A DNA stretch of 64,000 bases from Streptomyces sp. HUAS MG91. Its GTDB lineage: Bacteria > Actinomycetota > Actinomycetes > Streptomycetales > Streptomycetaceae. The notes under the pieces are model-generated. The model worked only from the letters and a program-made list of their open reading frames with translations, was not told the DNA's origin and searched no databases. This document shows, one piece after another, positions 1-64,000 of this stretch. Positions within the stretch are counted from its first letter, which is position 1. Each line of letters starts with the position of its first letter. Both the position numbers and the translations under genes were made by a program. The stretch covers positions 434,001 through 498,000 of the forward strand of contig NZ_CP159534.1 of the NCBI RefSeq assembly GCF_040529335.1. Reading direction: 5' to 3'.

Positions 1-915
1 GAGCCCGGGCAGGCGCGCGCGCAGCCGCTCCAGGACGGGCACGGGCATGATCGACGCGCCGTAGTAGGCCTTGCGCAGGCCGCTCAGCTCGCGGGTCGCG
101 AACTCCGGGTGCTGGGACAGGCCGATCCACACGGTCGGCGGCGCGAACAGGCTGTCCGCCTCGCCCGCCTCCACCAGGTCGAGGATCCGGTCGGCGGCGG
201 GCGCGTCCAGGAGCGTGTTGGTGGCGCCGACCGCGAGGTAGGGCAGCAGGAAGACGTGCATCTGCGCCGAGTGGTAGAGCGGCAGCGCGTGCACCGGGCG
301 GTCCGTCTCCGCCAGGTGCAGCGCGTGGACGGCGCTGACGTACTCGTGGACCAGGGCGCGGTGGGACATCATCGCGCCCTTGGGCAGGGCCGTCGTCCCG
401 GACGTGTAGAGGAGCTGGACGAGGTCGTCCGCGTCGGGCGGGTCGCCGTCGTAGGGAACGGCGGCGGGCAGCCGGTCCAGCAGCGAGCCGTCCGCGTCGC
501 GCAGCAGCAGGGTGCCGACGCCGTCCGGGAGGTGCCCGGCGAGATCCGGCTCGGTGAGCACCAGCGCGCTCCCCGACTGGCGCACGATGTAGGCGAGGTC
601 GTCACCGGTGAGGTTCTGGTTGACGGGGACGTGCACGAGGCCGGCCCGGGAGCAGGCGAGGAATCCGATCAGGTACGCGTCGGAGTTGTGCCCGTAGGCG
701 CCGACCCGGTCGCCGGGCGCGAGACCGAGGCCACGCAGGATCCCGGCCGCGCGGGAGACGGCGTCGTCGAGCTCCGCGTACGTCCATGAGCGCGTCCCGT
801 AGCGCAGCGCGACGCGTGCGGGGGTGCGGCGGGCGCTGCGCCGCAGCACCCCGTCGACGGTGCTGACGGCCGCCGCCGCGGCCGGTGTCCTCTGTGCCTG
901 TGCTGGCCTCGTCAT
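1..915 (-). CDS. Acyl-CoA synthetase (AMP-forming), 3' end cut by window edge
   Basis: This is an adenylate-forming fatty-acid/acyl-CoA ligase, which activates a carboxylic acid with ATP and transfers it to CoA in the cytoplasm. Only the N-terminal 305 codons are present because the gene runs off the left edge. The ATP-binding P-loop (YTSGTTALPKGAMMSH) lies near residues 168-183 and is followed by the family-typical HALPLYHSAQ segment. ATG at 915 is the first plausible start, preceded by a weak AGGA-type ribosome site. It is divergent from the secreted acylase at 1033, with about 117 bp between them that must hold both promoters. The substrate cannot be read from the sequence. A second ligase of the same superfamily follows at 3487-5043. 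Confidence 0.85.
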   Translation of the reverse strand, partial: MTRPAQAQRTPAAAAAVSTVDGVLRRSARRTPARVALRYGTRSWTYAELDDAVSRAAGILRGLGLAPGDRVGAYGHNSDAYLIGFLACSRAGLVHVPVNQNLTGDDLAYIVRQSGSALVLTEPDLAGHLPDGVGTLLLRDADGSLLDRLPAAVPYDGDPPDADDLVQLLYTSGTTALPKGAMMSHRALVHEYVSAVHALHLAETDRPVHALPLYHSAQMHVFLLPYLAVGATNTLLDAPAADRILDLVEAGEADSLFAPPTVWIGLSQHPEFATRELSGLRKAYYGASIMPVPVLERLRARLPGL

Positions 916-1032
916 GGCGTGATCCTGCGGGGTGGCCGACGCCAGGTCAAGACACGTGCCACCACCCCTCGGCAGCCGACATACCCGCTGGTACGCTCAA
1001 CCGCCCTTGCCCTCACGACAGTTGGGAGCACG

Positions 1033-3453
1033 ATGCACATCCGCCCGAGACAACGGCGCCTCGCGGCAGTCGGCACGGCCCTGTTGACCGTCCTCACGGC
1101 GGCGGCATCGCTGCCGTCGGCGGCGGCCGACCGCCCGGAGCGCCCGCACGGCGGCGGCCTGTCCGCCACGATCCGCTACACCGAGTACGGCATTCCGCAC
1201 ATCGAGGCCAAGGACTACACGAACCTCGGCTTCGGCACCGGATGGGCGCAGGCCGCCGATCAGGTGTGCACGCTCGCCGACGGGTTCGTGACGCTGCGCG
1301 GTGAGCGCTCGCGCTGGTTCGGCGCGGACGCGGCACCGGACGGCTCGCTCTCCTCTGCGGCCGGGAACCTCTCCAGCGACCTGTACTTCAAGGGCGTCCG
1401 GCAGTCCCGGACGGTGGAGAAGCTGCTCGCCACGCCCGCGCCGGCCGGCCCCAGCAAGGACGTGAAGGACACGATGCGGGGCTGGGCCGCGGGGTACAAC
1501 GCGTGGCTGCAGCAGAACCGCGTCACCGATCCCGCGTGCAAGGGCGCGGACTGGGTGCGGCCGGTGACCGAACTCGACGTCGCCGCGCGCGGGTTCGCGA
1601 TCTCGGTGCTCGGCGGGCAGGGCCGGGGCATCGACGGCATCACGGCCGCGCAGCCGCCGTCGTCGACGGCCCCGGAGCACGGCACCGCGACCGTGGACAC
1701 GAGGAAACTCGCCCGTGCGGCGAGCGAGTTGTTCAGCCAGGAAGACTCCGACATGGGGTCGAACGCGGTGGCCTTCAGCGGGAGGACCACGGCGAACGGG
1801 CGCGGCCTGCTCCTCGGCAATCCGCACTATCCGTGGCAGGGCGGCCGGCGCTTCTGGCAGTCGCAGCAGACGATCCCCGGTGAACTGAACGTCATGGGCG
1901 GCTCGTTGCTCGGCACCACGACGATCTCGATTGGCCACAACGCGCACGTGGCCTGGAGCCACACGGTCGCGACCGGTGTCACCCTCAATCTGCACCAGCT
2001 CACCCTCGACGCCTCCGACCCGACCACGTACCTGGTGGACGGCACGCCGGAGAAGATGACGAAGCGGACCGTGACCGTCCCCGTGAAGGGCGGCGCGGAC
2101 GTGACGCGCACCCAGTGGTGGACGCGGTACGGGCCGGTCGTCACCTCGCTCGGCCCGACGCTGCCGCTGCCCTGGACGGCCACGACGGCGTACGCGCTGA
2201 ACGACCCGAACGCCGTGAACATGCGGGCCTCCGACACGGCGCTCGGCTTCAGCAAGGCGCGCTCGACGGACGACGTGCTGACATCGCTGCGCCGCACGCA
2301 GGGCATTCCGTGGGTGAACACGATCGCCGCCGACTCCGCGGGGCACTCGCTCTTCACCCAGTCGCAGGTGCTGCCGCGCATCACCGACGATCTGGCGGCC
2401 CGCTGCTCGACGCCGCTCGGCAAGGCCACGTATCCGGCGTCGGGCGTCGCGGTCCTGGACGGTTCGCGCGGCGACTGCGCGCTGGGCAGCGACAAGGACG
2501 CCGTGCAGCCGGGCGTCTTCGGTCCGTCGAGGATGCCCGTTCTCAAGGACGCGCCGTACGCGGAGAACTCCAACGACAGCGCCTGGCTGGCCAATGCCGA
2601 CCGGCCGCTGACCGGGTACGAGCGGATCTTCGGGACGGTCGGCACCCCGCGCTCGATGCGCACCCGGGGCGCCGTCGAGGACGTGGCGGCGATGGCCGGG
2701 AAGGGCCGCCTGACGGTCGCGGATCTGCAGAAGCAGCAGTTCGCGGACCGGGTCCCGGCCGGGGATCTCGCGGCGGCGGACACCGCGAAGGCGTGCGCCG
2801 CGCTGCCCGGCTCCACCGCGACCGGCACCGACGGAAAGCCCGTCGACGTCTCCGCGGCCTGCGAGGTCCTGAAGAACTGGGACCGCACCATGAGCACCGA
2901 CAGCCGGGGCGCACTGCTCTTCGACCGGTTCTGGCGCAGGCTGACGGCGGCGGTCCCGGCGGCGCAGCTGTGGCAGGTGCCGTTCTCCGCGGCGGACCCC
3001 GTGCGCACGCCCAACACCCTCAACACGCAGGCGCCCGGCTTCGCCACGGCGCTCGCGGACACGGTGGCCGAACTGCGGGCGGCGGACATCCCGCTCGACG
3101 CCCGGCTGGGCGACCACCAGTTCGTGACGCGTGCCGGTCAGCGCATCCCGGTGCACGGCGGCACGGAGGGGCTCGGCGTCTGGAACAAGGTCGAGCCGAC
3201 CTGGAACCCCGCGGGCGGCGGCTACACGGAGGTCGTGCACGGCTCCAGCTACATCCAGGCCGTCGGCTGGGACGGCGGGCGCTGCCCGGTGGCGCGCACG
3301 CTGCTCACGTACTCCCAGTCGTCGAACCCGCACTCGGCGCACTTCAGCGATCAGACCCGGCTCTTCTCCCGGAGCAAGTGGGTCACGGAACGCTTCTGCG
3401 AGCAGGACATCCGGAAGTCGCCCGCGCTGAAGGTGGTGCGGGTGCGCGGCTGA
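1033..3453 (+). CDS. Secreted penicillin amidase-family acylase (AHL/lipopeptide acylase type)
   Basis: This is an Ntn-hydrolase of the penicillin-amidase family, made as a secreted precursor that cuts itself into alpha and beta chains. The start is placed at ATG 1033 because GGGAG lies just upstream and the next residues form a signal peptide (Arg-rich start, Ala/Leu core, SAAA-type cleavage region near residue 32). An in-frame start at 919 would put extra sequence before the signal. The catalytic beta-chain N-terminal Ser is Ser243 in GSNAVAF, followed by NPHYPW and the HNAHVAWSHT segment of the family. At 806 aa it matches Streptomyces acylases that deacylate N-acyl-homoserine lactones, cyclic lipopeptides or penicillin V. 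The substrate is not decidable from sequence. Family membership is clear; the AHL-acylase label is inference. Confidence 0.9.
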   Translation: MHIRPRQRRLAAVGTALLTVLTAAASLPSAAADRPERPHGGGLSATIRYTEYGIPHIEAKDYTNLGFGTGWAQAADQVCTLADGFVTLRGERSRWFGADAAPDGSLSSAAGNLSSDLYFKGVRQSRTVEKLLATPAPAGPSKDVKDTMRGWAAGYNAWLQQNRVTDPACKGADWVRPVTELDVAARGFAISVLGGQGRGIDGITAAQPPSSTAPEHGTATVDTRKLARAASELFSQEDSDMGSNAVAFSGRTTANGRGLLLGNPHYPWQGGRRFWQSQQTIPGELNVMGGSLLGTTTISIGHNAHVAWSHTVATGVTLNLHQLTLDASDPTTYLVDGTPEKMTKRTVTVPVKGGADVTRTQWWTRYGPVVTSLGPTLPLPWTATTAYALNDPNAVNMRASDTALGFSKARSTDDVLTSLRRTQGIPWVNTIAADSAGHSLFTQSQVLPRITDDLAARCSTPLGKATYPASGVAVLDGSRGDCALGSDKDAVQPGVFGPSRMPVLKDAPYAENSNDSAWLANADRPLTGYERIFGTVGTPRSMRTRGAVEDVAAMAGKGRLTVADLQKQQFADRVPAGDLAAADTAKACAALPGSTATGTDGKPVDVSAACEVLKNWDRTMSTDSRGALLFDRFWRRLTAAVPAAQLWQVPFSAADPVRTPNTLNTQAPGFATALADTVAELRAADIPLDARLGDHQFVTRAGQRIPVHGGTEGLGVWNKVEPTWNPAGGGYTEVVHGSSYIQAVGWDGGRCPVARTLLTYSQSSNPHSAHFSDQTRLFSRSKWVTERFCEQDIRKSPALKVVRVRG

Positions 3454-3486
3454 TCCCGCGCACCCCCGACGGGAGGGGCGGCCGGG

Positions 3487-5043
3487 TCACACGGCCCGGG
3501 TCCGTCCCTCCCAGTACGGGTCCCGCAGCCGCCGCTTGTACAGCTTGCCGTTCGGGTCTCGGGGCATCGTCTCGATGAAGTCGACGCTCTTGGGCCGCTT
3601 GTACCCGGCGAGCCGGGTCTCGCAGTGGGCCAGGATCTCGGCGGCGAGCGCGTCACCGGCGGTGCGCCCCTCGGCGACCTCGACGACGGCCTTGACCTCC
3701 TCGCCCCAGTCGTCGTGCGGGATCCCGAAGGCGGCCGCGTCGGCGACGGCGGGGTGGGTCAGGAGCGCGGACTCGATCTCGGCGGGGTAGATGTTGACGC
3801 CGCCCGAGATGATCATGTCGATCTTGCGGTCGCGCAGGAAGAGATAGCCGTCCTCGTCGATCACGCCCAGGTCGCCGACGGTGAAGAAGTCGCCGATGCG
3901 GTTCTTCTTCGTCTTGTCCTCGTCCTTGTGGTACGAGAATCCGCCGGTGTTCATCTTGAGGTAGACGGTGCCGAGTTCACCGGCCGGGAGCCGGTTGCCG
4001 TCGTCGTCGAAGACCGCCAGCTCGCTGATGGGCCAGGCCTTGCCGACCGTCCCCGGCTTCTTCAGCCAGTCCTCGGCCGTCGCGAACGCGCCGCCGCCCT
4101 CGCTGGCCGCGTAGTACTCCTCGACACACGTCCCCCACCAGTCGATCATCGCGCGCTTGACGTGGTCGGGGCAGGGCGCGGCGCCGTGGATCGCGTGCCG
4201 CATGCTGCTCACGTCGTAGCGGTCCTTCGTCTCCTGCGGCAGGGCGAGCAGCCGGTGGAACTGTGTCGGCACCATGTGCGTGTGCGTGCACCGGTGGGTG
4301 TCGATGACGCGGAGCATCTCCTCGGGCGTCCACTTGTCCATGAGGACCAGCGGGTGGCCGATGTGCAGGGCGGCTCCCGCGAACTGGAGGACGGCCGTGT
4401 GGTAGAGCGGCGAGCACACCAGGTGGACGTTGTCGTCGAACGGCTTGATGCCGAAGATGCCGAGGAAGCCGCCGAGGTAGGTCTCCTCGGGGAGCTTGCC
4501 GGGCAGCGGGCGGCGGATGCCGCGCGGGCGGCCGGTCGTGCCGGAGGTGTAGTTCATGACCCAGCCGAGGGTGCGGTCGGCCGGGGGCGCGTCGTCCTGG
4601 CCGTCGAGGAGTTCGGCGTACGGGCGGAAGGTGTCGATGGTCCCGACGGCGTAGCGGTGGGTGGCGGGGAGGCCGGCCTCGTCGGCGGCGGCGCCGGCCT
4701 GCTCGGCGAAGCGTTCGTGGGCGATCAGGACCTTGGCGCCGGAGTCGGCGACGATCCAGGCGATCTCCGGTCCTACGAGGTGGTGGTTGACCGGGACGAG
4801 GTAGAAGCCGGCCTGGGAGGCGGCCAGGTGGGCGGTGAAGAACTCGACGCCGTTGGGGAGGACGACGGCGAAGGCGTCTCCTCGTCGCAGGCCCGCCTGG
4901 CGCAGGCCCGCGACCATCTGGTTGGCCGCCGCGTGGAGGCGGGCCGCTGTCCATTGTTCGCCGTCCGGGGCGATGAGCGCGATCCGGTCCGGCGCCGCCG
5001 TGGCCTGGGCCCAGAAGCCGTTCGGGGGGGTTTGGTCGGGCAT
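3487..5043 (-). CDS. Fatty-acyl-CoA synthetase (FadD-like)
   Basis: This is a full-length 518-aa adenylate-forming CoA ligase. The P-loop YTSGTTGRPRG lies near residue 165, and GYLFLRDRKIDMIISGG is the hinge and C-terminal domain motif that positions the acyl-adenylate. The C-terminal catalytic Lys is seen in PNGKLYKRRL. The start is set at ATG 5043 (MPDQTPPN) because GAAGGG lies about 9 nt upstream; the frame stays open further but without a good ribosome site. It converges on the acylase gene, with about 33 bp between stops. The nearby nitronate monooxygenase and first ligase suggest a catabolic acyl-CoA neighbourhood, but no beta-oxidation partners are adjacent. Confidence 0.9.
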   Translation of the reverse strand: MPDQTPPNGFWAQATAAPDRIALIAPDGEQWTAARLHAAANQMVAGLRQAGLRRGDAFAVVLPNGVEFFTAHLAASQAGFYLVPVNHHLVGPEIAWIVADSGAKVLIAHERFAEQAGAAADEAGLPATHRYAVGTIDTFRPYAELLDGQDDAPPADRTLGWVMNYTSGTTGRPRGIRRPLPGKLPEETYLGGFLGIFGIKPFDDNVHLVCSPLYHTAVLQFAGAALHIGHPLVLMDKWTPEEMLRVIDTHRCTHTHMVPTQFHRLLALPQETKDRYDVSSMRHAIHGAAPCPDHVKRAMIDWWGTCVEEYYAASEGGGAFATAEDWLKKPGTVGKAWPISELAVFDDDGNRLPAGELGTVYLKMNTGGFSYHKDEDKTKKNRIGDFFTVGDLGVIDEDGYLFLRDRKIDMIISGGVNIYPAEIESALLTHPAVADAAAFGIPHDDWGEEVKAVVEVAEGRTAGDALAAEILAHCETRLAGYKRPKSVDFIETMPRDPNGKLYKRRLRDPYWEGRTRAV

Positions 5044-5109
5044 GGGGTGCGTTTCCCTTCTGGGGTGGCGAGGGGGGCGTGGTGAGGTGCGGCTCTCGTC
5101 GTGGCTGGT

Positions 5110-5203
5110 CGCGCAGTTCCCCGCGCCCCTGAAGGGCACACTCCGTGCGCCCCCAGGGGAGGCTGCGCGCAGCGCATGCCTCAGGGGCGCGGGGAACTGC
5201 GCG
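5110..5203. repeat. Perfect 23-bp inverted repeat enclosing 48 nt
   Basis: The arms at 5110-5132 and 5181-5203 are exact reverse complements (CGCGCAGTTCCCCGCG followed by CCCCTGA in the left arm). The repeat lies between the nitronate monooxygenase stop and the start of the ligase at 5043. From memory, this GCGCAGTTCCCCGCGCCCCT word occurs in many intergenic spots of Streptomyces genomes, usually as a hairpin. It may act as a terminator for the upstream minus-strand gene or be a dispersed repeat. The arms and positions are seen directly; the repeat-family statement is recollection. Confidence 0.8.
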
Positions 5204-5235
5204 AGAAGCCCCGCCGGCCCGCACCCGGAGACGGG

Positions 5236-6336
5236 TTACCGCCCCGCGATCCGGTTGATCCTGTCGATGGCCTTCTCGAAGTCGCGGGTCAGTTCGTCGA
5301 AGACGGCCTGGACGCTGCGCTCCTCGTTCATCCGGCCCACGATCTGCCCGACGGGCGTCCCCAGCAACGGCTCCACCTCGTACTTCTGGATCCGGGACAC
5401 CGCCTCGGCGACGAGCAGCCCCTGCAATGGCATCGGCAGGGTGCCGGGCCCGGCCGGGTCGTCCCAGGCGTCGGTCCACTCGGTCCGCAACTGACGCGCG
5501 GGCTTGCCGGTGAGGGCGCGCGAGCGCACGGTGTCCCCGGACCCGGCGGCGAGCAGCTTGCGGGTGACGGCCGGGGAGTGCATGTCGGCCTCGGTGGTGG
5601 TGAGCCACACCGAGCCGAGCCAGACCCCCTGCGCGCCGAGCGCCAGCGCGGCGGCGACCTGCTGCCCGCTGCCGATGCCACCGGCGGCGAGGACGGGCAG
5701 CGGGTCCACGGCCTCGACGGCCTCGGGCGTGAGCACCATGGAGGCGATCTCGCCGGTGTGCCCGCCGGCCTCGTAGCCCTGGGCGACGACGATGTCGATG
5801 CCCGCCTCCGCGTGCTTGCGGGCGTGCCGGGCACTGCCCGCGAGCGCGGCGACCAGCACGTCGTGCTCGTGGGCGCGGGCGATGACGTCGGCCGGGGGTG
5901 AGCCGAGCGCGTTGGCGAGGAGCTTGATCGGGTAGTCGAAGGCGACGTCGAGCTGGTTGCGGGCGACCTGTTCCATCCAGCCGGTGATCCGCCAGCCGGA
6001 GGCCTCCCCCTGCGCGAGTTCGGGCACGCCGTACTTGGCGAGGGTGTCCGTCACGAACTGCCGGTGACTCTCCGGGATCATGGCCTCGACATCGGCCTCC
6101 GTCACGCCCTCGACCTTCTTGGCGGGCATGACGACATCGAGGCCGTACGGTCTGCCGCCGGCGTGTTCGTGCAGCCAGTCGAGGTCGCGCTGGAGTTCGT
6201 CGGGTGCCGTGTAGCGGACCGCGCCGAGGACGCCGAGACCTCCGGCCCTGCTGATGGCCGCGGCCACCGCGGGAAACGGTGTGAAGCCGAAGACGGCGTG
6301 CTCGATCCCCAGTTTCTTGCTCAGCTCCGTCTGCAT
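5236..6336 (-). CDS. Nitronate monooxygenase (2-nitropropane dioxygenase family)
   Basis: This is an FMN-dependent TIM-barrel enzyme of 366 aa that oxidises alkyl nitronates such as propionate-3-nitronate. It shows the class features GLGVLGAVRY near residues 33-42, the FMN/phosphate-binding AQGYEAGGHTG segment, LPVLAAGGIGSGQQVAAALALGAQGVWLGS, and a conserved C-terminal GQIVGRMNEERSV segment. Starts at ATG 6336 (MQTELSKKLGIEHAVFGF). It reads toward the ligase at 5043 with about 190 bp between them, most of it taken by the large inverted repeat, so cotranscription is possible but not shown. The physiological substrate is uncertain. Confidence 0.88.
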   Translation of the reverse strand: MQTELSKKLGIEHAVFGFTPFPAVAAAISRAGGLGVLGAVRYTAPDELQRDLDWLHEHAGGRPYGLDVVMPAKKVEGVTEADVEAMIPESHRQFVTDTLAKYGVPELAQGEASGWRITGWMEQVARNQLDVAFDYPIKLLANALGSPPADVIARAHEHDVLVAALAGSARHARKHAEAGIDIVVAQGYEAGGHTGEIASMVLTPEAVEAVDPLPVLAAGGIGSGQQVAAALALGAQGVWLGSVWLTTTEADMHSPAVTRKLLAAGSGDTVRSRALTGKPARQLRTEWTDAWDDPAGPGTLPMPLQGLLVAEAVSRIQKYEVEPLLGTPVGQIVGRMNEERSVQAVFDELTRDFEKAIDRINRIAGR

Positions 6337-6426
6337 GCGCGCAGGATGCCGCAGCCAACCGGACGACGGAAGAGGTTTTCTGATGCAGCGTCAGATTCTT
6401 TACAGGGTGGGCACGGGCCCCGGTGG

Positions 6427-6456
6427 TTGACACGGGGCAGTCCTGACATGAATCTT
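6427..6456 (+). promoter_or_regulatory. Candidate promoter with consensus -35 upstream of the serine hydrolase
   Basis: A perfect TTGACA lies at 6427-6432. After 17-18 nt comes an A+T-rich GAATCTT where the -10 should be. This is about 45 bp upstream of the start at 6503. The -35 is convincing and the -10 weak, so this is a candidate vegetative-type promoter only. Confidence 0.4.
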
Positions 6457-6477
6457 TCATCCGTCGTGGTGGATCCC

Positions 6478-6490
6478 GAAAGATACTTTC
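6478..6490. promoter_or_regulatory. Candidate operator GAAAG-N3-CTTTC
   Basis: A 13-bp perfect inverted repeat sits between the candidate promoter and the AGGAGG ribosome site (6491-6496) of the serine hydrolase. A related half site (ATCTTTCA) occurs about 25 bp upstream. The position would suit repression of the downstream gene. No candidate regulator is adjacent. Confidence 0.4.
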
Positions 6491-6502
6491 AGGAGGCTGT
6501 TG

Positions 6503-8281
6503 ATGAGCTCAGGGGACCAGGACAGATCACGGGCCGGACTCACCCGGCGCGGACTCGGCGCCGCGGCCCTCGCGCTGGGCGGGGCGCTCGCCCTCGCGCC
6601 GTTCCCCGCGGGGCCCGCCGCGGCCGCGGAACGCAAGCGGCGCCCGACCCTGCGCCACGGCTCCCCCGAACGCGCGGGACTGCTCGCCGGCCATCTGCGT
6701 CAACTGGTCGCGGACGCCGAGAAGTTCCTCGACCCCTCGCCCAAGCACCCGTGGTACGCGGGCGCGGTGCTGCTCGCGGGGCGCGGCGGCACGGTGGCGC
6801 TGCACCAGCCGATCGGCAAGGCGGTGCGGTACGCGCACTACGACGAGGCGACCGACACCGGAGTGGAGTTCCCCGCCGCCGAGCAGATCGACATGGCCGA
6901 GGACACCGTCTTCGACCTGGCGTCGGTCTCCAAGCTCTTCACCTCGATCCTCGCCGTGCAGGAGATCGAGCGCGGCGGGCTGGAGCTGGAGGCGAAGGTC
7001 GCCTCCTACTTGCCGGACTTCGCGGGCGCGGGCAAGCAAGACGTGACGATCCGTCAACTGCTGACGCACACCTCGGGTTTCCGCTCCTGGATCCCGCTGT
7101 ACAAGGAGCCGACCCGGGAGGGGCAGCTCCGGCTGATCTGGAACGAGGCGCCGCTCAACCCACCGGGCACCGCCTACCTCTACTCCGACCTGAACCTGAT
7201 CTCGCTCCAGCTCGTCCTGGAGAAGCTCACCGGCACGACGCTCGACGTGCTGCTGCGCGAACGCGTCACCGGCCCGCTGGGCATGACCCGTACCCGCTAC
7301 AACCCGCCGGCGGAGTGGAAGCCGAAGGTCGCGGCGACCGAGGACGCACGCGCGCCCTGGTCGGGTCTGGACCGCGGTCTGGTGTGGGGCGAGGTGCACG
7401 ACGAGAACGCCTACGGGCTCGGCGGCGTCGCGGGCCACGCCGGTGTCTTCTCCACCGCCTGGGATCTGGCGGTCCTCGGCCGCACCCTGCTCAACGGCGG
7501 TGTGTACGGCGGCGCGCGCATCCTCTCCGCGAAGTCCGTGGAGCTGATGTTCACCGACTTCAACCAGGCGTTCCCCGGCGACGAGCACGGCCTCGGCTTC
7601 GAGCTCTACCAGCACTGGTACATGGGCGCGATGGCCACTCCGCGCACCGCGGGCCACACCGGCTTCACCGGGACGTCGATCGTCCTGGACCCGACGACCG
7701 ACTCGTTCCTCATCATGCTCGGCAACTCCGTGCATCCCGTGCGCAACTGGCGGTCCGGCTCCGCTCCCCGGGTCGCCGCGGGCACGAACATGGCGCGGGC
7801 GGTCGCGGTCCGTCCCGCGCACGGCCGCACGGCCTGGTTCGCCGGTACGGCGAGCGCCACGACAGCGACGCTGACCCTGCCGGACCTGCGCCTGACCTCG
7901 CCGGACGCCCGACTGACCTGCTCCCTGTGGTGGGACACCGAACCGCACTCCGACTTCGTGTTCCTGGAGGTGTCGACGGACGGCGGCGCGGCCTGGAAGG
8001 CCCTCCCCTTCACGACGGACCGCACCGGCGCCCACCCCGCGGGCTCCGCGGACGGCTACGCGAACCGCGCCTGGCACCGCCTGGAGGCGGACCTCGGCGG
8101 CTTCGACCCCGCGTCCGTGCGCGTGCGGTGGCGGTACACGACGGATCAGCTGTACGTCGGCCGCGGGGTGTACGTGGACGGCATCCGGGTCACCGACGGC
8201 CGCCGCGTCGCCTTCGACGAGGCCCGGCCGGCGGACACGGCACAGATCGAGGCGCTGGGCTGGTCGCCCTCCCGGGACTGA
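6503..8281 (+). CDS. Tat-exported serine beta-lactamase-family hydrolase with C-terminal beta-domain
   Basis: This is a class C beta-lactamase/esterase/D-aminopeptidase-fold enzyme of 592 aa. A twin-arginine signal (TRRGLG then a hydrophobic Ala/Leu run) occupies about residues 12-42. The catalytic SxxK is Ser141-Val-Ser-Lys144, the Tyr motif is YSD near residue 230, and GHTGFTG supplies the third motif. After about residue 430 follows an extra 160-aa beta-rich segment with WWDTEPHSDFVFLEVSTDGG, resembling the adhesive or immune-inhibitor-A type domain of secreted proteins. ATG 6503 is preferred over the overlapping TTG at 6500 because AGGAGG ends 6 nt upstream. Substrate unknown; cell-wall peptides or esters are possible. 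Confidence 0.85.
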   Translation: MSSGDQDRSRAGLTRRGLGAAALALGGALALAPFPAGPAAAAERKRRPTLRHGSPERAGLLAGHLRQLVADAEKFLDPSPKHPWYAGAVLLAGRGGTVALHQPIGKAVRYAHYDEATDTGVEFPAAEQIDMAEDTVFDLASVSKLFTSILAVQEIERGGLELEAKVASYLPDFAGAGKQDVTIRQLLTHTSGFRSWIPLYKEPTREGQLRLIWNEAPLNPPGTAYLYSDLNLISLQLVLEKLTGTTLDVLLRERVTGPLGMTRTRYNPPAEWKPKVAATEDARAPWSGLDRGLVWGEVHDENAYGLGGVAGHAGVFSTAWDLAVLGRTLLNGGVYGGARILSAKSVELMFTDFNQAFPGDEHGLGFELYQHWYMGAMATPRTAGHTGFTGTSIVLDPTTDSFLIMLGNSVHPVRNWRSGSAPRVAAGTNMARAVAVRPAHGRTAWFAGTASATTATLTLPDLRLTSPDARLTCSLWWDTEPHSDFVFLEVSTDGGAAWKALPFTTDRTGAHPAGSADGYANRAWHRLEADLGGFDPASVRVRWRYTTDQLYVGRGVYVDGIRVTDGRRVAFDEARPADTAQIEALGWSPSRD

Positions 8282-8306
8282 CCCGGCACCCGGTTCGCGG
8301 GCGGGG

Positions 8307-9554
8307 TCAGCGGCCGAGCACCGCCATGGCCGCGTTGTGCCCGGGAACGCCGCTGACCCCGCCGCCGCGGACCGCGCCCGCGCCGCACAGCAGGACGTTG
8401 GCGTGCGCGGTCTCGACGCCCCAGCGGCCCGTGCCCTCCTGGGCGTACGGGAAGGAGAGCTCCCGGTGGAAGATGTTGCCGCCGGGCAGCCGCAGCTCCC
8501 GTTCGAGGTCGAGCGGGGTCTTCGCCTCGATGCAGGGGCGGCCCTCGGCGTCCTCGGCCAGACAGTCCTCCAGCGGTTCGGCGAGGTGGTGGTCGAGCTG
8601 GGCGAGGGTGGCCTTGAGCAGGGCGGCGCGGGCGGTGTCGTTGTCCTCGGTGAACAGCCGGGCCGGAGTGTGCAGCCCAAAGAGGGTGAGCGTCTGGTAG
8701 CCCCGCGCGGCGAGGTCCGGACCGAGGATCGTGGGGTCGGTGAGGCTGTGGCAGTAGATCTCCGAGGGCGGCGCGCTCGGCAGCGAGCCGGCCGCCGCCT
8801 CGGCGTGGGCCGTCGCCAACTGGCCGTATCCCTCGGCGACATGGAAGGTTCCGGCGAACGCCTCGCGCGGGTCGACGGAGGTGTCCTTGAGCCGGGGCAG
8901 CCGCTCCAGCAGCATGAGGAAGCAGCGGTTCTGGGCCAGGCCCGGGTCGTGGGCGTCGGCGAACGTGCCGATGAGCGCGTCCGTGAGGACGACACCGCGC
9001 ACCAGGTCGTCGCTGAAGTGCTCCTCGATGCCGACGCCGATGGGCTCGTCGAAGAGCAGCCGCCAGGCGGCGGCGTCCGCGACGCGGGTCCGCAACTCCT
9101 TGCGGGTGGGCAGCGGCTCGGTGAGCGTGGGGAAGATCCGTTCGGCGGCGTGCCGGGTCGTCGCGTAGAAACGGTTCCAGGCCTCGTACGCGCGGTCCGT
9201 GCCGGTGAGACGGGCGAACGAGGCGCGCGTGCGGTCGGCGCCGCCGCCGACCAGGAGGCCGGTGGCGCGGCCGTCGCGGACGGTGGGGGTGTACGAGGAG
9301 ACCGTACGGGGGCGGACGGCGAAGTCGAGGTCCAGGTCCCGCACGATCTTCTTCGGCAGGAGGCTGACCAGGTAGGAGTAGCGGGACAGGCGGGCGTCCA
9401 CGCCGGTGAAGGGGCGTGTGGAGACGGCGGCGCCACCGGTGGCGCCGAGCCGTTCGAGGACGGTGACGGTGCGGCCTGCGCGGGCGAGGTAGGCGGCGGC
9501 GACCAGGGCGTTGTGGCCGCCGCCGACGATGACTGCGTCGGTCCGGGTGAGCAT
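8307..9554 (-). CDS. Phytoene desaturase/retinol-isomerase-like FAD oxidoreductase
   Basis: This 415-aa flavoprotein has an N-terminal dinucleotide-binding fold (DAVIVGGGHNALVAAAYLARAGRTVTVLE, residues about 6-34) followed by GATGGAAVS, as in the CrtI/NAD(P)-dependent amine-oxidase superfamily. The C-terminal FAD-binding segment reads LLCGAGAVRGGGVSGVPGHNAAMAVLG. No other carotenoid gene is nearby, so it is more likely a general CrtI-like oxidoreductase than part of a carotenoid pathway. ATG 9554 is chosen; a GTG five codons upstream at 9569 is possible. It converges on the serine hydrolase with 25 bp between stops. Confidence 0.85.
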   Translation of the reverse strand: MLTRTDAVIVGGGHNALVAAAYLARAGRTVTVLERLGATGGAAVSTRPFTGVDARLSRYSYLVSLLPKKIVRDLDLDFAVRPRTVSSYTPTVRDGRATGLLVGGGADRTRASFARLTGTDRAYEAWNRFYATTRHAAERIFPTLTEPLPTRKELRTRVADAAAWRLLFDEPIGVGIEEHFSDDLVRGVVLTDALIGTFADAHDPGLAQNRCFLMLLERLPRLKDTSVDPREAFAGTFHVAEGYGQLATAHAEAAAGSLPSAPPSEIYCHSLTDPTILGPDLAARGYQTLTLFGLHTPARLFTEDNDTARAALLKATLAQLDHHLAEPLEDCLAEDAEGRPCIEAKTPLDLERELRLPGGNIFHRELSFPYAQEGTGRWGVETAHANVLLCGAGAVRGGGVSGVPGHNAAMAVLGR

Positions 9555-9631
9555 GGCTCTTGGTAGCACGCCGGTGTCCGGGACGGCCAGGGTGCGCGCT
9601 CCGGCCCGGGCCGTCCGGAAGACGGCACGGT

Positions 9632-11905
9632 CTAGCCACGCCGCCGCTGGGCCGCCACCCTTCCGTACAGCTCCGTCGCCTCCGCGCCGCGGCCCAGTTG
9701 CTCCAGGCAGTGGGCCTCGTCGTTGCGGCTGGCCAGGGTGTCGGGGTGGGTCTCGCCCAGGACCCGTTCCCGGGCGTCCGCCACCCCGCGGTACTCGATG
9801 AGCGCGTCCCGCCAGCGGCCGAGCCAGCCCAGACCGACCGCGACCTCGCGGCGGCTGACGAGGGTGTCGACGTGGTCGGGGCCGAGCACCCGCTCACGGA
9901 TCGCGCGGACGTCCCGGGCCTCGGCCAGGGCCTCCTCCCAGCGGGCCAGCCGGCCGAGATTGACACCGAGACCGTGCCGGGCGCGCAGCGTCTCGGGGTT
10001 GTCGGGGCCGCTGACGCGGGTGCGGTCGTCGATCAGGTCGCGGTAGAGAACGAGGGCTTCGGCGCTGCGGCCGAGGCGGCCGAGGCCGATGCCGACCTCG
10101 TAGCGGGCGGCGAGTGTGTCGGGATGGGCGGGCCCGAGCGTCTCCGCGCGGGCCGCGGCGACCTCGCGATAGGTCTGCAGGGCGTCGCTCCAGCGGCCCA
10201 ACTGCCCCAGGGTGTAGCCGACTTCGCAGCGCGTGACGAGGGTGTCGGGATGGTCGGGGCCGAGGACACGGGCACGGGCCTGCGCCACCTGGCTCGCCAT
10301 CCGGTACGACTCCTCGAGACGGCCCAACCGGCTGAGGTTGAAGGCGAGGTTGTGCCGGCAGCGCAGGGTGTCGGGGTGATCGGGGCCCATCGCGCGCTCC
10401 CGGGCCGCGAGGACCTCGGTGTACGCCTGGTGCGCCTCGGGATGCCGTCCCAACTTGCCGAGCACGTACGCCACTTCCTGCCGGGCGCCCAGCGTGTCCG
10501 GGTGTTCGGCGCCGAGCACCCGGGCCCGGCCCTCCACCACGCGCCGGTACTCGCGCAGCGCGTCCGTGGCCCGGCCGGTGCGACTGAGGCTGAAGGCGGC
10601 CTCGTAGCGGCTGGCGAGGGTGTCGGGGTGGTCGGGGCCGAGCGCGCCCTCGCGTGCGGCGGCGACGGCCCGGTGCACCTCGCCGGCCTCGGCCCAGCGG
10701 CCGGCCCGGCCGAGGCTGAGCCCCGCGTGGTGCCGGGAGAGGAGCGACGCCAGCAACTCGGGTGCCGGCGCCGGGCGTTCGGCCGGGTCCGGGCCGGTCG
10801 TCGCGGGCCCGGCGGGGCGCGGAATCCATTCGCCGGAGAGGCCGGCCGCGCTGTCCGGCGGGGTGACGCGCAGTCCCGAGCCGCCGGTGGCCTTGTGGCC
10901 GGTGGTCATGCCGCGGGTCCAGGACGGCAGCCGCGGCTCCTGCGGGTTCCGCGGTTCGTGCCGGGGTTGTGGCGAGCGCACCACCTGTGTCGCGGGGTAC
11001 GGCACGATCTGCGCGGCCCGCACGGTGGGGACGTATCCAGTCCGTCCCGCCGCGATGCGCCGGCCCACCTCGCGTGCGTCGCGCGGCCGTTCGTCGGGTT
11101 CCTTGGCGAGCAGGTCGAGGATGATCCGGTCGACGTACGCGGGCAGGTCGGGGCGGTGGCTGCGCGGCGGCTCGGGCTCGGTGTCGCGGTGGCCGACGAG
11201 CACGGCCCAGGCGTCGTCGAGGTCGAAGGGGGGCGCGCCGGTGGCGATCTCGTACAGGACGCAGCCCAGGGAGTACAGGTCGCTGCGCTCGTCGACCTGT
11301 GTGCCGCCGATCTGCTCGGGCGACATGTAGTGCGGGGTGCCCATGGCGATGCCGGTGCCGGTGAGCCGGGCGGTGAAGCCGATGTCGTGGCCGAGCCGGG
11401 CGATGCCGAAGTCGCAGATCTTGGCGGTGCCGTCGGTGAGCCGGACGATGTTCGCCGGTTTCAGGTCGCGGTGGACGATGTCCTGTTCATGGGTGTAGGC
11501 GAGCGCGGCGGCGATCTGCTCGGCGACGTCGACGACATCGTCCACGGCGAGCGGATGGTGCCGGTTCTCCTCCAGGAGCTGGCTGAGGTTCTTGCCCTCC
11601 AGGAGCTCCATCACGAGATAGAGGATGCCCTCGTACTCGCCGAAGTCGTGCACGACGGTGATGCCCCGGTGCTGGAGTCCGGCGGCCACCCTGGCCTCTC
11701 TGCGGAAGCGCTCCCGCAGGACCCGCATGAAGGACGGGTCGCGCTGCTGTCCGAGCGGCTTGAGGCACTTCACGGCGACGTGCCTGCCCAGCGACTCGTC
11801 CCGCGCCCGCCACACCTCGCCCATGCCGCCCCGGCCGATCCGGTCCAGCAGGCGGTAGCGCCCGTGGATCAGCCTGACGTCGCGGGTCTCCCCCATCTCC
11901 GGCAT
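9632..11905 (-). CDS. Serine/threonine protein kinase with C-terminal TPR array
   Basis: This 757-aa protein has an N-terminal eukaryotic-type kinase domain. It shows glycine loop GRGGMGEVW (about 25-32), ATP-anchoring Lys46 in VAVKCLK, catalytic HRDLKPAN (145-152), DFG (165-167) and an APE-like SPEQ. A Pro/Arg-rich linker follows. From about residue 385 to the end are roughly nine tetratricopeptide units, each carrying an LGPDHPDTL-type signature and Glu/Ala-rich helices. There is no obvious membrane helix, so it is probably cytoplasmic. The start is taken as ATG 11905 (MPEMGETRD); ATG 11896, three codons later, has a closer GGAG. It lies 53 bp after the MpaB-type gene on the same strand, suggesting one operon. 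Confidence 0.9.
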   Translation of the reverse strand: MPEMGETRDVRLIHGRYRLLDRIGRGGMGEVWRARDESLGRHVAVKCLKPLGQQRDPSFMRVLRERFRREARVAAGLQHRGITVVHDFGEYEGILYLVMELLEGKNLSQLLEENRHHPLAVDDVVDVAEQIAAALAYTHEQDIVHRDLKPANIVRLTDGTAKICDFGIARLGHDIGFTARLTGTGIAMGTPHYMSPEQIGGTQVDERSDLYSLGCVLYEIATGAPPFDLDDAWAVLVGHRDTEPEPPRSHRPDLPAYVDRIILDLLAKEPDERPRDAREVGRRIAAGRTGYVPTVRAAQIVPYPATQVVRSPQPRHEPRNPQEPRLPSWTRGMTTGHKATGGSGLRVTPPDSAAGLSGEWIPRPAGPATTGPDPAERPAPAPELLASLLSRHHAGLSLGRAGRWAEAGEVHRAVAAAREGALGPDHPDTLASRYEAAFSLSRTGRATDALREYRRVVEGRARVLGAEHPDTLGARQEVAYVLGKLGRHPEAHQAYTEVLAARERAMGPDHPDTLRCRHNLAFNLSRLGRLEESYRMASQVAQARARVLGPDHPDTLVTRCEVGYTLGQLGRWSDALQTYREVAAARAETLGPAHPDTLAARYEVGIGLGRLGRSAEALVLYRDLIDDRTRVSGPDNPETLRARHGLGVNLGRLARWEEALAEARDVRAIRERVLGPDHVDTLVSRREVAVGLGWLGRWRDALIEYRGVADARERVLGETHPDTLASRNDEAHCLEQLGRGAEATELYGRVAAQRRRG

Positions 11906-11958
11906 CGTCCGCCATCGCCCCCGTAGCCTCGCTCCCGCGCCCTCCCCAGGGCAGGGTC

Positions 11959-12828
11959 TCAGTCCAGTATGGCTACCCATCTGTCGACTTTGTACGGGGC
12001 CGGGCGTGCCTCGGGGCCGAGTCTGGCCATGGCCCGCAGGATGTGTTTGGGCGGCAGTTGCCAGCGCACACGGTCGGGAATCCGGCGCAGGACGGTGCCG
12101 GTGGCGCGCAGGCGACGGGTGACGACGGCCGGTGCGGGGGCGGGTCGGCCGTACAGCGTGTGGGCGTACGGCGGCAGGGAGGCGTAGGCGAGGTTCGCCA
12201 CGCGCCGCCAGAGCACGTCGCGCGCGGGTTTCAACAGCGTGGGCGTGGGCGGGCGTTGCAGGAAGTCGTCGACGGTACGGGCCTCGGCGCCCGCGGCCAG
12301 GGCGGGGCGCACCGTCTCGAAGTAGGCCCTCAGCCGCGCCCGGTCGGCGGGGACGGCGTCGGGATCGAGGCCGACGAGGCGGGCGCTGGTGCGGTGTTCG
12401 GCGATGTAGCGGTCCGCCTGCGGGTCGGTGAGGCGGAAGCCGGAGCGGCGCGCGACGTGCAGATAGGAGTCGATCTCCGCGCAGTGCACCCACAGCAGCA
12501 GTTCGGGTTCGTCGACGCCGTACCGCTCCCCCGTGCCGGGGTCGGTGGCGGTGAGCCGGCGGTGGATGCCGCGCACGCGCGCCCCGGCCTTCTCCGCCGC
12601 CTCGGTGGTGCCGTACGTCGTGGTGCCGACGAAGCCCGCCGTGCGCATCAGGCGGCCCCAGGCGTCGCGCCGGAAGTCCGAATTCTGCATCACGCCGCGC
12701 ACGGCGCGGGGGTGCAGCGCCTGGAGGTACAGGGCGCGGATGCCGGCGATCCACATCATGGGATCGGAGTGGACCTGCCAGGTCACCGAGTCGGGTCCGA
12801 AGAGTCCGGGGTCCGCGTCGTCACGCAT
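11959..12828 (-). CDS. Oxygenase MpaB family protein (DUF2236)
   Basis: This 289-aa protein belongs to the DUF2236/MpaB-LCP fold family of putative haem-dependent oxygenases. Typical features are the early GPDSVTWQVHSDPMMWIAGIRALYLQALHPRAVRGV stretch, GTTTYGT, the LLLWVHCAEIDSYL helix with a conserved His, and a C-terminal Arg/Pro-rich tail. Substrates of bacterial members are mostly unknown. ATG 12828 starts the protein. The gene lies 47 bp downstream of the GNAT-aminotransferase fusion and 53 bp upstream of the kinase, all on the minus strand. The shared strand and short gaps suggest cotranscription. Confidence 0.82.
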   Translation of the reverse strand: MRDDADPGLFGPDSVTWQVHSDPMMWIAGIRALYLQALHPRAVRGVMQNSDFRRDAWGRLMRTAGFVGTTTYGTTEAAEKAGARVRGIHRRLTATDPGTGERYGVDEPELLLWVHCAEIDSYLHVARRSGFRLTDPQADRYIAEHRTSARLVGLDPDAVPADRARLRAYFETVRPALAAGAEARTVDDFLQRPPTPTLLKPARDVLWRRVANLAYASLPPYAHTLYGRPAPAPAVVTRRLRATGTVLRRIPDRVRWQLPPKHILRAMARLGPEARPAPYKVDRWVAILD

Positions 12829-12875
12829 GGGCGCAGGGTACCCGCGGGCGCGCGGCGACGCGCACCACCGGACCA

Positions 12876-14648
12876 TCAGCTCGCGGTTCCGGGGGCCGGT
12901 TCGCCCGGGAGCGGCACGGGCGGCACCAGCATGTCGAGGGCGGCCTGGCAGGCGGCCACGATGCGGGCGTTCTCCGCGGCGTCCTTGACGGCGATCCGCA
13001 CGGTGCGGCCCTCGTAGAGCGCGGACAGCGGGGACAGGTCGCGCAGATGGACGTCGTGCCGGCGGCATGCGTGGACGAACTGCGCGGCGCTCGGTCCGCC
13101 GGCCGGCAGGGTCAGGTTGACGAAGTTCGCGACGCCCTCCTCGACGAGCACGCCCTCGTCCAGTTCGGCGAGTTCCAGGGCGAGCCGGTGGCGCAGCGCC
13201 CGGGTCTGGAGCCGGCGTTCGCGGTAGTAGGCGGGTTCGCCCAGCGCCGCGACCGCGGCCCGTTGCGCGGGCAGGCTCACCGGCCAGGGCGGCGACCACC
13301 GGCGCAGGCGGGCCGCGGTGTCCGGAGCGGCCACCAGGTAGGCGGCCCGCAGGCCCGACAGGGCGTACATCGTGGACAGGGAGGTGCAGACGACGACGCG
13401 GGGGTCGGTCGCGGCGAGGGAGACGAGCGAGGCGTCGGCGTCGTCGGGCTCCACGTAGCCCAGGTAGGCCTCGTCGATCCACCAGCGGGTGCCGTCGGGC
13501 GCGGCGTCGATCGCGGCGCGCAGTTCGGCGGCGGACGCGTGGCGTCCGGTCGGGTTGTTCGGGTTGACGACGACCACGAGGTCGTGGTGTCCGGTGGCGA
13601 CGGTCTCGGCGAGCCGCCGCGGGTCGATGCGCCAGTCGTCGGCGCGGCGCAGCCGCAGCCGGTCCACGCGGCAGCCGATGACCCGCTCGGTGACATGGGC
13701 GTACTCGCCGTGGCCGGGGTCGATGAGGAGCACCAGGCTGTCGGGGGTGAGCAGTTGTCCGAACGCCCGGTGGATCAGGTCGGAGGAGCCCGCGCCGACG
13801 CAGATGCTGTCCTCCGGCAGTTTGCGCACCGCGGCTATCTCCGCGACCAGGCCCTCGGCGCCGGCCGGTGGTGAGGTGCGGGCCGGCCAGGAGGGGTCGT
13901 CGGTGAGGGCGGCGCTCACCTCGGGCGCGGGCGGGAACCAGGCGTCCAGCACATCGGCCGCGACGATCCGGCGGCGCCGGTGCGGGCTGCGGAAGTCGGT
14001 GCCGACGGCGGTGGAGGAGGCGCCGTCGTGCTCGCAGCCGTCGGGGCCCGGGGCGAACGGCACGTCGAGCCGCCAGTGTGCGGTGGACCGCAGTCGTTCC
14101 AGGGCGGCGGGGTGGCGGTCGAGCGCGTGCCGGGTCAGCGCGTCGACGGCGCCGGTGAGCACCTCGAAGGTCGTCTTTCCGCAGTGCACCGTGCGCCCGG
14201 CGGGGCGCAGGCCCGCCGTCAGGTGGAGTCCGAGCACCCCGGTCGGGCCCATCGTGACGACGTGCCGGCCGCCGCGGGAGGCGATCCAGCGCAGCGCCGC
14301 GTACATCAGCAGCGGCGCCACGGCGCTCGCCCGCTCGCCGGGTTCGACGGTGAGGATGCGCACCTCGAAGGTGTCGGCCTCGCGCAGCAACGGCAGTTCG
14401 TCGCGCTCCAGGTACCTGTCGAGGCCGAACCGGCCCAGCCAGGGTGGCGTCACGCTCACGAAGCCGACCCGCACGGCGCCGCGGGTCACGACCAGACAGA
14501 CGTTGTCGGCGTCGGGCGCGTCGCCCTGCCGTCCGTCCGGGCGCGCCGCGTACTGTCCCGGCTCCCGTGCGTACGCCCGGTGCCGCAGGTCGTGGATCCA
14601 GTCGGCGTCGCCCGGGACGGCGGTGCGCAGGTGCAGTTGACGGCCCAT
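12876..14648 (-). CDS. GNAT/acyltransferase-like domain fused to an aminotransferase fold lacking the PLP lysine
   Basis: This 590-aa two-domain protein starts at ATG 14648, preceded by a strong AAGGAGAT. Residues about 1-180 resemble a GNAT or FeeM/autoinducer-synthase-like acyltransferase (FEVRILTVEPGERASAVAPLLMYAALRW, then GPTGVLGLHLTAGLR). Residues about 215-590 are a fold-type I aminotransferase of the HisC/CobD group, with GAGSSDLI, NPNNPTG, IDEAYLGY and C-terminal RIAVKD. The motif that normally carries the Schiff-base lysine (SLSK-x-Y-x-x-x-GLR) reads SLSTMYALSGLR, so Thr426 (codon 13371-13373, ACG) replaces Lys. A conventional transaminase or decarboxylase activity is therefore doubtful. 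The gene leads the set with the MpaB-type protein and the kinase. Function unknown. Confidence 0.8.
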   Translation of the reverse strand: MGRQLHLRTAVPGDADWIHDLRHRAYAREPGQYAARPDGRQGDAPDADNVCLVVTRGAVRVGFVSVTPPWLGRFGLDRYLERDELPLLREADTFEVRILTVEPGERASAVAPLLMYAALRWIASRGGRHVVTMGPTGVLGLHLTAGLRPAGRTVHCGKTTFEVLTGAVDALTRHALDRHPAALERLRSTAHWRLDVPFAPGPDGCEHDGASSTAVGTDFRSPHRRRRIVAADVLDAWFPPAPEVSAALTDDPSWPARTSPPAGAEGLVAEIAAVRKLPEDSICVGAGSSDLIHRAFGQLLTPDSLVLLIDPGHGEYAHVTERVIGCRVDRLRLRRADDWRIDPRRLAETVATGHHDLVVVVNPNNPTGRHASAAELRAAIDAAPDGTRWWIDEAYLGYVEPDDADASLVSLAATDPRVVVCTSLSTMYALSGLRAAYLVAAPDTAARLRRWSPPWPVSLPAQRAAVAALGEPAYYRERRLQTRALRHRLALELAELDEGVLVEEGVANFVNLTLPAGGPSAAQFVHACRRHDVHLRDLSPLSALYEGRTVRIAVKDAAENARIVAACQAALDMLVPPVPLPGEPAPGTAS

Positions 14649-14745
14649 GAGGATCTCCTTCCGAGCGGGGCGGGTCCGTCCCATCCTGGTGAACGGACCC
14701 GCCCCGCGGGAGGGCGCTGCGACGCAGGGGGCTGAGTACGCGTAC

Positions 14746-15534
14746 TCAGGCGGCCCGGGTCGCCGGGTCCTCCGGCCGCTCCGTGCGCAGTTCGGGCTCC
14801 AGGCCCTGCGACGGTGGGGTGCCGCGCAGACCGGCGTCGGTCCGCCATGCCTCGAACGCCCAGGTGGTGAGGGTGACGACGGCGACTCCCAGGAGCCAGC
14901 CGCCCACGACGTCGCTGAACCAGTGGACTCCGAGGGCGACGCGGGTGAACCCGACGCCCACGACCGAGAGGACGGCGAGCGTCCAGCAGACCGGCCGCCC
15001 GCGCCGCGGGACGACGGAGAGTGCGATCAGCAGGAGGATGGCGCACGAGGTGGCCGCGGTCATCGCGTGGCCGGAGGGGAAGGAGTAGCCGGGGGCGTGG
15101 GCCACCGGGTCGGCAAGCGACGGCCGGGCGCGTTCGACCAGGAGCTTGGCCCAGAGTCCGATCAGGCCGCCGGTCACCGCCGTCGTCGCGGACCAGGCGG
15201 CAAGCCGCCACGCGCGCCGGTACAGGAGCCACACCGTGGCCACCAGTACCGCGCCGCGCAGCGTCAGCGGATCCCAGACCCAGTCGGAGAGCACGCGCAG
15301 GGTATCGGTCCACGCCGGGTGGTCCGTGGCCAGGGAGTGCAGGCGCCGGGCGGCGCTCTCGTCGATGCGGTGCAGTGGCGTCCACTGTTTCTCGACGAGC
15401 ACGACCAGCAGGGCGAACGGCGCGGTCGCGAGGGCTGCGACGACCGCGGCTCCCGCCAGACGCAGAGCGAAGCGACGGTCGGCGATTCGGCGACGGTGCT
15501 GTTGGAGACGACGGGCGCCGGCGCGCACCACCAT
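14746..15534 (-). CDS. PAP2-family membrane phosphatase
   Basis: This 262-aa integral membrane phosphatase probably hydrolyses lipid phosphates such as phosphatidic acid or undecaprenyl pyrophosphate at the membrane. All three PAP2 signature motifs are present: KLLVERARP near residues 130-138, SFPSGHAMTA near 151-160, and TRVALGVHWFSDVVGG near 201-216. About five or six hydrophobic helices can be seen. It follows the YihY-type gene by only 3 bp and is the last gene of a PAP2-kinase, YihY, PAP2 operon. A catalytic role in lipid phosphate turnover is well supported; the exact substrate is not. Confidence 0.88.
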   Translation of the reverse strand: MVVRAGARRLQQHRRRIADRRFALRLAGAAVVAALATAPFALLVVLVEKQWTPLHRIDESAARRLHSLATDHPAWTDTLRVLSDWVWDPLTLRGAVLVATVWLLYRRAWRLAAWSATTAVTGGLIGLWAKLLVERARPSLADPVAHAPGYSFPSGHAMTAATSCAILLLIALSVVPRRGRPVCWTLAVLSVVGVGFTRVALGVHWFSDVVGGWLLGVAVVTLTTWAFEAWRTDAGLRGTPPSQGLEPELRTERPEDPATRAA

Positions 15535-15537
15535 GGT

Positions 15538-16491
15538 TCAGACTCCCGGGTCGGGTTGGATCGGGTCGGGCCGCTGTCCTCGTACGGCTTCGAGTTGTGC
15601 GGCGAAGGAGAGCCCGAGGAACAGGGCGATCGAGGTGAGGTAGGCCCAGAGCAGCAGGGACATGAACGCGCTGAGCGGGCCGTAGACGGTGTCGAAGGAG
15701 CCGCTGAGGTTCAGGTACATGCTCAGGGCGAAGGTCAGCGCGGACCACAGGACCAGGTAGACGGCCGCGCCGAAGGCCAGCCAGGTGTATCCGGGTTGGA
15801 CGCGTCGCGGAGCGCCTCGGAAGATGACGCTGGCCGAGAGCAGCGCCAGGAGCAGGCCGAGGGGCCAGCGGAGCAGGTTCCAGGCCGTCGAGGCGGTGTC
15901 GCCGAGGTGGTAGACGGTGGCGGCCGCCGCGAAGAGGTCGTCGCCCGCCACCGCCGTCACGAACCCGAGGCCGAGCGGTACGCCCGCGGTCAGCGCCATC
16001 AGCAGGCCGCGGGTGTACTTCTGGGTGAAGGGCCGGTCGCGCTCGCAGCCGTAGATGCGATTGGCGCCGCGTTCCACCTGGCACATGGCCGTGGTGACGT
16101 TGACCAGGGAGAAGATCAGACCGAACCAGAGGGCGAGCTGATTGCCGTCCCCGGCGTGCCGGCGGCTGCGGTCGAGCGCGTCCTCGACGACCTCGGCGCT
16201 GGGGCCCTGGGAGATGCGGTGGATGGCGAGTTCGGCCATCTGTCCGATGCTCTCGGTGTGCACGGCCGTGGACAGTCCGACGAAGGCGATGGACAGGGGG
16301 ACGACCGACAGGACGGTCTGCAGGGCGAGGGCGCGGGAGTGGCTGAACCCGTCGGCGTAGCGGAAGCGCATGAACGCGTCGCGCAGCAGCGGCCAGCGGC
16401 CGTAGCGGCGGAGCGTGGCGAGCGCCTCGTCCCCGGACAGTTCCTCGCCGACCATGTCGCGCGTCGTCGGTACGCGGGTCGCGGTTCCCAC
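15538..16491 (-). CDS. YihY/BrkB-family integral membrane protein
   Basis: This 317-aa polytopic membrane protein belongs to the YihY/virulence factor BrkB family (formerly mis-assigned as RNase BN). It has about six membrane segments, including LALQTVLSVVPLSIAFVGLS, LLMALTAGVPLGLGFVTAVAG and LGLLLALLSASVIF, and the FMSLLLWAYLTSIALFLGLSFAAQLEA C-terminal signature. The start is GTG 16491, one base after the upstream gene's stop, which implies translational coupling. Its role is unproven; the position between two lipid phosphatases suggests an envelope or lipid function. Confidence 0.85.
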   Translation of the reverse strand: MGTATRVPTTRDMVGEELSGDEALATLRRYGRWPLLRDAFMRFRYADGFSHSRALALQTVLSVVPLSIAFVGLSTAVHTESIGQMAELAIHRISQGPSAEVVEDALDRSRRHAGDGNQLALWFGLIFSLVNVTTAMCQVERGANRIYGCERDRPFTQKYTRGLLMALTAGVPLGLGFVTAVAGDDLFAAAATVYHLGDTASTAWNLLRWPLGLLLALLSASVIFRGAPRRVQPGYTWLAFGAAVYLVLWSALTFALSMYLNLSGSFDTVYGPLSAFMSLLLWAYLTSIALFLGLSFAAQLEAVRGQRPDPIQPDPGV

Positions 16492-16492
16492 G

Positions 16493-18184
16493 TCAGTTGC
16501 CTCCGCTCGGGAGCATCACGGTGAGCGCACCGGGGCGTGCCTCCGCCCGTAGGAGTCGTCCCGGGGCGACGGGGTCTCCGTCGATCTCGCGCGGTTGCGG
16601 CGCGTCGAACTCCACCGTGGCCCGCCGGAAGGTGAAGTACTCGATCGGGTGGGCGGCGGAGGTGACCCGGGGTTCCTCGCAGGGGGCCTTGCGCATCAGC
16701 GCGATCAGGGCTCGCAGCCAGCCCCGGAAGCCGTGCGGGTCGAGGATCAGCAGGTTGAGCTCGCCGTCGTCGGGCCGGGCCTCGGGGACGAGGCAGACGC
16801 CGCCCTGGAGGGTGCCGACGTTGGCGACCAGGACCATGCGGGCGGTGCGGCGCACGGCCGGCTTCCCGTCCAGACGGACCGTCACTCCCGTGCGCGGCGC
16901 GCGCAGGTTGCGCAGGACGGCCAAGGCGTACGCGAACCAGCCCATCACCGCCTTGGCGCGCTCTCCGGTGGCGTTCATGACGGACGCGTCGAGTCCGGCG
17001 CCGGACATGGCGGTGAAGTGCGTGGCGGGGAGGTCGTCGCCGTCGACGCGGCCGAGGTCGATCCGGCGCGGTGTCCCGGCGAGCGCCCGGTCGAGGGCCT
17101 TGGCCGGGTTCAGCGGCAGCTGGAGGTTGCGGGCGAGCAGATTGCCGGTGCCGCAGGGGACGATGGCGAGGCGTACGTCGCTGTCGGCCAGGGCGTCGGC
17201 CGCGGCCTGCACGGTGCCGTCGCCGCCGCAGACCACGACGAGGGAGGCTCCCGCGTCCCGGGCGGCGGCGCACTGGCCGTGTCCGGGGTCGTCGGCGGTG
17301 GTCGCGACGAGGCGGGCGTCGGCGCATCCGTGCCGCGACAGGACGCTTCGTACGGTGTCGAGGGTGCCCGCGTTCGCGGACAACGGGTTGTACACGACGA
17401 CGGCCGTCCCGCGTCGCTGTCCGCCGCCGGCCGGGGCGGGGGTGTCCGGGGAACCGTCCCGCGCCGATGTGCGGGGCGTGTCGCGGGTGAGGAACGCGCT
17501 GCCGACGATCAGCAGCGACAGGGTTCCGTTGAGCATGCCACCGAGGACGTCGGTCGGGTGGTGCATGCCGCGGTACAGCCGCGCGGCGGCCACGAGCACC
17601 GGGATCAGCAGCAGGACACCGCCGAGGACCTTGCGCCAGGGGCCCCGGATCCGCGAGAACGCGAGGACGGCGAGGCCCGCGTACAGCGCGGTGGCCGCAC
17701 CCGTGTGCCCGGAGGTGTAACTGGAGGTGGGTGGAGAGTCGTCGAGCCGTTCGACGTCGGGCCGGCGCCGGTCGACGGCGAGGGTGATCAGCAGGAACAC
17801 CAGCGCCTGAAGCGCCACACCGGTGGCCAGGAAGAGCGCCTCGCGCCAGCGCCGCCGGTGCGGGATCAGTACGAGTCCCAGACAGACGGCCACCGTGCCG
17901 ATGATGACGGTGAGGGTGTTCCCGGCCTCGGACGCGACGAAGGAGACGGAGTTGAGGGCCGAAGTGCGTATGCCTTCAAGTCCCTCGTCCACGCCGTCCT
18001 CGTGCGAGAGGGGCCACAGCGCGTGGGCCGGCCCGGTGATCAGCAGTCCGAGCCCGATCATCAGCGCCGTCTGCACGGCCGTCAGCACGGTGATCCGCGC
18101 GGCGGCCCGCGGTGCGGGCTCGGGAGCGGTGCGTACACGCGGTCTCGCGTGGTCGGCCGGTCGGTCCGGTATGACGGCTGGCAT
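16493..18184 (-). CDS. PAP2 phosphatase - diacylglycerol kinase fusion
   Basis: This is a 563-aa bifunctional membrane protein. Residues about 25-235 form a PAP2-type membrane domain with SYTSGHTGAATALYAG and ARLYRGMHHPTDVLGG; the first PAP2 motif is degenerate (LAVDRRRP, no Lys). Residues about 255-563 form a diacylglycerol/sphingosine kinase-like catalytic domain with VVVYNPLSANAG, GGDGTVQAAADAL, VPCGTGNLLARNL and an IDGDP-type C-terminal motif. It could phosphorylate diacylglycerol or another lipid alcohol. ATG 18184 follows GGGGGAA. It is the first gene of the three-gene envelope operon and is divergent from the small gene at 18480. Confidence 0.85.
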   Translation of the reverse strand: MPAVIPDRPADHARPRVRTAPEPAPRAAARITVLTAVQTALMIGLGLLITGPAHALWPLSHEDGVDEGLEGIRTSALNSVSFVASEAGNTLTVIIGTVAVCLGLVLIPHRRRWREALFLATGVALQALVFLLITLAVDRRRPDVERLDDSPPTSSYTSGHTGAATALYAGLAVLAFSRIRGPWRKVLGGVLLLIPVLVAAARLYRGMHHPTDVLGGMLNGTLSLLIVGSAFLTRDTPRTSARDGSPDTPAPAGGGQRRGTAVVVYNPLSANAGTLDTVRSVLSRHGCADARLVATTADDPGHGQCAAARDAGASLVVVCGGDGTVQAAADALADSDVRLAIVPCGTGNLLARNLQLPLNPAKALDRALAGTPRRIDLGRVDGDDLPATHFTAMSGAGLDASVMNATGERAKAVMGWFAYALAVLRNLRAPRTGVTVRLDGKPAVRRTARMVLVANVGTLQGGVCLVPEARPDDGELNLLILDPHGFRGWLRALIALMRKAPCEEPRVTSAAHPIEYFTFRRATVEFDAPQPREIDGDPVAPGRLLRAEARPGALTVMLPSGGN

Positions 18185-18479
18185 CGGGTTCCCCCAGGGG
18201 TCGTTCTGACGGATCGGAGGGATCTCGCGATCGCTGCTCAGAAGCGCCGTATGCCCGCTCAACCCGTTTGTACCTCCTGTGTGCGTCGTGTGATTGTCCG
18301 GTCGGCACGGCGAGGAGGAGGGGGCCGCGTCCCGCCCGGCCGCCAGGTGGCGCGGCGGCGCTTCGTGGCAGGTCCGGACGGCCTTCCGGCCTGTCACGGC
18401 GTTTGGAGTTCCCGGCTCAGGTCACGAGGGACGTGACGACTTTCCGCCGATCCGGCGGAGGGGTACCCGAGGAGAAGGC

Positions 18480-18875
18480 ATGACAGCAGGAGAAGGTTTG
18501 ACAGCGCCACTCACGGACCATGTGCTCACCGGGCGGCCGGCCGACGCCGCGGAGGCGAAGGAGGCGCTGGACCGCCTGCTCGACACCCTGCCGTCCTGCT
18601 CACCGTCGGCTCGCTCCGACGCCCTGCTCGCGGTCTCGGAACTCGTCTCCGCGGCGCAGCGCCACGGGATCGACGTGTCCTCCGTGACCGCGCGTACCGG
18701 TGACGACTGGGTCGACCTGAGCTTCGCGTATGCGCCTCAGCCCCAGGGTGAGCAGGTCGAGGCGGCGCTCACGGACGGCTGGGCGTGGACGATCGCCGCC
18801 TCGGTCGCGGACAAGCTGGACGTGTCGTCCACGTCGTCTCAGGGGCTGCGCGTGCGGCTGCTGCTTCGGATGTGA
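18480..18875 (+). CDS. Small protein resembling a degenerate anti-sigma/HATPase domain
   Basis: This 131-aa soluble protein starts at ATG 18480 after GGAGAAGG. The segment DALLAVSELVSAAQRHG resembles the N-box (SELVTNAVRHA) of Streptomyces RsbW-like ATP-binding proteins, but the key Asn is Ala. The C-terminal SSTSSQGLRVRLLLRM resembles the end of that fold. Without the N-box Asn it may not bind ATP and could instead be a structural or antagonist relative. It is a single gene, divergent from the lipid operon and followed by a strong hairpin. The similarity is weak and judged by eye. Confidence 0.6.
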   Translation: MTAGEGLTAPLTDHVLTGRPADAAEAKEALDRLLDTLPSCSPSARSDALLAVSELVSAAQRHGIDVSSVTARTGDDWVDLSFAYAPQPQGEQVEAALTDGWAWTIAASVADKLDVSSTSSQGLRVRLLLRM

Positions 18876-18911
18876 CGAGCGGGGCCCGAGCTCTGCGAAC
18901 GACTCGGCACG

Positions 18912-18943
18912 AGGGGTCGGACCTCGAAGGAGGGCCGACCCCT
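18912..18943. terminator. Hairpin terminator, 9-bp perfect stem
   Basis: The arms AGGGGTCGG (18912-18920) and CCGACCCCT (18935-18943) are exact reverse complements around a 14-nt loop. They sit between two convergent genes, so the hairpin can serve both. Confidence 0.7.
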
Positions 18944-18973
18944 TGCTTCACGGGGTCCGGTCGCCGGGCGGAC

Positions 18974-19255
18974 TCACCCCGCGACGGCGGTGCGTCGCGC
19001 CGCCGCGTGGTGGACCGGCTTCTGCGGTCGGGCTGCTCGCAGCCGGCGCAGCCAGACGGAGGCGGTCCCGAGCAGGCCGGCGAAGACGACCGCGAGGAGG
19101 AGCGAGACCCACATCTGCCGACTGCCCGGACGCACGAATCCGGTCCAGGCCGCCGCGGTGGTCCACAGCAGCACGCCCGCCAGGTAGAAGCCGCGCGTCC
19201 GGCGCAGTTGTCGTAGGGCCCGCAGGGACATGAGAACTTCGGTCTTCGGCACCAT
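18974..19255 (-). CDS. Small two-helix membrane protein
   Basis: This protein of about 93 aa has two predicted membrane helices (FYLAGVLLWTTAAAWTGFV and MWVSLLLAVVFAGLLGTASVWL) and an Arg-rich, His-containing C-terminal tail (RRLRAARPQKPVHHAAARR). The start is uncertain. ATG 19255 (MVPKTEV) is used here, while ATGs at about 19288 and 19231 are also in frame; none has a strong ribosome site. No family was recognised. It is convergent with the small gene at 18480 and lies downstream of the acyl-CoA dehydrogenase. Confidence 0.6.
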   Translation of the reverse strand: MVPKTEVLMSLRALRQLRRTRGFYLAGVLLWTTAAAWTGFVRPGSRQMWVSLLLAVVFAGLLGTASVWLRRLRAARPQKPVHHAAARRTAVAG

Positions 19256-19332
19256 GCCGCCCCGGTACCCCGAAATCCCCTTCTGCATCGAAGAGTTCAC
19301 GGGAATCGGTCCGCCGCCGGTCGAAACGCCGG

Positions 19333-20532
19333 TCAGCGGCGCACCCGGGGCATCCCCAGACCGATCCAGGAGATGATCTCGCGCTGGATCTCGTTGTTGC
19401 CGCCGCCGAAGGTGAAGATGACGGCCGACCGGTAGCCGCGCTCCAGTTCGCCGTGGAGGACGGCGCCGGCGCTCCCCTCCTTCAGTGCCCCGGCGGCGCC
19501 CACCACCTCCATCAGCCACGCGTAGGCGTCGCGGCGCGCCTCGGAGCCGTAGACCTTCACGGCGGAGGCGTCCTGCGGCATGAGGGTGCCCTGCTGGACG
19601 GCGTTCACCATCTGCCAGTTGAGGAGCTTCATCGCGTCCAGCCTGGTGTGGGTCTGCGCGAGGCGCTTCCTGACCCAGCCGAGGTCGATGACGCGGCGCC
19701 CGTCGGCGAGCTTGGTGTCCATGGCCCAGCGCTGGACGTCGTGCAGGGCGCGGATGGCCATGGTGCCGTGGGCGGCGAGGGTGACGCGTTCGTGGTTGAG
19801 CTGGTTGGTGATCAGGCGCCAGCCCTTGTTCTCCTCGCCGACCCGGCGCGCGGCGGGCACCCGGATGTTCTCGTAGTAGCTCGCCGTGGTGTCGTGCGAG
19901 GCGAGGGTGTTGATGACGGTGCAGGAGTAGCCGGGGTCGGACGTCGGGACCAGCAGCATGGTGATGCCCTTGTGGGGCGGGGCGGCCGGATCGTCGAAGG
20001 CGGTGCGCACGGCGAGCCAGACCCAGTCGGCGGTGTCGCCGTTGGTCGTCCAGATCTTCTGGCCGTTCACCGTGTAGTGGCCGGTGGTCTCGTCGCCGTC
20101 GCGGACCGCCTTCGTCTTCAGCGCGGCCAGGTCGGTGCCCGCGTCCGGCTCGCTGTAGCCGATGGCGAAGTCGATCTCCCCGGCGAGGATCTTCGGCAGG
20201 AAGAACTCCTTCTGCTCGTCCGTGCCGAACTGCATGATCGTCGGGCCGACGGTGTTGAGCGCCATCAGCGGCAGCGGCACGCCCGCCTGGGCGGCCTCGT
20301 CGAAGAAGATGAACTGTTCCATCGGGGTCAGGCCGCGTCCGCCGTACTCCTTGGGCCAGCCCACTCCGAGCCAGCCGTCGGAGCCGAGGCGGCGCACGGT
20401 CTCCCGGTAGAAGCGCTTCTGGGCGGCCGGGTCCTCGTAACGGGCATAGGCGTTGTCGGGCACGAGCTCGGCGAAGTAGGCGCGCAGCTCGGTGCGCAAC
20501 TGCTGCTGCTCAGGCGTGTATTCGAGGTGCAC
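19333..20532 (-). CDS. Acyl-CoA dehydrogenase
   Basis: This 399-aa FAD flavoprotein catalyses alpha,beta-dehydrogenation of an acyl-CoA and passes electrons to ETF. It carries the family motifs GYSEPDAGTDLAALKTKA (about 130-147), GQKIWTTNGDTADW for FAD and substrate binding, and a C-terminal GAAGALKEGSAGAVLHGELE...GGGNNEIQREIIS region. The overall type resembles actinobacterial FadE proteins of steroid or branched-chain catabolism. A perfect KstR-type operator lies 69 bp upstream of the start (20601-20614), which fits steroid-linked control. etfBA at 30.7-32.4 kb could accept its electrons. No other steroid gene is adjacent. Confidence 0.9.
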   Translation of the reverse strand: MHLEYTPEQQQLRTELRAYFAELVPDNAYARYEDPAAQKRFYRETVRRLGSDGWLGVGWPKEYGGRGLTPMEQFIFFDEAAQAGVPLPLMALNTVGPTIMQFGTDEQKEFFLPKILAGEIDFAIGYSEPDAGTDLAALKTKAVRDGDETTGHYTVNGQKIWTTNGDTADWVWLAVRTAFDDPAAPPHKGITMLLVPTSDPGYSCTVINTLASHDTTASYYENIRVPAARRVGEENKGWRLITNQLNHERVTLAAHGTMAIRALHDVQRWAMDTKLADGRRVIDLGWVRKRLAQTHTRLDAMKLLNWQMVNAVQQGTLMPQDASAVKVYGSEARRDAYAWLMEVVGAAGALKEGSAGAVLHGELERGYRSAVIFTFGGGNNEIQREIISWIGLGMPRVRR

Positions 20533-20600
20533 GGCCCCTCCTGGCGGTCATCTGGGCGGCGCCTGACGGTCTTTCAGGCATGGTCCGACGGCGCACACAG

Positions 20601-20614
20601 TAGAACCCGTTCCA
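20601..20614 (-). promoter_or_regulatory. KstR-type operator upstream of acyl-CoA dehydrogenase
   Basis: The 14-mer TAGAACCCGTTCCA on the plus strand fits TNNAACNNGTTNNA, the published consensus for KstR, the TetR-family repressor of actinobacterial cholesterol catabolism, at all specified positions. It lies 69-82 bp upstream of the acyl-CoA dehydrogenase start, in the expected promoter region. The match is seen directly; binding by a KstR is inference, and no kstR gene is in this window. Confidence 0.6.
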
Positions 20615-20656
20615 GAAATTGTGAATGGCGGGGACGGCCCCACCTGGACCCGGCCC

Positions 20657-21157
20657 TCAGCCCAGCGTCGCCAGGAAGTCGGAGCAGGCACGCGCGCACG
20701 CCCGGCACCGCCGCGCGCAGTCCTCGCCGTCCGGCATCCGGTCGCAGGCGTGCGCGCACTCCAGGGCGACCGCGCGGCACCACTCGACCTGGAGGCGCAG
20801 GGCGTACTCGTCGCGCAGCGCCTCCTCCGACAGGAGCCGGCAGGTCGCGTCGCAGATCTCGACGCAGAGCAGCAGGGTGCGCCGCGGCTCCTGGGGCGTC
20901 CGGCCGCCGGCGTCCGGGTCGGCGCCCGCGGCCGGCGGGCGGGCCGGACCCCGCGCCCCGGCGGCGACGCCCGCCCGGTCGGCGGAGCTCACCCGCATCG
21001 CGCAGGCGCGGGCGCACTCGGTGCAGGACTGGGTGCAGGCGAAGCGGTCCTCCAGATAGCGCACGAGGGCGTCCTTGGACGGTTCGTCCGCCGGCCCGGG
21101 CGCCGCGCCCGGGGTCTGCTCGGCGCGGGGGTTCGCGTGCTTCGCCAGGGGGGTCAC
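20657..21157 (-). CDS. Cys-rich four-helix-bundle (copper-binding/ferredoxin-like) protein
   Basis: This 166-aa soluble protein has regularly spaced Cys pairs: CTQSCTECARAC, CVEICDATC, CRAVALECAHAC and CARRCRACARAC. This is the pattern of the four-helix-bundle Cys-rich proteins (DUF326/Csp-like) that store Cu(I). A Pro/Ala-rich insertion follows the first helix. The start is GTG 21157 with GGGAG upstream. It is a monocistronic gene between an acyl-CoA dehydrogenase and a small gene, so context adds little. Copper binding is a family expectation, not shown here. Confidence 0.8.
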   Translation of the reverse strand: MTPLAKHANPRAEQTPGAAPGPADEPSKDALVRYLEDRFACTQSCTECARACAMRVSSADRAGVAAGARGPARPPAAGADPDAGGRTPQEPRRTLLLCVEICDATCRLLSEEALRDEYALRLQVEWCRAVALECAHACDRMPDGEDCARRCRACARACSDFLATLG

Positions 21158-21438
21158 GGCGCGGCTCCCTTCCACGGGTCGTGCGGCTCGGCAGGAGCGG
21201 GTAGCCGGATCCGGCACCGCCAAACCTGCCGAACCCGCCGCCGGGCGCACCGGCGCGCGACGACCGCGCACGGTGGCCCTCTCGGTTGACCCGCGTCCCC
21301 CGGGGTACCCGCAACCGGCACGCTCGGCCGACCGCGCGGATCGCGCACCGCGCATTGGCCGTCCAGGGGCGTCTACTGAGATGTCCACAAAACAATTCGA
21401 CGGAATATGACCGAAAAAGTTCGAGAAAAGGAGCGACC

Positions 21439-21597
21439 GTGACCGTCACCGCACCATCGCCCCACCCGGCCGAGACCAAACGCGAGGTCAAGGGCAGGAT
21501 CCGCACCTGCCGTCCCGCGCGGCGCGGCACCGGGGAGCCGGCCGGGCCCGATCACGAGCCGGACGGCGAGTGGAATCTGGTGCGCGGAGAGGACTGA
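21439..21597 (+). CDS. Small hydrophilic protein, 52 aa
   Basis: This short gene has GTG 21439 after an excellent AAAAGGAG and a relatively A+T-rich upstream stretch (about 21380-21430) suited to a promoter. The product is hydrophilic, first basic (RIRTCRPARRG) and then acidic (DHEPDGEWNLVRGED). No family was recognised. Codon use follows the local G+C bias, which supports a real gene. It ends 65 bp before the response regulator at 21663 and might be cotranscribed with it. Confidence 0.55.
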   Translation: MTVTAPSPHPAETKREVKGRIRTCRPARRGTGEPAGPDHEPDGEWNLVRGED

Positions 21598-21662
21598 CTG
21601 CCTCTTCCATCCCCCGTGTTCCGGCATATGCTGTCGGTGCCGGCGAGGGGAGGCCACTGGCG

Positions 21663-22160
21663 ATGCCCACCGTTGCTCAGCCCAAGATCCTCGTCGTCGA
21701 CGACCGCGACGACACGCTCTTCGCGATGGAGAGCGCGCTCGCCCCGCTCGGCTTCCCGATGGACCGTGCGAACTCCGGGGACGACGCCCTCAAGACGGTC
21801 CTGCGCGGCGGCGTCGCCGTGGTCCTGCTCGATGTGCTGATGCCCGACCTCAGCGGCTTCGAGGTCGCCCAGTACATGACGCGGCTCGAACAGACGCAGG
21901 ACATACCGATCATGATGATCACCGGTGCGGGCCAGGACCCCACCCTGGCGGCGAGAGCCTTCGAGCTGGGCGTCGCCGACTACGTCGTCAAGCCGGTCGA
22001 CCCCTGGGTGATACGGACGAAGGTCCGCTATCTGTACGAGACGGGCCGCCGGCTCCACACACTCCGCGAGCGCCTCCGGGCGTACGAGCGGCGGAGCGAG
22101 GAGTTCCGCGACGGCCCGCCCCTCGGCCTGGAGGGTCACCCGCTCCCGCGGCCCGCCTGA
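21663..22160 (+). CDS. Orphan single-domain response regulator
   Basis: This 165-aa protein is almost entirely a receiver domain. It has the acidic pocket ILVVDDRDD (about 9-17), the phospho-acceptor Asp in VVLLDVLMPD (about 57), the switch Thr in MMITG and the Lys of VVKPVDPW (about 110). A charged helix (LRERLRAYERRSEEF) ends the protein, with no DNA-binding domain. No histidine kinase is adjacent. It is clearly paralogous to the regulator at 35028-35459, sharing the LLDVxMP and GVADxxVKPVDPWVxRxKVxYL features. The start ATG 21663 follows GGGGAGG. Confidence 0.88.
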   Translation: MPTVAQPKILVVDDRDDTLFAMESALAPLGFPMDRANSGDDALKTVLRGGVAVVLLDVLMPDLSGFEVAQYMTRLEQTQDIPIMMITGAGQDPTLAARAFELGVADYVVKPVDPWVIRTKVRYLYETGRRLHTLRERLRAYERRSEEFRDGPPLGLEGHPLPRPA

Positions 22161-22233
22161 CCCCGGACACTCCCGCTCACCGCCTCGCGTGGGCATGCTC
22201 ACAGCCTCCACCTCCCACTCGGCACCCCAACCG

Positions 22234-22264
22234 GTTGTACAGTACAACTGAAGTAAGAGTTGTA
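22234..22264. promoter_or_regulatory. Operator cluster of GTTGTA half sites
   Basis: GTTGTAC-A-GTACAAC at 22234-22248 is a 15-bp dyad. The second arm is reused in TACAACT-N8-AGTTGTA (22243-22264), giving three half sites in 31 bp about 40-70 bp upstream of the membrane protein at 22304. This looks like a repressor operator overlapping the promoter. No regulator gene is adjacent. Confidence 0.6.
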
Positions 22265-22303
22265 TAAGCCAACTCGTCAGGCCGATCCATGGAGGTCCCG
22301 CTC

Positions 22304-23422
22304 ATGCCCGCGCGCAATCCCGCGCTGCGTCACGTACTGACGCATCTGCTCACCCCGCTTCTGATGTGCGTGGGCATGGGTCTGGCGTATCTGGGCGCGT
22401 TCGCCCACCCCGAGCCGCACCATCTGCCCGTCGCCGTCGTCGGCTCGGGCGCCGAGGCGAAGGTCTTCGCGCAGACCGTCAAGGACAAGGCGGGCGACGC
22501 GCTCGACGTCCGGACGCTCGACACCCGCGCCGACGCCGTCGACCTGCTGAAGACGCGGGACATCGACGGCGCGTACGTCCTCGGGGACAAGGGCTCCGGG
22601 GCGCCCGAGCTGATCGTGGCCTCCGCGGGCTCCGACACCACGGTCTCCGTCGTCCAGAAGATCTTCACGCCGGTCGCCGCGGAGCAGGGCGATCCGCTGA
22701 AGGTCACGGACGTCGTGCCGACGGTGGACGACGACCCGACGGGCCAGGGTCTTTTCTTCCTGCTCGTCGCGCTCAGCATCGGCTCGTACGCCTCCGTGGC
22801 GGTGCTCGGCGGCGCCGGAGCCGCCCTGCGGATGCGGGCCAGGGCGCTGCTCGTGGTCGGGGTCTCCGGCGTGGTCAGCCTGATCGGCGCGGCGTTCGCC
22901 GGCCCCCTCTTCCACCTCGCCCACACGAACCTGTGGGGTCTGTGGGGCATGGCCTGGCTGTACTCGGCGGGCATCCTCTTCGTCGGCGTCGGCCTGCACA
23001 CGTTCCTGAAGCGGTGGACGACGCTCGGCGTGATGGTGCTGTTCGTGATGCTGAACTTCACGAGCTCCGGCGGGATCTTCCGGCCGGAGCTGCAGAACGG
23101 CTTCTTCGGCAGCCTGCACGCCTTCTGGAACGGCGCGGGCTTCGTCGAGGGGGCGCGCAGCCTGATCTACTTCGGCCACCACGACCTGGCACGGAACCTG
23201 TGGACGCTGGTGGCGTGGCTGGCCGTGGGCCTCGTCGTCATCGGCGTCGCGGCGCTCGCCGAGCGCCGGCGGGAGCACACGGCCGCGGCCACGACCACGG
23301 CGCGGCACGCCGCTCCCGCAGCGGCCCCCGCTGCCGACTCCGCCTCCGCCTCCGCTCCTGCCTCGGCCTCGGCTGAGGAGGACGTCGTCGAGGAGGAGCT
23401 GGAGGAGACCGTCGGCGTGTGA
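22304..23422 (+). CDS. Multipass membrane protein (YhgE/Pip or ABC-2 permease-like)
   Basis: This 372-aa protein has an N-terminal membrane helix (LTPLLMCVGMGLAYLGAFA), an extracytoplasmic domain of about 110 residues (VAVVGSG...ELIVASAGSD), then five or six membrane helices from about residue 150. It ends in an Ala/Ser-rich tail with a strongly acidic end (EEDVVEEELEE). The layout matches YhgE/Pip-type and ABC-2 type membrane proteins. ATG 22304 is chosen over ATG 22289 because GGAGGT lies 8 nt upstream of it. It is probably repressed through the GTTGTA operators just upstream. The substrate is unknown. Confidence 0.75.
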   Translation: MPARNPALRHVLTHLLTPLLMCVGMGLAYLGAFAHPEPHHLPVAVVGSGAEAKVFAQTVKDKAGDALDVRTLDTRADAVDLLKTRDIDGAYVLGDKGSGAPELIVASAGSDTTVSVVQKIFTPVAAEQGDPLKVTDVVPTVDDDPTGQGLFFLLVALSIGSYASVAVLGGAGAALRMRARALLVVGVSGVVSLIGAAFAGPLFHLAHTNLWGLWGMAWLYSAGILFVGVGLHTFLKRWTTLGVMVLFVMLNFTSSGGIFRPELQNGFFGSLHAFWNGAGFVEGARSLIYFGHHDLARNLWTLVAWLAVGLVVIGVAALAERRREHTAAATTTARHAAPAAAPAADSASASAPASASAEEDVVEEELEETVGV

Positions 23423-23441
23423 CGACAGCCCGCCGTTCGAG

Positions 23442-23468
23442 GGCCCCGCCGCGACGTGCGGCGGGGCC
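23442..23468. terminator. Bidirectional hairpin terminator, 11-bp perfect stem
   Basis: GGCCCCGCCGC (23442-23452), a 5-nt loop and GCGGCGGGGCC (23458-23468) lie between two convergent genes. Confidence 0.75.
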
Positions 23469-23477
23469 GTCGCGTGT

Positions 23478-24107
23478 TCACACCCCGTCCGGGATCCTCT
23501 TCGCCCTGCCGCGGACGGCGAACGCCGTGACGATCTCCACCACGCCGACCACGAGCAGCCACAGACCGCCGACCAGGGTGAGCACCGCGACCGACTCGAA
23601 CGGCGAGTCGATCAGGACGATGCCGGCCAGCGCGGTGACCACGCCGAGGAAGATCTGCCAGCCGCGCGCGGGCACGGTCGGGTCGGCGGCCGCGGCGACG
23701 GTCTGGGTGATGCCGCGGAACAGCCAGCCGATGCCGATCCACAGGGCGAGCAGCAGGGTCGACTGCATGGCTCCGCGGAAGCAGAACAGGCCGAGGAGAA
23801 CGGAGACGGCGCCGCTGATGAAGGCCACGATCCGCAGTCCGGCGGTGACGTGCCGGCCGAAGGCGGAGACCAGTTGGAAGACGCCGCTGACCACGAGGTA
23901 GATGCCGAACAGCACGCCCGCCGCCCATAGCGAGGCGCCCGGCCAGACCAGGACGAGGATGCCGAGGATGACGGAGGCGACGCCCATGAGCAGCACGGCC
24001 TGCCACGCGTTCTGCGCGAGTCTGCCGAGCGGGCCCTGGTCGGGGGTCGGATCACCGGCGGCGGGTGTCTGGTGCGGGGCCTGAGGGTCGTACGGTGCTT
24101 GGGTCAT
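23478..24107 (-). CDS. HdeD/DUF308-family membrane protein
   Basis: This 209-aa protein has a Pro-rich N-terminus (about 30 residues) followed by six hydrophobic helices arranged as three pairs, with internal similarity of the LGxxxxxxP type. This is typical of the HdeD acid-resistance/DUF308 family. It ends in a basic tail (RGRAKRIPDG). ATG 24107 is used (MTQAPYD). The function in Actinobacteria is not established. It is divergent from the DUF488 gene at 24206 with about 98 bp between them. Confidence 0.82.
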   Translation of the reverse strand: MTQAPYDPQAPHQTPAAGDPTPDQGPLGRLAQNAWQAVLLMGVASVILGILVLVWPGASLWAAGVLFGIYLVVSGVFQLVSAFGRHVTAGLRIVAFISGAVSVLLGLFCFRGAMQSTLLLALWIGIGWLFRGITQTVAAAADPTVPARGWQIFLGVVTALAGIVLIDSPFESVAVLTLVGGLWLLVVGVVEIVTAFAVRGRAKRIPDGV

Positions 24108-24205
24108 GTCCGACTCTTCGCACACGGCACGGTGTTCGGCCATCCGGGGTGCGCCGAACAGGGGACCGCGCTGGCCGGGCGGCTGATGCGCCGGACAATG
24201 GCCCC

Positions 24206-24583
24206 ATGAGCACCCACGCACAGCGGGACCGCATCGCCGTACGCCGCGTCTACGACCCGCCCGCGCCGGCCGACGGCACCCGGCTGCTGGTCGACCGGCT
24301 GTGGCCGCGCGGTATCTCCAGGGAGCGGGCCGCCGTCGACGAGTGGCTGCGCGACATCGCGCCGTCCAGGGAGCTGCGGACCTGGTACCACGAGGACCGC
24401 GACGGGCGGTACGACGCCTTCGCCGAGCGCTACGCCGCCGAGCTGGCCGATCCGGTGCGCGCCGGGCTCGTGGCGCACGTCCAGGACCTGGCCCGGCGGG
24501 GCCGGGTCACGCTGGTGACCTCGGTCAAGGAGGTCGAGCACAGCCACGTCCCGGTCCTCGTGCGCCACGTACTCGGCGACTGA
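24206..24583 (+). CDS. DUF488 family protein
   Basis: This 125-aa protein has the DUF488 signature: VRRVYDPPAPADGTRLLVDRLWPRGISRERAAVDEWLRDIAPSRELRTWY near the start and VTLVTSVKEVEHSHVPVLVRHV at the end. The family is widespread and uncharacterised; some members have been linked to iron or to DNA-related proteins without firm function. ATG 24206 is preceded by GGACAATGGCCCC, a weak ribosome site. A short hairpin (24584-24604) follows the stop. Confidence 0.85.
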   Translation: MSTHAQRDRIAVRRVYDPPAPADGTRLLVDRLWPRGISRERAAVDEWLRDIAPSRELRTWYHEDRDGRYDAFAERYAAELADPVRAGLVAHVQDLARRGRVTLVTSVKEVEHSHVPVLVRHVLGD

Positions 24584-24604
24584 GCGCCGGCCGGAACCCG
24601 GCGC
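24584..24604. terminator. Short hairpin terminator
   Basis: The arms GCGCCGG (24584-24590) and CCGGCGC (24598-24604) flank a 7-nt loop between the convergent DUF488 gene and HTH gene. Confidence 0.5.
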
Positions 24605-24622
24605 GGGCCCGCGGACCGGTGC

Positions 24623-24994
24623 TCAGGCCGCCAGGCAGACCGCGCCGCGCCCCCGGCCCGGGCCCGTGCCGGGCACGGAGACGGCCGCGGTGACGGAGAC
24701 GGTGCGGCGCACCCGGGCCGCGCGCGCCAATTCACCCTGGGCGAGCGCCAGTACGTCGACCAGGCCGAGCCCGAGCGCCCCGGCCACGGCGGCGAGCATC
24801 TCCGAGGAGGCCTCCTTGCGGCCGCGCTCCATCTCGGAGAGGTAGGGCATGGAGATCCCGGCGACGTCGGCCACGTCCTGCAACGTCCTTCCCTGGGCGC
24901 GTCGGCGGCGGCGCAGCACGTCTCCGACGACATGCCGCCACAGCGGCTCGGGGGCAAGGGCGGCTCGGGGCCTCGGGGTCTCGTGGGCGCTCAT
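24623..24994 (-). CDS. XRE-family HTH transcriptional regulator
   Basis: This 123-aa regulator has a central Cro/cI helix-turn-helix: LRRRRRAQGRTLQDVADVAGISMPYLSEMERGRKEASSEMLAAVAGAL (about residues 27-75), in which the recognition helix contains SMPYLSEMERGRKE. The C-terminal part is Ala/Arg/Gly-rich and has no sensor domain. The architecture resembles the short ClgR-like regulators of Streptomyces. ATG 24994 is used. No obvious target adjoins it except the divergent region beyond 25030. Confidence 0.85.
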   Translation of the reverse strand: MSAHETPRPRAALAPEPLWRHVVGDVLRRRRRAQGRTLQDVADVAGISMPYLSEMERGRKEASSEMLAAVAGALGLGLVDVLALAQGELARAARVRRTVSVTAAVSVPGTGPGRGRGAVCLAA

Positions 24995-25070
24995 CACGCC
25001 AGCGTAGGTGCGGGTCCGCGCGGGCAGGGCGGACTTCACCCACAGCGATATCCGCCCACCGCCCCGTCGG

Positions 25071-25646
25071 TCACTCGGGCGTCCGTTCGTAGCGGAGCAG
25101 GACGACCCCGTTGTCGAAGGCGCGGGTCTCCACGAGGCGCAGGAGCGACGGGGCGAACGGGCCGTCCGGGAAGAGGCGTTTGCCCGCGCCGACCACGACG
25201 GGGTGGACGTAGATCCGGAACTCGTCGACGAGGTCGTGCTCCAGGAAGGTGGCGGCCAGACCGGCGCCGCCGAGGCTGAGGTCGCCGCCGGGTTCCTCCT
25301 TGAGGGCGCGGATCGCGGCCGGGGACACCTCGGGGACGACGGTGGTGTGCCAGGGCGCGGGGCCGGGCTTCAGCGTGCGCGAGAAGACGATCTTCGGTTT
25401 CTCGCGCCAGATCTCCGCGAAGTCGGTCTCGACCGGCTCCGCGCCGGGGTCGGCGTCGGCCGCGGGCCAGTAGTCCGCCATCAGTTCGTGGGTGACCCGG
25501 CCGCTGAGGAAGCCGCCCATGGGCCGCAGCACGTCGTTCATGTGCTGATGGAACGGGGCGTCCACCTGGTGCCAGTCGATCTCGCGGCCCGGCCCCTCCA
25601 CGTACCCGTCCAGAGAAATCCCCATCATCAGGACGATCTTGCGCAT
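25071..25646 (-). CDS. Dihydrofolate reductase-like (RibD C-terminal family) protein
   Basis: This 191-aa protein belongs to the RibD C-terminal/DHFR-like reductase family. It has KIVLMMGISLDGYVEGPG at the start, GRVTHELMADYWP in the middle and GGAGLAATFLEHDLVDEFRIYVHPVVVGAGKRLF near the end, where the NADPH-binding Gly-rich turn is recognisable. It lacks the deaminase part of RibD and is not a housekeeping DHFR. The substrate is unknown. ATG 25646 is used. It is divergent from the antiporter at 25734. Confidence 0.85.
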   Translation of the reverse strand: MRKIVLMMGISLDGYVEGPGREIDWHQVDAPFHQHMNDVLRPMGGFLSGRVTHELMADYWPAADADPGAEPVETDFAEIWREKPKIVFSRTLKPGPAPWHTTVVPEVSPAAIRALKEEPGGDLSLGGAGLAATFLEHDLVDEFRIYVHPVVVGAGKRLFPDGPFAPSLLRLVETRAFDNGVVLLRYERTPE

Positions 25647-25733
25647 CTCGGCCTCGTCTCTCGCCTCGTCCGGCAGCGGCGCGGACACAATGGCCCGCAT
25701 GCACCAGACTGCACAGTTCACCGCGAGGCCGCC

Positions 25734-27473
25734 ATGGAAGTGACCCTGATCGCCGTCGTCGGCGTCGCGAGCATCGTGGCGGTGGCCGCGTTCTCGCAGC
25801 GTCTCGGGCTCGCCGCGCCGCTCAGCCTGGTCGTGGTCGGCATCGCCCTGAGTTTCGTGCCGGGTGTGCCGGTGGTGCAGCTGGATCCCGAGTGGGTCCT
25901 GGCGGGTGTCCTGCCGCCGCTGCTGTACTCCTCGGCGGTGAACATGCCCGCGCAGGACTTCCGGCGCGACATCAAGGCCATCGGCGGGCTCGCGGTGCTG
26001 CTGGTGGCGGTGTCCACGCTCGGGGCCGGCTGGCTGCTGCATCTGCTGATGCCGGACATCGGCTGGCCGGCCGCGTTCGCGCTCGGCGCGGTGATCAGCC
26101 CCACGGACGCGGTCGCCGCGACGTCGGTGGGCCGCAAACTCGGCCTGCCGTCGCGGCTGCTGACGCTCCTGGAGGGCGAGGGTCTGGTCAACGACGCCTC
26201 CGCGCTGGTGCTGCTGCGCTCCGCGGTCGCGGCGATGGCGGGTGCGGTGTCCCTGTGGGGTGTCGCCGGGCAGTTCGTGTTCTCGGTCGCGGTGGCGGTC
26301 GTGGTGGGCGTGGTCGTCGGACTGGTCAACGTGCGGGTCCGCGCGCTCCTCGACGACACGGTGCTCAACACGGCGATCTCGTTCGTCGTGCCGTTCGTCG
26401 CGTATGTGCCCGCCGAGGAGTTCGACGCGTCGGGGGTGCTCGCCGTCGTCGTCTGCGGGCTGGTGACGGGGCATCTGAGCCCGCGGCTGCTGCGGGCGAG
26501 GGACCGGATCGGCGAGGCGATGAACTGGCGCACCCTCGCCTTCCTCCTGGAGAGTTCGATCTTCCTGCTGATGGGTCTCGGCCTGAAGACGCTGCTCGAC
26601 GAGGCGCACGCCCACGAGAACGGGCTCGGCGCGGGCCGCGTCATCCTCTACGGGCTGGCCCTCACCGGTCTCGTCATCGTCGTACGGATGGTGTTCACGG
26701 TGCCGTTGGTGGCGCTGGTGCGCCGCGACGCGCGCCGGGCCGCCGCCTCGAAACCGCTGATCGAGCGGATGCAGGAGCGGCTCGACACCTTCGACCTGAG
26801 CGAGCGGTTCACCCCGCGCAAGAAGGCGCACATCGAGCGCCGGGTGCAGCGCACGAGCGCCGACATCGACTTCCGGCTCACCGAGACGCTCGGCTGGCAG
26901 GGCGGTGTGGTCCTCGCCTGGTCGGGGATGCGGGGCGCGATCACGGTGGCGGCCGCGCAGACGCTGCCCGAGGACACCGAGTACCGCGCCCAGTTGATCG
27001 TGATCGCGTTCGTCGTGGCGGTGACGACGCTGCTGCTGCAAGGGCTGACGCTGCCCGCCGTGATCCGCACGGTCCGCATCCCGGGCGACGACCCGCAGCG
27101 GCTGCGCGAGGAGTACGGGCGGCTGGTCACGGAGATGTCCGACGCGGGGGTCGCCTCCCTGGACGACGCGCAGGAGTCCGGGGACGCGCCGCCCGCGCTG
27201 CTCGACCGTGTGCGGCAGGACAGTCTGATCCGGCCGCGGGACGCGGACTCGGAGGAGGACCGCAAGAGGGCCGCCGCCGCGTTCCAGGGCATCGACGACG
27301 CCCATCTCGTCTATCTCCGGCTCCGGCTGCGGGTCGTCTCGGCGGAGCGCGACGCCCTGCTCGCCGCGCGCACCCGGGGTTCGTACAGTTCCCGCGCGCT
27401 GCAGGGCGCCCAGCACGTGCTGGACCTGGAGGAGGCGCGGCTGGAGCAGTTCGGCGACCGCTTCGAGGAGTGA
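25734..27473 (+). CDS. Monovalent cation:proton antiporter (CPA1/NhaP type)
   Basis: This 579-aa membrane protein has about twelve hydrophobic segments over residues 1-400. It shows the CPA1 hallmarks: the ALGAVISPTDAVAATSV segment with the ion-binding Asp, and LLEGEGLVNDASALVL just after it, where the ND pair is characteristic. A cytoplasmic C-terminal region of about 130 residues with charged helices (DDAHLVYLRLRLRVVSAERDALLAA) may be regulatory. ATG 25734 follows GAGG. It probably exchanges Na+ or K+ for protons to control cytoplasmic pH. Confidence 0.9.
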   Translation: MEVTLIAVVGVASIVAVAAFSQRLGLAAPLSLVVVGIALSFVPGVPVVQLDPEWVLAGVLPPLLYSSAVNMPAQDFRRDIKAIGGLAVLLVAVSTLGAGWLLHLLMPDIGWPAAFALGAVISPTDAVAATSVGRKLGLPSRLLTLLEGEGLVNDASALVLLRSAVAAMAGAVSLWGVAGQFVFSVAVAVVVGVVVGLVNVRVRALLDDTVLNTAISFVVPFVAYVPAEEFDASGVLAVVVCGLVTGHLSPRLLRARDRIGEAMNWRTLAFLLESSIFLLMGLGLKTLLDEAHAHENGLGAGRVILYGLALTGLVIVVRMVFTVPLVALVRRDARRAAASKPLIERMQERLDTFDLSERFTPRKKAHIERRVQRTSADIDFRLTETLGWQGGVVLAWSGMRGAITVAAAQTLPEDTEYRAQLIVIAFVVAVTTLLLQGLTLPAVIRTVRIPGDDPQRLREEYGRLVTEMSDAGVASLDDAQESGDAPPALLDRVRQDSLIRPRDADSEEDRKRAAAAFQGIDDAHLVYLRLRLRVVSAERDALLAARTRGSYSSRALQGAQHVLDLEEARLEQFGDRFEE

Positions 27474-27479
27474 GCGTCC

Positions 27480-27839
27480 CTACGAGGCTTTCGGCCGCTC
27501 CCAGTCGCAGGGCGGGGACGGGCAGGCGTGCGCGTCGTGTTCCTTGAGGGCGACGCTCACGAGGCTGAGCAGCAGCTGGACGTCCGTGTCGCACTCCAGG
27601 AGGACGGTGATCCAGGAGTCCCCCGGCCGCACCCGGATCGCGCTGCTGTGCCGCAGCTGGGGCAGGAGCCGCTGCACCGCCGAGGAGGTCAGGTACAGAT
27701 CGGCGCAGTCGTCGGCGTGGAAATGGATGAGTTCATGGCCCGCCGCGCCGAAGGCGTGCCCAACCGAGCACCGGGGCGGGCCACTTACCAGGTTCGGCCA
27801 TGTCCCCAGTTCGGACATGGCGCGCTGGGCCGCGGTCAT
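27480..27839 (-). CDS. Luciferase-domain/DUF5519-like small protein
   Basis: This 119-aa protein matches, by recollection, the short Streptomyces luciferase family (DUF5519). It has AAQRAMSELGTWPNL at the start, GHELIHFHADDCADLYLTSSAVQRLLPQL in the middle, and IRVRPGDSWITVLLECDTDVQLLLSLVSVAL. It ends with a Cys/Pro-rich tail (ACPSPPCDWERP). The function is unknown despite the name. ATG 27839 is chosen; GTG 27857 is an alternative. Its stop lies 6 bp from the antiporter stop, so the two genes are convergent. Confidence 0.7.
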   Translation of the reverse strand: MTAAQRAMSELGTWPNLVSGPPRCSVGHAFGAAGHELIHFHADDCADLYLTSSAVQRLLPQLRHSSAIRVRPGDSWITVLLECDTDVQLLLSLVSVALKEHDAHACPSPPCDWERPKAS

Positions 27840-28056
27840 ACCTCCATCCTTGCGCACCCTTCACCTGGAGGACCAGCCCCATCAACCCTCGTGTTCCCCC
27901 GGCTACTTGTCGTGACGCGGTCGCGCCGGGCGCGACCGGCGTGCGCGGGGCGTCCGTGAGCCGGTGGAGCGGCGGTCGCCGGGGCGGCACTGTGAGGTAG
28001 CGGACCTTGTGCCGGGCGGGGTCGATCGACTTCACTCGCAGCACTCGGTTTTCTTG

Positions 28057-28094
28057 ATCGAGTACGCCTGGACGCATCGAGCACGCCTACACGC
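28057..28094. repeat. Tandem 19-bp direct repeat upstream of the epoxide hydrolase
   Basis: Two adjacent copies (28057-28075 and 28076-28094) match at 16 of 19 positions (ATCGAGYACGCCT core). They end 14 bp before the ATG at 28109, so they cover the likely promoter or leader and may bind a regulator. The rest of the 27840-28108 spacer shows no gene. Confidence 0.5.
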
Positions 28095-28108
28095 AGGGGG
28101 TTTCGCAC

Positions 28109-29071
28109 ATGCCCACATCATCGGCGGTGGCCGGGTGGGAGGACGTCGCGGTGCGCGACGTCGAGACGAACGGCATCACGCTGCGGGTCTTCGAGCAGGG
28201 CCCCGACACCGGCGGGACGGCGGACCGGCCGCCGGTCGTGCTCTGTCACGGCTTCCCCGAGCTGGCGTTCTCCTGGCGCCATCAGGTACGGGCGCTGGCC
28301 GCGGCGGGCCATCGGGTGCTGGCCCCGGACATGCGCGGCTACGGCGGCAGTTCCCGCCCGGCCGATCCGGACGCGTACGACGCGCTGACCCTGTGCGCGG
28401 ATCTCGCCGGGCTGCTCGACGCGGAGGGCGTGGACGACGCCGTGTTCGTGGGCCACGACTGGGGAGCGATCGTGGTGTGGCAGATGGCGACGGCGTACCC
28501 GGAGCGGGTGCGGGCCGTCGCGGGGATGAGCGTGCCGGCCACGCCCCGCTCCCCCGTGCCGCCGCTCCCGCTGCTGCGCAAGCGCAACGGAGACGACTTC
28601 TACATCGTGTGGTTCCAGGAGCCCGGGGTCGCCGACCGCGCGCTCGCGCGGAACGTCCGCCGCACGCTCGTCACCCGGGAGATCTACTCGGCCGCGTGGG
28701 CCGCCCGCCCCGACGAGCAGCTGCCGCCGCCGCGCTGGCTGAACGAGGCGGAACTCGCCCATTACGTGGATGAGTTCAGCCGGACCGGCTTCACCGGCGG
28801 GCTGAACTACTACCGCAATCTCGATCGCACCTGGACCCTGACGGAGCATCTGGCGGGCCGCACGATCGACTGCCCCTCGCTGTTCGTCACGGGTTCCCGC
28901 GACCCGGTCGCCCGGTTCATGCCGGACGACAAGATGGAACGGGTCCTGACCGACCTGCGCGGCCGTGTCGTCCTCGACGGCGCCGGGCACTGGATCCAGC
29001 AGGAACGGCCCGAAGAGGTGAACACGGCACTGCTCGACTTCCTCGCCGGGCTCCCTCAGGGCAGGTCCTAG
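28109..29071 (+). CDS. Alpha/beta hydrolase, epoxide hydrolase type
   Basis: This 320-aa soluble alpha/beta hydrolase has the soluble epoxide-hydrolase set. The oxyanion motif HGFPE lies near residue 47, the nucleophile Asp in VGHDWGA near residue 115, lid tyrosines are seen in the cap (GLNYYRN), and the acid and catalytic His occur in GSRDPVAR and GAGHWIQQE. It should open epoxides to diols, though haloalkane- or ester-type use cannot be excluded. The TAG stop (29069-29071) lies in a CTAG that is also the left flank of a MITE-like element. Confidence 0.87.
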   Translation: MPTSSAVAGWEDVAVRDVETNGITLRVFEQGPDTGGTADRPPVVLCHGFPELAFSWRHQVRALAAAGHRVLAPDMRGYGGSSRPADPDAYDALTLCADLAGLLDAEGVDDAVFVGHDWGAIVVWQMATAYPERVRAVAGMSVPATPRSPVPPLPLLRKRNGDDFYIVWFQEPGVADRALARNVRRTLVTREIYSAAWAARPDEQLPPPRWLNEAELAHYVDEFSRTGFTGGLNYYRNLDRTWTLTEHLAGRTIDCPSLFVTGSRDPVARFMPDDKMERVLTDLRGRVVLDGAGHWIQQERPEEVNTALLDFLAGLPQGRS

Positions 29072-29254
29072 GGCCTGTCCGGCGGATCAGGTCGCAGTCG
29101 GTCGGCCCGCGCGTTTCTGTGCCGGTGAGCGGGGTCTGGTGCGTCGAGATGCAAGGCGGAGGAGGGCGTCGACGCGGAGCGTCGGCAACGGACGACAACG
29201 CCGCAGGTCGGCGTGCCGGACCCCGCGCCCGCGACAAGATCCGCCGGACAGGCC
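29072..29254. mobile_element. MITE-like element with 17-bp perfect terminal inverted repeats and CTAG flanks
   Basis: The terminal repeats GGCCTGTCCGGCGGATC (29072-29088) and its exact reverse complement (29238-29254) enclose about 150 bp without a coding frame. Both ends are flanked by CTAG (29068-29071 and 29255-29258), as expected for a target duplication (CTAG or its central TA). If the flanks are counted, the palindromic ends extend to 20 bp. The internal sequence resembles, from memory, a multicopy Streptomyces element. There is no transposase, so movement would need one in trans, possibly IS5-like. The insertion preserves both neighbouring stop codons. Confidence 0.7.
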
Positions 29255-29686
29255 CTAGCGGCGCAGGCTGTCGCCGTCGTCGGTCCCGTACTCGCACAGC
29301 TCGAAGACGACCTCGCCGGCCGTGGCACCGACGACGGTGCCCCGTGCGGGCCTGACGGGGGCTCCGACCCACACCAGATGGGGTGCCGTGCCGACGATCC
29401 GGCACGGCACGACGAAGCCCTCGGGGAAGCGGACCAGCGATTCGTTGCGGGCCGCGCCGGTTCCGCGGTGGACCACCCGGGACTGGACCACGACGCCCAG
29501 GCCCGCGCTGTGTTCCGTCTCCAGGTCGCTCGACGCGCACACCGGGCACAGCAGCCGCCGGAACGACGGCGAGGCACACCACTTGCAGCGCTGATAGGCG
29601 AAGCCGGCCGGCTCGCGATGTGTCGGCGGCGTCATCACGCCCGTCCCGGTCCCGGCCCCGATCCGGCTTCCGAACACCTCTGCCAT
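29255..29686 (-). CDS. Zn-ribbon/OB-fold protein (DUF35 family)
   Basis: This 143-aa protein has an N-terminal rubredoxin-like zinc ribbon (CKWC...CPVC, about residues 34-50) and a C-terminal OB fold (VVVQSRVVHRGTG, FVVPCRIVGTAPHLVWVGAPV). Such proteins usually partner thiolases or acyl-CoA-handling enzymes, for example in steroid or polyketide metabolism, and may bind acyl-CoA. The start at ATG 29686 has CGGAG upstream. A perfect copy of the TetR-type operator lies about 75 bp upstream (29761-29773), so it probably shares control with etfBA. The TAG stop lies in the right CTAG flank of the MITE-like element. Confidence 0.83.
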   Translation of the reverse strand: MAEVFGSRIGAGTGTGVMTPPTHREPAGFAYQRCKWCASPSFRRLLCPVCASSDLETEHSAGLGVVVQSRVVHRGTGAARNESLVRFPEGFVVPCRIVGTAPHLVWVGAPVRPARGTVVGATAGEVVFELCEYGTDDGDSLRR

Positions 29687-29760
29687 CTCCGACACTCTCG
29701 GCCTCCCGCGCTCGCCCGGCGTACGCCGAGGCTGCGGCCCCGACGCCTCTCGCATCGTAT

Positions 29761-29773
29761 GGCACTCAGTGCC
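29761..29773. promoter_or_regulatory. TetR-type operator, copy 1 (GGCAC-TCA-GTGCC)
   Basis: This 13-bp perfect inverted repeat lies in the promoter region of the DUF35 gene, downstream of the TetR gene at 29821-30537. The same word recurs with one and three mismatches in front of etfB and the TetR gene. Confidence 0.6.
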
Positions 29774-29820
29774 GCGCGGTAAAGACACCCAGTACCCTCT
29801 CTTGGGGCTGGGGGCCCGGA

Positions 29821-30537
29821 TCAGTCGTCCCGCAGCGCCGACTCCACCCGCTGGATGACCCGCCACATCGGGGCGCCCTTGGGGGCGACCATGACGACGA
29901 CCTCGCCGTCGCCCTCCGCGGCGCCGGGCGCCTGCCCCGCCTCGCCCCACATCCGCCGGACGAGGTCGAGCGCCTGGTCGACAGCGGCCTCGGCGTCTCC
30001 CTCGCCGCCCGAGCGGAGCCAGGAGCGCAGGCCGTTGTTGTGCGCGGCGACCACGGCGGCCGCGACCACCTCGGCACGCAGCGCGCCGTCCGCGGCATCG
30101 CTCCAGCGGTGGCGCAGATACCCGGCGAGGGTGCGCTCGTAGCGCCGGACGACGGACAGTTCGTACGTGCGCAGGCCGGGGACCTCACGCGTCAACCGGT
30201 AGCGCTGGACGGAGAATTCGGGGTTGGCGGCGTACATGCGCAGCACGATGCGAGCCCCGTCGCACACCACCTCGACGGCGTCGCTGTCGTCGTCGGCGGC
30301 GTCGAGGAACGCGGTCATGTCGGCCAGACAGCTCTCGTGGTCCGGGAAGACCGCGTCCTCCTTGGACGGGAAATAGCGGAAGAACGACCGGCGCCCGACC
30401 CCCGCGCGCGCGACGATGTCGTCCACGGTCGTCCGCTCGAAGCCGCGCTCCAGGTACAGCTGGAACGCCGCCTCGGCCAGCACCTCCCGCATGGGTGCCT
30501 TCTTCCGGGAACCGGTGACCTCGCGCGCCTCGCTCAT
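29821..30537 (-). CDS. TetR-family regulator, probable etfBA repressor
   Basis: This 238-aa protein has an N-terminal TetR helix-turn-helix (FERTTVDDIVARAGVGRRSFFRYFPSKEDAVF, about residues 33-64) and a helical ligand domain. ATG 30537 is used; the ribosome site is weak. It is divergent from etfB, and the 130-bp spacer holds two copies of the 13-bp dyad that also occurs in front of the DUF35 gene. This suggests it controls itself, etfBA and the DUF35 gene, perhaps in response to an acyl-CoA. That control circuit is inference from repeated operators. Confidence 0.87.
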   Translation of the reverse strand: MSEAREVTGSRKKAPMREVLAEAAFQLYLERGFERTTVDDIVARAGVGRRSFFRYFPSKEDAVFPDHESCLADMTAFLDAADDDSDAVEVVCDGARIVLRMYAANPEFSVQRYRLTREVPGLRTYELSVVRRYERTLAGYLRHRWSDAADGALRAEVVAAAVVAAHNNGLRSWLRSGGEGDAEAAVDQALDLVRRMWGEAGQAPGAAEGDGEVVVMVAPKGAPMWRVIQRVESALRDD

Positions 30538-30568
30538 GCCGGGAACGTAACACCGGACGTCCCGTTTT

Positions 30569-30603
30569 GGCACTACGTACCTTTACAGAGGGAACTCAGT
30601 GCC
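30569..30603. promoter_or_regulatory. TetR-type operators, copies 2 and 3, in the TetR-etfB spacer
   Basis: The copy at 30591-30603 (GGAACTCAGTGCC) differs from the perfect operator at 29761 by one base. The copy at 30569-30581 (GGCACTACGTACC) differs by three. They lie between the divergent TetR gene and etfB and would overlap both promoters. Confidence 0.55.
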
Positions 30604-30667
30604 ATACGTTGACGCCAGTAGAACTTTACTGGGCAGTCCGAGGACGCTCTGATCGAGGAGAGCCGGC

Positions 30668-31456
30668 GTGAGCTTGAGGATCGTTGTCACCGTGAAGTAC
30701 GTGCCGGATGCCACGGGCGACCGGCACTTCGCCGATGACCTGACCGTGGACCGGGATGATGTGGACGGTCTGCTGTCGGAGCTGGACGAGTACGCGGTCG
30801 AGCAGGCGTTGCAGATCTCCGAGAACTCGGACGACGACGTGGAGATCACCGTGTTGACGGTGGGTCCGGAGGATGCCAAGGACGCGCTGCGCAAGGCGTT
30901 GTCGATGGGTGCGGACAAGGCGATCCACGTCGAGGACGACGATCTGCACGGCACGGACGCGATGGGGACGTCGCTGGTGCTGGCGAAGGCGATCGAGAAG
31001 GCCGGTTTTGATCTGGTGGTCTCGGGGATGGCGTCGACGGACGGCACGGCGGGGATCGTGCCGGCGCTGGTCGCGGAGCGGCTGGGCGTGCCGCAGGTGA
31101 CGCTGCTGTCGCAGGTCGCCGTCGAGGGTGGTGCGGTGACCGGGCGGCGGGACGGTGACACGGCGTCGGAGCAGTTGCAGGCGTCGTTGCCGGCGGTGGT
31201 GTCGGTGACGGACCAGTCGGGTGAGGCGCGTTACCCGTCGTTCAAGGGGATCATGGCGGCGAAGAAGAAGCCGGTCGAGTCCTGGGACCTGTCCGACCTC
31301 GGCATCGAGGCGGAGGAGGTCGGTCTGGAGGGTGCCTGGACCACGGTGGAGGCGGCCGCGGAGCGTCCGGCGCGCACGGCGGGCACGATCGTGAAGGACG
31401 AGGGTGAGGGCGGCAAGCAGCTCGCCGAGTACCTCGCCGGCCAGAAGTTCATCTAA
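30668..31456 (+). CDS. etfB: Electron transfer flavoprotein beta subunit
   Basis: This 262-aa ETF beta subunit forms, with EtfA, the FAD/AMP heterodimer that collects electrons from acyl-CoA dehydrogenases and passes them to the respiratory chain. It starts IVVTVKYVPDATGD and contains VDGLLSELDEYAVEQALQI, the AMP-loop region DKAIHVEDDDLHGTDAMGTSLVLAKAI, SGMASTDGTAGIVPALVAERL and the LPAVVSVTDQSGEARYPSFKGIMAAKKKPV signature. GTG 30668 follows GAGGAG. EtfA starts 24 bp after the stop. Confidence 0.95.
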   Translation: MSLRIVVTVKYVPDATGDRHFADDLTVDRDDVDGLLSELDEYAVEQALQISENSDDDVEITVLTVGPEDAKDALRKALSMGADKAIHVEDDDLHGTDAMGTSLVLAKAIEKAGFDLVVSGMASTDGTAGIVPALVAERLGVPQVTLLSQVAVEGGAVTGRRDGDTASEQLQASLPAVVSVTDQSGEARYPSFKGIMAAKKKPVESWDLSDLGIEAEEVGLEGAWTTVEAAAERPARTAGTIVKDEGEGGKQLAEYLAGQKFI

Positions 31457-31480
31457 AACAACGGGAATTGGATCCATCTC

Positions 31481-32443
31481 ATGGCTGAAGTTCTGGTCTA
31501 CGTCGACCACGTGGACGGTGCTGTCCGCAAGCCCACCCTGGAGCTGCTGACGCTGGCCCGCCGGATCGGTGACCCGGTCGCCGTCGCGCTGGGCAACGGC
31601 GCGGGTGAGACCGCGTCGGTGCTGGCCGAGCACGGTGCGGTGAAGGTCTACACGCACGAGGCCGCCGAGTACGCGGACTATCTGGTGGTGCCGAAGGTCG
31701 ACGCGCTGCAGGCCGCCGTCACCGCGGTCTCCCCGGCCGCGGTGCTGGTGCCGTCCTCGGCGGAGGGCAAGGAGATCGCGGCCCGTCTGGCGCTGCGCAT
31801 CAAGTCGGGCATCATCACCGACGCCGTCGACCTGGAGGCCGGCGAGAACGGCCCCGTCGCCACCCAGTCGGTGTTCGCCGCGTCGTTCACCACCAAGACC
31901 CGCGTGTCGACCGGCACCCCGGTCATCACCGTCAAGCCCAACTCCGCCGCGGTCGAGGCGGCTGCGGCCGCGGGCGCGGTCGAGGCGCTCACGGTGTCGT
32001 TCTCGGAGGCGGCGACGGGGACGAAGGTCACCTCGCGCACGCCGCGTGAGTCGACCGGGCGTCCGGAGCTGACCGAGGCCGCGATCGTGGTCTCCGGTGG
32101 CCGCGGCGTGAACGGCGCGGAGAACTTCGCGGTCATCGAGGCCCTCGCCGACTCCCTGGGCGCGGCCGTGGGCGCCTCGCGTGCCGCGGTGGACGCGGGC
32201 TGGTACCCGCACTCCAACCAGGTCGGCCAGACCGGCAAGAGCGTCTCGCCGCAGCTGTACATCGCCAACGGCATCTCCGGCGCCATCCAGCACCGCGCCG
32301 GTATGCAGACCTCGAAGACGATCGTGGCGGTCAACAAGGACGCCGAGGCCCCGATCTTCGACCTGGTCGACTACGGCGTCGTCGGCGACCTCTTCGACGT
32401 CGTGCCCCAGCTCACCGAAGAGGTCAAGACCCGCAAGGGCTGA
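31481..32443 (+). CDS. etfA: Electron transfer flavoprotein alpha subunit
   Basis: This 320-aa ETF alpha subunit has an N-terminal domain beginning [28 protein letters not shown]. Its FAD-binding C-terminal domain contains [93 protein letters not shown]; the GQTGKSVSP and SGAIQH parts hold the FAD. It is cotranscribed with etfB and likely under the TetR regulator upstream. Physiological donors in this window include the acyl-CoA dehydrogenases at 19333 and possibly those of the 56-58 kb operon. Confidence 0.95.
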
Positions 32444-32459
32444 ACGACTTCCGACGGAT

Positions 32460-32512
32460 CCGTACGGCGTCGCGCCCAGGGGCTCACAGCTCCTCGGCGC
32501 GGCGCCGTACGG
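32460..32512. terminator. Long imperfect hairpin after etfA
   Basis: The arms at 32460-32476 and 32496-32512 pair at 16 of 17 positions. The right arm overlaps the last codons of the convergent secreted-protein gene. It is a probable terminator for etfBA. Confidence 0.5.
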
Positions 32513-33080
32513 CGTAGTAGCCCGCCGCACCGACCGACCCGGCGATCAGCGCGCCGCCCAGCGCGAGTTGCAGGGTGCTCCACTGTCCGAGGGAGCCGCC
32601 GTCACCGGCGTGCACCCCGTGCAGTTGCGTGCCGCCCTCGCCCGACACGGTGAGGGTCTGCCGGGCCACCGTGCCGCCCTCGCAGGTCACGGAGACCGGA
32701 TAGGTGCCGGGACGGGCGCCGGAGGGCACCTCGAAGCTGCCGCTGACCCCTTTCTCGTACTCGGCCGAACGCAGCGTGAACTCGCCCGCTCCGACGCTGT
32801 CCGCGTCGCCGGTCGCGGAGGAGTCGCCGCCGCACGCCGTGGTGCTGGCCAGCACGCTCGCGCCGGGGCGCACGTCGGCCGGATCGAGCACCAGACCCGT
32901 CGCCGCCCCGGCCTCCGTGGCAGGCTCCGTGACGGGCTCCGCGGGCTCCTCGGGCGGCGCGGTCCAGGCGGGAGTGTCGCTCCATCCGTCGTCCCCGTCG
33001 GACGGAGCCGCGGCGCACACGGGCGCCCCGAGCAGGAGCAGGGCTGCGGTGGCGGTCGACAGGGGCACGGTGCGACGCAT
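32484..33080 (-). CDS. Secreted, C-terminally membrane-anchored protein
   Basis: This 198-aa protein has an N-terminal signal peptide (MRRTVPLSTATAALLLLGAPVCAAA, cleavage near residue 25), a Pro/Glu-rich segment, and an Ig-like beta domain of about 90 residues with two Cys (TTACGG and SVTCEGG, likely a disulphide). It ends with one C-terminal membrane helix (LQLALGGALIAGSVGAAGYYAV) and an Arg tail, a common layout of Streptomyces cell-surface proteins. No LPXTG sorting motif was seen. ATG 33080 follows GAGGAA. Function unknown. Confidence 0.75.
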   Translation of the reverse strand: MRRTVPLSTATAALLLLGAPVCAAAPSDGDDGWSDTPAWTAPPEEPAEPVTEPATEAGAATGLVLDPADVRPGASVLASTTACGGDSSATGDADSVGAGEFTLRSAEYEKGVSGSFEVPSGARPGTYPVSVTCEGGTVARQTLTVSGEGGTQLHGVHAGDGGSLGQWSTLQLALGGALIAGSVGAAGYYAVRRRAEEL

Positions 33081-33203
33081 GCGGTTCCTCTCGGGCGCGG
33101 CCGCCGGGCGGCCACAGGTGCGGTCTGGTCCGCGACCGAGCAAACCCCGCGCCGGAGCCCGCCGCCCGCCGGGGCGTCGAGTCGGGTGAGCGAGGGCGCA
33201 CGT

Positions 33204-33240
33204 GCGGGTGACCACCGGCGTCCGCCCGGTGGTCACCCGC
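33204..33240. terminator. Hairpin terminator, 15-bp perfect stem
   Basis: GCGGGTGACCACCGG (33204-33218) pairs exactly with 33226-33240 around a 7-nt loop. It lies about 50 bp after the stop of the minus-strand Crp-like gene. Confidence 0.75.
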
Positions 33241-33291
33241 CCGAGAAGCCCCCGCCCGTGTCCCGCGGCGTCGCGCGCCGCGCGCCGGCCG

Positions 33292-33750
33292 TTACACGTA
33301 CCCCGTGATCCGGTGCGCCTGGTGGGCCTCGACGAGCTTGACCCGGGCCGCTTTCAGGCGGTGGGCCATCACCTCGGCGACGCCGTGCAGCAGGGCCACA
33401 CCGAGCGCCGGTTCGATGTCGCACAGCGCGCGCACGGACGAGCCGTCGAATTCATAGGCGCGCACCGGGCTGAACGCCTCGGCGCCGAAGTCCCATTCGT
33501 AGGGCGGGAAGAGCCAGGACCAGCCGAGGAGATCTCCCGGTCCGAGCGGGTCGACGGGCAGCCGGGCCCGGTCGGAGACGCGCACGTCGAGCGTGACTGT
33601 TCCGGTCCTGATGATCCAGAAGCAGTCGGCGCGGTCCCCTTCCTCGAAGATCCGGGAGTCCTGGGGGAAGGACACCTCTCGGGCGAGAGGCATCAGGCGG
33701 TCGCGATAGGCGCGCGGCAGTCGGTTCAGCAGTCGTGTCCGGTCCGTCAT
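33292..33750 (-). CDS. Cyclic nucleotide-binding-domain protein without DNA-binding domain
   Basis: This 152-aa protein is made only of a Crp/FNR-type beta-roll: FPQDSRIFEEGDRADCFWIIRTGTVTLDV, then GPGDLLGWSWLFPPYEWDFGAEAFSPVRAYEFDGSSVRALCD, and the long C-helix. There is no helix-turn-helix. The usual phosphate-binding GE-RSA element is not evident, so cAMP binding is uncertain. Such Trp-rich variants occur near stress and redox genes in Actinobacteria. ATG 33750 follows GGAGGTG. Confidence 0.8.
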   Translation of the reverse strand: MTDRTRLLNRLPRAYRDRLMPLAREVSFPQDSRIFEEGDRADCFWIIRTGTVTLDVRVSDRARLPVDPLGPGDLLGWSWLFPPYEWDFGAEAFSPVRAYEFDGSSVRALCDIEPALGVALLHGVAEVMAHRLKAARVKLVEAHQAHRITGYV

Positions 33751-33880
33751 GGCGGAACACCTCCACCGTCGGGTCATTCCAGCGTACGTACGTCCCGCGC
33801 GTACCGGGTCGTCGAAGCGGGCGGCGGCCGGATGGCGGTAACGGATCGCGAGCGGCCGGTCACGCACCTACGGTGCCCGC

Positions 33881-34960
33881 ATGGTGATCTTCATCCGATC
33901 TCGTGCCCCGCTCAGCAGGGCCTTCGTGACGTCGGGCGTGTGCGCGGCGCTCGTCGCGGGGGCCGCTGCCGGTCCCGCGCGGGCCGCCGCGGGGCCGCCC
34001 GCCGTGCCCTCCCTGTCGGCGCTGTCCTGGGAGGTCATGGACGCGCGCACCGGGACCGTCCTGGCGGCCAGGGCGCCGCACCGCAGGCTGCCGCCGGCCA
34101 GCACGCTCAAGACGCTGTTCGCGCTGACGGTGCTGCCGCACCTGCGCCAGGACACGGTGCACCGCGCCTCGTCGGCGGACCTGGCGGAGGTCGCCGAGGG
34201 CAGCAGCGAGGTCGGGGTCGCCGAGGGGCACCGGTACACCGTCGGCGACCTGTGGCGCGGGGTGTTCCTCAGCTCCGGCAACGACGCCGTGCACACGCTG
34301 GCCAGGCTGAACGGCGGCCTGTCGCGCACGCTGGACCAGATGCAGGCCACCGCCCGCCGGATCGGCGCCCGCGACACCCAGGTGCGCTCCCCCGACGGGT
34401 TCGACACTCCGGGCCAGTACTCCAGCGCCCACGACCTGGCGCTCATCGCCCGCGAAGGGTTCAAGAACCCGGACTTCCGCCGGTACATGGGCACGAAGTA
34501 CGCGCGCTTCCCGGTGTCCGGGGGCCCGGACGCGTACGAGATCCAGAACACCAACCGGCTGCTGGTCGGCTCGCACGGCGTGGAGCCCTATCCGGGCCTC
34601 ATCGGCGTCAAGAACGGCTACACGACGCAGGCCGGCACCACGCTGGTCTCGGCCGCGACCCACGGGGACCGCACGATCCTGGTGACCGTGATGAATCCCC
34701 AGGACGGGGACTTCAACGCGGTGTACGAGGAGAGCCGCGCGCTGCTCGACTGGGGGTTCGCCACCCCGGCACCGCAACCGCCGAAGCAGCAGGCCGGGCC
34801 GCTGCGGGCCGCCGCCCCCGCGACCGCCCCGACACGTCAGGAGCCGGAGGAGGCGCCCGGCGTCACCCGGCATCTCGGCGCGGCCGCCGCCCTGCTCGTC
34901 CTGACCTGCGTGCCCCTGGTCCTGCGCCGCCGGCTGCGGGCCCGCCGCTCTCGCTCCTAG
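33881..34960 (+). CDS. D-alanyl-D-alanine carboxypeptidase (PBP5/DacA type)
   Basis: This 359-aa exported penicillin-binding protein trims the terminal D-Ala of peptidoglycan stem peptides. A signal peptide covers about residues 1-36. The three active-site motifs are STLK (about 73-76), SGN (about 130-132) and KNG (about 246-248) in GVKNGYTTQAGTTLV. A Pro/Ala-rich linker and C-terminal membrane helix (LGAAAALLVLTCVPLVLRRRLRA) anchor it to the outer face of the membrane. ATG 33881 is used. It stands alone, with no obvious operon partner. Confidence 0.92.
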   Translation: MVIFIRSRAPLSRAFVTSGVCAALVAGAAAGPARAAAGPPAVPSLSALSWEVMDARTGTVLAARAPHRRLPPASTLKTLFALTVLPHLRQDTVHRASSADLAEVAEGSSEVGVAEGHRYTVGDLWRGVFLSSGNDAVHTLARLNGGLSRTLDQMQATARRIGARDTQVRSPDGFDTPGQYSSAHDLALIAREGFKNPDFRRYMGTKYARFPVSGGPDAYEIQNTNRLLVGSHGVEPYPGLIGVKNGYTTQAGTTLVSAATHGDRTILVTVMNPQDGDFNAVYEESRALLDWGFATPAPQPPKQQAGPLRAAAPATAPTRQEPEEAPGVTRHLGAAAALLVLTCVPLVLRRRLRARRSRS

Positions 34961-35027
34961 GGCGGCACGCACCCCAGGGCCCGTCCCGCGGATCTCGGCG
35001 CGGGCCGGCCTTCGCGGCGTACGAGCG

Positions 35028-35459
35028 TCAGGGGCGCGGTACGGGTCCCTGACGGTCGGCTGCACGGCGGTGCCCGTCCCGGTGCCCGGCGTTCAGCAGA
35101 TAGCTCACCTTGACCCGCAGCACCCAGGGGTCGACCGGCTTGACCAGCAGGTCGGCGACGCCCAGTTCGATCGCGGTCTGCGCGAGGGCGCTGGTGCCGA
35201 TCCCGGTCACGAGGACGATGGGGATGTCCCGGGTCTGGTCGAGGCGGAGCAGATAGTCGGCCACCTCCAGGCCGCTGATGCCGGGCATCCGTACGTCGAG
35301 CAGGATCACGCCGACGCCGCCGCGCAGCGCGATCTTCAGGGCGTCGTCGCCGTTGCCCGCGCAGACGACGGGGACGCCGAGCGGGGCGAGGGCCGCCTCG
35401 AGGACCCGCAGATTGGATTCACGGTCGTCCACCAGGAGGACCTTCGCGGAGTCGACCAT
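35028..35459 (-). CDS. Orphan single-domain response regulator, paralogue of the one at 21663
   Basis: This 143-aa receiver protein has LLVDDRESNLRVLEAALAPLGVPV (acidic pocket), VILLDVRMPG (phospho-acceptor Asp, about residue 53), VLVTG and LVKPVDPWVLRVKVSYLL. It has a short basic tail but no output domain. It is highly similar to the 21663-22160 product, including GNGDDALKIALRGGV against SGDDALKTVLRGGV. No kinase is adjacent. ATG 35459 is used; GGAGG lies about 13 nt upstream, a rather long spacing. Confidence 0.88.
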   Translation of the reverse strand: MVDSAKVLLVDDRESNLRVLEAALAPLGVPVVCAGNGDDALKIALRGGVGVILLDVRMPGISGLEVADYLLRLDQTRDIPIVLVTGIGTSALAQTAIELGVADLLVKPVDPWVLRVKVSYLLNAGHRDGHRRAADRQGPVPRP

Positions 35460-35700
35460 GAGTTCTCAACTGCCTCCGTGCTAGCGCCTCGTGGACCGGC
35501 GCCCTGCGCCGCGGTTCGAGATTACGGTGCGCGGACCGCGCCGGGCGACCGGTCCGCGCAGACGGGACGCGCGGTCCGCGGCGTACCGTGTCCTGATCGT
35601 CATCGCGGAGGGCTCCGCAAAGATCGTCCGGCCGGGGTACGTTTCCGGGCTGCGGCCCCACCCGCGACCCGCCCGTCCCTCGTCCGCGGAGAGCAGGAAC

Positions 35701-37545
35701 ATGCAGGAACTCGACGTGCCCCGGCTGACGGAGCCGCCCGTGGCGGGCGGTCTCGCGGACTCGGTCTTCACGGCGGTGCGCCGGACGCCGGACCGCGTCC
35801 AGTTCTCGCTGTCCGCGCCCGGCGGGCAGTGGGAGCCCGTCACCGCGCGCCGGTTCGCCGGTGAGGTGCTCGCGGTGGCCGGAGGACTGCTGTCGCAGGG
35901 CGTCGGCTTCGGCGACCGGGTGGCCGTCATGTCGCGCACCCGGTACGAATGGACGCTCGCCGCCTACGCGTTGTGGTCGATCGGCGCCGTGGTCGTGCCG
36001 GTCTATCCGACGTCCTCCACCGAGCAGGTGCGCGACATCCTCCGGGACACGGGCGCGATCGGCTGCTTCGTCGAGAACGAGAACCACGCCATGACCGTGG
36101 CCGCCGCGCACGGCCCGCACAACCCGCTGACCCGGCTGTGGCAGATGGACCAGGGCGCGCTCGACGAGCTGCGGACCGAGGGCGCGGCGGTCGATCCGGC
36201 GTACGTCCACCGGCTGCGCTCCGCGGTGCAGCCCGGGCACACGGCGCTGATCTGCTACACGTCCGGGACGACGGGCCGCCCGAAGGGCTGCGTCCTCACC
36301 CACGCCAACCTGATCGCCGAGTGCGACACCCTGTCACTGGGGTGGGGCGGCCTGCTGGCCGCGCCCGGCGAGGAGGCGTCGCTCGTGGCGTTCCTGCCGC
36401 TGGCGCACTGCTACGGGCTTGTCGTGGTGGTCAGTTCGGTGCGTGTCGGGGTCAACGTCGCGTTCCAGCCGGACCCTTCGCCGCAGGCGCTGCTGCCGAC
36501 GCTGGCCGCGTTCCGTCCCACGTTCCTGTACGCCGTGCCGTACATCTTCGAACGCCTCTTCCGCGCGGCCCGCCTGAAGGCCCGTCAGAGCGGGCGCAGC
36601 GCCCTCTTCGAGCGGGCGGTGCGGTCCGCGGTGCACTACGCGGCCGCCGAGCAGCGCGGGAAGGCGGGGCAGGGCAGCGGTCCCGGCCCCCGGCTGAGGC
36701 TGCGGCACGCGCTCTACGACCGGCTCGTGTACGCGCGGGTGCGGGCGGTGCTCGGCGGCCGGGTGCGCAACGCCGTCTCCGGCGGTTCGCCGCTCGCCCG
36801 CGAACTCGGGCTGTTCCTCGCGGGCTGCGGGATCACCGTCTACGACGGGTACGGGCTGACGGAGACCGCCGCGGCCGTCACCGCGCAGCCGGTGGGCGCG
36901 GTGCGGCACGGGACCGTGGGCCGGCCGCTGCCCGGCAACGCGGTGCGCATCGCCGACGACGACGAGATCCTGGTCCGGGGAGACGTGGTCTTCGCGGGCT
37001 ACTACAACGATCCCGCGGCGACCGAGGCGGCGCTGCGCGACGGCTGGTTCAGCACCGGCGATCTCGGCCGGCTCGATCCGGACGGCTATCTCGTCATCAC
37101 CGGCCGCAAGAAGGACATCATCATCACCAGCGGCGGCAAGAGCATCTCCCCGCTGCTGCTGGAGGAGGAGTTGCGCGGCCATCCGCTCATCTCGGGCTGT
37201 CTGGTCGTCGGTGACAACCGCCCGTACGTGGCCGCCCTGATCACCCTCGACGAGGAGTCCGTGGCGGGCTGGCTCGCGCTCAAGGGGCGCGACCCGCAGG
37301 AACCCGCGGCGCTGGTGACGGACGAGGAGCTGCTCGGGCACGTCCGGCGGGCGGTCTCCCGGGCCAACTCCCGTGTCTCGCGCGCCGAGTCCATCCGCAC
37401 CTTCCGGGTGCTGCCGCACGAATTCGGCTCGCGCGAGGGCCTGTTGACCCCGTCGCTGAAGATCCGCAGATCCGCGGTGATCGAGCGGTACGCGCGCGAG
37501 ATCGACGAGCTGTACGGGACCCGGCCGAGCCGCCGCGCCCTGTGA
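35701..37545 (+). CDS. Long-chain acyl-CoA synthetase (FadD15/FAA-like)
   Basis: This 614-aa AMP-forming long-chain fatty acyl-CoA ligase has P-loop CYTSGTTGRPKGCVLTH (about 188-204), LPLAHCYGLVVVV, the gate region YAVPYIFERLF, adenine-binding YDGYGLTETAAAV (about 380-392), the fatty-acid signature GWFSTGDLGRLDPDGYLVITGRKKDIIITSGGK (about 442-474) and C-terminal LTPSLKIRRSAV with the catalytic Lys. Length and motifs match the FAA/long-chain group rather than the shorter FadD at 3487. The ABC exporter follows 119 bp downstream and might be cotranscribed. Confidence 0.92.
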   Translation: MQELDVPRLTEPPVAGGLADSVFTAVRRTPDRVQFSLSAPGGQWEPVTARRFAGEVLAVAGGLLSQGVGFGDRVAVMSRTRYEWTLAAYALWSIGAVVVPVYPTSSTEQVRDILRDTGAIGCFVENENHAMTVAAAHGPHNPLTRLWQMDQGALDELRTEGAAVDPAYVHRLRSAVQPGHTALICYTSGTTGRPKGCVLTHANLIAECDTLSLGWGGLLAAPGEEASLVAFLPLAHCYGLVVVVSSVRVGVNVAFQPDPSPQALLPTLAAFRPTFLYAVPYIFERLFRAARLKARQSGRSALFERAVRSAVHYAAAEQRGKAGQGSGPGPRLRLRHALYDRLVYARVRAVLGGRVRNAVSGGSPLARELGLFLAGCGITVYDGYGLTETAAAVTAQPVGAVRHGTVGRPLPGNAVRIADDDEILVRGDVVFAGYYNDPAATEAALRDGWFSTGDLGRLDPDGYLVITGRKKDIIITSGGKSISPLLLEEELRGHPLISGCLVVGDNRPYVAALITLDEESVAGWLALKGRDPQEPAALVTDEELLGHVRRAVSRANSRVSRAESIRTFRVLPHEFGSREGLLTPSLKIRRSAVIERYAREIDELYGTRPSRRAL

Positions 37546-37664
37546 ACACCCGCTGAGGATGACCGGAGTTCACCTTGCGTACGCGCCGGTCCTTGCTCAC
37601 CCTGGGCACCGCAACAGCGCCGCAGGGCCCTCCCGGCCGCGCCCGTCGAGCCCGGGGAGGACCG

Positions 37665-39692
37665 TTGACCTCGCCTTCGCACCGGTTCCGCAGCAGACTG
37701 CTGCGCCGCCCGCGCCCCCAGGACCCCAAGGTCTCCACGGCCGAGCAGGAACTGTTCGGCGGGCCGCTGCGCTACGACACCGGCTGGGCCTCGCACCAGA
37801 ACGCCTTCCTCGACCTGTCGCTCCTCACCGCCCTGCGGGCCATGCCCCGGCTCGTCCTCGGCACGCTGCGCCGGGCCTGGCACGCCGATCGCGGCGCGCT
37901 GCTCGCCGTCGGTGTCAGCGAGATCGGCCAGGGGATCGCCGCCGCGGTGAACCTGCTCGTCCTGAACTCCGTCATGCACACGCTGCTCTCCGACGGCTCG
38001 GCGGCCGGGCGGGTGCGGCAGGCGCTGCCGGCCCTGCTCCTCGGCGCCGCGGTCGCCACCGTCAACGCCCTGCTCGCCACCTGGTCCACGTCCGGGGCGG
38101 GACGTCTTGAACCGCTGGTGGAGCGGGTGGCGACCACCGAGTACCTCGACGCCGCCCAGGCGGTGGAGCTGGAGGCCATCGAGGACCCGGCGTTCCGGCG
38201 CCTGCTCGACGTGGCCTTCTACGGCGCGGCGTCGGCGCGCCGCATGATCTCGGCGTGTGTCGCCGCGCTCAACGGGGTCATCTCGCTGGTCGCCACCGCG
38301 TCCATCCTCAGCGTGCTGCACTGGGCGCTGCTGCCGATGCTGCTGCTGATCGTCGCGCCGCGCGGCTGGGGCGCCATGCGGGTGGCGCAGGAGCGGTACG
38401 TGTCGATGCTGAACTGGGTCGAGCACGTCCGCGCGAGCCGGCTGATCGGCACCCTGCTGACCGAGCGCAGCGCCGCCCAGGAGGTGCGGCTGCACGCGGT
38501 CGGTCCCGCGCTCCTGGAGCGTTATCGGGACATGGCGGAGAGCGCCGAGAGCGAGCAGCGGCGTCTGGCGAACGGCAAGGCGGGTACCGAGCTGGTCGCC
38601 ACCGCTCTGTCGGGGGTCGCGCTGGCGGCCACGTACGGGGTGATGTTCTGGCTGATCACGACGGGCGCCATGAGCCTGGCGATCGCCGGGACGGCGGTGG
38701 TCGCCGTGCGCAGCGGGTCGGCGAGCCTGGGCACGCTGGTGATGAACGTCAACCAGTTGCACGAGGAGTCGCTGTACGTCCAGGACCACGAGAGGTTTCT
38801 CGTGGAGGCGGCCCGGCGGACGATTCCCACCGGGGGCGCGGCGCTGCCGGAGCGGATCGACGCCGTGGTCCTCGACAAGATCAGCTACCGGTATCCGGAC
38901 CGGGAGGAACCGGCCCTGGACGAGGTGTCGCTGACGGTTCCGATGGGGTCGGTGACCGCGGTCGTCGGGGAGAACGGCAGCGGCAAGTCCACCTTGATGA
39001 AGATCATCAGCGGGCTCCTCGTCCCGCACTCCGGGACGGTTCGCTGGGGCGGCACTCCGCTGACCGGGCTCGACCGGGCGCTGGTCTTCGAGCGGGTCAG
39101 CCAACTCACGCAGGACTTCCAGCGCTGGCCGATGACGGCCGCGATGAACATCCGGATCGGGCGGCCCCAGCGGAAGGCGTCCGCCGAGGAGCTGGAGCCG
39201 TCGGCGCGGTACGCGGGCGCGACCTCGGTCATCGCGCGCCTGCCGGGCGGCATGGGGACGCTGCTCGCCCGCATGTTCCGCGGGGCGAGCGAGCTGTCCG
39301 GCGGCGAGTGGCAGAAGTTCGGCCTGGCGCGCACCCATTGGCGCGACCGGACCGGCGCGGCGGACGGCGTCCTGATCGTGGACGAGCCGACGTCCGCGCT
39401 CGACCCGGAGGCGGAGATCGAGGCGTTCGACCGGCTGCGGGGCCTTGCGGGCCCCACACGTGCGGTCGTCCTGGTCACCCATCGGATGTCCGGGGTGCGC
39501 TGGGCGGACACCATCCATGTGCTGAGCCGGGGCCGCGTCGTGGAGTCCGGCAGCCATGCGGAGCTGCTCGCCGCAGGCGGCCGGTACGCCACCATGTTCC
39601 GCACCCAGGCGGCCCAGTACGGCCACGACGGCCACGACGGCCACGACGGCCATCGGACGCCCGGCTCCGCACAGCCTCCCGCCAAGGCGTAG
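37665..39692 (+). CDS. ABC exporter half-transporter (permease-ATPase fusion)
   Basis: This 675-aa protein has an N-terminal transmembrane domain of about six helices (residues about 60-370) and a C-terminal ATPase. It shows Walker A GENGSGKST (about 436-444), Q-loop SQLTQDF, signature LSGGEWQ, Walker B VLIVDEPTSALD and switch His in VTHRM. TTG 37665 is chosen because GGGGAGG ends 4 nt upstream; an in-frame TTG at 37575 also has GGAG. The type resembles exporters found with antibiotic or peptide genes. The C-terminus carries a His-Asp-Gly tandem repeat encoded by three 9-bp units (39621-39647). Confidence 0.87.
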   Translation: MTSPSHRFRSRLLRRPRPQDPKVSTAEQELFGGPLRYDTGWASHQNAFLDLSLLTALRAMPRLVLGTLRRAWHADRGALLAVGVSEIGQGIAAAVNLLVLNSVMHTLLSDGSAAGRVRQALPALLLGAAVATVNALLATWSTSGAGRLEPLVERVATTEYLDAAQAVELEAIEDPAFRRLLDVAFYGAASARRMISACVAALNGVISLVATASILSVLHWALLPMLLLIVAPRGWGAMRVAQERYVSMLNWVEHVRASRLIGTLLTERSAAQEVRLHAVGPALLERYRDMAESAESEQRRLANGKAGTELVATALSGVALAATYGVMFWLITTGAMSLAIAGTAVVAVRSGSASLGTLVMNVNQLHEESLYVQDHERFLVEAARRTIPTGGAALPERIDAVVLDKISYRYPDREEPALDEVSLTVPMGSVTAVVGENGSGKSTLMKIISGLLVPHSGTVRWGGTPLTGLDRALVFERVSQLTQDFQRWPMTAAMNIRIGRPQRKASAEELEPSARYAGATSVIARLPGGMGTLLARMFRGASELSGGEWQKFGLARTHWRDRTGAADGVLIVDEPTSALDPEAEIEAFDRLRGLAGPTRAVVLVTHRMSGVRWADTIHVLSRGRVVESGSHAELLAAGGRYATMFRTQAAQYGHDGHDGHDGHRTPGSAQPPAKA

Positions 39693-40053
39693 GCGGGGCC
39701 TCCGCTTCCCGGCCATATGTCCGACGGCTCCGGGACGGGTGCGTGGGACGCAGATCACACGTGTGCGCGCCCGCGCGTCCGTTTCCCGCCGGAGGTTCAC
39801 TCCTGCACCATCCGCCCCACACACATACCCGGGCGACCGACCATCGGTCTGAGCACGGTGTGGCCGCGGGACACGCCCGTGACGAGCGGGAACCATGCCG
39901 TCCGGATTCCGCCAGAGATCACCGGCGAGGCCGTTTGACCGACAACACCGTTGTCCAACTCCCGTACGCCGAAGGGGGGTTGTCTCGCCGCTCAGGTAGG
40001 GGTATGCCAGGGGCACCGCCACAACACCGCGCCCCCACCCCTGCGAGGAGGCC
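39693..40053. promoter_or_regulatory. Intergenic region with a dyad and a SigB-like promoter
   Basis: This 361-bp spacer has no convincing gene. GACAAC-ACC-GTTGTC at 39941-39955 is a perfect 15-bp inverted repeat. GTCT-N14-GGGTAT at 39982-40005 fits GNNT-N14-16-GGGTAC/T, the pattern of Streptomyces SigB-type stress promoters, and ends 48 bp before the STAS gene. Both are candidates only. Confidence 0.45.
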
Positions 40054-40434
40054 ATGCCCGCCTACCACGACACCGACGCCGACTTCGGCATGAGAACGCC
40101 GCACCCCGAGGACCCACGGGTCGTCGAGCTGTGGGGCGAACTCGACATCCTCGCCGCCCACCACCTGGCGGGCCGCCTCCAGGAACTGTCCCCCGGGCGG
40201 GGCGGCACGCTCGTCGCCGACCTGCGCGCCGTGACGTTCCTGGACTGCAGTGGCCTGTCGATGCTCGTGCGCCTCCAGGAGCGGCTGCACGCGCGGCAGG
40301 CACGCCTCGTCCTGGTCCTCACCGATCCGTTCCTGCTGCGTGTGATCCGGCTCGCCGGTCTCGCGGACGCCCTGCGGGTCGCCGCGGACCTGGACTCGGC
40401 CCGTTCGTGGCCGACCCGGGACGTACCGGCCTGA
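40054..40434 (+). CDS. STAS-domain anti-sigma factor antagonist
   Basis: This 126-aa protein is a single STAS domain of the SpoIIAA/RsbV type: VVELWGELDILAAHHLAGRLQEL, VADLRAVTFLDCSGLSMLVRLQERL and LTDPFLLRVIRLAGLADAL. The phosphorylatable Ser is in FLDCSGLSML (about residues 65-70). It should bind a partner anti-sigma kinase when dephosphorylated, releasing a SigB/SigF-type factor. No anti-sigma factor is adjacent. ATG 40054 follows GAGGAGG. A SigB-like promoter upstream would fit autoregulation. Confidence 0.87.
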   Translation: MPAYHDTDADFGMRTPHPEDPRVVELWGELDILAAHHLAGRLQELSPGRGGTLVADLRAVTFLDCSGLSMLVRLQERLHARQARLVLVLTDPFLLRVIRLAGLADALRVAADLDSARSWPTRDVPA

Positions 40435-40435
40435 G

Positions 40436-40480
40436 GCGCCGCGTCCGCCGGGAGCCGCGCGCTCCCGGCGGACGCGGCGC
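40436..40480. terminator. Bidirectional hairpin, 20-bp perfect stem
   Basis: Bases 40436-40455 are exactly complementary to 40461-40480, with a 5-nt loop. The hairpin separates the convergent STAS and TetR genes. Confidence 0.8.
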
Positions 40481-40489
40481 GCCGCTCGG

Positions 40490-41101
40490 TCAGCCGCGGC
40501 CGCGCGGCGCCGTCGGCGGCGCCGTGAGCCCTGCCGCGACGAACGCGACCACGGTCGCGGTGCGCGGGAAGGAGGCGGCTTCCGCGGGCATCTTCGCCAG
40601 CGGGCGCCCATAGGTCTCCATGACGACGCTGAACGCGAGCCGGCAGCGTTCGGTGACCTCCTGCGGGGCCAGCAGCGGCAGCGCGCGCCCGACCATCACC
40701 TCGAAGGGCGCGGGCACGAACAGGCTGGAGGCGTTGGGCAGTTGCCCGGTGGGCAGCGCCGAGCGCGCCAGCAGATGGCACAGCACCCGGCCGTCGCGGG
40801 TCGCGACCAGCTCGGCGAACGGCTCGACCAGGGCGGCGGCCATCTCCCCCACGTCGGGCCCGGACTCCCCCGCATCCTTGAGGAACCGCATCCGGTCGGT
40901 CCACAGCGGCCGCAGTTCGCGCTCCAGCAGCGCCGTGACCAGCCCCTCCCGCGAACCGAAGTGATAGTGCACGGCCCCCGGGTTCAGCGCGGCCTCGGCG
41001 TTGATCGCCCGCAGGGAGACCTGATCGGCCCCCTTCTCCAGGAAGAGTCGCTTCGCCGCGTCGAGCAGCCGCTCGCGCGTCGGGGTGTCCGGGTGCGTCA
41101 T
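40490..41101 (-). CDS. TetR-family regulator of the divergent SDR/flavin oxidoreductase genes
   Basis: This 203-aa regulator has a TetR DNA-binding region (RERLLDAAKRLFLEKGADQVSLRAINAEAALNPGAVHYHFGSREGLVTALLERE, about 9-62) and a ligand domain. ATG 41101 is used; ATG 41110, three codons upstream, is also possible. A CAATCA/TGATTG dyad lies in the 112-bp spacer before the divergent SDR gene. It likely represses itself and the 41214-43271 gene pair in response to a substrate of those oxidoreductases. Confidence 0.87.
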   Translation of the reverse strand: MTHPDTPTRERLLDAAKRLFLEKGADQVSLRAINAEAALNPGAVHYHFGSREGLVTALLERELRPLWTDRMRFLKDAGESGPDVGEMAAALVEPFAELVATRDGRVLCHLLARSALPTGQLPNASSLFVPAPFEVMVGRALPLLAPQEVTERCRLAFSVVMETYGRPLAKMPAEAASFPRTATVVAFVAAGLTAPPTAPRGRG

Positions 41102-41142
41102 GCCCACCATTCCACCACGTCAGCCCGTCTTCCGATCACCGT

Positions 41143-41168
41143 CCAATCAGTGATTGAATAGTGATTGG
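41143..41168. promoter_or_regulatory. Candidate TetR operator CAATCA-G-TGATTG with extra half site
   Basis: A 13-bp perfect inverted repeat at 41144-41156 is followed by another TGATTGG at 41162-41168, which pairs with CCAATCA at 41143-41149. It lies between the divergent TetR and SDR genes. Confidence 0.6.
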
Positions 41169-41213
41169 AACAAACCGGTCGTGAAAGGTGCGGCCGGGTG
41201 AAAGGAGTCCGTC

Positions 41214-42041
41214 ATGGGCACGTACGTGATCACTGGGTCCGCTTCGGGAATGGGAGCCGCGGCCGCGACCCGGATGCGCGCGGCCGGGCACCGGGTGATC
41301 GGTGTCGACCTGCGGGACGCCGATGTCGTCGCCGACCTGGGCGGCGCCGAGGGCCGCGCGCACGCCGTCCGGGAGATCCTGGCGCTGAGCGGCGGCACGC
41401 TGGACGGCGTGGCCGCGGTCGCGGGGGTCGGGCCGAGCGTGCGGAGCGCCGCCGCCGTCGTGTCGATCAACTACTTCGGCCCCGTCGCGCTGCTGGACGC
41501 GCTGCGGCCGGCGCTGGAGCGGTCCGGCGCGGGCCGTGCCGTCGTGATCAGCTCGAACTCGGCGAGCACCGTCCCCGTCATCGACGACGAGCTGGTGGAG
41601 CTGCTGCTGGCCAGCGACGAGGAGGCCGCCCGGGAGCGCGCCGCGGCCGCGCAGAGCGCCCTGCCCGCGGCGACGCTCGACAGCGCGCCGAGCATCGTCG
41701 CGTACGCCACCTCGAAGCTGGCGCTCGCCCGCTGGGTGCGGCGCACCGCCGTCACCCCGCAGTGGGCCCGCCGGGGCATTCTGCTGAACTCGATCGCGCC
41801 GGGTGCCGTGCTCACTCCGCTGATGACCGGCTCCACCGGTGTCGGTGAGGCACCGGACGCGGACGGCTTCCCGACCCCGATGCCGCTCGGCGTCTTCGGG
41901 GAGGCGGCGGACATCGCCTTCTGGATCGAGCAGTTCCTGCGCCCGGAGGCCCGCTTCACCACCGGTTCGATCCTGTACGTCGACGGGGGCACGGACGCGG
42001 CGATGCGCACCGACGCCCAGCCGTCGGCGATGCGCAGGTGA
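41214..42041 (+). CDS. SDR-family NAD(P)-dependent oxidoreductase
   Basis: This 275-aa short-chain dehydrogenase has coenzyme motif TGSASGMGAAAA (about residues 7-18), VDLRDADV for cofactor choice, VVISSNSAS with the catalytic Ser, YATSKLALARW with Tyr-x-x-x-Lys (about 163-167), and APGAVLTPL. The family resembles 3-alpha-hydroxysteroid/carveol-type dehydrogenases. ATG 41214 follows AAAGGAG. It is 51 bp upstream of the NADH:flavin oxidoreductase on the same strand, likely one operon under the divergent TetR gene. Confidence 0.9.
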   Translation: MGTYVITGSASGMGAAAATRMRAAGHRVIGVDLRDADVVADLGGAEGRAHAVREILALSGGTLDGVAAVAGVGPSVRSAAAVVSINYFGPVALLDALRPALERSGAGRAVVISSNSASTVPVIDDELVELLLASDEEAARERAAAAQSALPAATLDSAPSIVAYATSKLALARWVRRTAVTPQWARRGILLNSIAPGAVLTPLMTGSTGVGEAPDADGFPTPMPLGVFGEAADIAFWIEQFLRPEARFTTGSILYVDGGTDAAMRTDAQPSAMRR

Positions 42042-42092
42042 CCCGCCGGGCCGGTTCGTGCGCCGCCCGCCCCTTCACCCCGGGAGACCGTC

Positions 42093-43271
42093 ATGACACA
42101 GCCCGCCCTCTTCGGCCCGGCCCGGCTCGGGCCGCTGACGCTGCGCAACCGGATCCTCAAGGCCGCGACGTTCGAGGGGATGACGCGCGGGTCGCGGGTC
42201 TCCGACGAGCTGATCGCCTTCCACCGGCGGCACGCGGCCGGCGGGGTGGCGATGACCACGGTCGCGTACTGCGCGGTCGCTCCGGAGGGGCGGACCGAGC
42301 GCCATCAGATCTGGATGCGGCCCGAGCTGCTGCCCGGTCTGCGCCGTCTCACGGACGCCGTGCACGCCGAGGGCGCCGCGGTCTCGGCGCAGATCGGGCA
42401 CGCGGGCCCGGTGGCCGACCCGCGGTCGAACGGGCTGCCCGCCCTCGGTCCGTCCGCGCGCCTCGGGGCGCAGAGCCCGACCCGGATCAGGGCGGCCAGC
42501 CGCGCCGACATCGCCCGGATCACGCGCGCCCACGCGGAGGCGGCCCGGCTCGCCGTGGAGGCGGGTTTCGACGCGGTCGAGATCCATCTGGGGCACAACT
42601 ACTTCGCCAGCGCCTTCCTCAGCCCGCGTCTCAACCACCGCGACGACGCGTACGGCGGGGACCTCGCGGGCCGCGCCAGGGTCGCCCGGGAGTCGGCGCG
42701 GGCGGTGCGCGACGCCGTCGGCGACCGGATCGCCGTCCTCGCCAAGCTCAACATGGACGACGGTGTCCCCGGCGGGCTGTGGCTGGACGAGAGCGTCCAG
42801 GTGGCCCGCTGGCTGGAGGCCGACGGCAGCCTGGACGCCCTCGAACTCACCGCGGGAAGTTCGCTGTTGAATCCGATGTACCTGTTCCGCGGCGACGCGC
42901 CGCTGCGGGAGTTCGCGGCGGCGATGCGCAGCCCTGTGGTGCGGCTGGGGGTGCGCGCGGTCGGCGGCCGGTTCCTGCGTGCCTATCCCTACGAGGAGGC
43001 GTATCTCCTGGACAGCGCCCGCCAGTTCAGGGCCGCGCTCGGTCTTCCGCTGGTGCTGCTGGGCGGCATCACACGGCGCGAGACCGCGGAGAGCGCTCTG
43101 GCGGAGGGCTTCTCGTTCGTGGCGATGGCGCGGGCGCTGCTGCGCGAGCCCGATCTGGTCACGCGGATGGAGCGGGAGCCCGGTACCCGCTCGCTGTGCG
43201 TCCACTGCAACAAGTGCATGCCGACGATCTACAGCGGCACCCGCTGCGTGCTGGCGACGCCTTCTCCCTGA
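42093..43271 (+). CDS. NADH:flavin oxidoreductase (Old Yellow Enzyme family)
   Basis: This 392-aa FMN TIM-barrel enzyme has LGPLTLRNRILKAATFEGMTRGSRVSDELIAFHRRHAAGGVAM at the start, AQIGHAGPVAD, FDAVEIHLGHNYFASAFLSPRLNHRDDAYGGDLAGRARVARE (substrate and FMN region) and LGGITRRETAESALAEGFSFVAMARALLREPDL. The C-terminal VHCNKCMPTIYSGTRCV has the Cys pattern seen in 2,4-dienoyl-CoA-reductase-like members that bind an Fe-S cluster, but the reductase domains of those long enzymes are absent. It probably reduces an activated C=C bond in one pathway with the SDR. Confidence 0.88.
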   Translation: MTQPALFGPARLGPLTLRNRILKAATFEGMTRGSRVSDELIAFHRRHAAGGVAMTTVAYCAVAPEGRTERHQIWMRPELLPGLRRLTDAVHAEGAAVSAQIGHAGPVADPRSNGLPALGPSARLGAQSPTRIRAASRADIARITRAHAEAARLAVEAGFDAVEIHLGHNYFASAFLSPRLNHRDDAYGGDLAGRARVARESARAVRDAVGDRIAVLAKLNMDDGVPGGLWLDESVQVARWLEADGSLDALELTAGSSLLNPMYLFRGDAPLREFAAAMRSPVVRLGVRAVGGRFLRAYPYEEAYLLDSARQFRAALGLPLVLLGGITRRETAESALAEGFSFVAMARALLREPDLVTRMEREPGTRSLCVHCNKCMPTIYSGTRCVLATPSP

Positions 43272-43319
43272 GGCCGCGACCGCTGTGGGTGGGCGCCGGG
43301 CACCTGTCGGGGAGGTCGC

Positions 43320-43835
43320 TCAGTAGTAGCCCTTGGAGCCGTCGAGCAGTTCGCGCACGATGTCCGCGTGTCCCGCGTGGCGGCCGGTCTCCTCGACGAG
43401 GTGGATGAGCATCCAGCGGAGGTTGGCATTGCCCGCGCGGTATCCGGGGTGCCGGCCGATGTCGTCCAGGGAGGCCGCGGCCACGATCTCGTTGCTCCGG
43501 GCGCACTGGGCCTCGTACTCCGCGAGCAGGTGTGCCAGCGTGGCGCCGCCGGTTCGCCAGTCGGCGTCCTCGTCCTCCTCGTCGAAGGACGGGTTGCCTG
43601 TCCCGTCGCCGCCGAGGAACATCACCTCGAGCCACGTGTGCTCCACCCACCGCATGTGACTGATGAGGCCGGCCATCGTCATGGCCGGGGACGACGTGAG
43701 GACGCCGCGGTGGGCGTCCGCCTCGCTCAGACCCTCGCACTTCCATCGCAGGATCTGCCGCTGAAGGTCCAGCCAGCCGATCAGTGCGGTGCGCTCGTCG
43801 GCCTGGAACGGGGGACGTTCGTGCGTGAAGGTCAT
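43320..43835 (-). CDS. DinB-family (DUF664) protein
   Basis: This 171-aa four-helix-bundle protein of the DinB/DUF664 superfamily has LIGWLDLQRQILRWKCEGLSEADAHR at the start, MAGLISHMRWVEHTWLEVMFLG with the first metal-binding His, and NLRWMLIHLVEETGRHAGHADIVRELLDG with the His pair of the metal site. Such proteins are often mycothiol-dependent or metal-binding enzymes of unknown substrate. An acidic insertion (DEEDEDADW) is present. ATG 43835 is used. It is convergent with the flavin oxidoreductase. Confidence 0.87.
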   Translation of the reverse strand: MTFTHERPPFQADERTALIGWLDLQRQILRWKCEGLSEADAHRGVLTSSPAMTMAGLISHMRWVEHTWLEVMFLGGDGTGNPSFDEEDEDADWRTGGATLAHLLAEYEAQCARSNEIVAAASLDDIGRHPGYRAGNANLRWMLIHLVEETGRHAGHADIVRELLDGSKGYY

Positions 43836-44429
43836 GGCGCCGGACCGTAGCGCGAACGCTTTTCCCTGTCGCCGCGTTTTTGGGGGTCGGGTGTCAGCGC
43901 CCCATGTCCGCACATACTCCCTAAGGGGGGAATGAGGAGTTGAAAGCGTCGCACGGGCAATGCGGTCAGTCAGTCAGAGATCCAGTCCGACGTCGACGAG
44001 CAGGAGGGCGATCGACATGACTTCCGGCGATCCACAGAAACACTGGTGGGCACGCGTGTTCGCCGCCAGGTGGGTCGAGAGAAGACCGTCGCCGCCGCGC
44101 AGGCGGCCCGACCCGCCGCCCGCGCCGCGGAGCGGGCTGCCGAGGATCCCCGCGCAGCGGACCGGACCCCCGATCTGAAGGTTCCGCCCCGCCGATTCCG
44201 GCGATTTCGGCAGGTGATGCGCCGAGGTCGTGACCGGCCCCGCCGCGTGCGAGCCCGACCGCGGCGGGACCGGTCTCACGGCCGGGCGAGGGGAACCTCT
44301 CCCCCGGCGACAAAGTCCTCGGCGACGTCTCTCCTGAGCCCTCGCCGTATTTCAGAGGGATATACGTGTGCTCTGCCGGCGGCAGAACATCACCCGGACC
44401 GGGCCCGACGATCACTACGGTCCCGTCCC
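43836..44429. other. 594-bp stretch without a confident gene
   Basis: Short open frames exist on both strands (about 43960-44178 plus; 43966-44415 minus), but they have poor Streptomyces codon position bias or Arg/Pro-rich translations, and no ribosome site supports them. A small gene from ATG 44020 (MTSGDPQKHWW) cannot be excluded. No clear repeat or RNA gene was seen. Confidence 0.5.
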
Positions 44430-45143
44430 ATGACGACGATCACCACGCGTACGGTCGAGTATCCGGCCGACGGTTTGACCATGGTCGGGCATCTCGCGCT
44501 CCCGGCCGGTACCGACCGCAGGCCCGCGGTACTGCTCGGACCGGAGGGCACGGGACTCAGCGACGTCGAACGCCGCCGGGCCGACGCTCTCGCCGAGCTG
44601 GGATATGTGGCGCTGGCCTTCGACCTTCACGGCGGGCGCTATCTGGGCGATCCCGAGGAGATGCTGGCCCGTTGCCTGCCGTTGCTCGCCGATCCCGACC
44701 GGATGCGGGGCATCGGTCGTGCGGCGCTCGACGTGTTGCGCGCCGAACCCCGGACCGACCCCGACCGGATCGCCGCCGTCGGCTACGGCACCGGGGGCGC
44801 CGTCGGGCTGGAACTCGGGCGCGACGGCGTCGGCCTGCGCGCGATCGGGACGGTCAACGCACTGACCACGGGCCGGCCGGGCGAGGCGGCACGCATTCGC
44901 TGCCCGGTGTGGGCCGGAGTCGGTTCGGAAGACCCGATCATGCCGCCCGCGCAACGGGAGGCGTTCACCGCCGAGATGCAGGCCGCGGGCGTCGACTGGC
45001 GTCTCACGGTCTACGGCGGCGCCCTGCACGCCTTCCACCACCCGACGGTCGACCACACCGTGCGCCCCGGCGTCGGCCACCACCCACGGCACGCGCAACG
45101 AGCGTGGCGTGATGTCGTCGACCTGCTCGCCGAGTGCCTGTAG
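44430..45143 (+). CDS. Dienelactone hydrolase-family protein lacking the nucleophile Cys
   Basis: This 237-aa alpha/beta hydrolase is of the DLH type: PAVLLGPEGTGLSDVERRRADALAELGYVALAFDLHGG, then AAVGYGTGGAVGLEL, GSEDPIMPPAQRE (acid region) and GALHAFHHP (catalytic His). In dienelactone hydrolase the elbow reads G-Y-C-x-G-G; here it is GYGTGG, so Gly replaces the Cys. The protein may use another mechanism or be a non-hydrolytic relative. ATG 44430 has no obvious ribosome site. It is followed by the TetR gene at 45201. Confidence 0.75.
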   Translation: MTTITTRTVEYPADGLTMVGHLALPAGTDRRPAVLLGPEGTGLSDVERRRADALAELGYVALAFDLHGGRYLGDPEEMLARCLPLLADPDRMRGIGRAALDVLRAEPRTDPDRIAAVGYGTGGAVGLELGRDGVGLRAIGTVNALTTGRPGEAARIRCPVWAGVGSEDPIMPPAQREAFTAEMQAAGVDWRLTVYGGALHAFHHPTVDHTVRPGVGHHPRHAQRAWRDVVDLLAECL

Positions 45144-45160
45144 ATCAGGGCCCACGGGCC

Positions 45161-45174
45161 GGACCGACCGTTCT
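45161..45174. promoter_or_regulatory. TetR operator copy upstream of the TetR gene at 45201
   Basis: GGACCGACCGTTCT matches 12 of 14 positions of the operator at 46481-46494 and lies 27-40 bp before the TetR start. This suggests autoregulation. Confidence 0.5.
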
Positions 45175-45200
45175 CCCCCGCACTTCGTTAACCTGGGCCC

Positions 45201-45785
45201 ATGAGCCAGAGCGCAAAGGGAAGAGGTCCGTCGGAAGCGCGATCGCGGCTGCTCAGCACGGCAACCAAGATCTTCTACGCGGAGGGCATCCACTCCGTCG
45301 GCGTCGACCGGATCATCGCGGAGGCGCAGGTCACCCGCGCCACGCTGTACCGGCACTTCACGGGCAAGGAAGACCTCGTCCTGGCGTACCTGGACCAGGC
45401 CGACCGGGAACTCCGGGCGCAGGCCGACGCGGCCCAGGCGGCCGAGGACTCGGCGGCCGACAAGATCCGCGCCGTCTGCCGGACCATCACCGAGGGCATC
45501 CGCTCCCCCGGCTTCCGCGGGTGCGCCTTCCTCAACGCCGCCGCGGAGTACCCCGATCCCGACCACCCGGTCCACCGCGCCGTCCTGGCCCACCGTCATT
45601 GGTTCCAGGACACCGTCACGGACCTGCTGAGCCGGACCGGCGACACCCCCGCCGAAGCCGCGGGCCGCCACCTCGTCATGCTCCGGGACGGCGCGATGGC
45701 CTCCGGCTGCCTGTCCGACCCGAAGCTGGTCTCGGAGACCTTCCTCGAGGGCATCGAGGGCATCCTCCGGTCCCGGGGCGCGTAA
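45201..45785 (+). CDS. TetR-family regulator of the convergent membrane gene
   Basis: This 194-aa regulator has SRLLSTATKIFYAEGIHSVGVDRIIAEAQVTRATLYRHFTGKEDLVLAYL (about 15-64) as DNA-binding domain and a helical ligand domain containing GFRGCAFLNAAAEYPD, typical of a TetR subgroup that often controls exporters or oxidoreductases. The same 14-bp operator occurs once in front of this gene and twice in front of the membrane gene starting at 46375, making that gene a probable target. ATG 45201 is used; no strong ribosome site is seen. Confidence 0.88.
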   Translation: MSQSAKGRGPSEARSRLLSTATKIFYAEGIHSVGVDRIIAEAQVTRATLYRHFTGKEDLVLAYLDQADRELRAQADAAQAAEDSAADKIRAVCRTITEGIRSPGFRGCAFLNAAAEYPDPDHPVHRAVLAHRHWFQDTVTDLLSRTGDTPAEAAGRHLVMLRDGAMASGCLSDPKLVSETFLEGIEGILRSRGA

Positions 45786-45802
45786 CCGCCAGGCCCGGAC
45801 GG

Positions 45803-46375
45803 TCAGTTCCTCCGGGAGGCGCGTCCCAGGCGCAGGGCCGACACGAGGAAGAGGACGCCGCCCGGAACGGCGTAGCCGATCGCGCTGGTGAGCGTGGGCG
45901 CGTCGGCTCCGGCCGACGCGACGAACGAGGCACCGGCCAGCGCCGAGACGGCGCCGCTGAGGATCATCGGCCACTGGCCGCCCATCGCGCGGCGCGAGAC
46001 ACCCACGATCAGCTGCACCAGTCCGGACACGACCGCCCAGGCTCCCCACACGCGCAGCACCGCCGGAACACCGGAGGCGCAGGCGAGGGCCACACCTACG
46101 GCCGCGAGCAGACTGACGGCCATGTTCACGTAGAGCAGTCCGGGCGATCCGGTGCCGCGCGACGACCGGGCGTCGACGACCGCCGCCCCCACGTCGAACA
46201 GCGGGTACAGCACGAGCAGCACGGCACCGGCCGGGCTGATCCTCGTCGTCATCGTGAACATCACGAGCGCCCAGACGATGGCGAACGCGAACCGGGCGAA
46301 GTACAGGCGGCGCAGCGCAGCGGCCACGGGGGCGGCCGAGGTGGTGACGCCGGTCGGAGCGGCAGTGGTGCTCAC
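45803..46375 (-). CDS. Small multipass membrane protein (DUF308-like)
   Basis: This 190-aa protein has five or six hydrophobic helices (FAFAIVWALVMFTM, AGAVLLVLYPLFDVGAAVV, LLYVNMAVSLLAAVGVALAC, VWGAWAVVSGLVQLIVGV, ILSGAVSALAGASFVA and YAVPGGVLFLVSALRL). The layout recalls HdeD/DUF308 proteins, and the gene often lies beside a TetR gene in Streptomyces. GTG 46375 follows AAAGGGA. Two copies of the TetR operator lie 56-119 bp upstream. Function unknown. Confidence 0.75.
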   Translation of the reverse strand: MSTTAAPTGVTTSAAPVAAALRRLYFARFAFAIVWALVMFTMTTRISPAGAVLLVLYPLFDVGAAVVDARSSRGTGSPGLLYVNMAVSLLAAVGVALACASGVPAVLRVWGAWAVVSGLVQLIVGVSRRAMGGQWPMILSGAVSALAGASFVASAGADAPTLTSAIGYAVPGGVLFLVSALRLGRASRRN

Positions 46376-46430
46376 GGTGATCCCTTTCGGTGGGTACGTG
46401 GAGGAGAGCGGGCGCTCGGGAAGCCTAGGG

Positions 46431-46494
46431 AGAACGAACGTTCTGTCCCGTCAGACTGGCAACGGCGGCACACGTTGTCAAGACCGAACGTTCT
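46431..46494. promoter_or_regulatory. Two TetR operators upstream of the membrane gene
   Basis: AGAACGAACGTTCT (46431-46444, arms AGAACG/CGTTCT) and AGACCGAACGTTCT (46481-46494) differ by one base and are spaced exactly 50 bp start to start. A related copy precedes the TetR gene at 45201. They lie in the 304-bp spacer between the divergent genes at 46375 and 46680; the rest of that spacer shows nothing else. Confidence 0.65.
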
Positions 46495-46679
46495 CCCTCG
46501 CCAGCCCGGGAGTAGTGGTGGCGCCGGTTCCGCTCTGATCTGCCAGCCGGAGCGCGAGTTCTCAATTGCGGTTGCGAGGGAGCCAGAACGGGATGTTCTC
46601 GGACGTACTAGCTTCGGGGCGTGACGGGGCGCCGCCGCACCCCGCCCCCACATCTCTCGATCCTGTGAGGCAGAACCCC

Positions 46680-47099
46680 ATGAGCCTGAGCATCCGCAAC
46701 CAGATCGCCGGCACCGTCGCATCCGTCACCACGGGCGAGGCGATGGCGACCGTGAAGGTCCGTCTCGCGGGAGGCCAGGACGTCACCGCCGCGATCACCA
46801 CCGAGTCCGTCAAGGACCTCGGCCTGGCCGAGGGTTCCGACGTGCGGATCCTGGTGAAGTCGACCGAGGTCTCCCTCGCGACCGGCCCGGTCCAGGGCGT
46901 CTCCATCCGCAACCAGATCGCCGGCACGGTCACCGACGTCGCCACCGGCGGCGCCATGGCCTCCGTCAAGGTCGACGTCCAGGGCGGCGCGCTCACCGCG
47001 GCGATCACCAAGGACGCCGTCACCGATCTGGGCCTCACGTCCGGTTCCTCCGTGGTGGCGCTGATCAAGTCGACCGAGGTCTCCCTCGCCACCGCCTGA
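46680..47099 (+). CDS. Tandem TOBE/Mop-domain molybdate-binding protein
   Basis: This 139-aa protein is built of two Mop (molbindin) repeats, each beginning SIRNQIAGTV and ending KSTEVSLAT (about residues 4-68 and 74-138). Mop domains assemble into small oligomers that bind molybdate or tungstate in the cytoplasm, as storage or sensing proteins. The two-repeat form matches di-domain molbindins. No modABC transporter or molybdoenzyme is in the window. ATG 46680 is used. A strong hairpin follows the stop. Confidence 0.9.
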   Translation: MSLSIRNQIAGTVASVTTGEAMATVKVRLAGGQDVTAAITTESVKDLGLAEGSDVRILVKSTEVSLATGPVQGVSIRNQIAGTVTDVATGGAMASVKVDVQGGALTAAITKDAVTDLGLTSGSSVVALIKSTEVSLATA

Positions 47100-47118
47100 C
47101 CCCGAACACCCGTGACGG

Positions 47119-47147
47119 CGGGCCCGCCCCGACAGGGGGCGGGCCCG
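47119..47147. terminator. Hairpin terminator, 12-bp perfect stem
   Basis: CGGGCCCGCCCC (47119-47130), a 5-nt loop and GGGGCGGGCCCG (47136-47147) lie just after the tandem Mop gene. Confidence 0.8.
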
Positions 47148-47411
47148 TCGCCGTTCCGCCTCCGCCCGCACCCGCAGTCAACTCCGCGCGCCCACAGGCC
47201 ACTTCGGTTCGGCTTTCAAGGGCCCGTGGAGAACATCCCGCACTGCCGACACAACCTCCAAACGCGGCGCCGCACACGCCCCACTCTTTGGCCAATGCAA
47301 CAAGCATTCGCCAGGCTGCTAGGAGATTCCACATGGCAGATGCAAGATAGGAGGCACAGTTCGGGGCGCGGATGCCGCCGCTCCGGCCAGGCCCGGAAGG
47401 CGAGGTCCCCC
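47148..47411. other. Upstream region of the methyltransferase with a five-codon minicistron
   Basis: A ribosome-site-like AGGAG precedes ATG 47333, which reads only five codons before TAG (47348-47350). AATGC-AACAA-GCATT (about 47294-47308) is a small perfect dyad. This may be a leader peptide or the remnant of a lost gene. Nothing else was seen. Confidence 0.3.
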
Positions 47412-48182
47412 ATGGTCATGCCCACTCTCGACGGCGGCGGCGTCGGCTACGGGCCTCCGGCACCCACGCGCCCCTCCCCCCGCCGCCCCGACGAGCGCAT
47501 CGCCCAGGTCATCGCCCAGGCCCTCGGCGACGCGCGCACCGTCCTCAACGTCGGCGCGGGCACGGGATCGTACGAGACCGAGGCGCACACCTTCACCGCG
47601 GTGGAGCCGTCCCTGGCCATGCGCGCGCGGCGCCCCGCGCAACTGGTCACCGCCATCGACGCCGTCGCCGAGGACCTCCCCTTCGCCGACGGGCAGTTCG
47701 ACGCGGCGATGGCGCTCTTCAGCGTCCAGGACTGGTCGGACGTCGACGCCGGGCTGCACGAGATGCGCCGGGTCACCCGCGGCCCCGTCACCGTGCTCAC
47801 CTGCGACCCTGCGCGCGTGCGCGACTTCTGGCTCTACGAGTACGCGCCCGACGTCCTGGAGACCGAGGCCCGCCGCTACCCGCCCCTGCAACGGCTCGCG
47901 GCCGCGCTCGGCGGCACCACCACCGTCCAGCCGGTCCCCGTACCGCTGGACTGCACCGACAGTTTCAACGAGGCGTACTACGGGCGCCCCGAACTCCTCC
48001 TCGACCCCGCGGCCCGCCAGCCCTGCTCGGCGTGGAGCTTCCTCGACGACCGCGCCCGCCAGGACTTCGACATCTCCCTGCGGCACGCCCTGGGCTCGGG
48101 CGCCTGGGACGAGGCCTTCGGCCATCTGCGCGGCAGGCCCGCCTACGACGGGTCGCTGGTCCTCCTGCGCGCCCTCCCCTGA
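47412..48182 (+). CDS. Class I SAM-dependent methyltransferase
   Basis: This 256-aa Rossmann methyltransferase has motif I TVLNVGAGTGSYE (about residues 43-55), acidic post-I region FTAVEPSLAM, motif II/III VAEDLPFADGQFDAAMALFSVQDWSDVDAGLHEMRRVTRGPVTVLTCDP. The C-terminal half is rich in aromatic residues and likely binds the substrate. It resembles the Methyltransf_11 group; the target molecule is unknown. ATG 47412 is used (ATG 47418 also possible). A TetR gene follows after 40 bp and may be cotranscribed. Confidence 0.88.
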   Translation: MVMPTLDGGGVGYGPPAPTRPSPRRPDERIAQVIAQALGDARTVLNVGAGTGSYETEAHTFTAVEPSLAMRARRPAQLVTAIDAVAEDLPFADGQFDAAMALFSVQDWSDVDAGLHEMRRVTRGPVTVLTCDPARVRDFWLYEYAPDVLETEARRYPPLQRLAAALGGTTTVQPVPVPLDCTDSFNEAYYGRPELLLDPAARQPCSAWSFLDDRARQDFDISLRHALGSGAWDEAFGHLRGRPAYDGSLVLLRALP

Positions 48183-48222
48183 CATCGACAGCGACACCTC
48201 GCAGAACGGAGGCAGCGCACCC

Positions 48223-48825
48223 ATGCCCGACCCCGGTCCCGGCAACGGCCTGACGACACCGCCGCGTCCACGGCCGAGGCGCTCGGACGCCGAGGGCAAT
48301 CGCGCCCGCATCATCGAGGTCGCGAGCGCGGCCTTCACCGGCTCCCCCGACGCGACCCTCCAGTCGATCGCGAAGGCGGCCGGCGTCGGCCAGGGGACCA
48401 TGTACCGGCACTTCCCCAGCCGCGAGGCGCTGCTCCTCGCCGTCTACCGGGCCGACGTCGAAGCCCTCGTCCAGGCGGCCCCGCGCCTGCTCGCCGAGCA
48501 CGAACCGCTCGAAGCGCTGCGCCGGTGGTTCGGGAGGCTCGCCGCGTACGGCCGCGTGAAGCAGGGGGCGTCCCAGGCCCTGGAGGCGGCCACCCGCGCC
48601 GACCTCGGGAGCCCTTCCTACCCGCCGGTCGCCGCCGCGCTGGACCAGCTGCTCACCGCCTGCGACGACGCCGGACAACTGCGGTCCGGTGCCAGGGCCG
48701 ACGAGGTGCTGCTGCTCGTGTCGTTCCTGTGGAAGGTCGACAACGGCCCCGGCTGGCACGAGCGCACCGAACGCATGCTCGGCATCGTCATCGACGGGCT
48801 GCGCGGCGACGCGGCATCCAGATGA
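48223..48825 (+). CDS. TetR-family regulator
   Basis: This 200-aa regulator has a Pro/Arg-rich N-terminal leader, then RARIIEVASAAFTGSPDATLQSIAKAAGVGQGTMYRHFPSREALLLAVYR (about 28-76) as DNA-binding domain and a helical ligand domain ending WKVDNGPGWHERTERMLGIVIDGL. ATG 48223 follows GGAGG. It is 40 bp after the methyltransferase. It converges on the PPOX-type gene. No repeated operator was found for it. Confidence 0.87.
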   Translation: MPDPGPGNGLTTPPRPRPRRSDAEGNRARIIEVASAAFTGSPDATLQSIAKAAGVGQGTMYRHFPSREALLLAVYRADVEALVQAAPRLLAEHEPLEALRRWFGRLAAYGRVKQGASQALEAATRADLGSPSYPPVAAALDQLLTACDDAGQLRSGARADEVLLLVSFLWKVDNGPGWHERTERMLGIVIDGLRGDAASR

Positions 48826-48844
48826 GAGCGCCGAGGGGGACCGC

Positions 48845-49504
48845 TCACTCGTACCGGTACTTGAGCGACTCCGCCTCGGTCCGCTCGATGTCGGCGATGG
48901 TCAGCTCCGGCATCCGCAGTTGGGCCAGGGTCACCTCGGCCGACGTCGGCTGGGCATCGGCCGGCAGCCACTGCTCCGGCTTCCAGGCACCGCTGCGCAG
49001 CAGCGACTTGGGGCAGTGCGGGTAGACCTCCTCGATCCCCACGACCAGGGCGCTGGCCGGCGGCTTGCCCACGGCGGTCAGCTGCGACAGCAGCTCGGGG
49101 CGGGTGGAGACGACGGCGCGGCCGTTCACGCGCAGGGTGGTGGTCCGCCCGGGGACGAGGAACAGCAGCCCGGCCCGTCCGGTGGCGATGACGTTCTGCA
49201 GGGTGTCGAGGCGCTTGTTGCCGGTCGCGTCCGGTATGGCCACCGTCCGTGAGTCGAGCACGGCGACGAATCCGGCGGGCCCGCCGCGCGGCGAGACGTC
49301 GCAGTTGCCCTCGGCGTCCGCGCTGGCGACCAGGACCAGTGACGCGCAGCCGATCAACCGCCGCGTCTGGTCGGTGAGTTCGGTCATCTGCTTGCGCACG
49401 GCCGCGTCGCCGGGAAGCGCGTAGGCCTGCCGCAGCGCCTCCTGGTCGCGCACGGAGTCGAGGCGGAGCGAGTCGAAAGCACTACCGGCAAGGGATGTCG
49501 TCAT
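48845..49504 (-). CDS. PPOX-type flavin/F420-dependent oxidoreductase
   Basis: This 219-aa protein of the pyridoxamine-5'-phosphate-oxidase-like split-barrel fold has ASLVLVASADAEGNCDVSPRGGPAGFVAVLDSRTVAIPDATGNKRLDTLQNVIATGRAGLLFLVPGRTTTLRVNGRAVVS (about 52-130), which is the flavin/F420-binding core of the MSMEG_1061-type subfamily. It probably reduces or oxidises a small molecule with FMN or F420. ATG 49504 is used. It lies 22 bp downstream of the TetR gene at 49527 on the same strand, and could be cotranscribed with it. Confidence 0.85.
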   Translation of the reverse strand: MTTSLAGSAFDSLRLDSVRDQEALRQAYALPGDAAVRKQMTELTDQTRRLIGCASLVLVASADAEGNCDVSPRGGPAGFVAVLDSRTVAIPDATGNKRLDTLQNVIATGRAGLLFLVPGRTTTLRVNGRAVVSTRPELLSQLTAVGKPPASALVVGIEEVYPHCPKSLLRSGAWKPEQWLPADAQPTSAEVTLAQLRMPELTIADIERTEAESLKYRYE

Positions 49505-49526
49505 GTCTGCGACCCTAACCAGCGGG

Positions 49527-50159
49527 TCAGCGGTCGGTCGCCGGGGGCAGGACGCTGCGGGCCAGCGCGTCCAGGTCCGCACGGATCGCGTCGGGCGAGC
49601 GTCCGGCGGCGAGCAGTTCGTCGATCAGGTCCACGCGCAACGCGCCCAGCAGGATGTGCGCCCGGTAGTCGGCCGATGCGGCGGCCTCGGGGCCGATCGC
49701 CCTGATGAGCTCGGCCAGTGTCTCGTGGGTCCACACGTAGTGGGGCGACCGCAGGAACCGGGTTCCGGGTTGTTCGCGGGCGGCGGCGAGGTGCTGGTTG
49801 TTCAGTTTGAACAGGGCCAGCTCGTCGAGGACGGCCAGGACGCGCTGCAGCGGCGGCACCGAGGGGCCCACGCGGGAGCCCTCGCGATCGAGCTCGGTCC
49901 GCAGCGGCGCGGCGCGTGCCAGGAAGAGGGCGTCGAGCAGACCGTCCCGGCTGCCGAAGGCACGGAACAGGGTTCCCTTGCCGACGCCCGCCGCCGCCGC
50001 GATGTCGTCCATGGTGACGGCCTTGGGCGCGGAGGCCTCGGCGAAGAGGCCGTCGGCCGCCGCGAGGACGAGTTCACGGGGGAAGGCCGGGCGTCCGGTA
50101 CGGCGCTTCCCAGTTTCGGACTCGCGGTCCGAAATGCTGTTACTGTGTTGAGGACTCAC
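49527..50159 (-). CDS. TetR-family regulator of the divergent SnoaL/epimerase pair
   Basis: This 210-aa regulator has ELVLAAADGLFAEASAPKAVTMDDIAAAAGVGKGTLFRAFGSRDGLLDALF (about 29-80) as DNA-binding domain. GTG 50159 is the best available start, but one operator copy overlaps this start and another lies inside the first codons, so the real start may be further in. It is divergent from a SnoaL-like gene and an epimerase gene, its likely targets, and it may also carry the PPOX gene downstream. Confidence 0.85.
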   Translation of the reverse strand: MSPQHSNSISDRESETGKRRTGRPAFPRELVLAAADGLFAEASAPKAVTMDDIAAAAGVGKGTLFRAFGSRDGLLDALFLARAAPLRTELDREGSRVGPSVPPLQRVLAVLDELALFKLNNQHLAAAREQPGTRFLRSPHYVWTHETLAELIRAIGPEAAASADYRAHILLGALRVDLIDELLAAGRSPDAIRADLDALARSVLPPATDR

Positions 50160-50167
50160 GGTCCGAA
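50114..50167. promoter_or_regulatory. Two TetR operator copies (GGACTCRCGGTCCGAA)
   Basis: TTTCGGAC-TCGCG-GTCCGAAA at 50114-50134 is a perfect 8-bp-arm dyad. Its core recurs at 50152-50167 with one change (GGACTCACGGTCCGAA). Together they cover the TetR start and the promoter of the divergent gene at 50184. Confidence 0.65.
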
Positions 50168-50183
50168 TCTTAAGGGAGGCCTT

Positions 50184-50579
50184 GTGCCCACCGATGAAAT
50201 TCCCTCGTGGCTGGTCAGCGCCATGGTCGGGCTCGCCGGCGGCGACGTCGACGCCTGGCTCGACGCGTTCGCCGAGGACGCCGTCCACGAATTCCCCTTC
50301 GCCGCCCCCGGCGCGGTGCGACGGCTCGAAGGCAAAGAGGCCATGCGGGCCCACCTCGCGCAGGTCGCGGGCGGCATACGGTTCGGCAGCCTCCATGACG
50401 TCCGGGTGCACGGCTCGGGCGACGATCTGGTGATCGAGGCCGAAGGCCACCACGAGGACGCCGCGACGGGGACTCCGTTCGGCCTGCGGTACGTGTGGAT
50501 CATCACGAGTCGCGAGCGACGGATCACCCTGCTGCGCGACTACATGGGCCCGCGCGAGCCGCTCGGGGAGGAGAGCTGA
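50184..50579 (+). CDS. SnoaL-like/NTF2-fold protein
   Basis: This 131-aa cone-shaped NTF2-like protein has MVGLAGGDVDAWLDAFAEDAVHEFPFAAPGAVRRLEGKEAMRAHLAQVAGGIRF and a C-terminal VWIITSRERRITLLRDYMGPRE, typical of SnoaL-like isomerase or hydrolase relatives. GTG 50184 follows a perfect AAGGGAGG. Its stop overlaps the start of the epimerase (TGATG), so the two are translationally coupled. The substrate is unknown. Confidence 0.85.
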   Translation: MPTDEIPSWLVSAMVGLAGGDVDAWLDAFAEDAVHEFPFAAPGAVRRLEGKEAMRAHLAQVAGGIRFGSLHDVRVHGSGDDLVIEAEGHHEDAATGTPFGLRYVWIITSRERRITLLRDYMGPREPLGEES

Positions 50580-51472
50580 TGCGCGTCTTCGTCACCGGCG
50601 GCACCGGGTTCATCGGATCCGCCGTCGTCGCCGACCTGCTCGCCGCGGGGCACGAGGTCCTCGGGCTCGCCCGCTCCGCGGCGTCGGCGCGCGCACTCGA
50701 CGCCGCGGGCGCCACACCGCACCTCGGCAGCCTGGAGGACGTCGAGAGTCTGCGGACCGCGGCGGCCCGGACCGACGGCGTCGTCCACACGGCGTTCGAC
50801 ACCGCCGATCTCGCACGCTTCGTCGAGGCGGGCCGCGTCGAGCGGACGGCGCTGGAAGCGCTGGGCGACGTACTCGCCGGGAGCGGGCGGCCGCTGGTCG
50901 TCACGGCCGGATTCGCCTTCCTGACCCCCGGATCCGTCGCCACCGAGGAGTACACGAGCACGGACCCGGCGAGCCCGGTGGGCCGCGCCGCCGAGCCGCT
51001 GGCCCGGTCGATGGCCGAGTCCGGCGTCTGCACGTCCGTGGTCCGGCTGCCCTGCGTGCACGGCACCGGCGACCGGTTCACCGTCCCCCGCTACATCGAT
51101 GTCGCCCGGCGCACGGGAGTGTCGGCCTACGTAGGCGACGGCCTCAATCGCTGGTCCGCCGTCCATCACACCGACGCGGCACGCGTCTACCGCCTGGCCC
51201 TGGAAAAGGCCGTCCCCGGAGCCCGCTATCACGCCGTGGCCGAGGAGGGCGTGCCGTTCAAGGAGGTCGCCCGGACGATCGGCCGCCGGCTCGGCCTGCC
51301 CGTGGTCAGCACGCCGCCGGAGGAGGCCGACGCCCACTTCGGCATCGACTCCTACTTCGCCCAGGCCGACATTCCCGCCTCCAGCGCGCTCACCCGCGAA
51401 CGTCTCGGCTGGGAGCCGACCGGCCCCACCCTCCTCGCCGACCTGGACCGGGACGGCTACTACGCGGCCTGA
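50579..51472 (+). CDS. NAD-dependent epimerase/dehydratase family (extended SDR)
   Basis: This 297-aa extended SDR has N-terminal MRVFVTGGTGFIGSAVVADLLAAGHEVLGLARS with the NAD(P) Gly-x-x-Gly-x-x-Gly motif, VVHTAFD, and VVRLPCVHGTGDRFTVPRYIDVARRTGVSAYVGDGLNRWSAVHHTDAARVYRLAL. The canonical YxxxK is not evident at the usual place, so catalysis may follow an atypical NmrA- or flavanone-reductase-like route. It is coupled to the SnoaL-like gene and probably controlled by the divergent TetR. Confidence 0.85.
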   Translation: MRVFVTGGTGFIGSAVVADLLAAGHEVLGLARSAASARALDAAGATPHLGSLEDVESLRTAAARTDGVVHTAFDTADLARFVEAGRVERTALEALGDVLAGSGRPLVVTAGFAFLTPGSVATEEYTSTDPASPVGRAAEPLARSMAESGVCTSVVRLPCVHGTGDRFTVPRYIDVARRTGVSAYVGDGLNRWSAVHHTDAARVYRLALEKAVPGARYHAVAEEGVPFKEVARTIGRRLGLPVVSTPPEEADAHFGIDSYFAQADIPASSALTRERLGWEPTGPTLLADLDRDGYYAA

Positions 51473-51527
51473 ACCCCGCCGTCGGAAAGTCGCGGGCATG
51501 CCAAGTCCGTCCGTGGGCACTCGCACG

Positions 51528-51604
51528 ATGTGCGGCCCCCACGCCCCCCGTCGGGCCGCACATGGTGGTGGGGCGGGCGGCGTCCGGCAGGGACGCCGCC
51601 CGCC
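51528..51604. terminator. Two tandem hairpin terminators
   Basis: The first stem pairs 51528-51538 with 51553-51563 (11 bp). The second pairs 51572-51585 with 51591-51604 (14 bp). Both are perfect and separate the convergent epimerase and receptor genes. Confidence 0.8.
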
Positions 51605-51643
51605 TGTCCGGTCACAGGCCCCCCGACAGTAGTGCCCCGGGCG

Positions 51644-52273
51644 TCAGCCGATCAGTGTCTTCAGCCGCTCGTGGCTGACCTCGGTGCGGGCCACGATCGC
51701 GGGGACGGCGACGCCGGGCAGCAGCAGGCGCCACATGCGGATGGCGCGGTCGCTGAGGTCGTCGCGGCCGCTGGCCACGGCGGAGAACATCTGCATGCCC
51801 GTGCAGGCCTCGGTGACGAACTCGCCCAGTTCGTCCGGGTCCACGCCGGCCTGCAGTTCGTTCGCGTTCTGCGCGTCGCGCAGGCACTCCGCCATGACCT
51901 TCGCCCAGGACTGATAGGGCGTGGCGTCGCGGGTCCCCATGGAGGCCTGCTCGCCCGTCAGCCGTACCGCCGCCCTCAGGAGCGGATCCACCTGGAGCAT
52001 GTGCGACCACAGCAGCGTGATGTCGACCAGCCGCTGGAGTCCTTGCGACTGCAACTGAGGGACGATCAGCTCCGGCTGCGCGTTCATGACCGCGTGCGCG
52101 AGGTCTTCCTTCGAGTCGAAGTGGAAGTACAGCGCTCCCGTGGTCAACCCGGCCCGCTTGAGAATCATGTTGATGCTCGCGCCCGCGTACCCGTACTCGT
52201 CGAAGGCTTCGGCCGCCGCACGGAGGAGGGCCTTGCGCGTCTGCATCGCACGCTCTTGTTTCGGCTCTGCCAC
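51644..52273 (-). CDS. Gamma-butyrolactone receptor (ArpA/ScbR-type TetR regulator)
   Basis: This 209-aa TetR-family protein is of the gamma-butyrolactone receptor group. It has KQERAMQTRKALLRAAAEAFDEYGYAGASINMILKRAGLTTGALYFHFDSKEDLAHAVM (about 5-63), where the GALYFHFxSKE pattern is typical of ArpA and ScbR, and a C-terminal WRLLLPGVAVPAIVA. It would repress its targets until a butyrolactone releases it. GTG 52273 is chosen because it gives the usual MAxxKQxRA start and has GAGAGG upstream; GTG 52285 is an alternative. It is divergent from the AfsA-type gene with two ARE-like sites between. Confidence 0.88.
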   Translation of the reverse strand: MAEPKQERAMQTRKALLRAAAEAFDEYGYAGASINMILKRAGLTTGALYFHFDSKEDLAHAVMNAQPELIVPQLQSQGLQRLVDITLLWSHMLQVDPLLRAAVRLTGEQASMGTRDATPYQSWAKVMAECLRDAQNANELQAGVDPDELGEFVTEACTGMQMFSAVASGRDDLSDRAIRMWRLLLPGVAVPAIVARTEVSHERLKTLIG

Positions 52274-52296
52274 GATGCCTCTCACTTCCTCAAAAA

Positions 52297-52317
52297 CGTA
52301 ACGCTCTCTATGTTACG
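52297..52317. promoter_or_regulatory. ARE-like operator 1 (CGTAAC-N9-GTTACG)
   Basis: A 21-bp dyad with perfect 6-bp arms lies just upstream of the receptor start. It shares AAC-CTCT-TATGTT with the second site at 52437-52457 and resembles autoregulatory elements bound by gamma-butyrolactone receptors in length and symmetry. It is positioned for autorepression. Confidence 0.65.
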
Positions 52318-52436
52318 TGTCCCGGTTCGGGGCATCAAGCCTCACGACGTGACGTTTCCGTGGATATCGCGCCTGCTCTCCGGCCCACCCTCCTCCGGGC
52401 CGGTCGAGGTTTACTACATCTTTCCTTCCCAAGAAA

Positions 52437-52457
52437 CCGAACACTCTTTATGTTGTT
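52437..52457. promoter_or_regulatory. ARE-like operator 2 upstream of the AfsA-type gene
   Basis: This site aligns with operator 1 over AAC-CTCT-TATGTT and has a weaker dyad. It ends 78 bp before the AfsA-type start, where it could control the butyrolactone synthase. The rest of the 250-bp spacer (52286-52535) shows no gene. Confidence 0.55.
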
Positions 52458-52535
52458 GCCTGCGGGGCGACCCAACCGGTTCCACGGGTCGGCTCTGACC
52501 GTTGTTCGTTCCGCACTTCCGAGGGGGAAGACAGC

Positions 52536-53477
52536 ATGCTCAGCACCCTGCCCGACACGTCGACCACGACCGCCGACGACCGGCCCGTATCCGCGGCCGA
52601 GGTGCACAAACTGGACACGACCGAGGTTCTGCTCACCGACTGGCAGCACATCGGCCCCGATCACTTCGGCATCAGCGCACGCTGGCCCGCGCGGCACCGC
52701 TTCTACGCGGAGGCGGCGCACGACCGGCGCGACGCGCTCATGCTCGTCGAGTGCGTGCGCCAGTCGATCCCGATGCTGTGCCACAGCGCCTACGCCACGC
52801 CCTTCGGATTCCGGCAGGCGTGGGAGGATCTGCACTTCGCCGTCGAGCCGTCGGTGCTCGGCAGAACCGGCACCGACCTGGACATACGGCTCGACGTCAG
52901 ATGCTCGGACGTCATACGCCGCGGAACCCGCGTCGGCGGCATGACCATGGACGTGCGGGCGTCGTGGGACGGTCTGCCCGTGGCGACCGTGCGCACCAGG
53001 TTCAACAACCAGTCGCCGGCCGTCCATCAGCGGCTGCGCGGGGCGAAGAGCGACATGGCGGCGGCCCACGCGGCCGCGCTGCCGCCGGGCCGCCCGGTCT
53101 CGCCCGAGCTCGTGGGCCGCAGCCGCGCGGCGGACGTGGTGCTCGCTCCGGCCCCGGAACAGCCTCCGTACACCTGGTTCCTGAGGAACGACCTCGACCA
53201 CCCGATCCTCTTCGACCACCCGGTCGACCACTCCCCCGGCATGCTGCTGCTCGAAGCGGCCCGGCAGGCGGCGCTCGCCCGGTGCCCCCAGACGGCGACG
53301 GTGGTCGGCATGACGACCCGCTTCATCCGCTACGCCGAGTTCGACGTGCCGTGCCTCGTCAGCACCGCGCAACTGCCCGCGCCGGACGGCCGGGACGGGG
53401 CGCAGACGGTCCGGGTCGCGCTGTCGCAGAGCGACCAGGTGGTGTTCACCGCCGACGTGACCACCGCCCGCGTGTAG
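52536..53477 (+). CDS. afsA: AfsA/ScbA-type gamma-butyrolactone biosynthesis protein
   Basis: This 313-aa protein has two hot-dog-like halves characteristic of AfsA. The first is about residues 25-165 (VHKLDTTEVLLTDWQHIGPDHFGISARWPARHRFY, MLVECVRQSIPMLCHSAYATPFGFRQAWEDL). The second is about 190-310 (DLDHPILFDHPVDHSPGMLLLEAARQAAL). AfsA condenses a beta-ketoacyl-ACP with dihydroxyacetone phosphate to start gamma-butyrolactone synthesis. The length matches AfsA (301 aa) and ScbA (314 aa). Paired with the divergent receptor it forms a signalling module beside the 53.5-64 kb operon. Confidence 0.9.
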   Translation: MLSTLPDTSTTTADDRPVSAAEVHKLDTTEVLLTDWQHIGPDHFGISARWPARHRFYAEAAHDRRDALMLVECVRQSIPMLCHSAYATPFGFRQAWEDLHFAVEPSVLGRTGTDLDIRLDVRCSDVIRRGTRVGGMTMDVRASWDGLPVATVRTRFNNQSPAVHQRLRGAKSDMAAAHAAALPPGRPVSPELVGRSRAADVVLAPAPEQPPYTWFLRNDLDHPILFDHPVDHSPGMLLLEAARQAALARCPQTATVVGMTTRFIRYAEFDVPCLVSTAQLPAPDGRDGAQTVRVALSQSDQVVFTADVTTARV

Positions 53478-53500
53478 CGCGCCGCTTCAGGTACGGAGTG

Positions 53501-53531
53501 GGGTCCGGGCCGCCCGAGCGGGTCCGGACCC
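53501..53531. terminator. Hairpin between afsA-type gene and the biosynthetic operon
   Basis: GGGTCCGG (53501-53508) and CCGGACCC (53524-53531) form a perfect 8-bp stem in the 63-bp spacer of the convergent genes. Confidence 0.6.
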
Positions 53532-53540
53532 ACCCTCTGC

Positions 53541-54551
53541 TCATGCGGCCCCGGCCACCGCCGGTGACGGAATCCGCGCCTCCAGGGTTTCGGTGCCGTG
53601 CCACCGGACCTCGTTGACCGCGTCCGGCACCCGGGCGCCGCCGAGGGCGAGGCGTACCGACTCGGCGACCGAGACGCCGGCCCGGTCCTGCGCCTCCCGG
53701 GTGGAGGCACCCAGGTGCGGGGTGCAGACGACCTGCTCCAGCCGGAGCAGCGGCGAGTCCGTGCACGGTTCCTCGGCGAAGACGTCCAGACCGGCCGCCG
53801 CGACCTGTCCCTCCACCAGGGCGTCGTACAGGGCGGCCTCGTCGACGAGGCCGCCGCGCGCGACGTTGACCAGGCGCACGCCCCGCTTGGCTCCGGCCAG
53901 CTCCGGCGCGCCGATGAGGCCGAGCGTCTGCGGCGTACGGGGCAGGTGGACGGTCAGGAAGTCGGCGGCGGCCAGGACCTCGTCCAGCGGGAGCATGCGG
54001 ACACCGAGGCGGGCGGCCCGCGCCGCGTCGACGTAGGGGTCGTAGGCGACGACGTCCATGCCGAAGGCCTTCATCCGCTCGGTGACCAGCGTGCCGATGC
54101 GGCCGAGGCCCAGCACCCCGAGCGTCTTGTGGGCGAGTTCTCCGCCGACGTACCGGGAGCGGTCCCACCGGCCGCCCTTCAGCGCCTGGCCCGCCTGCGG
54201 GATGTTGCGGGCGACCGCGATCAGGAGGCCGCAGGTGAGCTCGGCGGCGCTGACCACGTTGGCGTGCGCCGCGTTGACCACCAGGACTCCGGCCGCGGTG
54301 GCGGCGGGCACGTCGACGTTGTCCAGGCCCACGCCCGCACGCGCGACGACCTTCAACCGGCGTGCGGCGGCGAGTACTTCGGCGTCCACGCGGGTGGCCG
54401 AGCGGATGAGGACGGCGTCGGCGTCCGCGACGGCCGCGAGCAGCGCGCCGCGGTCGGCGCCGTCGCACCGGCGGATCTCGACGTCCGGGCCCAGGGCGGC
54501 CAGGGCGGCCGGGGCGAGTTCTTCGGCGATCAGGACGATGGGCCTGCTCAT
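53541..54551 (-). CDS. Short D-3-phosphoglycerate dehydrogenase-type 2-hydroxyacid dehydrogenase
   Basis: This 336-aa NAD-dependent D-2-hydroxyacid dehydrogenase has ARAGVGLDNVDVPAATAAGVLVVNA, the Rossmann motif TLGVLGLGRIGTLV (about residues 141-154), catalytic Arg in VNVARGGLVDEAAL, Glu in AGLDVFAEEP and His in CTPHLGASTREAQ. This pattern is that of 3-phosphoglycerate dehydrogenase (SerA), but the C-terminal regulatory domains of SerA (about 530 aa) are missing, so it may escape serine feedback. The start ATG overlaps the upstream stop (ATGA). As last gene of the operon it may supply 3-phosphohydroxypyruvate for phosphoserine, the substrate preferred by TrpB2-type enzymes. Confidence 0.88.
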   Translation of the reverse strand: MSRPIVLIAEELAPAALAALGPDVEIRRCDGADRGALLAAVADADAVLIRSATRVDAEVLAAARRLKVVARAGVGLDNVDVPAATAAGVLVVNAAHANVVSAAELTCGLLIAVARNIPQAGQALKGGRWDRSRYVGGELAHKTLGVLGLGRIGTLVTERMKAFGMDVVAYDPYVDAARAARLGVRMLPLDEVLAAADFLTVHLPRTPQTLGLIGAPELAGAKRGVRLVNVARGGLVDEAALYDALVEGQVAAAGLDVFAEEPCTDSPLLRLEQVVCTPHLGASTREAQDRAGVSVAESVRLALGGARVPDAVNEVRWHGTETLEARIPSPAVAGAA

Positions 54552-55480
54552 GGGGAGACTCGTTCCGTGTCGGGTGCGGGCAGATCCCGCAGTGCGGTGA
54601 GGAGTTGGTCGACGGATCGTTCGATCGCGCCCGGGCGGGGGCGGCCGCGGGCGGTGGACTGGGCGGCGAACCGCAGCGCCCGGGGCAGTTCGTCCCAGGC
54701 CGCCGACGCCGCCGCGGCGCGTGCGGGATCGGTGTTCCCGTCCGCCACGTCGAAGGCCAGCTTGAAGGTGTGGTGGCGGGCGGCGGCCCACAGGTCGTCC
54801 ACGTAGCGGGCGACCGCGGTCGGGTCGGCGCGCAGCACCTCGGAGGTGTGGCGCAAGGACGTGTCGAGGTCGAGGACCCAGGTGCCGGTGCCGGGCGCGC
54901 TGCCGCCGCGGTCGGTGGCGGGCGCCCAGTCGAGCCAGCGGTAGTGGTCGGCCGGCGGGAGGGTGGATTCCTCGCCGAGGGCGAGGACGTCACGCCGGGC
55001 GACCTCGCGCGGCGGCCGGGTCCAGGGGGCCAGGGCGGCGGCGAGTTCGGCGTCGTGGATCCAGCCGAGGTACGGGCTCTGCGTGCCGTTCGGGGTCAGT
55101 GCGGAGAAGTGGTCGGCCACCAGCCACTGGTCGTCGCGCCGGTCCTTCAGCAGGATCCAGTGCGGGGCGTCGGCCAGCCCTTGCGCCGGTGACCAGGAGA
55201 GATGGCGGGTGTTGGCCACCGCGAGGACGCGCCGGTCCCGCAGGAGCGCGCGGTGCAGTGCCTCGCGTGCGGTGGGCCAGTCGCGCGTACCGGCGTAGGC
55301 GAGCTGCCTGCCGTCGTGGGTCGTGTCGATCCGGGGATGGTGGGAGAAGGCCAGCTCGCCCTCGGGGAGGTCGATGCGGACGGCGAGCCGGACGCCCCGG
55401 GCGAGACGGCGCCGGACGTCGGGGATGTCGGGGGTGACGTGGGCCAGCAGGTTCGTCGTGTAACAGCTCAGGTCGGGCAT
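54548..55480 (-). CDS. BtrH-like (C39/papain-fold) putative acyltransferase, stand-alone
   Basis: This 310-aa protein has Cys6 in DLSCYTTNLLAHV, His107 in DAPHWILLKDRRDDQW and Asp123 in LVADHF. The Cys-His-Asp order and spacing match the N-terminal domain of the operon protein at 61589 (Cys15, His113, Asp129), including 16 residues between His and Asp and a following DAELAAALAP-like segment. BtrH of butirosin synthesis uses such a fold to move an acyl group from a carrier protein to an amine. The C-terminal 100 residues are helical and unassigned. It lies 17 bp after the phosphopantetheinyl transferase and overlaps the dehydrogenase start. The assignment is by-eye inference. Confidence 0.55.
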   Translation of the reverse strand: MPDLSCYTTNLLAHVTPDIPDVRRRLARGVRLAVRIDLPEGELAFSHHPRIDTTHDGRQLAYAGTRDWPTAREALHRALLRDRRVLAVANTRHLSWSPAQGLADAPHWILLKDRRDDQWLVADHFSALTPNGTQSPYLGWIHDAELAAALAPWTRPPREVARRDVLALGEESTLPPADHYRWLDWAPATDRGGSAPGTGTWVLDLDTSLRHTSEVLRADPTAVARYVDDLWAAARHHTFKLAFDVADGNTDPARAAAASAAWDELPRALRFAAQSTARGRPRPGAIERSVDQLLTALRDLPAPDTERVSP

Positions 55481-55497
55481 GGTGGTCGGGGCGCCGG

Positions 55498-56154
55498 TCA
55501 GGAACACGTGGCCTCCAGGCCGTCGGCGTCGGATGGGGAGTCGGGCAGGGAGAAGGCGCAGCTGAGGGGCGTGCGGGAACGGTCGCGCAGGCTGATCCAC
55601 CGGTATCCGTCCCACCGTCCCTCCCGGCTGCCGGGCGGGACGTCGATCGACCAGGGGCTGCCGGCCAGCCCGGTTCCCGCCGCTTTGACGCAGGCCTCCT
55701 GCGCCGTCCAGACCCACGCCAGTTCGATGCCGCGCCGACGCTCGCCGAGCGGCATGACGTCCGGGGTGTGCCGTCCCAGGCAGCGGCGCAGCAGACTGTC
55801 CGGCACGTCGGTGACGGGCAGTTGGACATCGACGCCCACGCGCCTGCCGCGGCCGACCGCGACGGCGATCGCCGGGCCGTCGTGCGAGACGCTGATGCCG
55901 GTGTCCGGGTCGCCGTCGAGCACGGGCCGCCCGTGCGCGTCGGCCCGTATCGGCGTCGACGCCCGCTCGGGCACGGTGAGGCGCAGCAGATGGCGCAGCA
56001 GGGCGCGTCCCGCGAGGAACTCGGCGGTGCGCCGGCGGGGCAGGGTGGCCGCGACGGCCCGGTCGTCGGGGTCGGCCGCCTGTCGCAGCCACGGTCCCAG
56101 CTGTCCGGTGGCCACCCAGACGTCCGGGGCCGCGCGGGTGATGAGGGTCGTCAT
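55498..56154 (-). CDS. 4'-phosphopantetheinyl transferase (Sfp type)
   Basis: This 218-aa enzyme attaches the phosphopantetheine arm of CoA to carrier proteins. It has ISVSHDGPAIAVAVGRGRRVGVDVQ (about residues 89-113; the GVD Asp binds Mg) and WVWTAQEACVKAAGTGL (about 147-163; Glu and Lys of the WxxxEAxxK motif, with Gln in place of the first Lys). It is clearly the activator of the two carrier domains encoded in the same operon. Its start overlaps the stop of the upstream acyl-CoA dehydrogenase by 4 nt. Confidence 0.9.
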   Translation of the reverse strand: MTTLITRAAPDVWVATGQLGPWLRQAADPDDRAVAATLPRRRTAEFLAGRALLRHLLRLTVPERASTPIRADAHGRPVLDGDPDTGISVSHDGPAIAVAVGRGRRVGVDVQLPVTDVPDSLLRRCLGRHTPDVMPLGERRRGIELAWVWTAQEACVKAAGTGLAGSPWSIDVPPGSREGRWDGYRWISLRDRSRTPLSCAFSLPDSPSDADGLEATCS

Positions 56155-57311
56155 GCCCGCAGCTCCGTCAGCCACGGGTCGGCGTGATCGGCGACGGTGT
56201 CCAGGAGCAGCTCGGTGACGCCGCCGCCGATGCCGAACACGGCCGCCTCGGCGCGGATCCGCTGGGCTCCCTCGCGCGACAGGCCGTCGGCTCCCTGGAG
56301 TTGGGCACAGACGGACAGCACGGGGTCGACGGTCAGGCCGACCGCGGACTTGAGCAGGGCCGCGGCGGCCAGGTCCTGGTGCCGGGTGATCCGCTCGGCG
56401 AGGGTGTCGCACAGCGCGTGCAGCTGGCGGACCTGGACCAGGCAGGTGGCGAACCGCTGGCGCACGGAGCTGTTGTGCCACAGGGGCTGTCCGTCCACGA
56501 CGCGCCGGGTCAGCCGTTCCTTGGTGTCGGCGAGGACGCGGGCCGTCAGGGCGCGGGCCCACAGGGCGCCCGCGAGGCGTTCGGTGCCCATGTGCCGGGC
56601 GAAGGCGGGCATGCCGCGCCCGGGGCGGCCGACGAGCTGCTCGGGCGCGAGCCGAACGTCGGTGAACTCGACGTGTCCGGTGGCGGATCCGGTGAGCAGG
56701 TCGGTGTCGGCGGGGGTGACGCGGACGCCGGGCGCGTCGGCCGGTACGAGGATCCAGGTGAAGCTGGTGAAGTGCCGGCCGGGGCGGTGCCGGGCCAGGA
56801 CGAGGAACCAGCCGGCGGCGCAGGCGGTGGTGATCCAGCGCTTGCCGCCGCGCAGCACGATCTCGTCCGGGCCGATCGTCACCTCCGTGGCCAGACCGGC
56901 GAGGTCCGACCCGGCCCCCGCGCTGTCGGTGGCGGCGAGCGCGAGGGTGCGCGCACCGGAGCGGACGCTGTCCAGCGCTTCTCGCACGGGCCCGCTCGCG
57001 GGGGCACCCGCGGCCAGGATCGGGAGCGCGCTGGCGGCCTGGACCAGGACGCTGAGCGTCACGCCGTTGTCGCCCCGGGCGTCGACGGCCGCGAGCAGTG
57101 CGGCGAGCCGCCGTGGGTCGAGGCCTCCTTCCTCGTCGTAGAGCCCCTCGATCAGGCCCGCCGCGCCGCAGGCCTGCCAGACGAGCGCGGCGGAGGCCGT
57201 CTCGGGCAGACCGGCGACGGCGACGGCCGGGGTCGGGGTGGTCGTGGTCGGCGCCGTAGTGGTCGGCTCCGTCGTGGTCCGCGCGGTCGTGGTCGTCGTC
57301 CCGTCAGTCAA
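56151..57311 (-). CDS. Acyl-CoA/acyl-ACP dehydrogenase-family protein 1
   Basis: This 386-aa member of the acyl-CoA dehydrogenase fold has ATDSAGAGSDLAGLATEVTIGPDEIVLRGGKRWITTACAAGWFLVLAR (about 128-175) as FAD/substrate region and MPAFARHMGTERLAGALWARALTARVLADTKERLTRRVVDGQPLW. The first 30 residues are a Thr/Pro-rich low-complexity run. The start appears to be TTG 57311, overlapping the upstream stop by 8 nt. With a free ACP beside it, the substrate may be carrier-bound, as for aminoacyl- or prolyl-carrier dehydrogenases. The catalytic base was not identified with confidence. Confidence 0.8.
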   Translation of the reverse strand: MTDGTTTTTARTTTEPTTTAPTTTTPTPAVAVAGLPETASAALVWQACGAAGLIEGLYDEEGGLDPRRLAALLAAVDARGDNGVTLSVLVQAASALPILAAGAPASGPVREALDSVRSGARTLALAATDSAGAGSDLAGLATEVTIGPDEIVLRGGKRWITTACAAGWFLVLARHRPGRHFTSFTWILVPADAPGVRVTPADTDLLTGSATGHVEFTDVRLAPEQLVGRPGRGMPAFARHMGTERLAGALWARALTARVLADTKERLTRRVVDGQPLWHNSSVRQRFATCLVQVRQLHALCDTLAERITRHQDLAAAALLKSAVGLTVDPVLSVCAQLQGADGLSREGAQRIRAEAAVFGIGGGVTELLLDTVADHADPWLTELRA

Positions 57312-58503
57312 GGCGCACCTCGGAGTCGAGCAGGGCGAGTTTGCCGTCCACCAGGTGGAGGCGGTCGTTGCTGTAGTTGAGGGCTGCCGAGCGCAGGTCC
57401 CGCAGGCTCTGCTCCAGGCGTGTGGGCGAGTCCTTGAGGTAGCCGTGGCGCATGCCCACGGCGTCCACGAGGTCGTCGACGGCCCGGTAGGACTGCTCAG
57501 CGGCGGTGATCTTCAGTCCGTTCAGGAGCAGTTGGACGCGCGGGACGCTCAGGTCCGGGGCCGCCTCGACGGTCCTGCGGGTCTGTTCGAGCAGCGCGTG
57601 CACAGTGTCGATGCGCTGCCTGGCCCGCGAGAGCCGGGTGAGCAGCAGCTCCGAGTCGAGATCGGCCCGGCCCCGGTTCTTCGGGGAGCGGAGCAATTTG
57701 ACGACACGGGACAGGGCGCCCGCCGCGGTGCCGAGCCAGCAGGCCGACCAGCCCAGGTGGGCCATGGGCGCGAACACCGTGGTGACGATCGTGCGGAAGT
57801 CGCCGTGCTCGCCGATCACGTGGTGCGCGGGGACGGTCCCGGTCAGGCGCAGCGCGACGCTGTGGCTCGACCGCATGCCCAGCGGATCCCAGTCCCCCGA
57901 ACGCTCGGTCTCCAGCTGGTCGCGGTGGGCGTAGACGAGGGAGACGTCCTGCGCGGAGGTGGCGTGCGGGCTCTGCATGGTGACGAGGAACCCGTCGGCG
58001 TGCTCGCCGCCGGTGACGATCGGTGCGAAGCGGTCGACGGCGAGGCCGTCCTGGCCGGCGGTGAGTGCCGACTGCGAGGTGAGGAGGTGGCCGCCCTTGC
58101 CGGACTCGGTGGTGACGGAGGCCAGGTAGTGGCGGCCCGCGGCGATCTCGGGCAGCAACTCGTCGCGCAGTCGGGGGTGGGCGAACCGGACCAGGGCGGC
58201 CACCTGCTGGCAGTGCATGACGAAGATCATCGCCACGGACATGTCGACGCGGCCGAGGGCGGTGCCCGCCCGGATCACGTCGGCGGACGTGCCGCCGAGG
58301 CCGCCGTGCGTGCGGGGCACGAGCAGGCCGAGCAGACCGGTGTCGCGCATCCGGTCGAGCGCCTCCACGGGGAAGGTGGCGTCCCGCTCGTGGCGGGCGA
58401 GGTGTTCGGCGGCGACGGTGGCGACGTCCCGCACGCGGTCGTCGATGCTCGGGGCTTCCGGGGCCGGGGCGTGCGGTTCGAGGAGGACGGCGGGCGCGCT
58501 CAT
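57304..58503 (-). CDS. Acyl-CoA/acyl-ACP dehydrogenase-family protein 2
   Basis: This 399-aa flavoprotein of the acyl-CoA dehydrogenase superfamily has RMRDTGLLGLLVPRTHGGLGGTSADVIRAGTALGRVDMSVAMIF near the start and ASVTTESGKGGHLLTSQSALTAGQDGLAVDRFAPIVTGGEHADGFLVTM as middle domain. Helical C-terminal regions include LGWSACWLGTAAGALSRVVKLL and MRHGYLKDSPTRLEQSLRDLRSAALNYSNDRL. It differs strongly from protein 1, so the two may be partner subunits or act at separate steps. ATG 58503 overlaps the ACP stop (ATGA). Confidence 0.83.
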   Translation of the reverse strand: MSAPAVLLEPHAPAPEAPSIDDRVRDVATVAAEHLARHERDATFPVEALDRMRDTGLLGLLVPRTHGGLGGTSADVIRAGTALGRVDMSVAMIFVMHCQQVAALVRFAHPRLRDELLPEIAAGRHYLASVTTESGKGGHLLTSQSALTAGQDGLAVDRFAPIVTGGEHADGFLVTMQSPHATSAQDVSLVYAHRDQLETERSGDWDPLGMRSSHSVALRLTGTVPAHHVIGEHGDFRTIVTTVFAPMAHLGWSACWLGTAAGALSRVVKLLRSPKNRGRADLDSELLLTRLSRARQRIDTVHALLEQTRRTVEAAPDLSVPRVQLLLNGLKITAAEQSYRAVDDLVDAVGMRHGYLKDSPTRLEQSLRDLRSAALNYSNDRLHLVDGKLALLDSEVRLD

Positions 58504-58772
58504 GCCGCCGCCCGGGAGGCGTCCGCGGGGCCGTTCTGGACGTCGATCGCCGCGGACACGGCCGCCCACAGGCTGCCGGCGGTGGCGAAGGTCGTGTCGT
58601 TCATGGCGTCGTCGGGCAGCGTCACCTCGAACGCGTCCTCGAGGGCGAAGAGCAGCTCGATGGACTGCATGGAGTCCAGGCCGTACGTGCGCAGGGGCGC
58701 GTCGGGCTCGATCTCCTTGCCGTCGAGGAACTTGAGGAAGGGCACGAGCGCGTCGGTGAATCGGGGGTCCAT
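58500..58772 (-). CDS. Free acyl carrier protein
   Basis: This 90-aa carrier protein has the phosphopantetheine site Ser34 in YGLDSMQSIELLFALEDAFEVTLPDD and the usual four-helix pattern. It should be activated by the phosphopantetheinyl transferase downstream and loaded by the AMP ligase upstream. ATG 58772 overlaps the TGA of the decarboxylase by one base, so translation is coupled. The Ala-rich tail (PADASRAAA) is not part of the fold. Confidence 0.92.
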   Translation of the reverse strand: MDPRFTDALVPFLKFLDGKEIEPDAPLRTYGLDSMQSIELLFALEDAFEVTLPDDAMNDTTFATAGSLWAAVSAAIDVQNGPADASRAAA

Positions 58773-60088
58773 CACTTCTCTCCCAGGGTGGGGGCGGTGT
58801 CGGCCGTGACAGGGGTACGGGTCAGGTGGATGCGGGTGAGCTCGGGGGCGCGGTCGGGGTCGTCGCCGTCGACGACGGCCTCGGCCGGCAGTGGGTGGCC
58901 GAGGAAGGCGACGAGGCTCGCGCTGAGGCCGTAGGCGCCGACGTTGGGGACGGCCAGCACGTCGCCGGGGCGCAGGTCGGGCAGCTTCGCCGCTCGTGAC
59001 CAGGTGTCGAGGGGGGTGCACAGCGGTCCGGTGACCAGGGCGTCGAGGACGGCGGGGCGCGGTGCGGCGCCGTCGGCGGGGTCGGCGACGAGCCGGGGGT
59101 TGAGCGGGGGGAGGCGGCGCAGTCCCGGCATGCCGCCGAGGTGGTTGATGCCGGACTCCAGGACGACGACGTCCTTGCCGTGGGACTGCTTCACGTCGAG
59201 GACGGAGGTCAGCAGGACGCCCGCGGTGCCGACCAGATAGCGGCCGGACTCGAAGACGACGCGGGTGCCGTCGTCGTGCCGGGCGGGCAGTTCCTCGTCG
59301 AGCAGCGCGGTCAGCCGGGGGCGCAGTCCGCTGAGGTCGATCCGCTCCCCCGCGCTCGCGAAGGGGGCGCCGAAGCCGCCGCCGAGGTCCAGGACGCGCA
59401 GGTCCGCGCCGTGCTCGGCGAGGGCCGTGCGCAGGATCTTGGCGGTCCGCAGGGACCGTTCGAACTGTCCGAGGAGCGCGTCGGGTTCGGTCAGGTTGGT
59501 GCCCATGTACAGGTGCAGGCCGATCAGTTCGGCGTGCGGGCGGCCGGCGAAGCGGGCCGGTTCGCGCAGCACCCAGCGGGTGTCGGCGCCGAACTGCGAG
59601 GCCACGCCGGTCATCGCCAGGCCCTGGCCGGGGACGGGCTGGTCATCGTTGATCCGCAGCAGGCACTGGGCGCGGACGCCGAGGCTCCCGGCGATGCGGT
59701 CCAGTTGTTCCATGGCGTGCGGGGAGTCCACCGAGAAGTGGCGCACTCCGGCGCGCAGCGCCCGGCCGATCTCCTCGTCGCGTTTGCCGGGCCCGGTGTA
59801 GAGGACGTCGGCGGCGGGCCAGCCCGCGCCGAGGGCGGCCTCCAGTTCGCCGCTGGAGCAGACCTCGGGGCTCGCTCCCTGTTCACGCAGGACGCGCAGG
59901 AGGGACGGGTGGGCGTTGGCCTTGAGGGAGTAGTAGACACCGCTGCCGGCGGGCAGGGCGTCGCTCAGCGCCCGGTGGTTGCGGCGCACTTCGGCCAGGT
60001 CGTAGACGTAGGCGGGGGTGGGGATACGGGACAGCAGGCCCTCGGGCAGCGACAGCTCCGGGGCGGCGGTCTCAGCGGGTGCGGACAC
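58772..60088 (-). CDS. PLP-dependent fold-type III decarboxylase (BtrK/LysA-like)
   Basis: This 438-aa enzyme is of the alanine-racemase-fold decarboxylases. The PLP lysine is Lys56 in VYYSLKANAHP; other features are CSSGELEAAL, VDSPHAMEQLDRI, LHLYMGTN, DLGGGFGAPF, FESGRYLVGTAGVLLTSVLDVK and the intersubunit Cys in GPLCTPLDTW. Diaminopimelate/ornithine decarboxylases share this fold, but its place between an AMP ligase and an ACP matches BtrK, VinO and related enzymes that decarboxylate an aminoacyl group bound to a carrier protein. GTG 60088 overlaps the ligase stop by 17 nt. Carrier-bound decarboxylation is inference. Confidence 0.85.
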   Translation of the reverse strand: MSAPAETAAPELSLPEGLLSRIPTPAYVYDLAEVRRNHRALSDALPAGSGVYYSLKANAHPSLLRVLREQGASPEVCSSGELEAALGAGWPAADVLYTGPGKRDEEIGRALRAGVRHFSVDSPHAMEQLDRIAGSLGVRAQCLLRINDDQPVPGQGLAMTGVASQFGADTRWVLREPARFAGRPHAELIGLHLYMGTNLTEPDALLGQFERSLRTAKILRTALAEHGADLRVLDLGGGFGAPFASAGERIDLSGLRPRLTALLDEELPARHDDGTRVVFESGRYLVGTAGVLLTSVLDVKQSHGKDVVVLESGINHLGGMPGLRRLPPLNPRLVADPADGAAPRPAVLDALVTGPLCTPLDTWSRAAKLPDLRPGDVLAVPNVGAYGLSASLVAFLGHPLPAEAVVDGDDPDRAPELTRIHLTRTPVTADTAPTLGEK

Positions 60089-61589
60089 CGGCGGCCTCCT
60101 CGGTGAGGGCGGCCAGCGCCTTGCGGTCGACCTTGCCGTTGCCGGTCAGCGGGAGCCCGTCGACGGGCACGCAGTGGCCCGGGATCTTGAACTCCTCGAT
60201 CTGCTCGCGCATGCCGCTGAGGACCTCGGCCGGTTCGAGGGCGCTCACGACGAACAGCACGGCGCGGGCGGGGTGCCGGGGAGGCAGGACGGCCGCGGCG
60301 GTGACGCCGGGTACGCGGCGGGCGGCCGCTTCGACCTCGGTGGCGCTGACGCGGAACCCGCTCTCCTTGTAGATGTCGTCGCGGCGTCCGTCGAAGTACA
60401 GGTAGCCCTCCTCGTCGACCCATCCGTAGTCGCCCGTGCGGAGTTGCGGGAAGAGGCCCTCCGCGCGGTGGAAGCGCTGGGCGGTCAGTTCGGGGCGGCG
60501 CCAGTAGCCCGCCATCACGTTGGGCCCCCGTACGACGATCTCGCCGATCTCACCGGGAGCGAGGCGGTGTCCCTCGTCGTCCACGACGAAGACCTCGGTG
60601 CCGGGCAGGGCGCGGCCGCTGGATCCGGGGCGCTCCAGATCGCCGTCGGGCGGCATGATCGTGGCCCGCTTGCACTCGGTCAGTCCGAACATGAGCTGGA
60701 CGTGCAGGCCGGGCAGGGACGCGCGCAGGGACGCGAGGGTCTCGGCGGGCATGGCCGCTCCGGTGTTGGTCAGCAGCCGCAGCGGCGGTGTGCCCTGGGC
60801 GCGGGCGCGGCGCAGCAGGCGGGCCAGCGCCTCGGCGACGGAGGGGACCGCGGCCAGGACGGTCGCGCCGGCGCGGGTCAGGTTGTTCAGGAGCGCGGGC
60901 CCGACCTCGGCGGGGCGGCCGAGCGTGACGTGAGCACCGGCCAGGGTCGACAGGAAGAGTTGGTAGAGGCCGTAGTCGAAGGAGAGCGGGAGCGGGCTGT
61001 AGACGACGTCGGCCGGGCGGTAGCCGAGGACGCGCTGGATGGCGCGGGCGGCGAACGTCAGTTGCTGGTGGGTGCTGACGACGGCCTTGGGCAGCGACGT
61101 CGTACCGGAGGTGTAGATCAGGCACACGGGGTCGACGGCGAGCGGTCCCGGCGGGGTTCCCTGGGGTACGGGGCCGTCGGCGAAGGCCGCGTCCGACAGG
61201 GACGCGGTGCTCTGCGTGCGCACGTCACGGCGGTGCGCCGCCGCGCGGGCCGCGTCGTCGTCGGTGACGAGGAGGGCCGGTTCGCAGTCGTCGAGCACGT
61301 GGTCGAGCTGGACGCCGCGCACCTGTTCGTGGAGCAGGGAGAAGGTGACGCCGACGCGGGAGGCGGCGTACACCAGGGCGGGCTGGGCGACGGAGCCGGG
61401 CGCGCAGACGACGAGCCGGTCACCGCGGTTCAGGCCCTGCTCCAGCAGCCAGGCGGCGAGGCGGCGCGAGGCGGTGTCGAGTTCCCGGTAGGTCAGGGTC
61501 CGGCCGGCGCTGCTGACAGCGGGGGCGTCCGGCCGGGCTGCGACCGCCTCGTCGAGGAGGCCGTGCAGCAGATCGGCGTGGGCGGACAT
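60072..61589 (-). CDS. AMP-dependent acyl/amino acid-ACP ligase
   Basis: This 505-aa stand-alone adenylating enzyme has P-loop LIYTSGTTSLPKAVVSTH (about 162-179), LPLSFDYGLYQLF, MFGLTECKRATIMPP (about 305-319), the TGDYGWVDEEGYLYFDGRRDDIYKESGFRVS hinge and the catalytic Lys in LTGNGKVDRKAL. It probably activates an amino or carboxylic acid and loads it on the ACP or on the ACP domain of the upstream protein. Substrate residues cannot be decoded by eye. ATG 61589 overlaps the upstream TGA by one base. Confidence 0.88.
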   Translation of the reverse strand: MSAHADLLHGLLDEAVAARPDAPAVSSAGRTLTYRELDTASRRLAAWLLEQGLNRGDRLVVCAPGSVAQPALVYAASRVGVTFSLLHEQVRGVQLDHVLDDCEPALLVTDDDAARAAAHRRDVRTQSTASLSDAAFADGPVPQGTPPGPLAVDPVCLIYTSGTTSLPKAVVSTHQQLTFAARAIQRVLGYRPADVVYSPLPLSFDYGLYQLFLSTLAGAHVTLGRPAEVGPALLNNLTRAGATVLAAVPSVAEALARLLRRARAQGTPPLRLLTNTGAAMPAETLASLRASLPGLHVQLMFGLTECKRATIMPPDGDLERPGSSGRALPGTEVFVVDDEGHRLAPGEIGEIVVRGPNVMAGYWRRPELTAQRFHRAEGLFPQLRTGDYGWVDEEGYLYFDGRRDDIYKESGFRVSATEVEAAARRVPGVTAAAVLPPRHPARAVLFVVSALEPAEVLSGMREQIEEFKIPGHCVPVDGLPLTGNGKVDRKALAALTEEAAGVRTR

Positions 61590-62779
61590 CAGTTCCCTCC
61601 GGAGGTGGTGACGAGGGCGGGCGACGGCTGCGGTGCGGCGTGCAGGGCGCTGAGGACGATGCGGCCGACGCCGTCGAGGTGGTGGAGGTTCTCCGGGACC
61701 AGGTCGTCGGCGGCGCACTCGACGGACAGGTCCTGTTCGAGGCGTTCGACGATCTCGACGACGCGGAACGAGGTGAACCCGGCCAGATCCGCCAGGGACT
61801 GGGCGCCGCGCACCGTGGCGACGTCGACACCGAGCACCGCGGCGACGGTGTCGGCCACCCGGTCGAGCAGGGGGCCGGGCACCTCGGCGGGGCCGCTGTC
61901 CCGCTGGGCCGGCGCGGTCGCCGTGGTGGCGGCGAACACCTCGCGGTCGCGCCGGAGTTGGGTGCGCAGACGGTCGAACACGCCGGTCGGCTCCGGGCGG
62001 CCGCGGGCCACCCTGCGGTGGCCGACGTAGACGCTCTCGGCGAGGGCGTCCCACGCGGCGACATGCGCCTCTCGCACCGGGTCGGCCGGGCCGGACGGAC
62101 CGTCGAGGAAGCGGGCGTGCAGCCTGCGGGAGCGGGCGAGCAGCCAGGTCTCCAGGGTGAGCCGGTCGAAGGCGGCGGCGCGGTCGGGGTGTTCGGCGTA
62201 CGCGGCCGCGTAGGCGTCGACGGTGTCGTCGTCGGCGAGGTCGATCACGGCTGCGGGCGGGGCGGTGCGGCGGGCGGCGGGCGCGAAGGTGACCGTGGTC
62301 GCGGCCTCCGGTACGGCGGCGGCGAGTTCGGCGGGGGTCAGGTGGCGGGTGAGGGGGCGGGCGCTCCCCCAGGGTGTCTCGTTGTGGTAGCCGTCGACGA
62401 CGACGGCGCCGCCGTTGTCGTCCGTTTCCAGCAGGAAGCTGTGTTCCATGTGGCGGTGCCCGGCGTAGGGCACCCACGGCAGGTGGAAGGCGTCGGCGAC
62501 GACGTAGCGGCCGGGGGCGGGCACCGGCGTCCGGCCCGGACCGGTCCGCTCCCGCGCGACGATGTCCAGGCCCAACAGAGGTGCGGCGGACGTCAGTTGC
62601 TCTTCGACGGTGCGCTCGACCGTGGGCAGGCCGGCGGCGCCCGGTGCGGGCCGGAAGCGCAGTTCGGCGCCGAGGCCGAGGTGGGTGTGCGCGCCGTGCC
62701 AGCGGTCGGCGAGGATCGCCAGGTTGACCTGGACGCAGTCGAAGAGCCGGCAGTCGGTGGTGAGCGTCGGGTCAGTCAT
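61589..62779 (-). CDS. BtrH-like acyltransferase fused to a carrier-protein domain
   Basis: This 396-aa protein has an N-terminal domain (about 1-140) with Cys15 in RLFDCVQVNLAIL, His113 in GHRHMEHSFLLE and Asp129 in VVVDGYHNETPWG. That is the Cys-His-Asp set and sequence style of the BtrH N-terminal (C39/papain-like) family. A helical middle part follows, then a C-terminal carrier domain (about 300-375: LLDRVADTVAAVLGVDVATVRG, GFTSFRVVEIVERLEQDL) whose phosphopantetheine Ser is likely Ser337 in TSF instead of the usual DSL. The fusion suggests direct transfer between carrier and acceptor. It overlaps the TrpB2 stop by 8 nt. Confidence 0.7.
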   Translation of the reverse strand: MTDPTLTTDCRLFDCVQVNLAILADRWHGAHTHLGLGAELRFRPAPGAAGLPTVERTVEEQLTSAAPLLGLDIVARERTGPGRTPVPAPGRYVVADAFHLPWVPYAGHRHMEHSFLLETDDNGGAVVVDGYHNETPWGSARPLTRHLTPAELAAAVPEAATTVTFAPAARRTAPPAAVIDLADDDTVDAYAAAYAEHPDRAAAFDRLTLETWLLARSRRLHARFLDGPSGPADPVREAHVAAWDALAESVYVGHRRVARGRPEPTGVFDRLRTQLRRDREVFAATTATAPAQRDSGPAEVPGPLLDRVADTVAAVLGVDVATVRGAQSLADLAGFTSFRVVEIVERLEQDLSVECAADDLVPENLHHLDGVGRIVLSALHAAPQPSPALVTTSGGN

Positions 62780-64000
62780 GGTGCGCTCCGGCTCCGACGG
62801 GCTCCTGAGCCGTCTGCAGCCCGCTCATGGCGCGGCGCAGTTCCTCGGGGTCGGGGGCGACGTCGCTCAGTTCGCCGTCCATGAGCTGCTGGTAGGCGCC
62901 CAGGTCCAGATAGCCGTGGCCGCTGACGCACACGACGACGCCCCGCTCGGAGCGCAGCAGGCCGCTGTTGGCGTCGGCGCCCGCCGAGGCCAGCCGGGCG
63001 GCGGCGGCCAGGGCGTGCCCGGACTCCGGGGCGGGCAGCACCATCTCGCTGCGCGTGAACAGGCGTCCGGCGTCGAGCGCGTCGACCTGGCCGATGGCCG
63101 TCGCGGCGATCTGGTCGCGGTGCCGCATCGCCGAGAGGACCTTCGCGGCACCGTGGAAGCGCAGGCCCGCGGAGTGCGAGTCGGGTATCGGGTAGGAGCT
63201 GCCGATGGTGTACATGGCCTCCATCGGGCCGGTGCCGGTCGCGTCGGTGCGGTCGTACGCGTACGTGCCGCGGGTCAGCTTGGGCGTGGTGCTGGACTCG
63301 GCGGCCAGCAGCAAGGGGGCGCGGGTGCCGGTCGCGGCGGCCTCGGCGAAGAACGGCAGGGCGATGCCGCCGAAGTTGGAGCCGGCTCCGACGCAGCCGA
63401 CGACGGCGTCGACCTCGGCGTCGAGTGCGGCGAGCTGGTCGGCGGCCTCAAGGCCGATGACCGACTGGTGCAGGATGCTGTAGGTCTCCCCGCTGCCGAT
63501 GCAGAACGCGGCGCCGTCGGTCTTCGCGGCGTACTCGACGGCCTCGCCGATGGCGAGGGAGAGGCTGTTGACGCCTGCCCTGCTCTGCGCGGCGACCTCG
63601 GTCAGTGGGCTGGGGCTGGCGTGCACGGTCGCGCCGAGGGTGCGCATGAGCGTGCCCCGGTAGGGCTTGCGGCGCAGGCTGTTGCCGACCATGAAGACGG
63701 TGCACTTCATGCCGAACATGGCGCAGGCCGCGGCGAGCGCGGTGCCCCACTGCCCGGCGCCGGTGCCGCTGACGAGTTCCCGCACGCCGGCCTTGGCGTA
63801 GTAATAGGCCTGCGCCAGCGCGGTGTTCAGCTTGTGGCTGCCGGAGATGTTGCCGCCCTCGTACTTGACGTAGATCGGCACGCGCGCTCCGACGGCGCGC
63901 TCGAAGCGCTCGGCCCGCCACAGCGGCGTGGGCCTGAAGGCGCGGTACGCCTCGACGATCTCGGCCGGGATGTCCCAGTGCTCCTTCTGCAGGACGCTCT
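62772..64000 (-). CDS. TrpB2-type tryptophan synthase beta-like enzyme, 5' end cut by window edge
   Basis: This PLP enzyme of the TrpB2 (TrpB-like) subfamily begins beyond the window; the reading frame is open to the right edge. Visible features are DIPAEIVEAYRAFRPTPLWRAERFERAVG, VKYEGGNISGSHKLNTALAQAYYYAKAGV with the PLP Lys, TGAGQWGTALAAACAMFG, SLAIGEAVEYAAKTDGAAFCIGS, HQSVIGLEAADQL, VVGCVGAGSNFGG, GTYAYDRTDATGTGPMEAMYTIG and SGHGYLDLGAYQQLMDG. TrpB2 enzymes make tryptophan or analogues from indole and serine, and an archaeal member has been reported to prefer O-phosphoserine. In this operon it likely makes or modifies the amino acid building block. GTG 63881 is not a good start because upstream family residues continue. 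Confidence 0.85.
   Translation of the reverse strand, partial: SVLQKEHWDIPAEIVEAYRAFRPTPLWRAERFERAVGARVPIYVKYEGGNISGSHKLNTALAQAYYYAKAGVRELVSGTGAGQWGTALAAACAMFGMKCTVFMVGNSLRRKPYRGTLMRTLGATVHASPSPLTEVAAQSRAGVNSLSLAIGEAVEYAAKTDGAAFCIGSGETYSILHQSVIGLEAADQLAALDAEVDAVVGCVGAGSNFGGIALPFFAEAAATGTRAPLLLAAESSTTPKLTRGTYAYDRTDATGTGPMEAMYTIGSSYPIPDSHSAGLRFHGAAKVLSAMRHRDQIAATAIGQVDALDAGRLFTRSEMVLPAPESGHALAAAARLASAGADANSGLLRSERGVVVCVSGHGYLDLGAYQQLMDGELSDVAPDPEELRRAMSGLQTAQEPVGAGAHHD

Follow-up and report, generated by a model that had tools for sequence, protein, structure and literature searches.

A γ-butyrolactone-linked Streptomyces operon for the apparent assembly of an unusual small peptide from carrier-held amino acids, aspartate among them

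What does an operon make that combines a TrpB2-like enzyme with free carrier proteins and two ACAD-fold flavoproteins? We analysed the window, a 64 000-nucleotide stretch of a Streptomyces genome (G000:C1:434001–498000), and carried its numbering past position 64000 into the adjoining sequence (extended coordinates). What the 17-gene, antibiotic-type operon appears to make is an unusual small peptide, with aspartate and further amino acids held on carrier proteins as its building blocks. Our main reading, with a probability of roughly 0.5, is a γ-butyrolactone-linked cluster with a small non-ribosomal peptide-like product that would be assembled on free carrier proteins in a five-step scheme. 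The features are summarized in Table 1.

Each of the ten minus-strand genes of 53541–64000 listed by the first-pass annotation is a long open frame with codon use typical of Streptomyces, and the families that it named have HMM support except for two proteins labelled 'BtrH-like'. The 17 nt gap that it reported is an overlap of that length between the decarboxylase and ligase genes; all nine junctions overlap (by 4, 10, 4, 8, 4, 4, 17, 1 and 8 nt) and no gap was found. The unit does run past the right edge of the window, as had been proposed, and in the extended sequence comprises 17 minus-strand genes (53541–72184), with overlaps at 13 of 16 junctions and gaps of 56, 6 and 229 nt at the others. 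The arrangement is consistent with a single, transcription-like unit. Beyond TrpB2 the run encodes ACP2, ProA, SDR, TE, a C-A-T NRPS, ACP3 and an MFS exporter; the earlier remark that no multidomain NRPS is in view holds inside the window but not beyond it, where the C-A-T and C-T-TE proteins lie. The TetR regulator is 68–96% identical to homologues in G059, G107 and G110, and the CDS at the matching place on the G107 plasmid is annotated as ScbR family. The phosphopantetheinyl transferase scores below the cut-off for Pfam ACPS (24.6 versus 25 bits).

Table 1. Features of the cluster and its flanks, in window numbering (extended coordinates beyond 64000)
Feature	Position	Strand	Length (aa)	Basis
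TetR regulator, ScbR-like	51644..52246	-	200	TetR_N by Pfam
AfsA/ScbA-type γ-butyrolactone biosynthesis protein	52536..53477	+	313	NF041195, 295 bits (cut-off 200)
SerA, short D-3-phosphoglycerate dehydrogenase-like	53541..54551	-	336	TIGR01327, 421 bits (below cut-off 454)
C39b, stand-alone C39/BtrH-like with Cys-His-Asp	54548..55507	-	319	Residues; BtrH_N E 0.29
4'-Phosphopantetheinyl transferase (PPTase)	55498..56154	-	218	Pfam 4PPT_N, 28.6 bits (cut-off 27)
ACADa, RedW/PigA-like acyl-ACP dehydrogenase with Glu244	56151..57311	-		Top NCBIfam match ProlPCPDhRedW, far below cut-off
ACADb, ACAD-fold flavoprotein lacking the catalytic Glu, candidate flavin-dependent N-oxygenase	57304..58503	-		PDB sequence match TdsC
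ACP1	58500..58775	-	91	PP-binding
DC, fold-type III PLP decarboxylase, BtrK-like	58772..60088	-	438	Closest PDB chains BtrK, E 1.6e-54
LIG, VinN-type AMP ligase	60072..61589	-	505	3wvn, E 2.3e-119
C39-ACP fusion	61589..62779	-	396	Predicted fold
TrpB2-like PLP enzyme	62772..64000 (ends 64136, outside window)	-	454	NF009057, 511 bits (cut-off 366)
ACP2, ProA, SDR, TE, ACP3, MFS		-		
C-A-T NRPS	67226-70378	-	1050	
C-T-TE protein	72934-75237		767	
A enzyme	75532-77076	+		
Flavin reductase	78298-78843	+		

Gene content and order are kept in relatives, which makes the arrangement more than a coincidence. The recurring actinobacterial core, found in Streptomyces, Amycolatopsis, Saccharopolyspora, Micromonospora and Salinispora, consists of the ligase, the BtrK-like decarboxylase, an ACP, two ACAD-fold flavoproteins, a PPTase, two C39-type proteins and an A enzyme, often with a flavin reductase; a literature search found no product for this cluster family. 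The 54 stretches compared include two duplicate pairs (L064=G059 and L071=G125), two contigs of one genome (L070/L083) and two loci of another (L078/L088), and several end at contig ends, so that absences are lower bounds. Loci carry best-match labels, the 43 'A' loci including some with other adenylation proteins only, and counts refer to called genes; tblastn finds a LIG match in L095 and L105, where the gene was not called. Families F9, F19, F21, F22, F28–F34 and F40–F47, where annotated, were annotated from one member each.

The ligase–ACP–decarboxylase logic of butirosin and vicenistatin that had been suggested for the locus agrees with the closest solved relatives, BtrK for DC and 3wvn/3wv4, which we take to be VinN, for LIG. 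LIG residues D205, T276, K307 and R308 align with VinN D230, S299, K330 and R331. The pocket pair D205 and R308 is present in 38 of 39 rows, as is Thr276, a similar residue in place of the VinN Ser299. The odd row out stems from L084, where taking the first labelled LIG gene per locus brought in a different ligase; the L084 copy proper carries the motif. Methylaspartate mutase genes occur in 5/54 loci, and all four of these with an aligned LIG show VinN-like motifs (SWDYGxxK and YGQTEAKR), the remaining rows except L094 having SFD.G.YQ/GLTECKR. Among 15 loci with no called ligase, seven have the KamA-like family F19. The PLP lysine (Lys56) and Cys357 of the GPLCTP motif are invariant in DC (39/39 each), as is Ser35 in ACP1 (50/50). 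LIG would activate the side-chain carboxyl of L-aspartate and load ACP1, and DC would remove the α-carboxyl of Asp-S-ACP1 to give β-alanyl-S-ACP1. By analogy with homologues tested elsewhere this route is highly probable, with precedents from vicenistatin, from AfcQ/AfcP of AFC-BC11 in vitro (PMC12186527) and from the bolN deletion in bolagladin biosynthesis (PMC7756342).

The two ACAD-fold flavoproteins differ at the catalytic Glu. Glu244 of ACADa occupies the MCAD 255 position in 47/47 copies, with Gly at the 376 position, whereas ACADb has Ala248 and Asn376 (49/49) and Glu at neither. The top NCBIfam match of ACADb is the FadE16 ACAD family and its top PDB sequence match is TdsC (2e-16), followed by an ACAD (2e-15); Foldseek places TdsC/DszC at ranks 1–5 and KijD3 at rank 21, and oxygenase and ACAD folds tie in VIA-align score. 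Chalkophomycin biosynthesis, in the available part of its description, has an N-oxygenase/dehydrogenase ACAD pair, one Glu-less and one Glu-bearing, that acts on an ACP-bound amino acid (ChmG/ChmH; PMC11177257), and by this analogy N-oxidation plus desaturation is favoured here. ACADb, together with the cluster flavin reductase, would oxygenate the ACP-bound amine and ACADa would then dehydrogenate it, a division of labour to which we give even odds. The resulting N-hydroxy-enamine or oxime thioester could close to an isoxazolin-5-one. TAN-950 is an isoxazolinone amino acid; a literature search for it gave nothing relevant, and a TAN-950-like isoxazolinone amino acid is a possible outcome. The enteromycin class was considered and rejected, since its combination of NRPS/PKS, diiron oxygenase and methyltransferase (PMC9967187), as given in the part of the source available, was not seen among the annotated genes here.

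Alternatively, β-alanyl-ACP1 might be N-acylated by a C39 protein and then desaturated by the ACADs, to a dehydro-β-alanine as in bolagladin and without N-oxidation. Bolagladin has the same ligase–ACP–decarboxylase–ACAD set, as does AFC-BC11, and its bolQ deletion yields a β-alanine analogue (PMC7756342, available text); dehydro-β-alanine also occurs in Streptomyces, in the olenamidonins/autucedines, and the FadE16 match of ACADb fits a dehydrogenase. We nevertheless consider this route rather unlikely: no copy of ACADb has Glu at either position, its closest solved sequence, by one order of magnitude, is that of a monooxygenase, a flavin reductase family is present in 31/54 loci and bolagladin is described, in the text available, with a single ACAD.

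The label 'BtrH-like' and the proposed role of Cys acyltransferase fared differently for the two C39-type proteins. No Pfam family other than that of the ACP part exceeds its cut-off in either, so that BtrH_N membership was rejected for both (C39b, 11.8 bits versus 29.7 required; C39-ACP, no match at 0.001). The C39-ACP model has a C39/papain-like predicted fold with Cys and His, resembling CcbD, CtaG and AziU3, of which CcbD and CtaG are amide synthases; BtrH was not among the VIA-align rows for this model. C39b is assigned from its residues (His 40/40, Asp 40/40 and Cys 35/40, with four gaps and one Arg). For CcbD, the accessible text describes carrier-protein-dependent amide formation with catalytic Cys and His (PMC12945683). 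C39-ACP and C39b would likewise form amide bonds through a Cys thioester, with an acyl or aminoacyl group provided by the A enzyme; we regard this as fairly probable.

The most surprising part of the cluster is its odd type of TrpB2, the gene of which adjoins a carrier-protein gene in the genomes examined. The protein falls below the TIGR01415 cut-off (409 versus 519 bits) and retains the PLP lysine (Lys102) in 28/28 cluster copies. The equivalent of Glu109, the catalytic Glu of TrpB, is Gly124 in all 28, which also have an acid at Glu217. ProA, glutamate-5-semialdehyde dehydrogenase-like in scoring above the PRK00197 cut-off (348/289) though below that of TIGR00407 (301.5/317.45), accompanies 27 of 28 TrpB2 loci and no locus without TrpB2. 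SerA matches only the first 312 of 525 TIGR01327 positions and is labelled in 7/54 loci; TrpB2 is in view at six, and the contig of the remaining one (L070) comes from the genome that also holds a TrpB2 fragment (L083). A scan of viral_contigs with TrpB2 gave zero relatives.

An ACP gene lies near TrpB2 in 26/26 Gly124 loci surveyed (24 distinct) and in 0/77 Glu/Asp124 loci. The first set held 66 loci (26 Gly124 and 40 Glu/Asp124), of which 63 are distinct (24 Gly, 38 Glu and one Asp). The added set held 39 loci (all 15 genus matches that the first set lacked and 24 of many phylum matches) plus L134; 37 are Glu/Asp124 loci without ACP, L207 repeating L115, two have Ser (L214) or Ala (L134) at this position and no ACP nearby, and the residue of L219 is unreadable. 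The genus list is complete (E 1e-60, 392 genomes), with an ACP in all 22 Gly124 loci and in none of 23 others; the phylum list was sampled. The ACPs of the cluster family itself served to build the ACP profile, and the independent part of the comparison is the 12 distinct Gly124 loci outside it. A rooted tree did not show a single Gly124 clade; with the root set aside, all Glu/Asp124 copies group together. The presence of an ACP beside the Gly type but not the Glu/Asp type points to an undescribed, carrier-dependent type of TrpB2, which would join the β-carbon of serine or O-phosphoserine, with help from SerA, to a nucleophile on ACP2, the thioester then being reduced by ProA and SDR. This step is tentative, at slightly less than even odds.

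An ACP near a Gly124-type TrpB2 fits either partner being carried, and in an alternative reading the substrate of TrpB2 would be serine, or a different amino acid, tethered to ACP2, the enzyme working as a dehydratase or by β-replacement. This is improbable, in that every Gly124 copy examined retains the TGAGQ loop, by which TrpB holds the free α-carboxylate. Seven other neighbourhoods moreover have the gene order TrpB2–ACAD–A, with A-enzyme codes resembling what we take to be the proline code (PltF/RedM type); the group on the carrier would therefore be a nucleophile there, a pyrrole or pyrroline. The first-pass view of TrpB2 and SerA as plain suppliers of tryptophan or serine draws on their family names, and a SerA homologue could feed O-phosphoserine. 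It is very unlikely to be the whole explanation, judging from the sequence: the catalytic Glu is replaced in every cluster copy, and TrpB-like (34% identical) and ProA-like (36%) genes lie elsewhere in the genome.

In our main reading the C-A-T NRPS would incorporate a single unusual amino acid, which may come from the TrpB2/ProA/SDR step, and ACP3, C-T-TE and TE would complete the chain. The C-A-T pocket code DVQYCSLAV, derived from motif anchors and our own alignments, is shared without change by 19 of 20 labelled rows; the other row belongs to a different NRPS. A vicenistatin-like β-amino acid starter for a polyketide macrolactam, to which the VinN-like ligase and a KS-AT-ACP protein in six relative loci (F21, one member scanned) would lend themselves, is most improbable given that no PKS gene is present among the annotated genes of the cluster and of the NBC_00704 relative.

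TrpB is a leading biocatalyst for noncanonical amino acids, and to our knowledge work on it has used free, small nucleophiles. If there is a natural TrpB2 type to which a carrier protein delivers the nucleophile, it would be a new route to C–C-linked amino acids. Somewhat speculatively, this class may couple serine or O-phosphoserine to an ACP-held electron-rich acyl group (such as an enamine, isoxazolinone or pyrrole formed by an ACAD); combined here with an Asp-derived, N-oxidised β-alanyl-ACP line, the product may contain an N–O bond together with a proline-like amino acid of a new kind for the DVQYCSLAV module. The cluster family, which recurs across actinobacterial genera, may stand for a wide range of natural products that are as yet unread.

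The butirosin AHBA pathway (BtrH–K, O and V) shares a ligase, an ACP, an ACP-dependent decarboxylase, an acyltransferase and a flavin oxygenase with its reductase; it is glutamate-derived, uses a different oxygenase family and delivers its side chain to an aminoglycoside. The earlier claim that no described pathway combines the ligase–ACP–decarboxylase logic with TrpB2, two ACADs and a C39-ACP fusion was overstated, as ligase, ACP, decarboxylase and ACAD occur together in bolagladin and AFC-BC11 (PMC7756342, PMC12186527) and an ACAD pair in chalkophomycin; a literature search did not find all of these elements joined to TrpB2, ProA and C39-ACP. Bolagladin (bolO/C/N/Q) and AFC-BC11 (afcQ/K/P/E), the Burkholderia dehydro-β-alanine assemblies, share the VinN-type Asp ligase, free ACP, BtrK-type decarboxylase and ACAD, but the available text describes one ACAD and acyl transfer by KAS III or a fatty acyl-AMP ligase, and does not mention C39-ACP, TrpB2 or ProA. 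The chalkophomycin N-hydroxypyrrole genes (ChmG/ChmH with ChmI, ChmJ and ChmF) share the ACAD pair, likened by description; they act on proline, which a prolyl A enzyme loads, and the part of the account available mentions no decarboxylase, C39 or TrpB2. Vicenistatin VinN/VinL/VinO/VinM likewise make a β-amino acid on a free ACP, from (methyl)aspartate (PMC11284099), but feed a type I PKS, with no mention of an ACAD or C39 protein in the text available. CcbD/LmbD (lincosamide) and CtaG (closthioamide) share the C39-like fold, catalytic Cys and His and carrier-dependent amide formation (CcbD: PMC12945683); C39-ACP differs in its own fused ACP and in having Asp as third residue, where the accessible text gives Glu for CcbD/LmbD. 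Finally, the TrpB2 of this cluster matches the NF009057 family over nearly its full length and shares its PLP lysine and TGAGQW loop, but differs in the Gly at the Glu109 equivalent, the acid at 217 and the nearby ACP gene.

Gene calling on the window together with 46 kb on its right, in a host genome of 8.6 Mb on two contigs, delineates a minus-strand run of 17 genes. Within this run, 13 of the 16 junctions overlap, with gaps of 6, 56 and 229 nt at the others. The run, its flanking genes and two further gene sets, the second of them from other genomes, are listed in the table; the names LysR and CGNR reflect our own reading and annotated homologues. The second small gene set lies directly to the right of the cluster, and its PPTase and thioesterase are 90–92% identical in genome G059.

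Gene run, flanks and further gene sets (extended coordinates continue past the right end of the window)
Feature	Position	Strand	Genes
17-gene run	53541–72184 (extended)	minus	In the direction of transcription: MFS exporter, ACP3, NRPS C-A-T, thioesterase, SDR, ProA, ACP2, TrpB2, C39-ACP, LIG (AMP ligase), DC (PLP decarboxylase), ACP1, ACADb, ACADa, PPTase, C39b, short SerA
Left flank			AfsA and ScbR-like genes
Right flank			CGNR regulator, C-T-TE protein, A enzyme (g071), LysR regulator, flavin reductase (g073)
Second small gene set	80121–86306 (extended); 10121–16306 (locus L010)		AvrD-family protein, ACP, SDR, AMP ligase, HAD hydrolase, another PPTase, thioesterase
Conserved cluster of L201 (likewise in L200, L202 and L203)	1314–16487 (L201)		Prolyl-type A-ACP-TrpB2-PigA-like ACAD set; in L201 also polyprenyl-synthase-like protein, terpene-synthase-like protein, SbnA-like PLP enzyme, aldehyde dehydrogenase

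In the genus, 42 of 392 genomes had a C39-ACP match when weak ones were counted, and a large database yielded 282 proteins; in named genomes the search gave 42 loci from Streptomyces, Amycolatopsis, Saccharothrix, Saccharopolyspora, Micromonospora, Salinispora and others. Across 54 neighbourhoods, two duplicate pairs included, a core block comprises ACP1 (50), C39-ACP (49), ACADb (49), ACADa (47), PPTase (44), the A enzyme (43), C39b (40), LIG (39), DC (39) and the flavin reductase family (31). A second block is formed by TrpB2 (28) and ProA (27), every ProA locus having TrpB2, usually in the company of ACP2 (28), SDR (23), thioesterase (19), C-A-T (19) and ACP3 (17). In the 26 loci without TrpB2, the second-block genes are rare (ACP2 in four, thioesterase in two, SDR and C-A-T in one each, ACP3 and ProA in none). 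One contig carrying this otherwise actinobacterial cluster is labelled Burkholderia multivorans WS-FJ9 (L086; protein identity 46–76%), a label that is likely to reflect contamination or mislabelling. In L088, L096 and L100 the core adjoins deoxysugar, glycosyltransferase, KAS III-like and methylaspartate mutase genes, and these loci probably represent a glycosylated relative with a methylated β-amino acid. In L087, L090, L091 and L093 (L092 partly), a core without ligase and decarboxylase adjoins a KamA-like aminomutase, a GntC/capreomycidine synthase-like PLP enzyme, an ATP-grasp protein and a carbamoyltransferase.

The first step of the proposed pathway would be the conversion of aspartate into β-alanyl-ACP1 by LIG and DC. 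The nearest solved relative of LIG is 3wvn (E = 2.3e-119), which we take to be VinN, and that of DC is BtrK. The LIG pocket residues Asp205, Thr276 and Arg308 are kept in 38 of 39 rows. In VinN, Asp230, Ser299 and Arg331 are described as binding the amino and carboxyl groups (PMC7756342). Natural variation supplies a control on this reading of the ligase: methylaspartate mutase genes occur in five loci, and all four ligases called there have VinN-like motifs; ligase rows lacking the mutase show an alternative motif, L094 excepted. For AFC-BC11, AfcQ is reported to activate L-Asp in vitro, and AfcP to use the carrier-bound form (PMC12186527). Among the 15 loci without a called ligase, seven contain a KamA-like aminomutase family member, two have a tblastn match to LIG, one is itself a fragment, and the other five have neither. 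The core thus often, though not provably always, seems to start from a β-aminoacyl-ACP1.

The second step would involve the two ACAD-fold flavoproteins. In ACADa, Glu244 occupies the place that Glu255 has in the human MCAD T255E/E376G mutant (47/47 copies); in ACADb, the two possible catalytic-Glu positions hold Ala248 and Asn376 (49/49 copies). Among solved proteins, ACADb matches the FMN monooxygenase TdsC best by sequence (2e-16), an ACAD following closely (2e-15), and its top NCBIfam match is the FadE16 ACAD family. Foldseek searches with the AlphaFold model (pLDDT 87.4) place TdsC/DszC at ranks 1–5, ACADs from rank 6 and KijD3 at rank 21; VIA-align of the same model did not separate oxygenases from dehydrogenases. 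The flavin reductase of the cluster hits HsaB/FerA-type reductases from two-component oxygenases, scoring below their cut-offs. Single linkage puts its copies in one family, within which that of the window genome is 95% identical to the copy of G059 and only 30% to that of G060. In chalkophomycin biosynthesis, prolyl-ACP is the substrate of two ACAD-like proteins; ChmG oxygenates the nitrogen first, and the Glu is retained in ChmH alone (PMC11177257). We take the ChmG/ChmH pair as the model for ACADb/ACADa. The case for ACADb as a putative N-oxygenase comes from its absent catalytic residues, a slim advantage for oxygenases in two of the searches and the genes around it. We therefore favour N-oxidation of β-alanyl-ACP1 followed by dehydrogenation. 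Chemistry past dehydrogenation might include an isoxazolin-5-one.

The C-A-T pocket, DVQYCSLAV, is identical in 19 of the 20 rows so labelled, counting one duplicate pair; the remaining row belongs to a different NRPS. It has DVQ(Y) in common with proline codes, which makes a proline-like amino acid a plausible substrate. ProA and the SDR, or the aldo-keto reductase family present in three Amycolatopsis loci, could act on an ACP2 thioester, reducing it to an alcohol or allowing its cyclisation.

The TrpB stretch ETGAGQ reads GTGAGQ in all 28 cluster TrpB2 copies, placing Gly124 at the position of the TrpB catalytic Glu109, and Glu217 is invariant in the same 28. Elsewhere in the host genome there are a TrpB-like gene (34% identical) and a ProA-like gene (36%). 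The TrpB2 survey drew on 61 relatives together with 396 phylum and 392 genus genomes; it took the best 20–30 loci per source and then the remaining genus list with 24 more of the phylum list. In 26/26 Gly124 loci (24 distinct), position 217 is acidic and an ACP gene lies no more than about 1.5 kb away; an ACP gene is near 0/77 Glu124/Asp124 loci (40 and 37 by stage, some repeats). The association is a statistical one among related genomes. In the genus list, complete at E = 1e-60, an ACP lies near 22/22 Gly124 loci versus 0/23 others. Two proteins with Glu217, one with Ala124 (L134, G405) and one with Ser124 (L214, G311), have no ACP in view, L134 beginning at a contig end; they are possible relatives of the Gly124 type. 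In G311 a C39-ACP match lies about 5 kb from the TrpB2-like gene. A TrpB1-rooted tree divides the Gly124 type into two groups (support 0.70) and keeps all of its Glu/Asp124 copies together.

Half of the distinct Gly124 loci (12 of 24) lie outside this cluster family. Seven of these neighbourhoods (L133, L195, L196 and L200–L203) have the gene order TrpB2-ACAD-A, and five of them have an ACP gene called directly upstream. Gene calling missed the ACP of L195 and L196, although an ACP profile matches it in loci L177 and L178, which come from the same genomes. Among these ACADs, NCBIfam was run on that of L201 alone, which belongs to the PigA/RedW prolyl-carrier type (E = 1e-117 and 2e-113, below curated cut-offs). 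The A codes DLLYSALVC, DLLYAALVC and DLFYLALVC resemble the proline code. In these neighbourhoods the carrier protein would hold a pyrrole or pyrroline, an indole-like nucleophile. Such a load is the best clue that TrpB2 receives its nucleophile on the carrier, with free serine or phosphoserine as the second substrate. In another Gly124 context (L132 and L197–L199), TrpB2 adjoins a 630-aa protein and an AMP ligase; in L132 the 630-aa protein has an FAD/NAD-binding domain, and AsnB-like, AurF-like and ATP-grasp-like proteins are also present.

We found no description of the Gly124 type of TrpB2 in the open-access literature searched. Parts of the cluster logic are already known from bolagladin, AFC-BC11, autucedine-type lipopeptides and chalkophomycin, and the cluster as a whole thus varies known carrier-protein chemistry.
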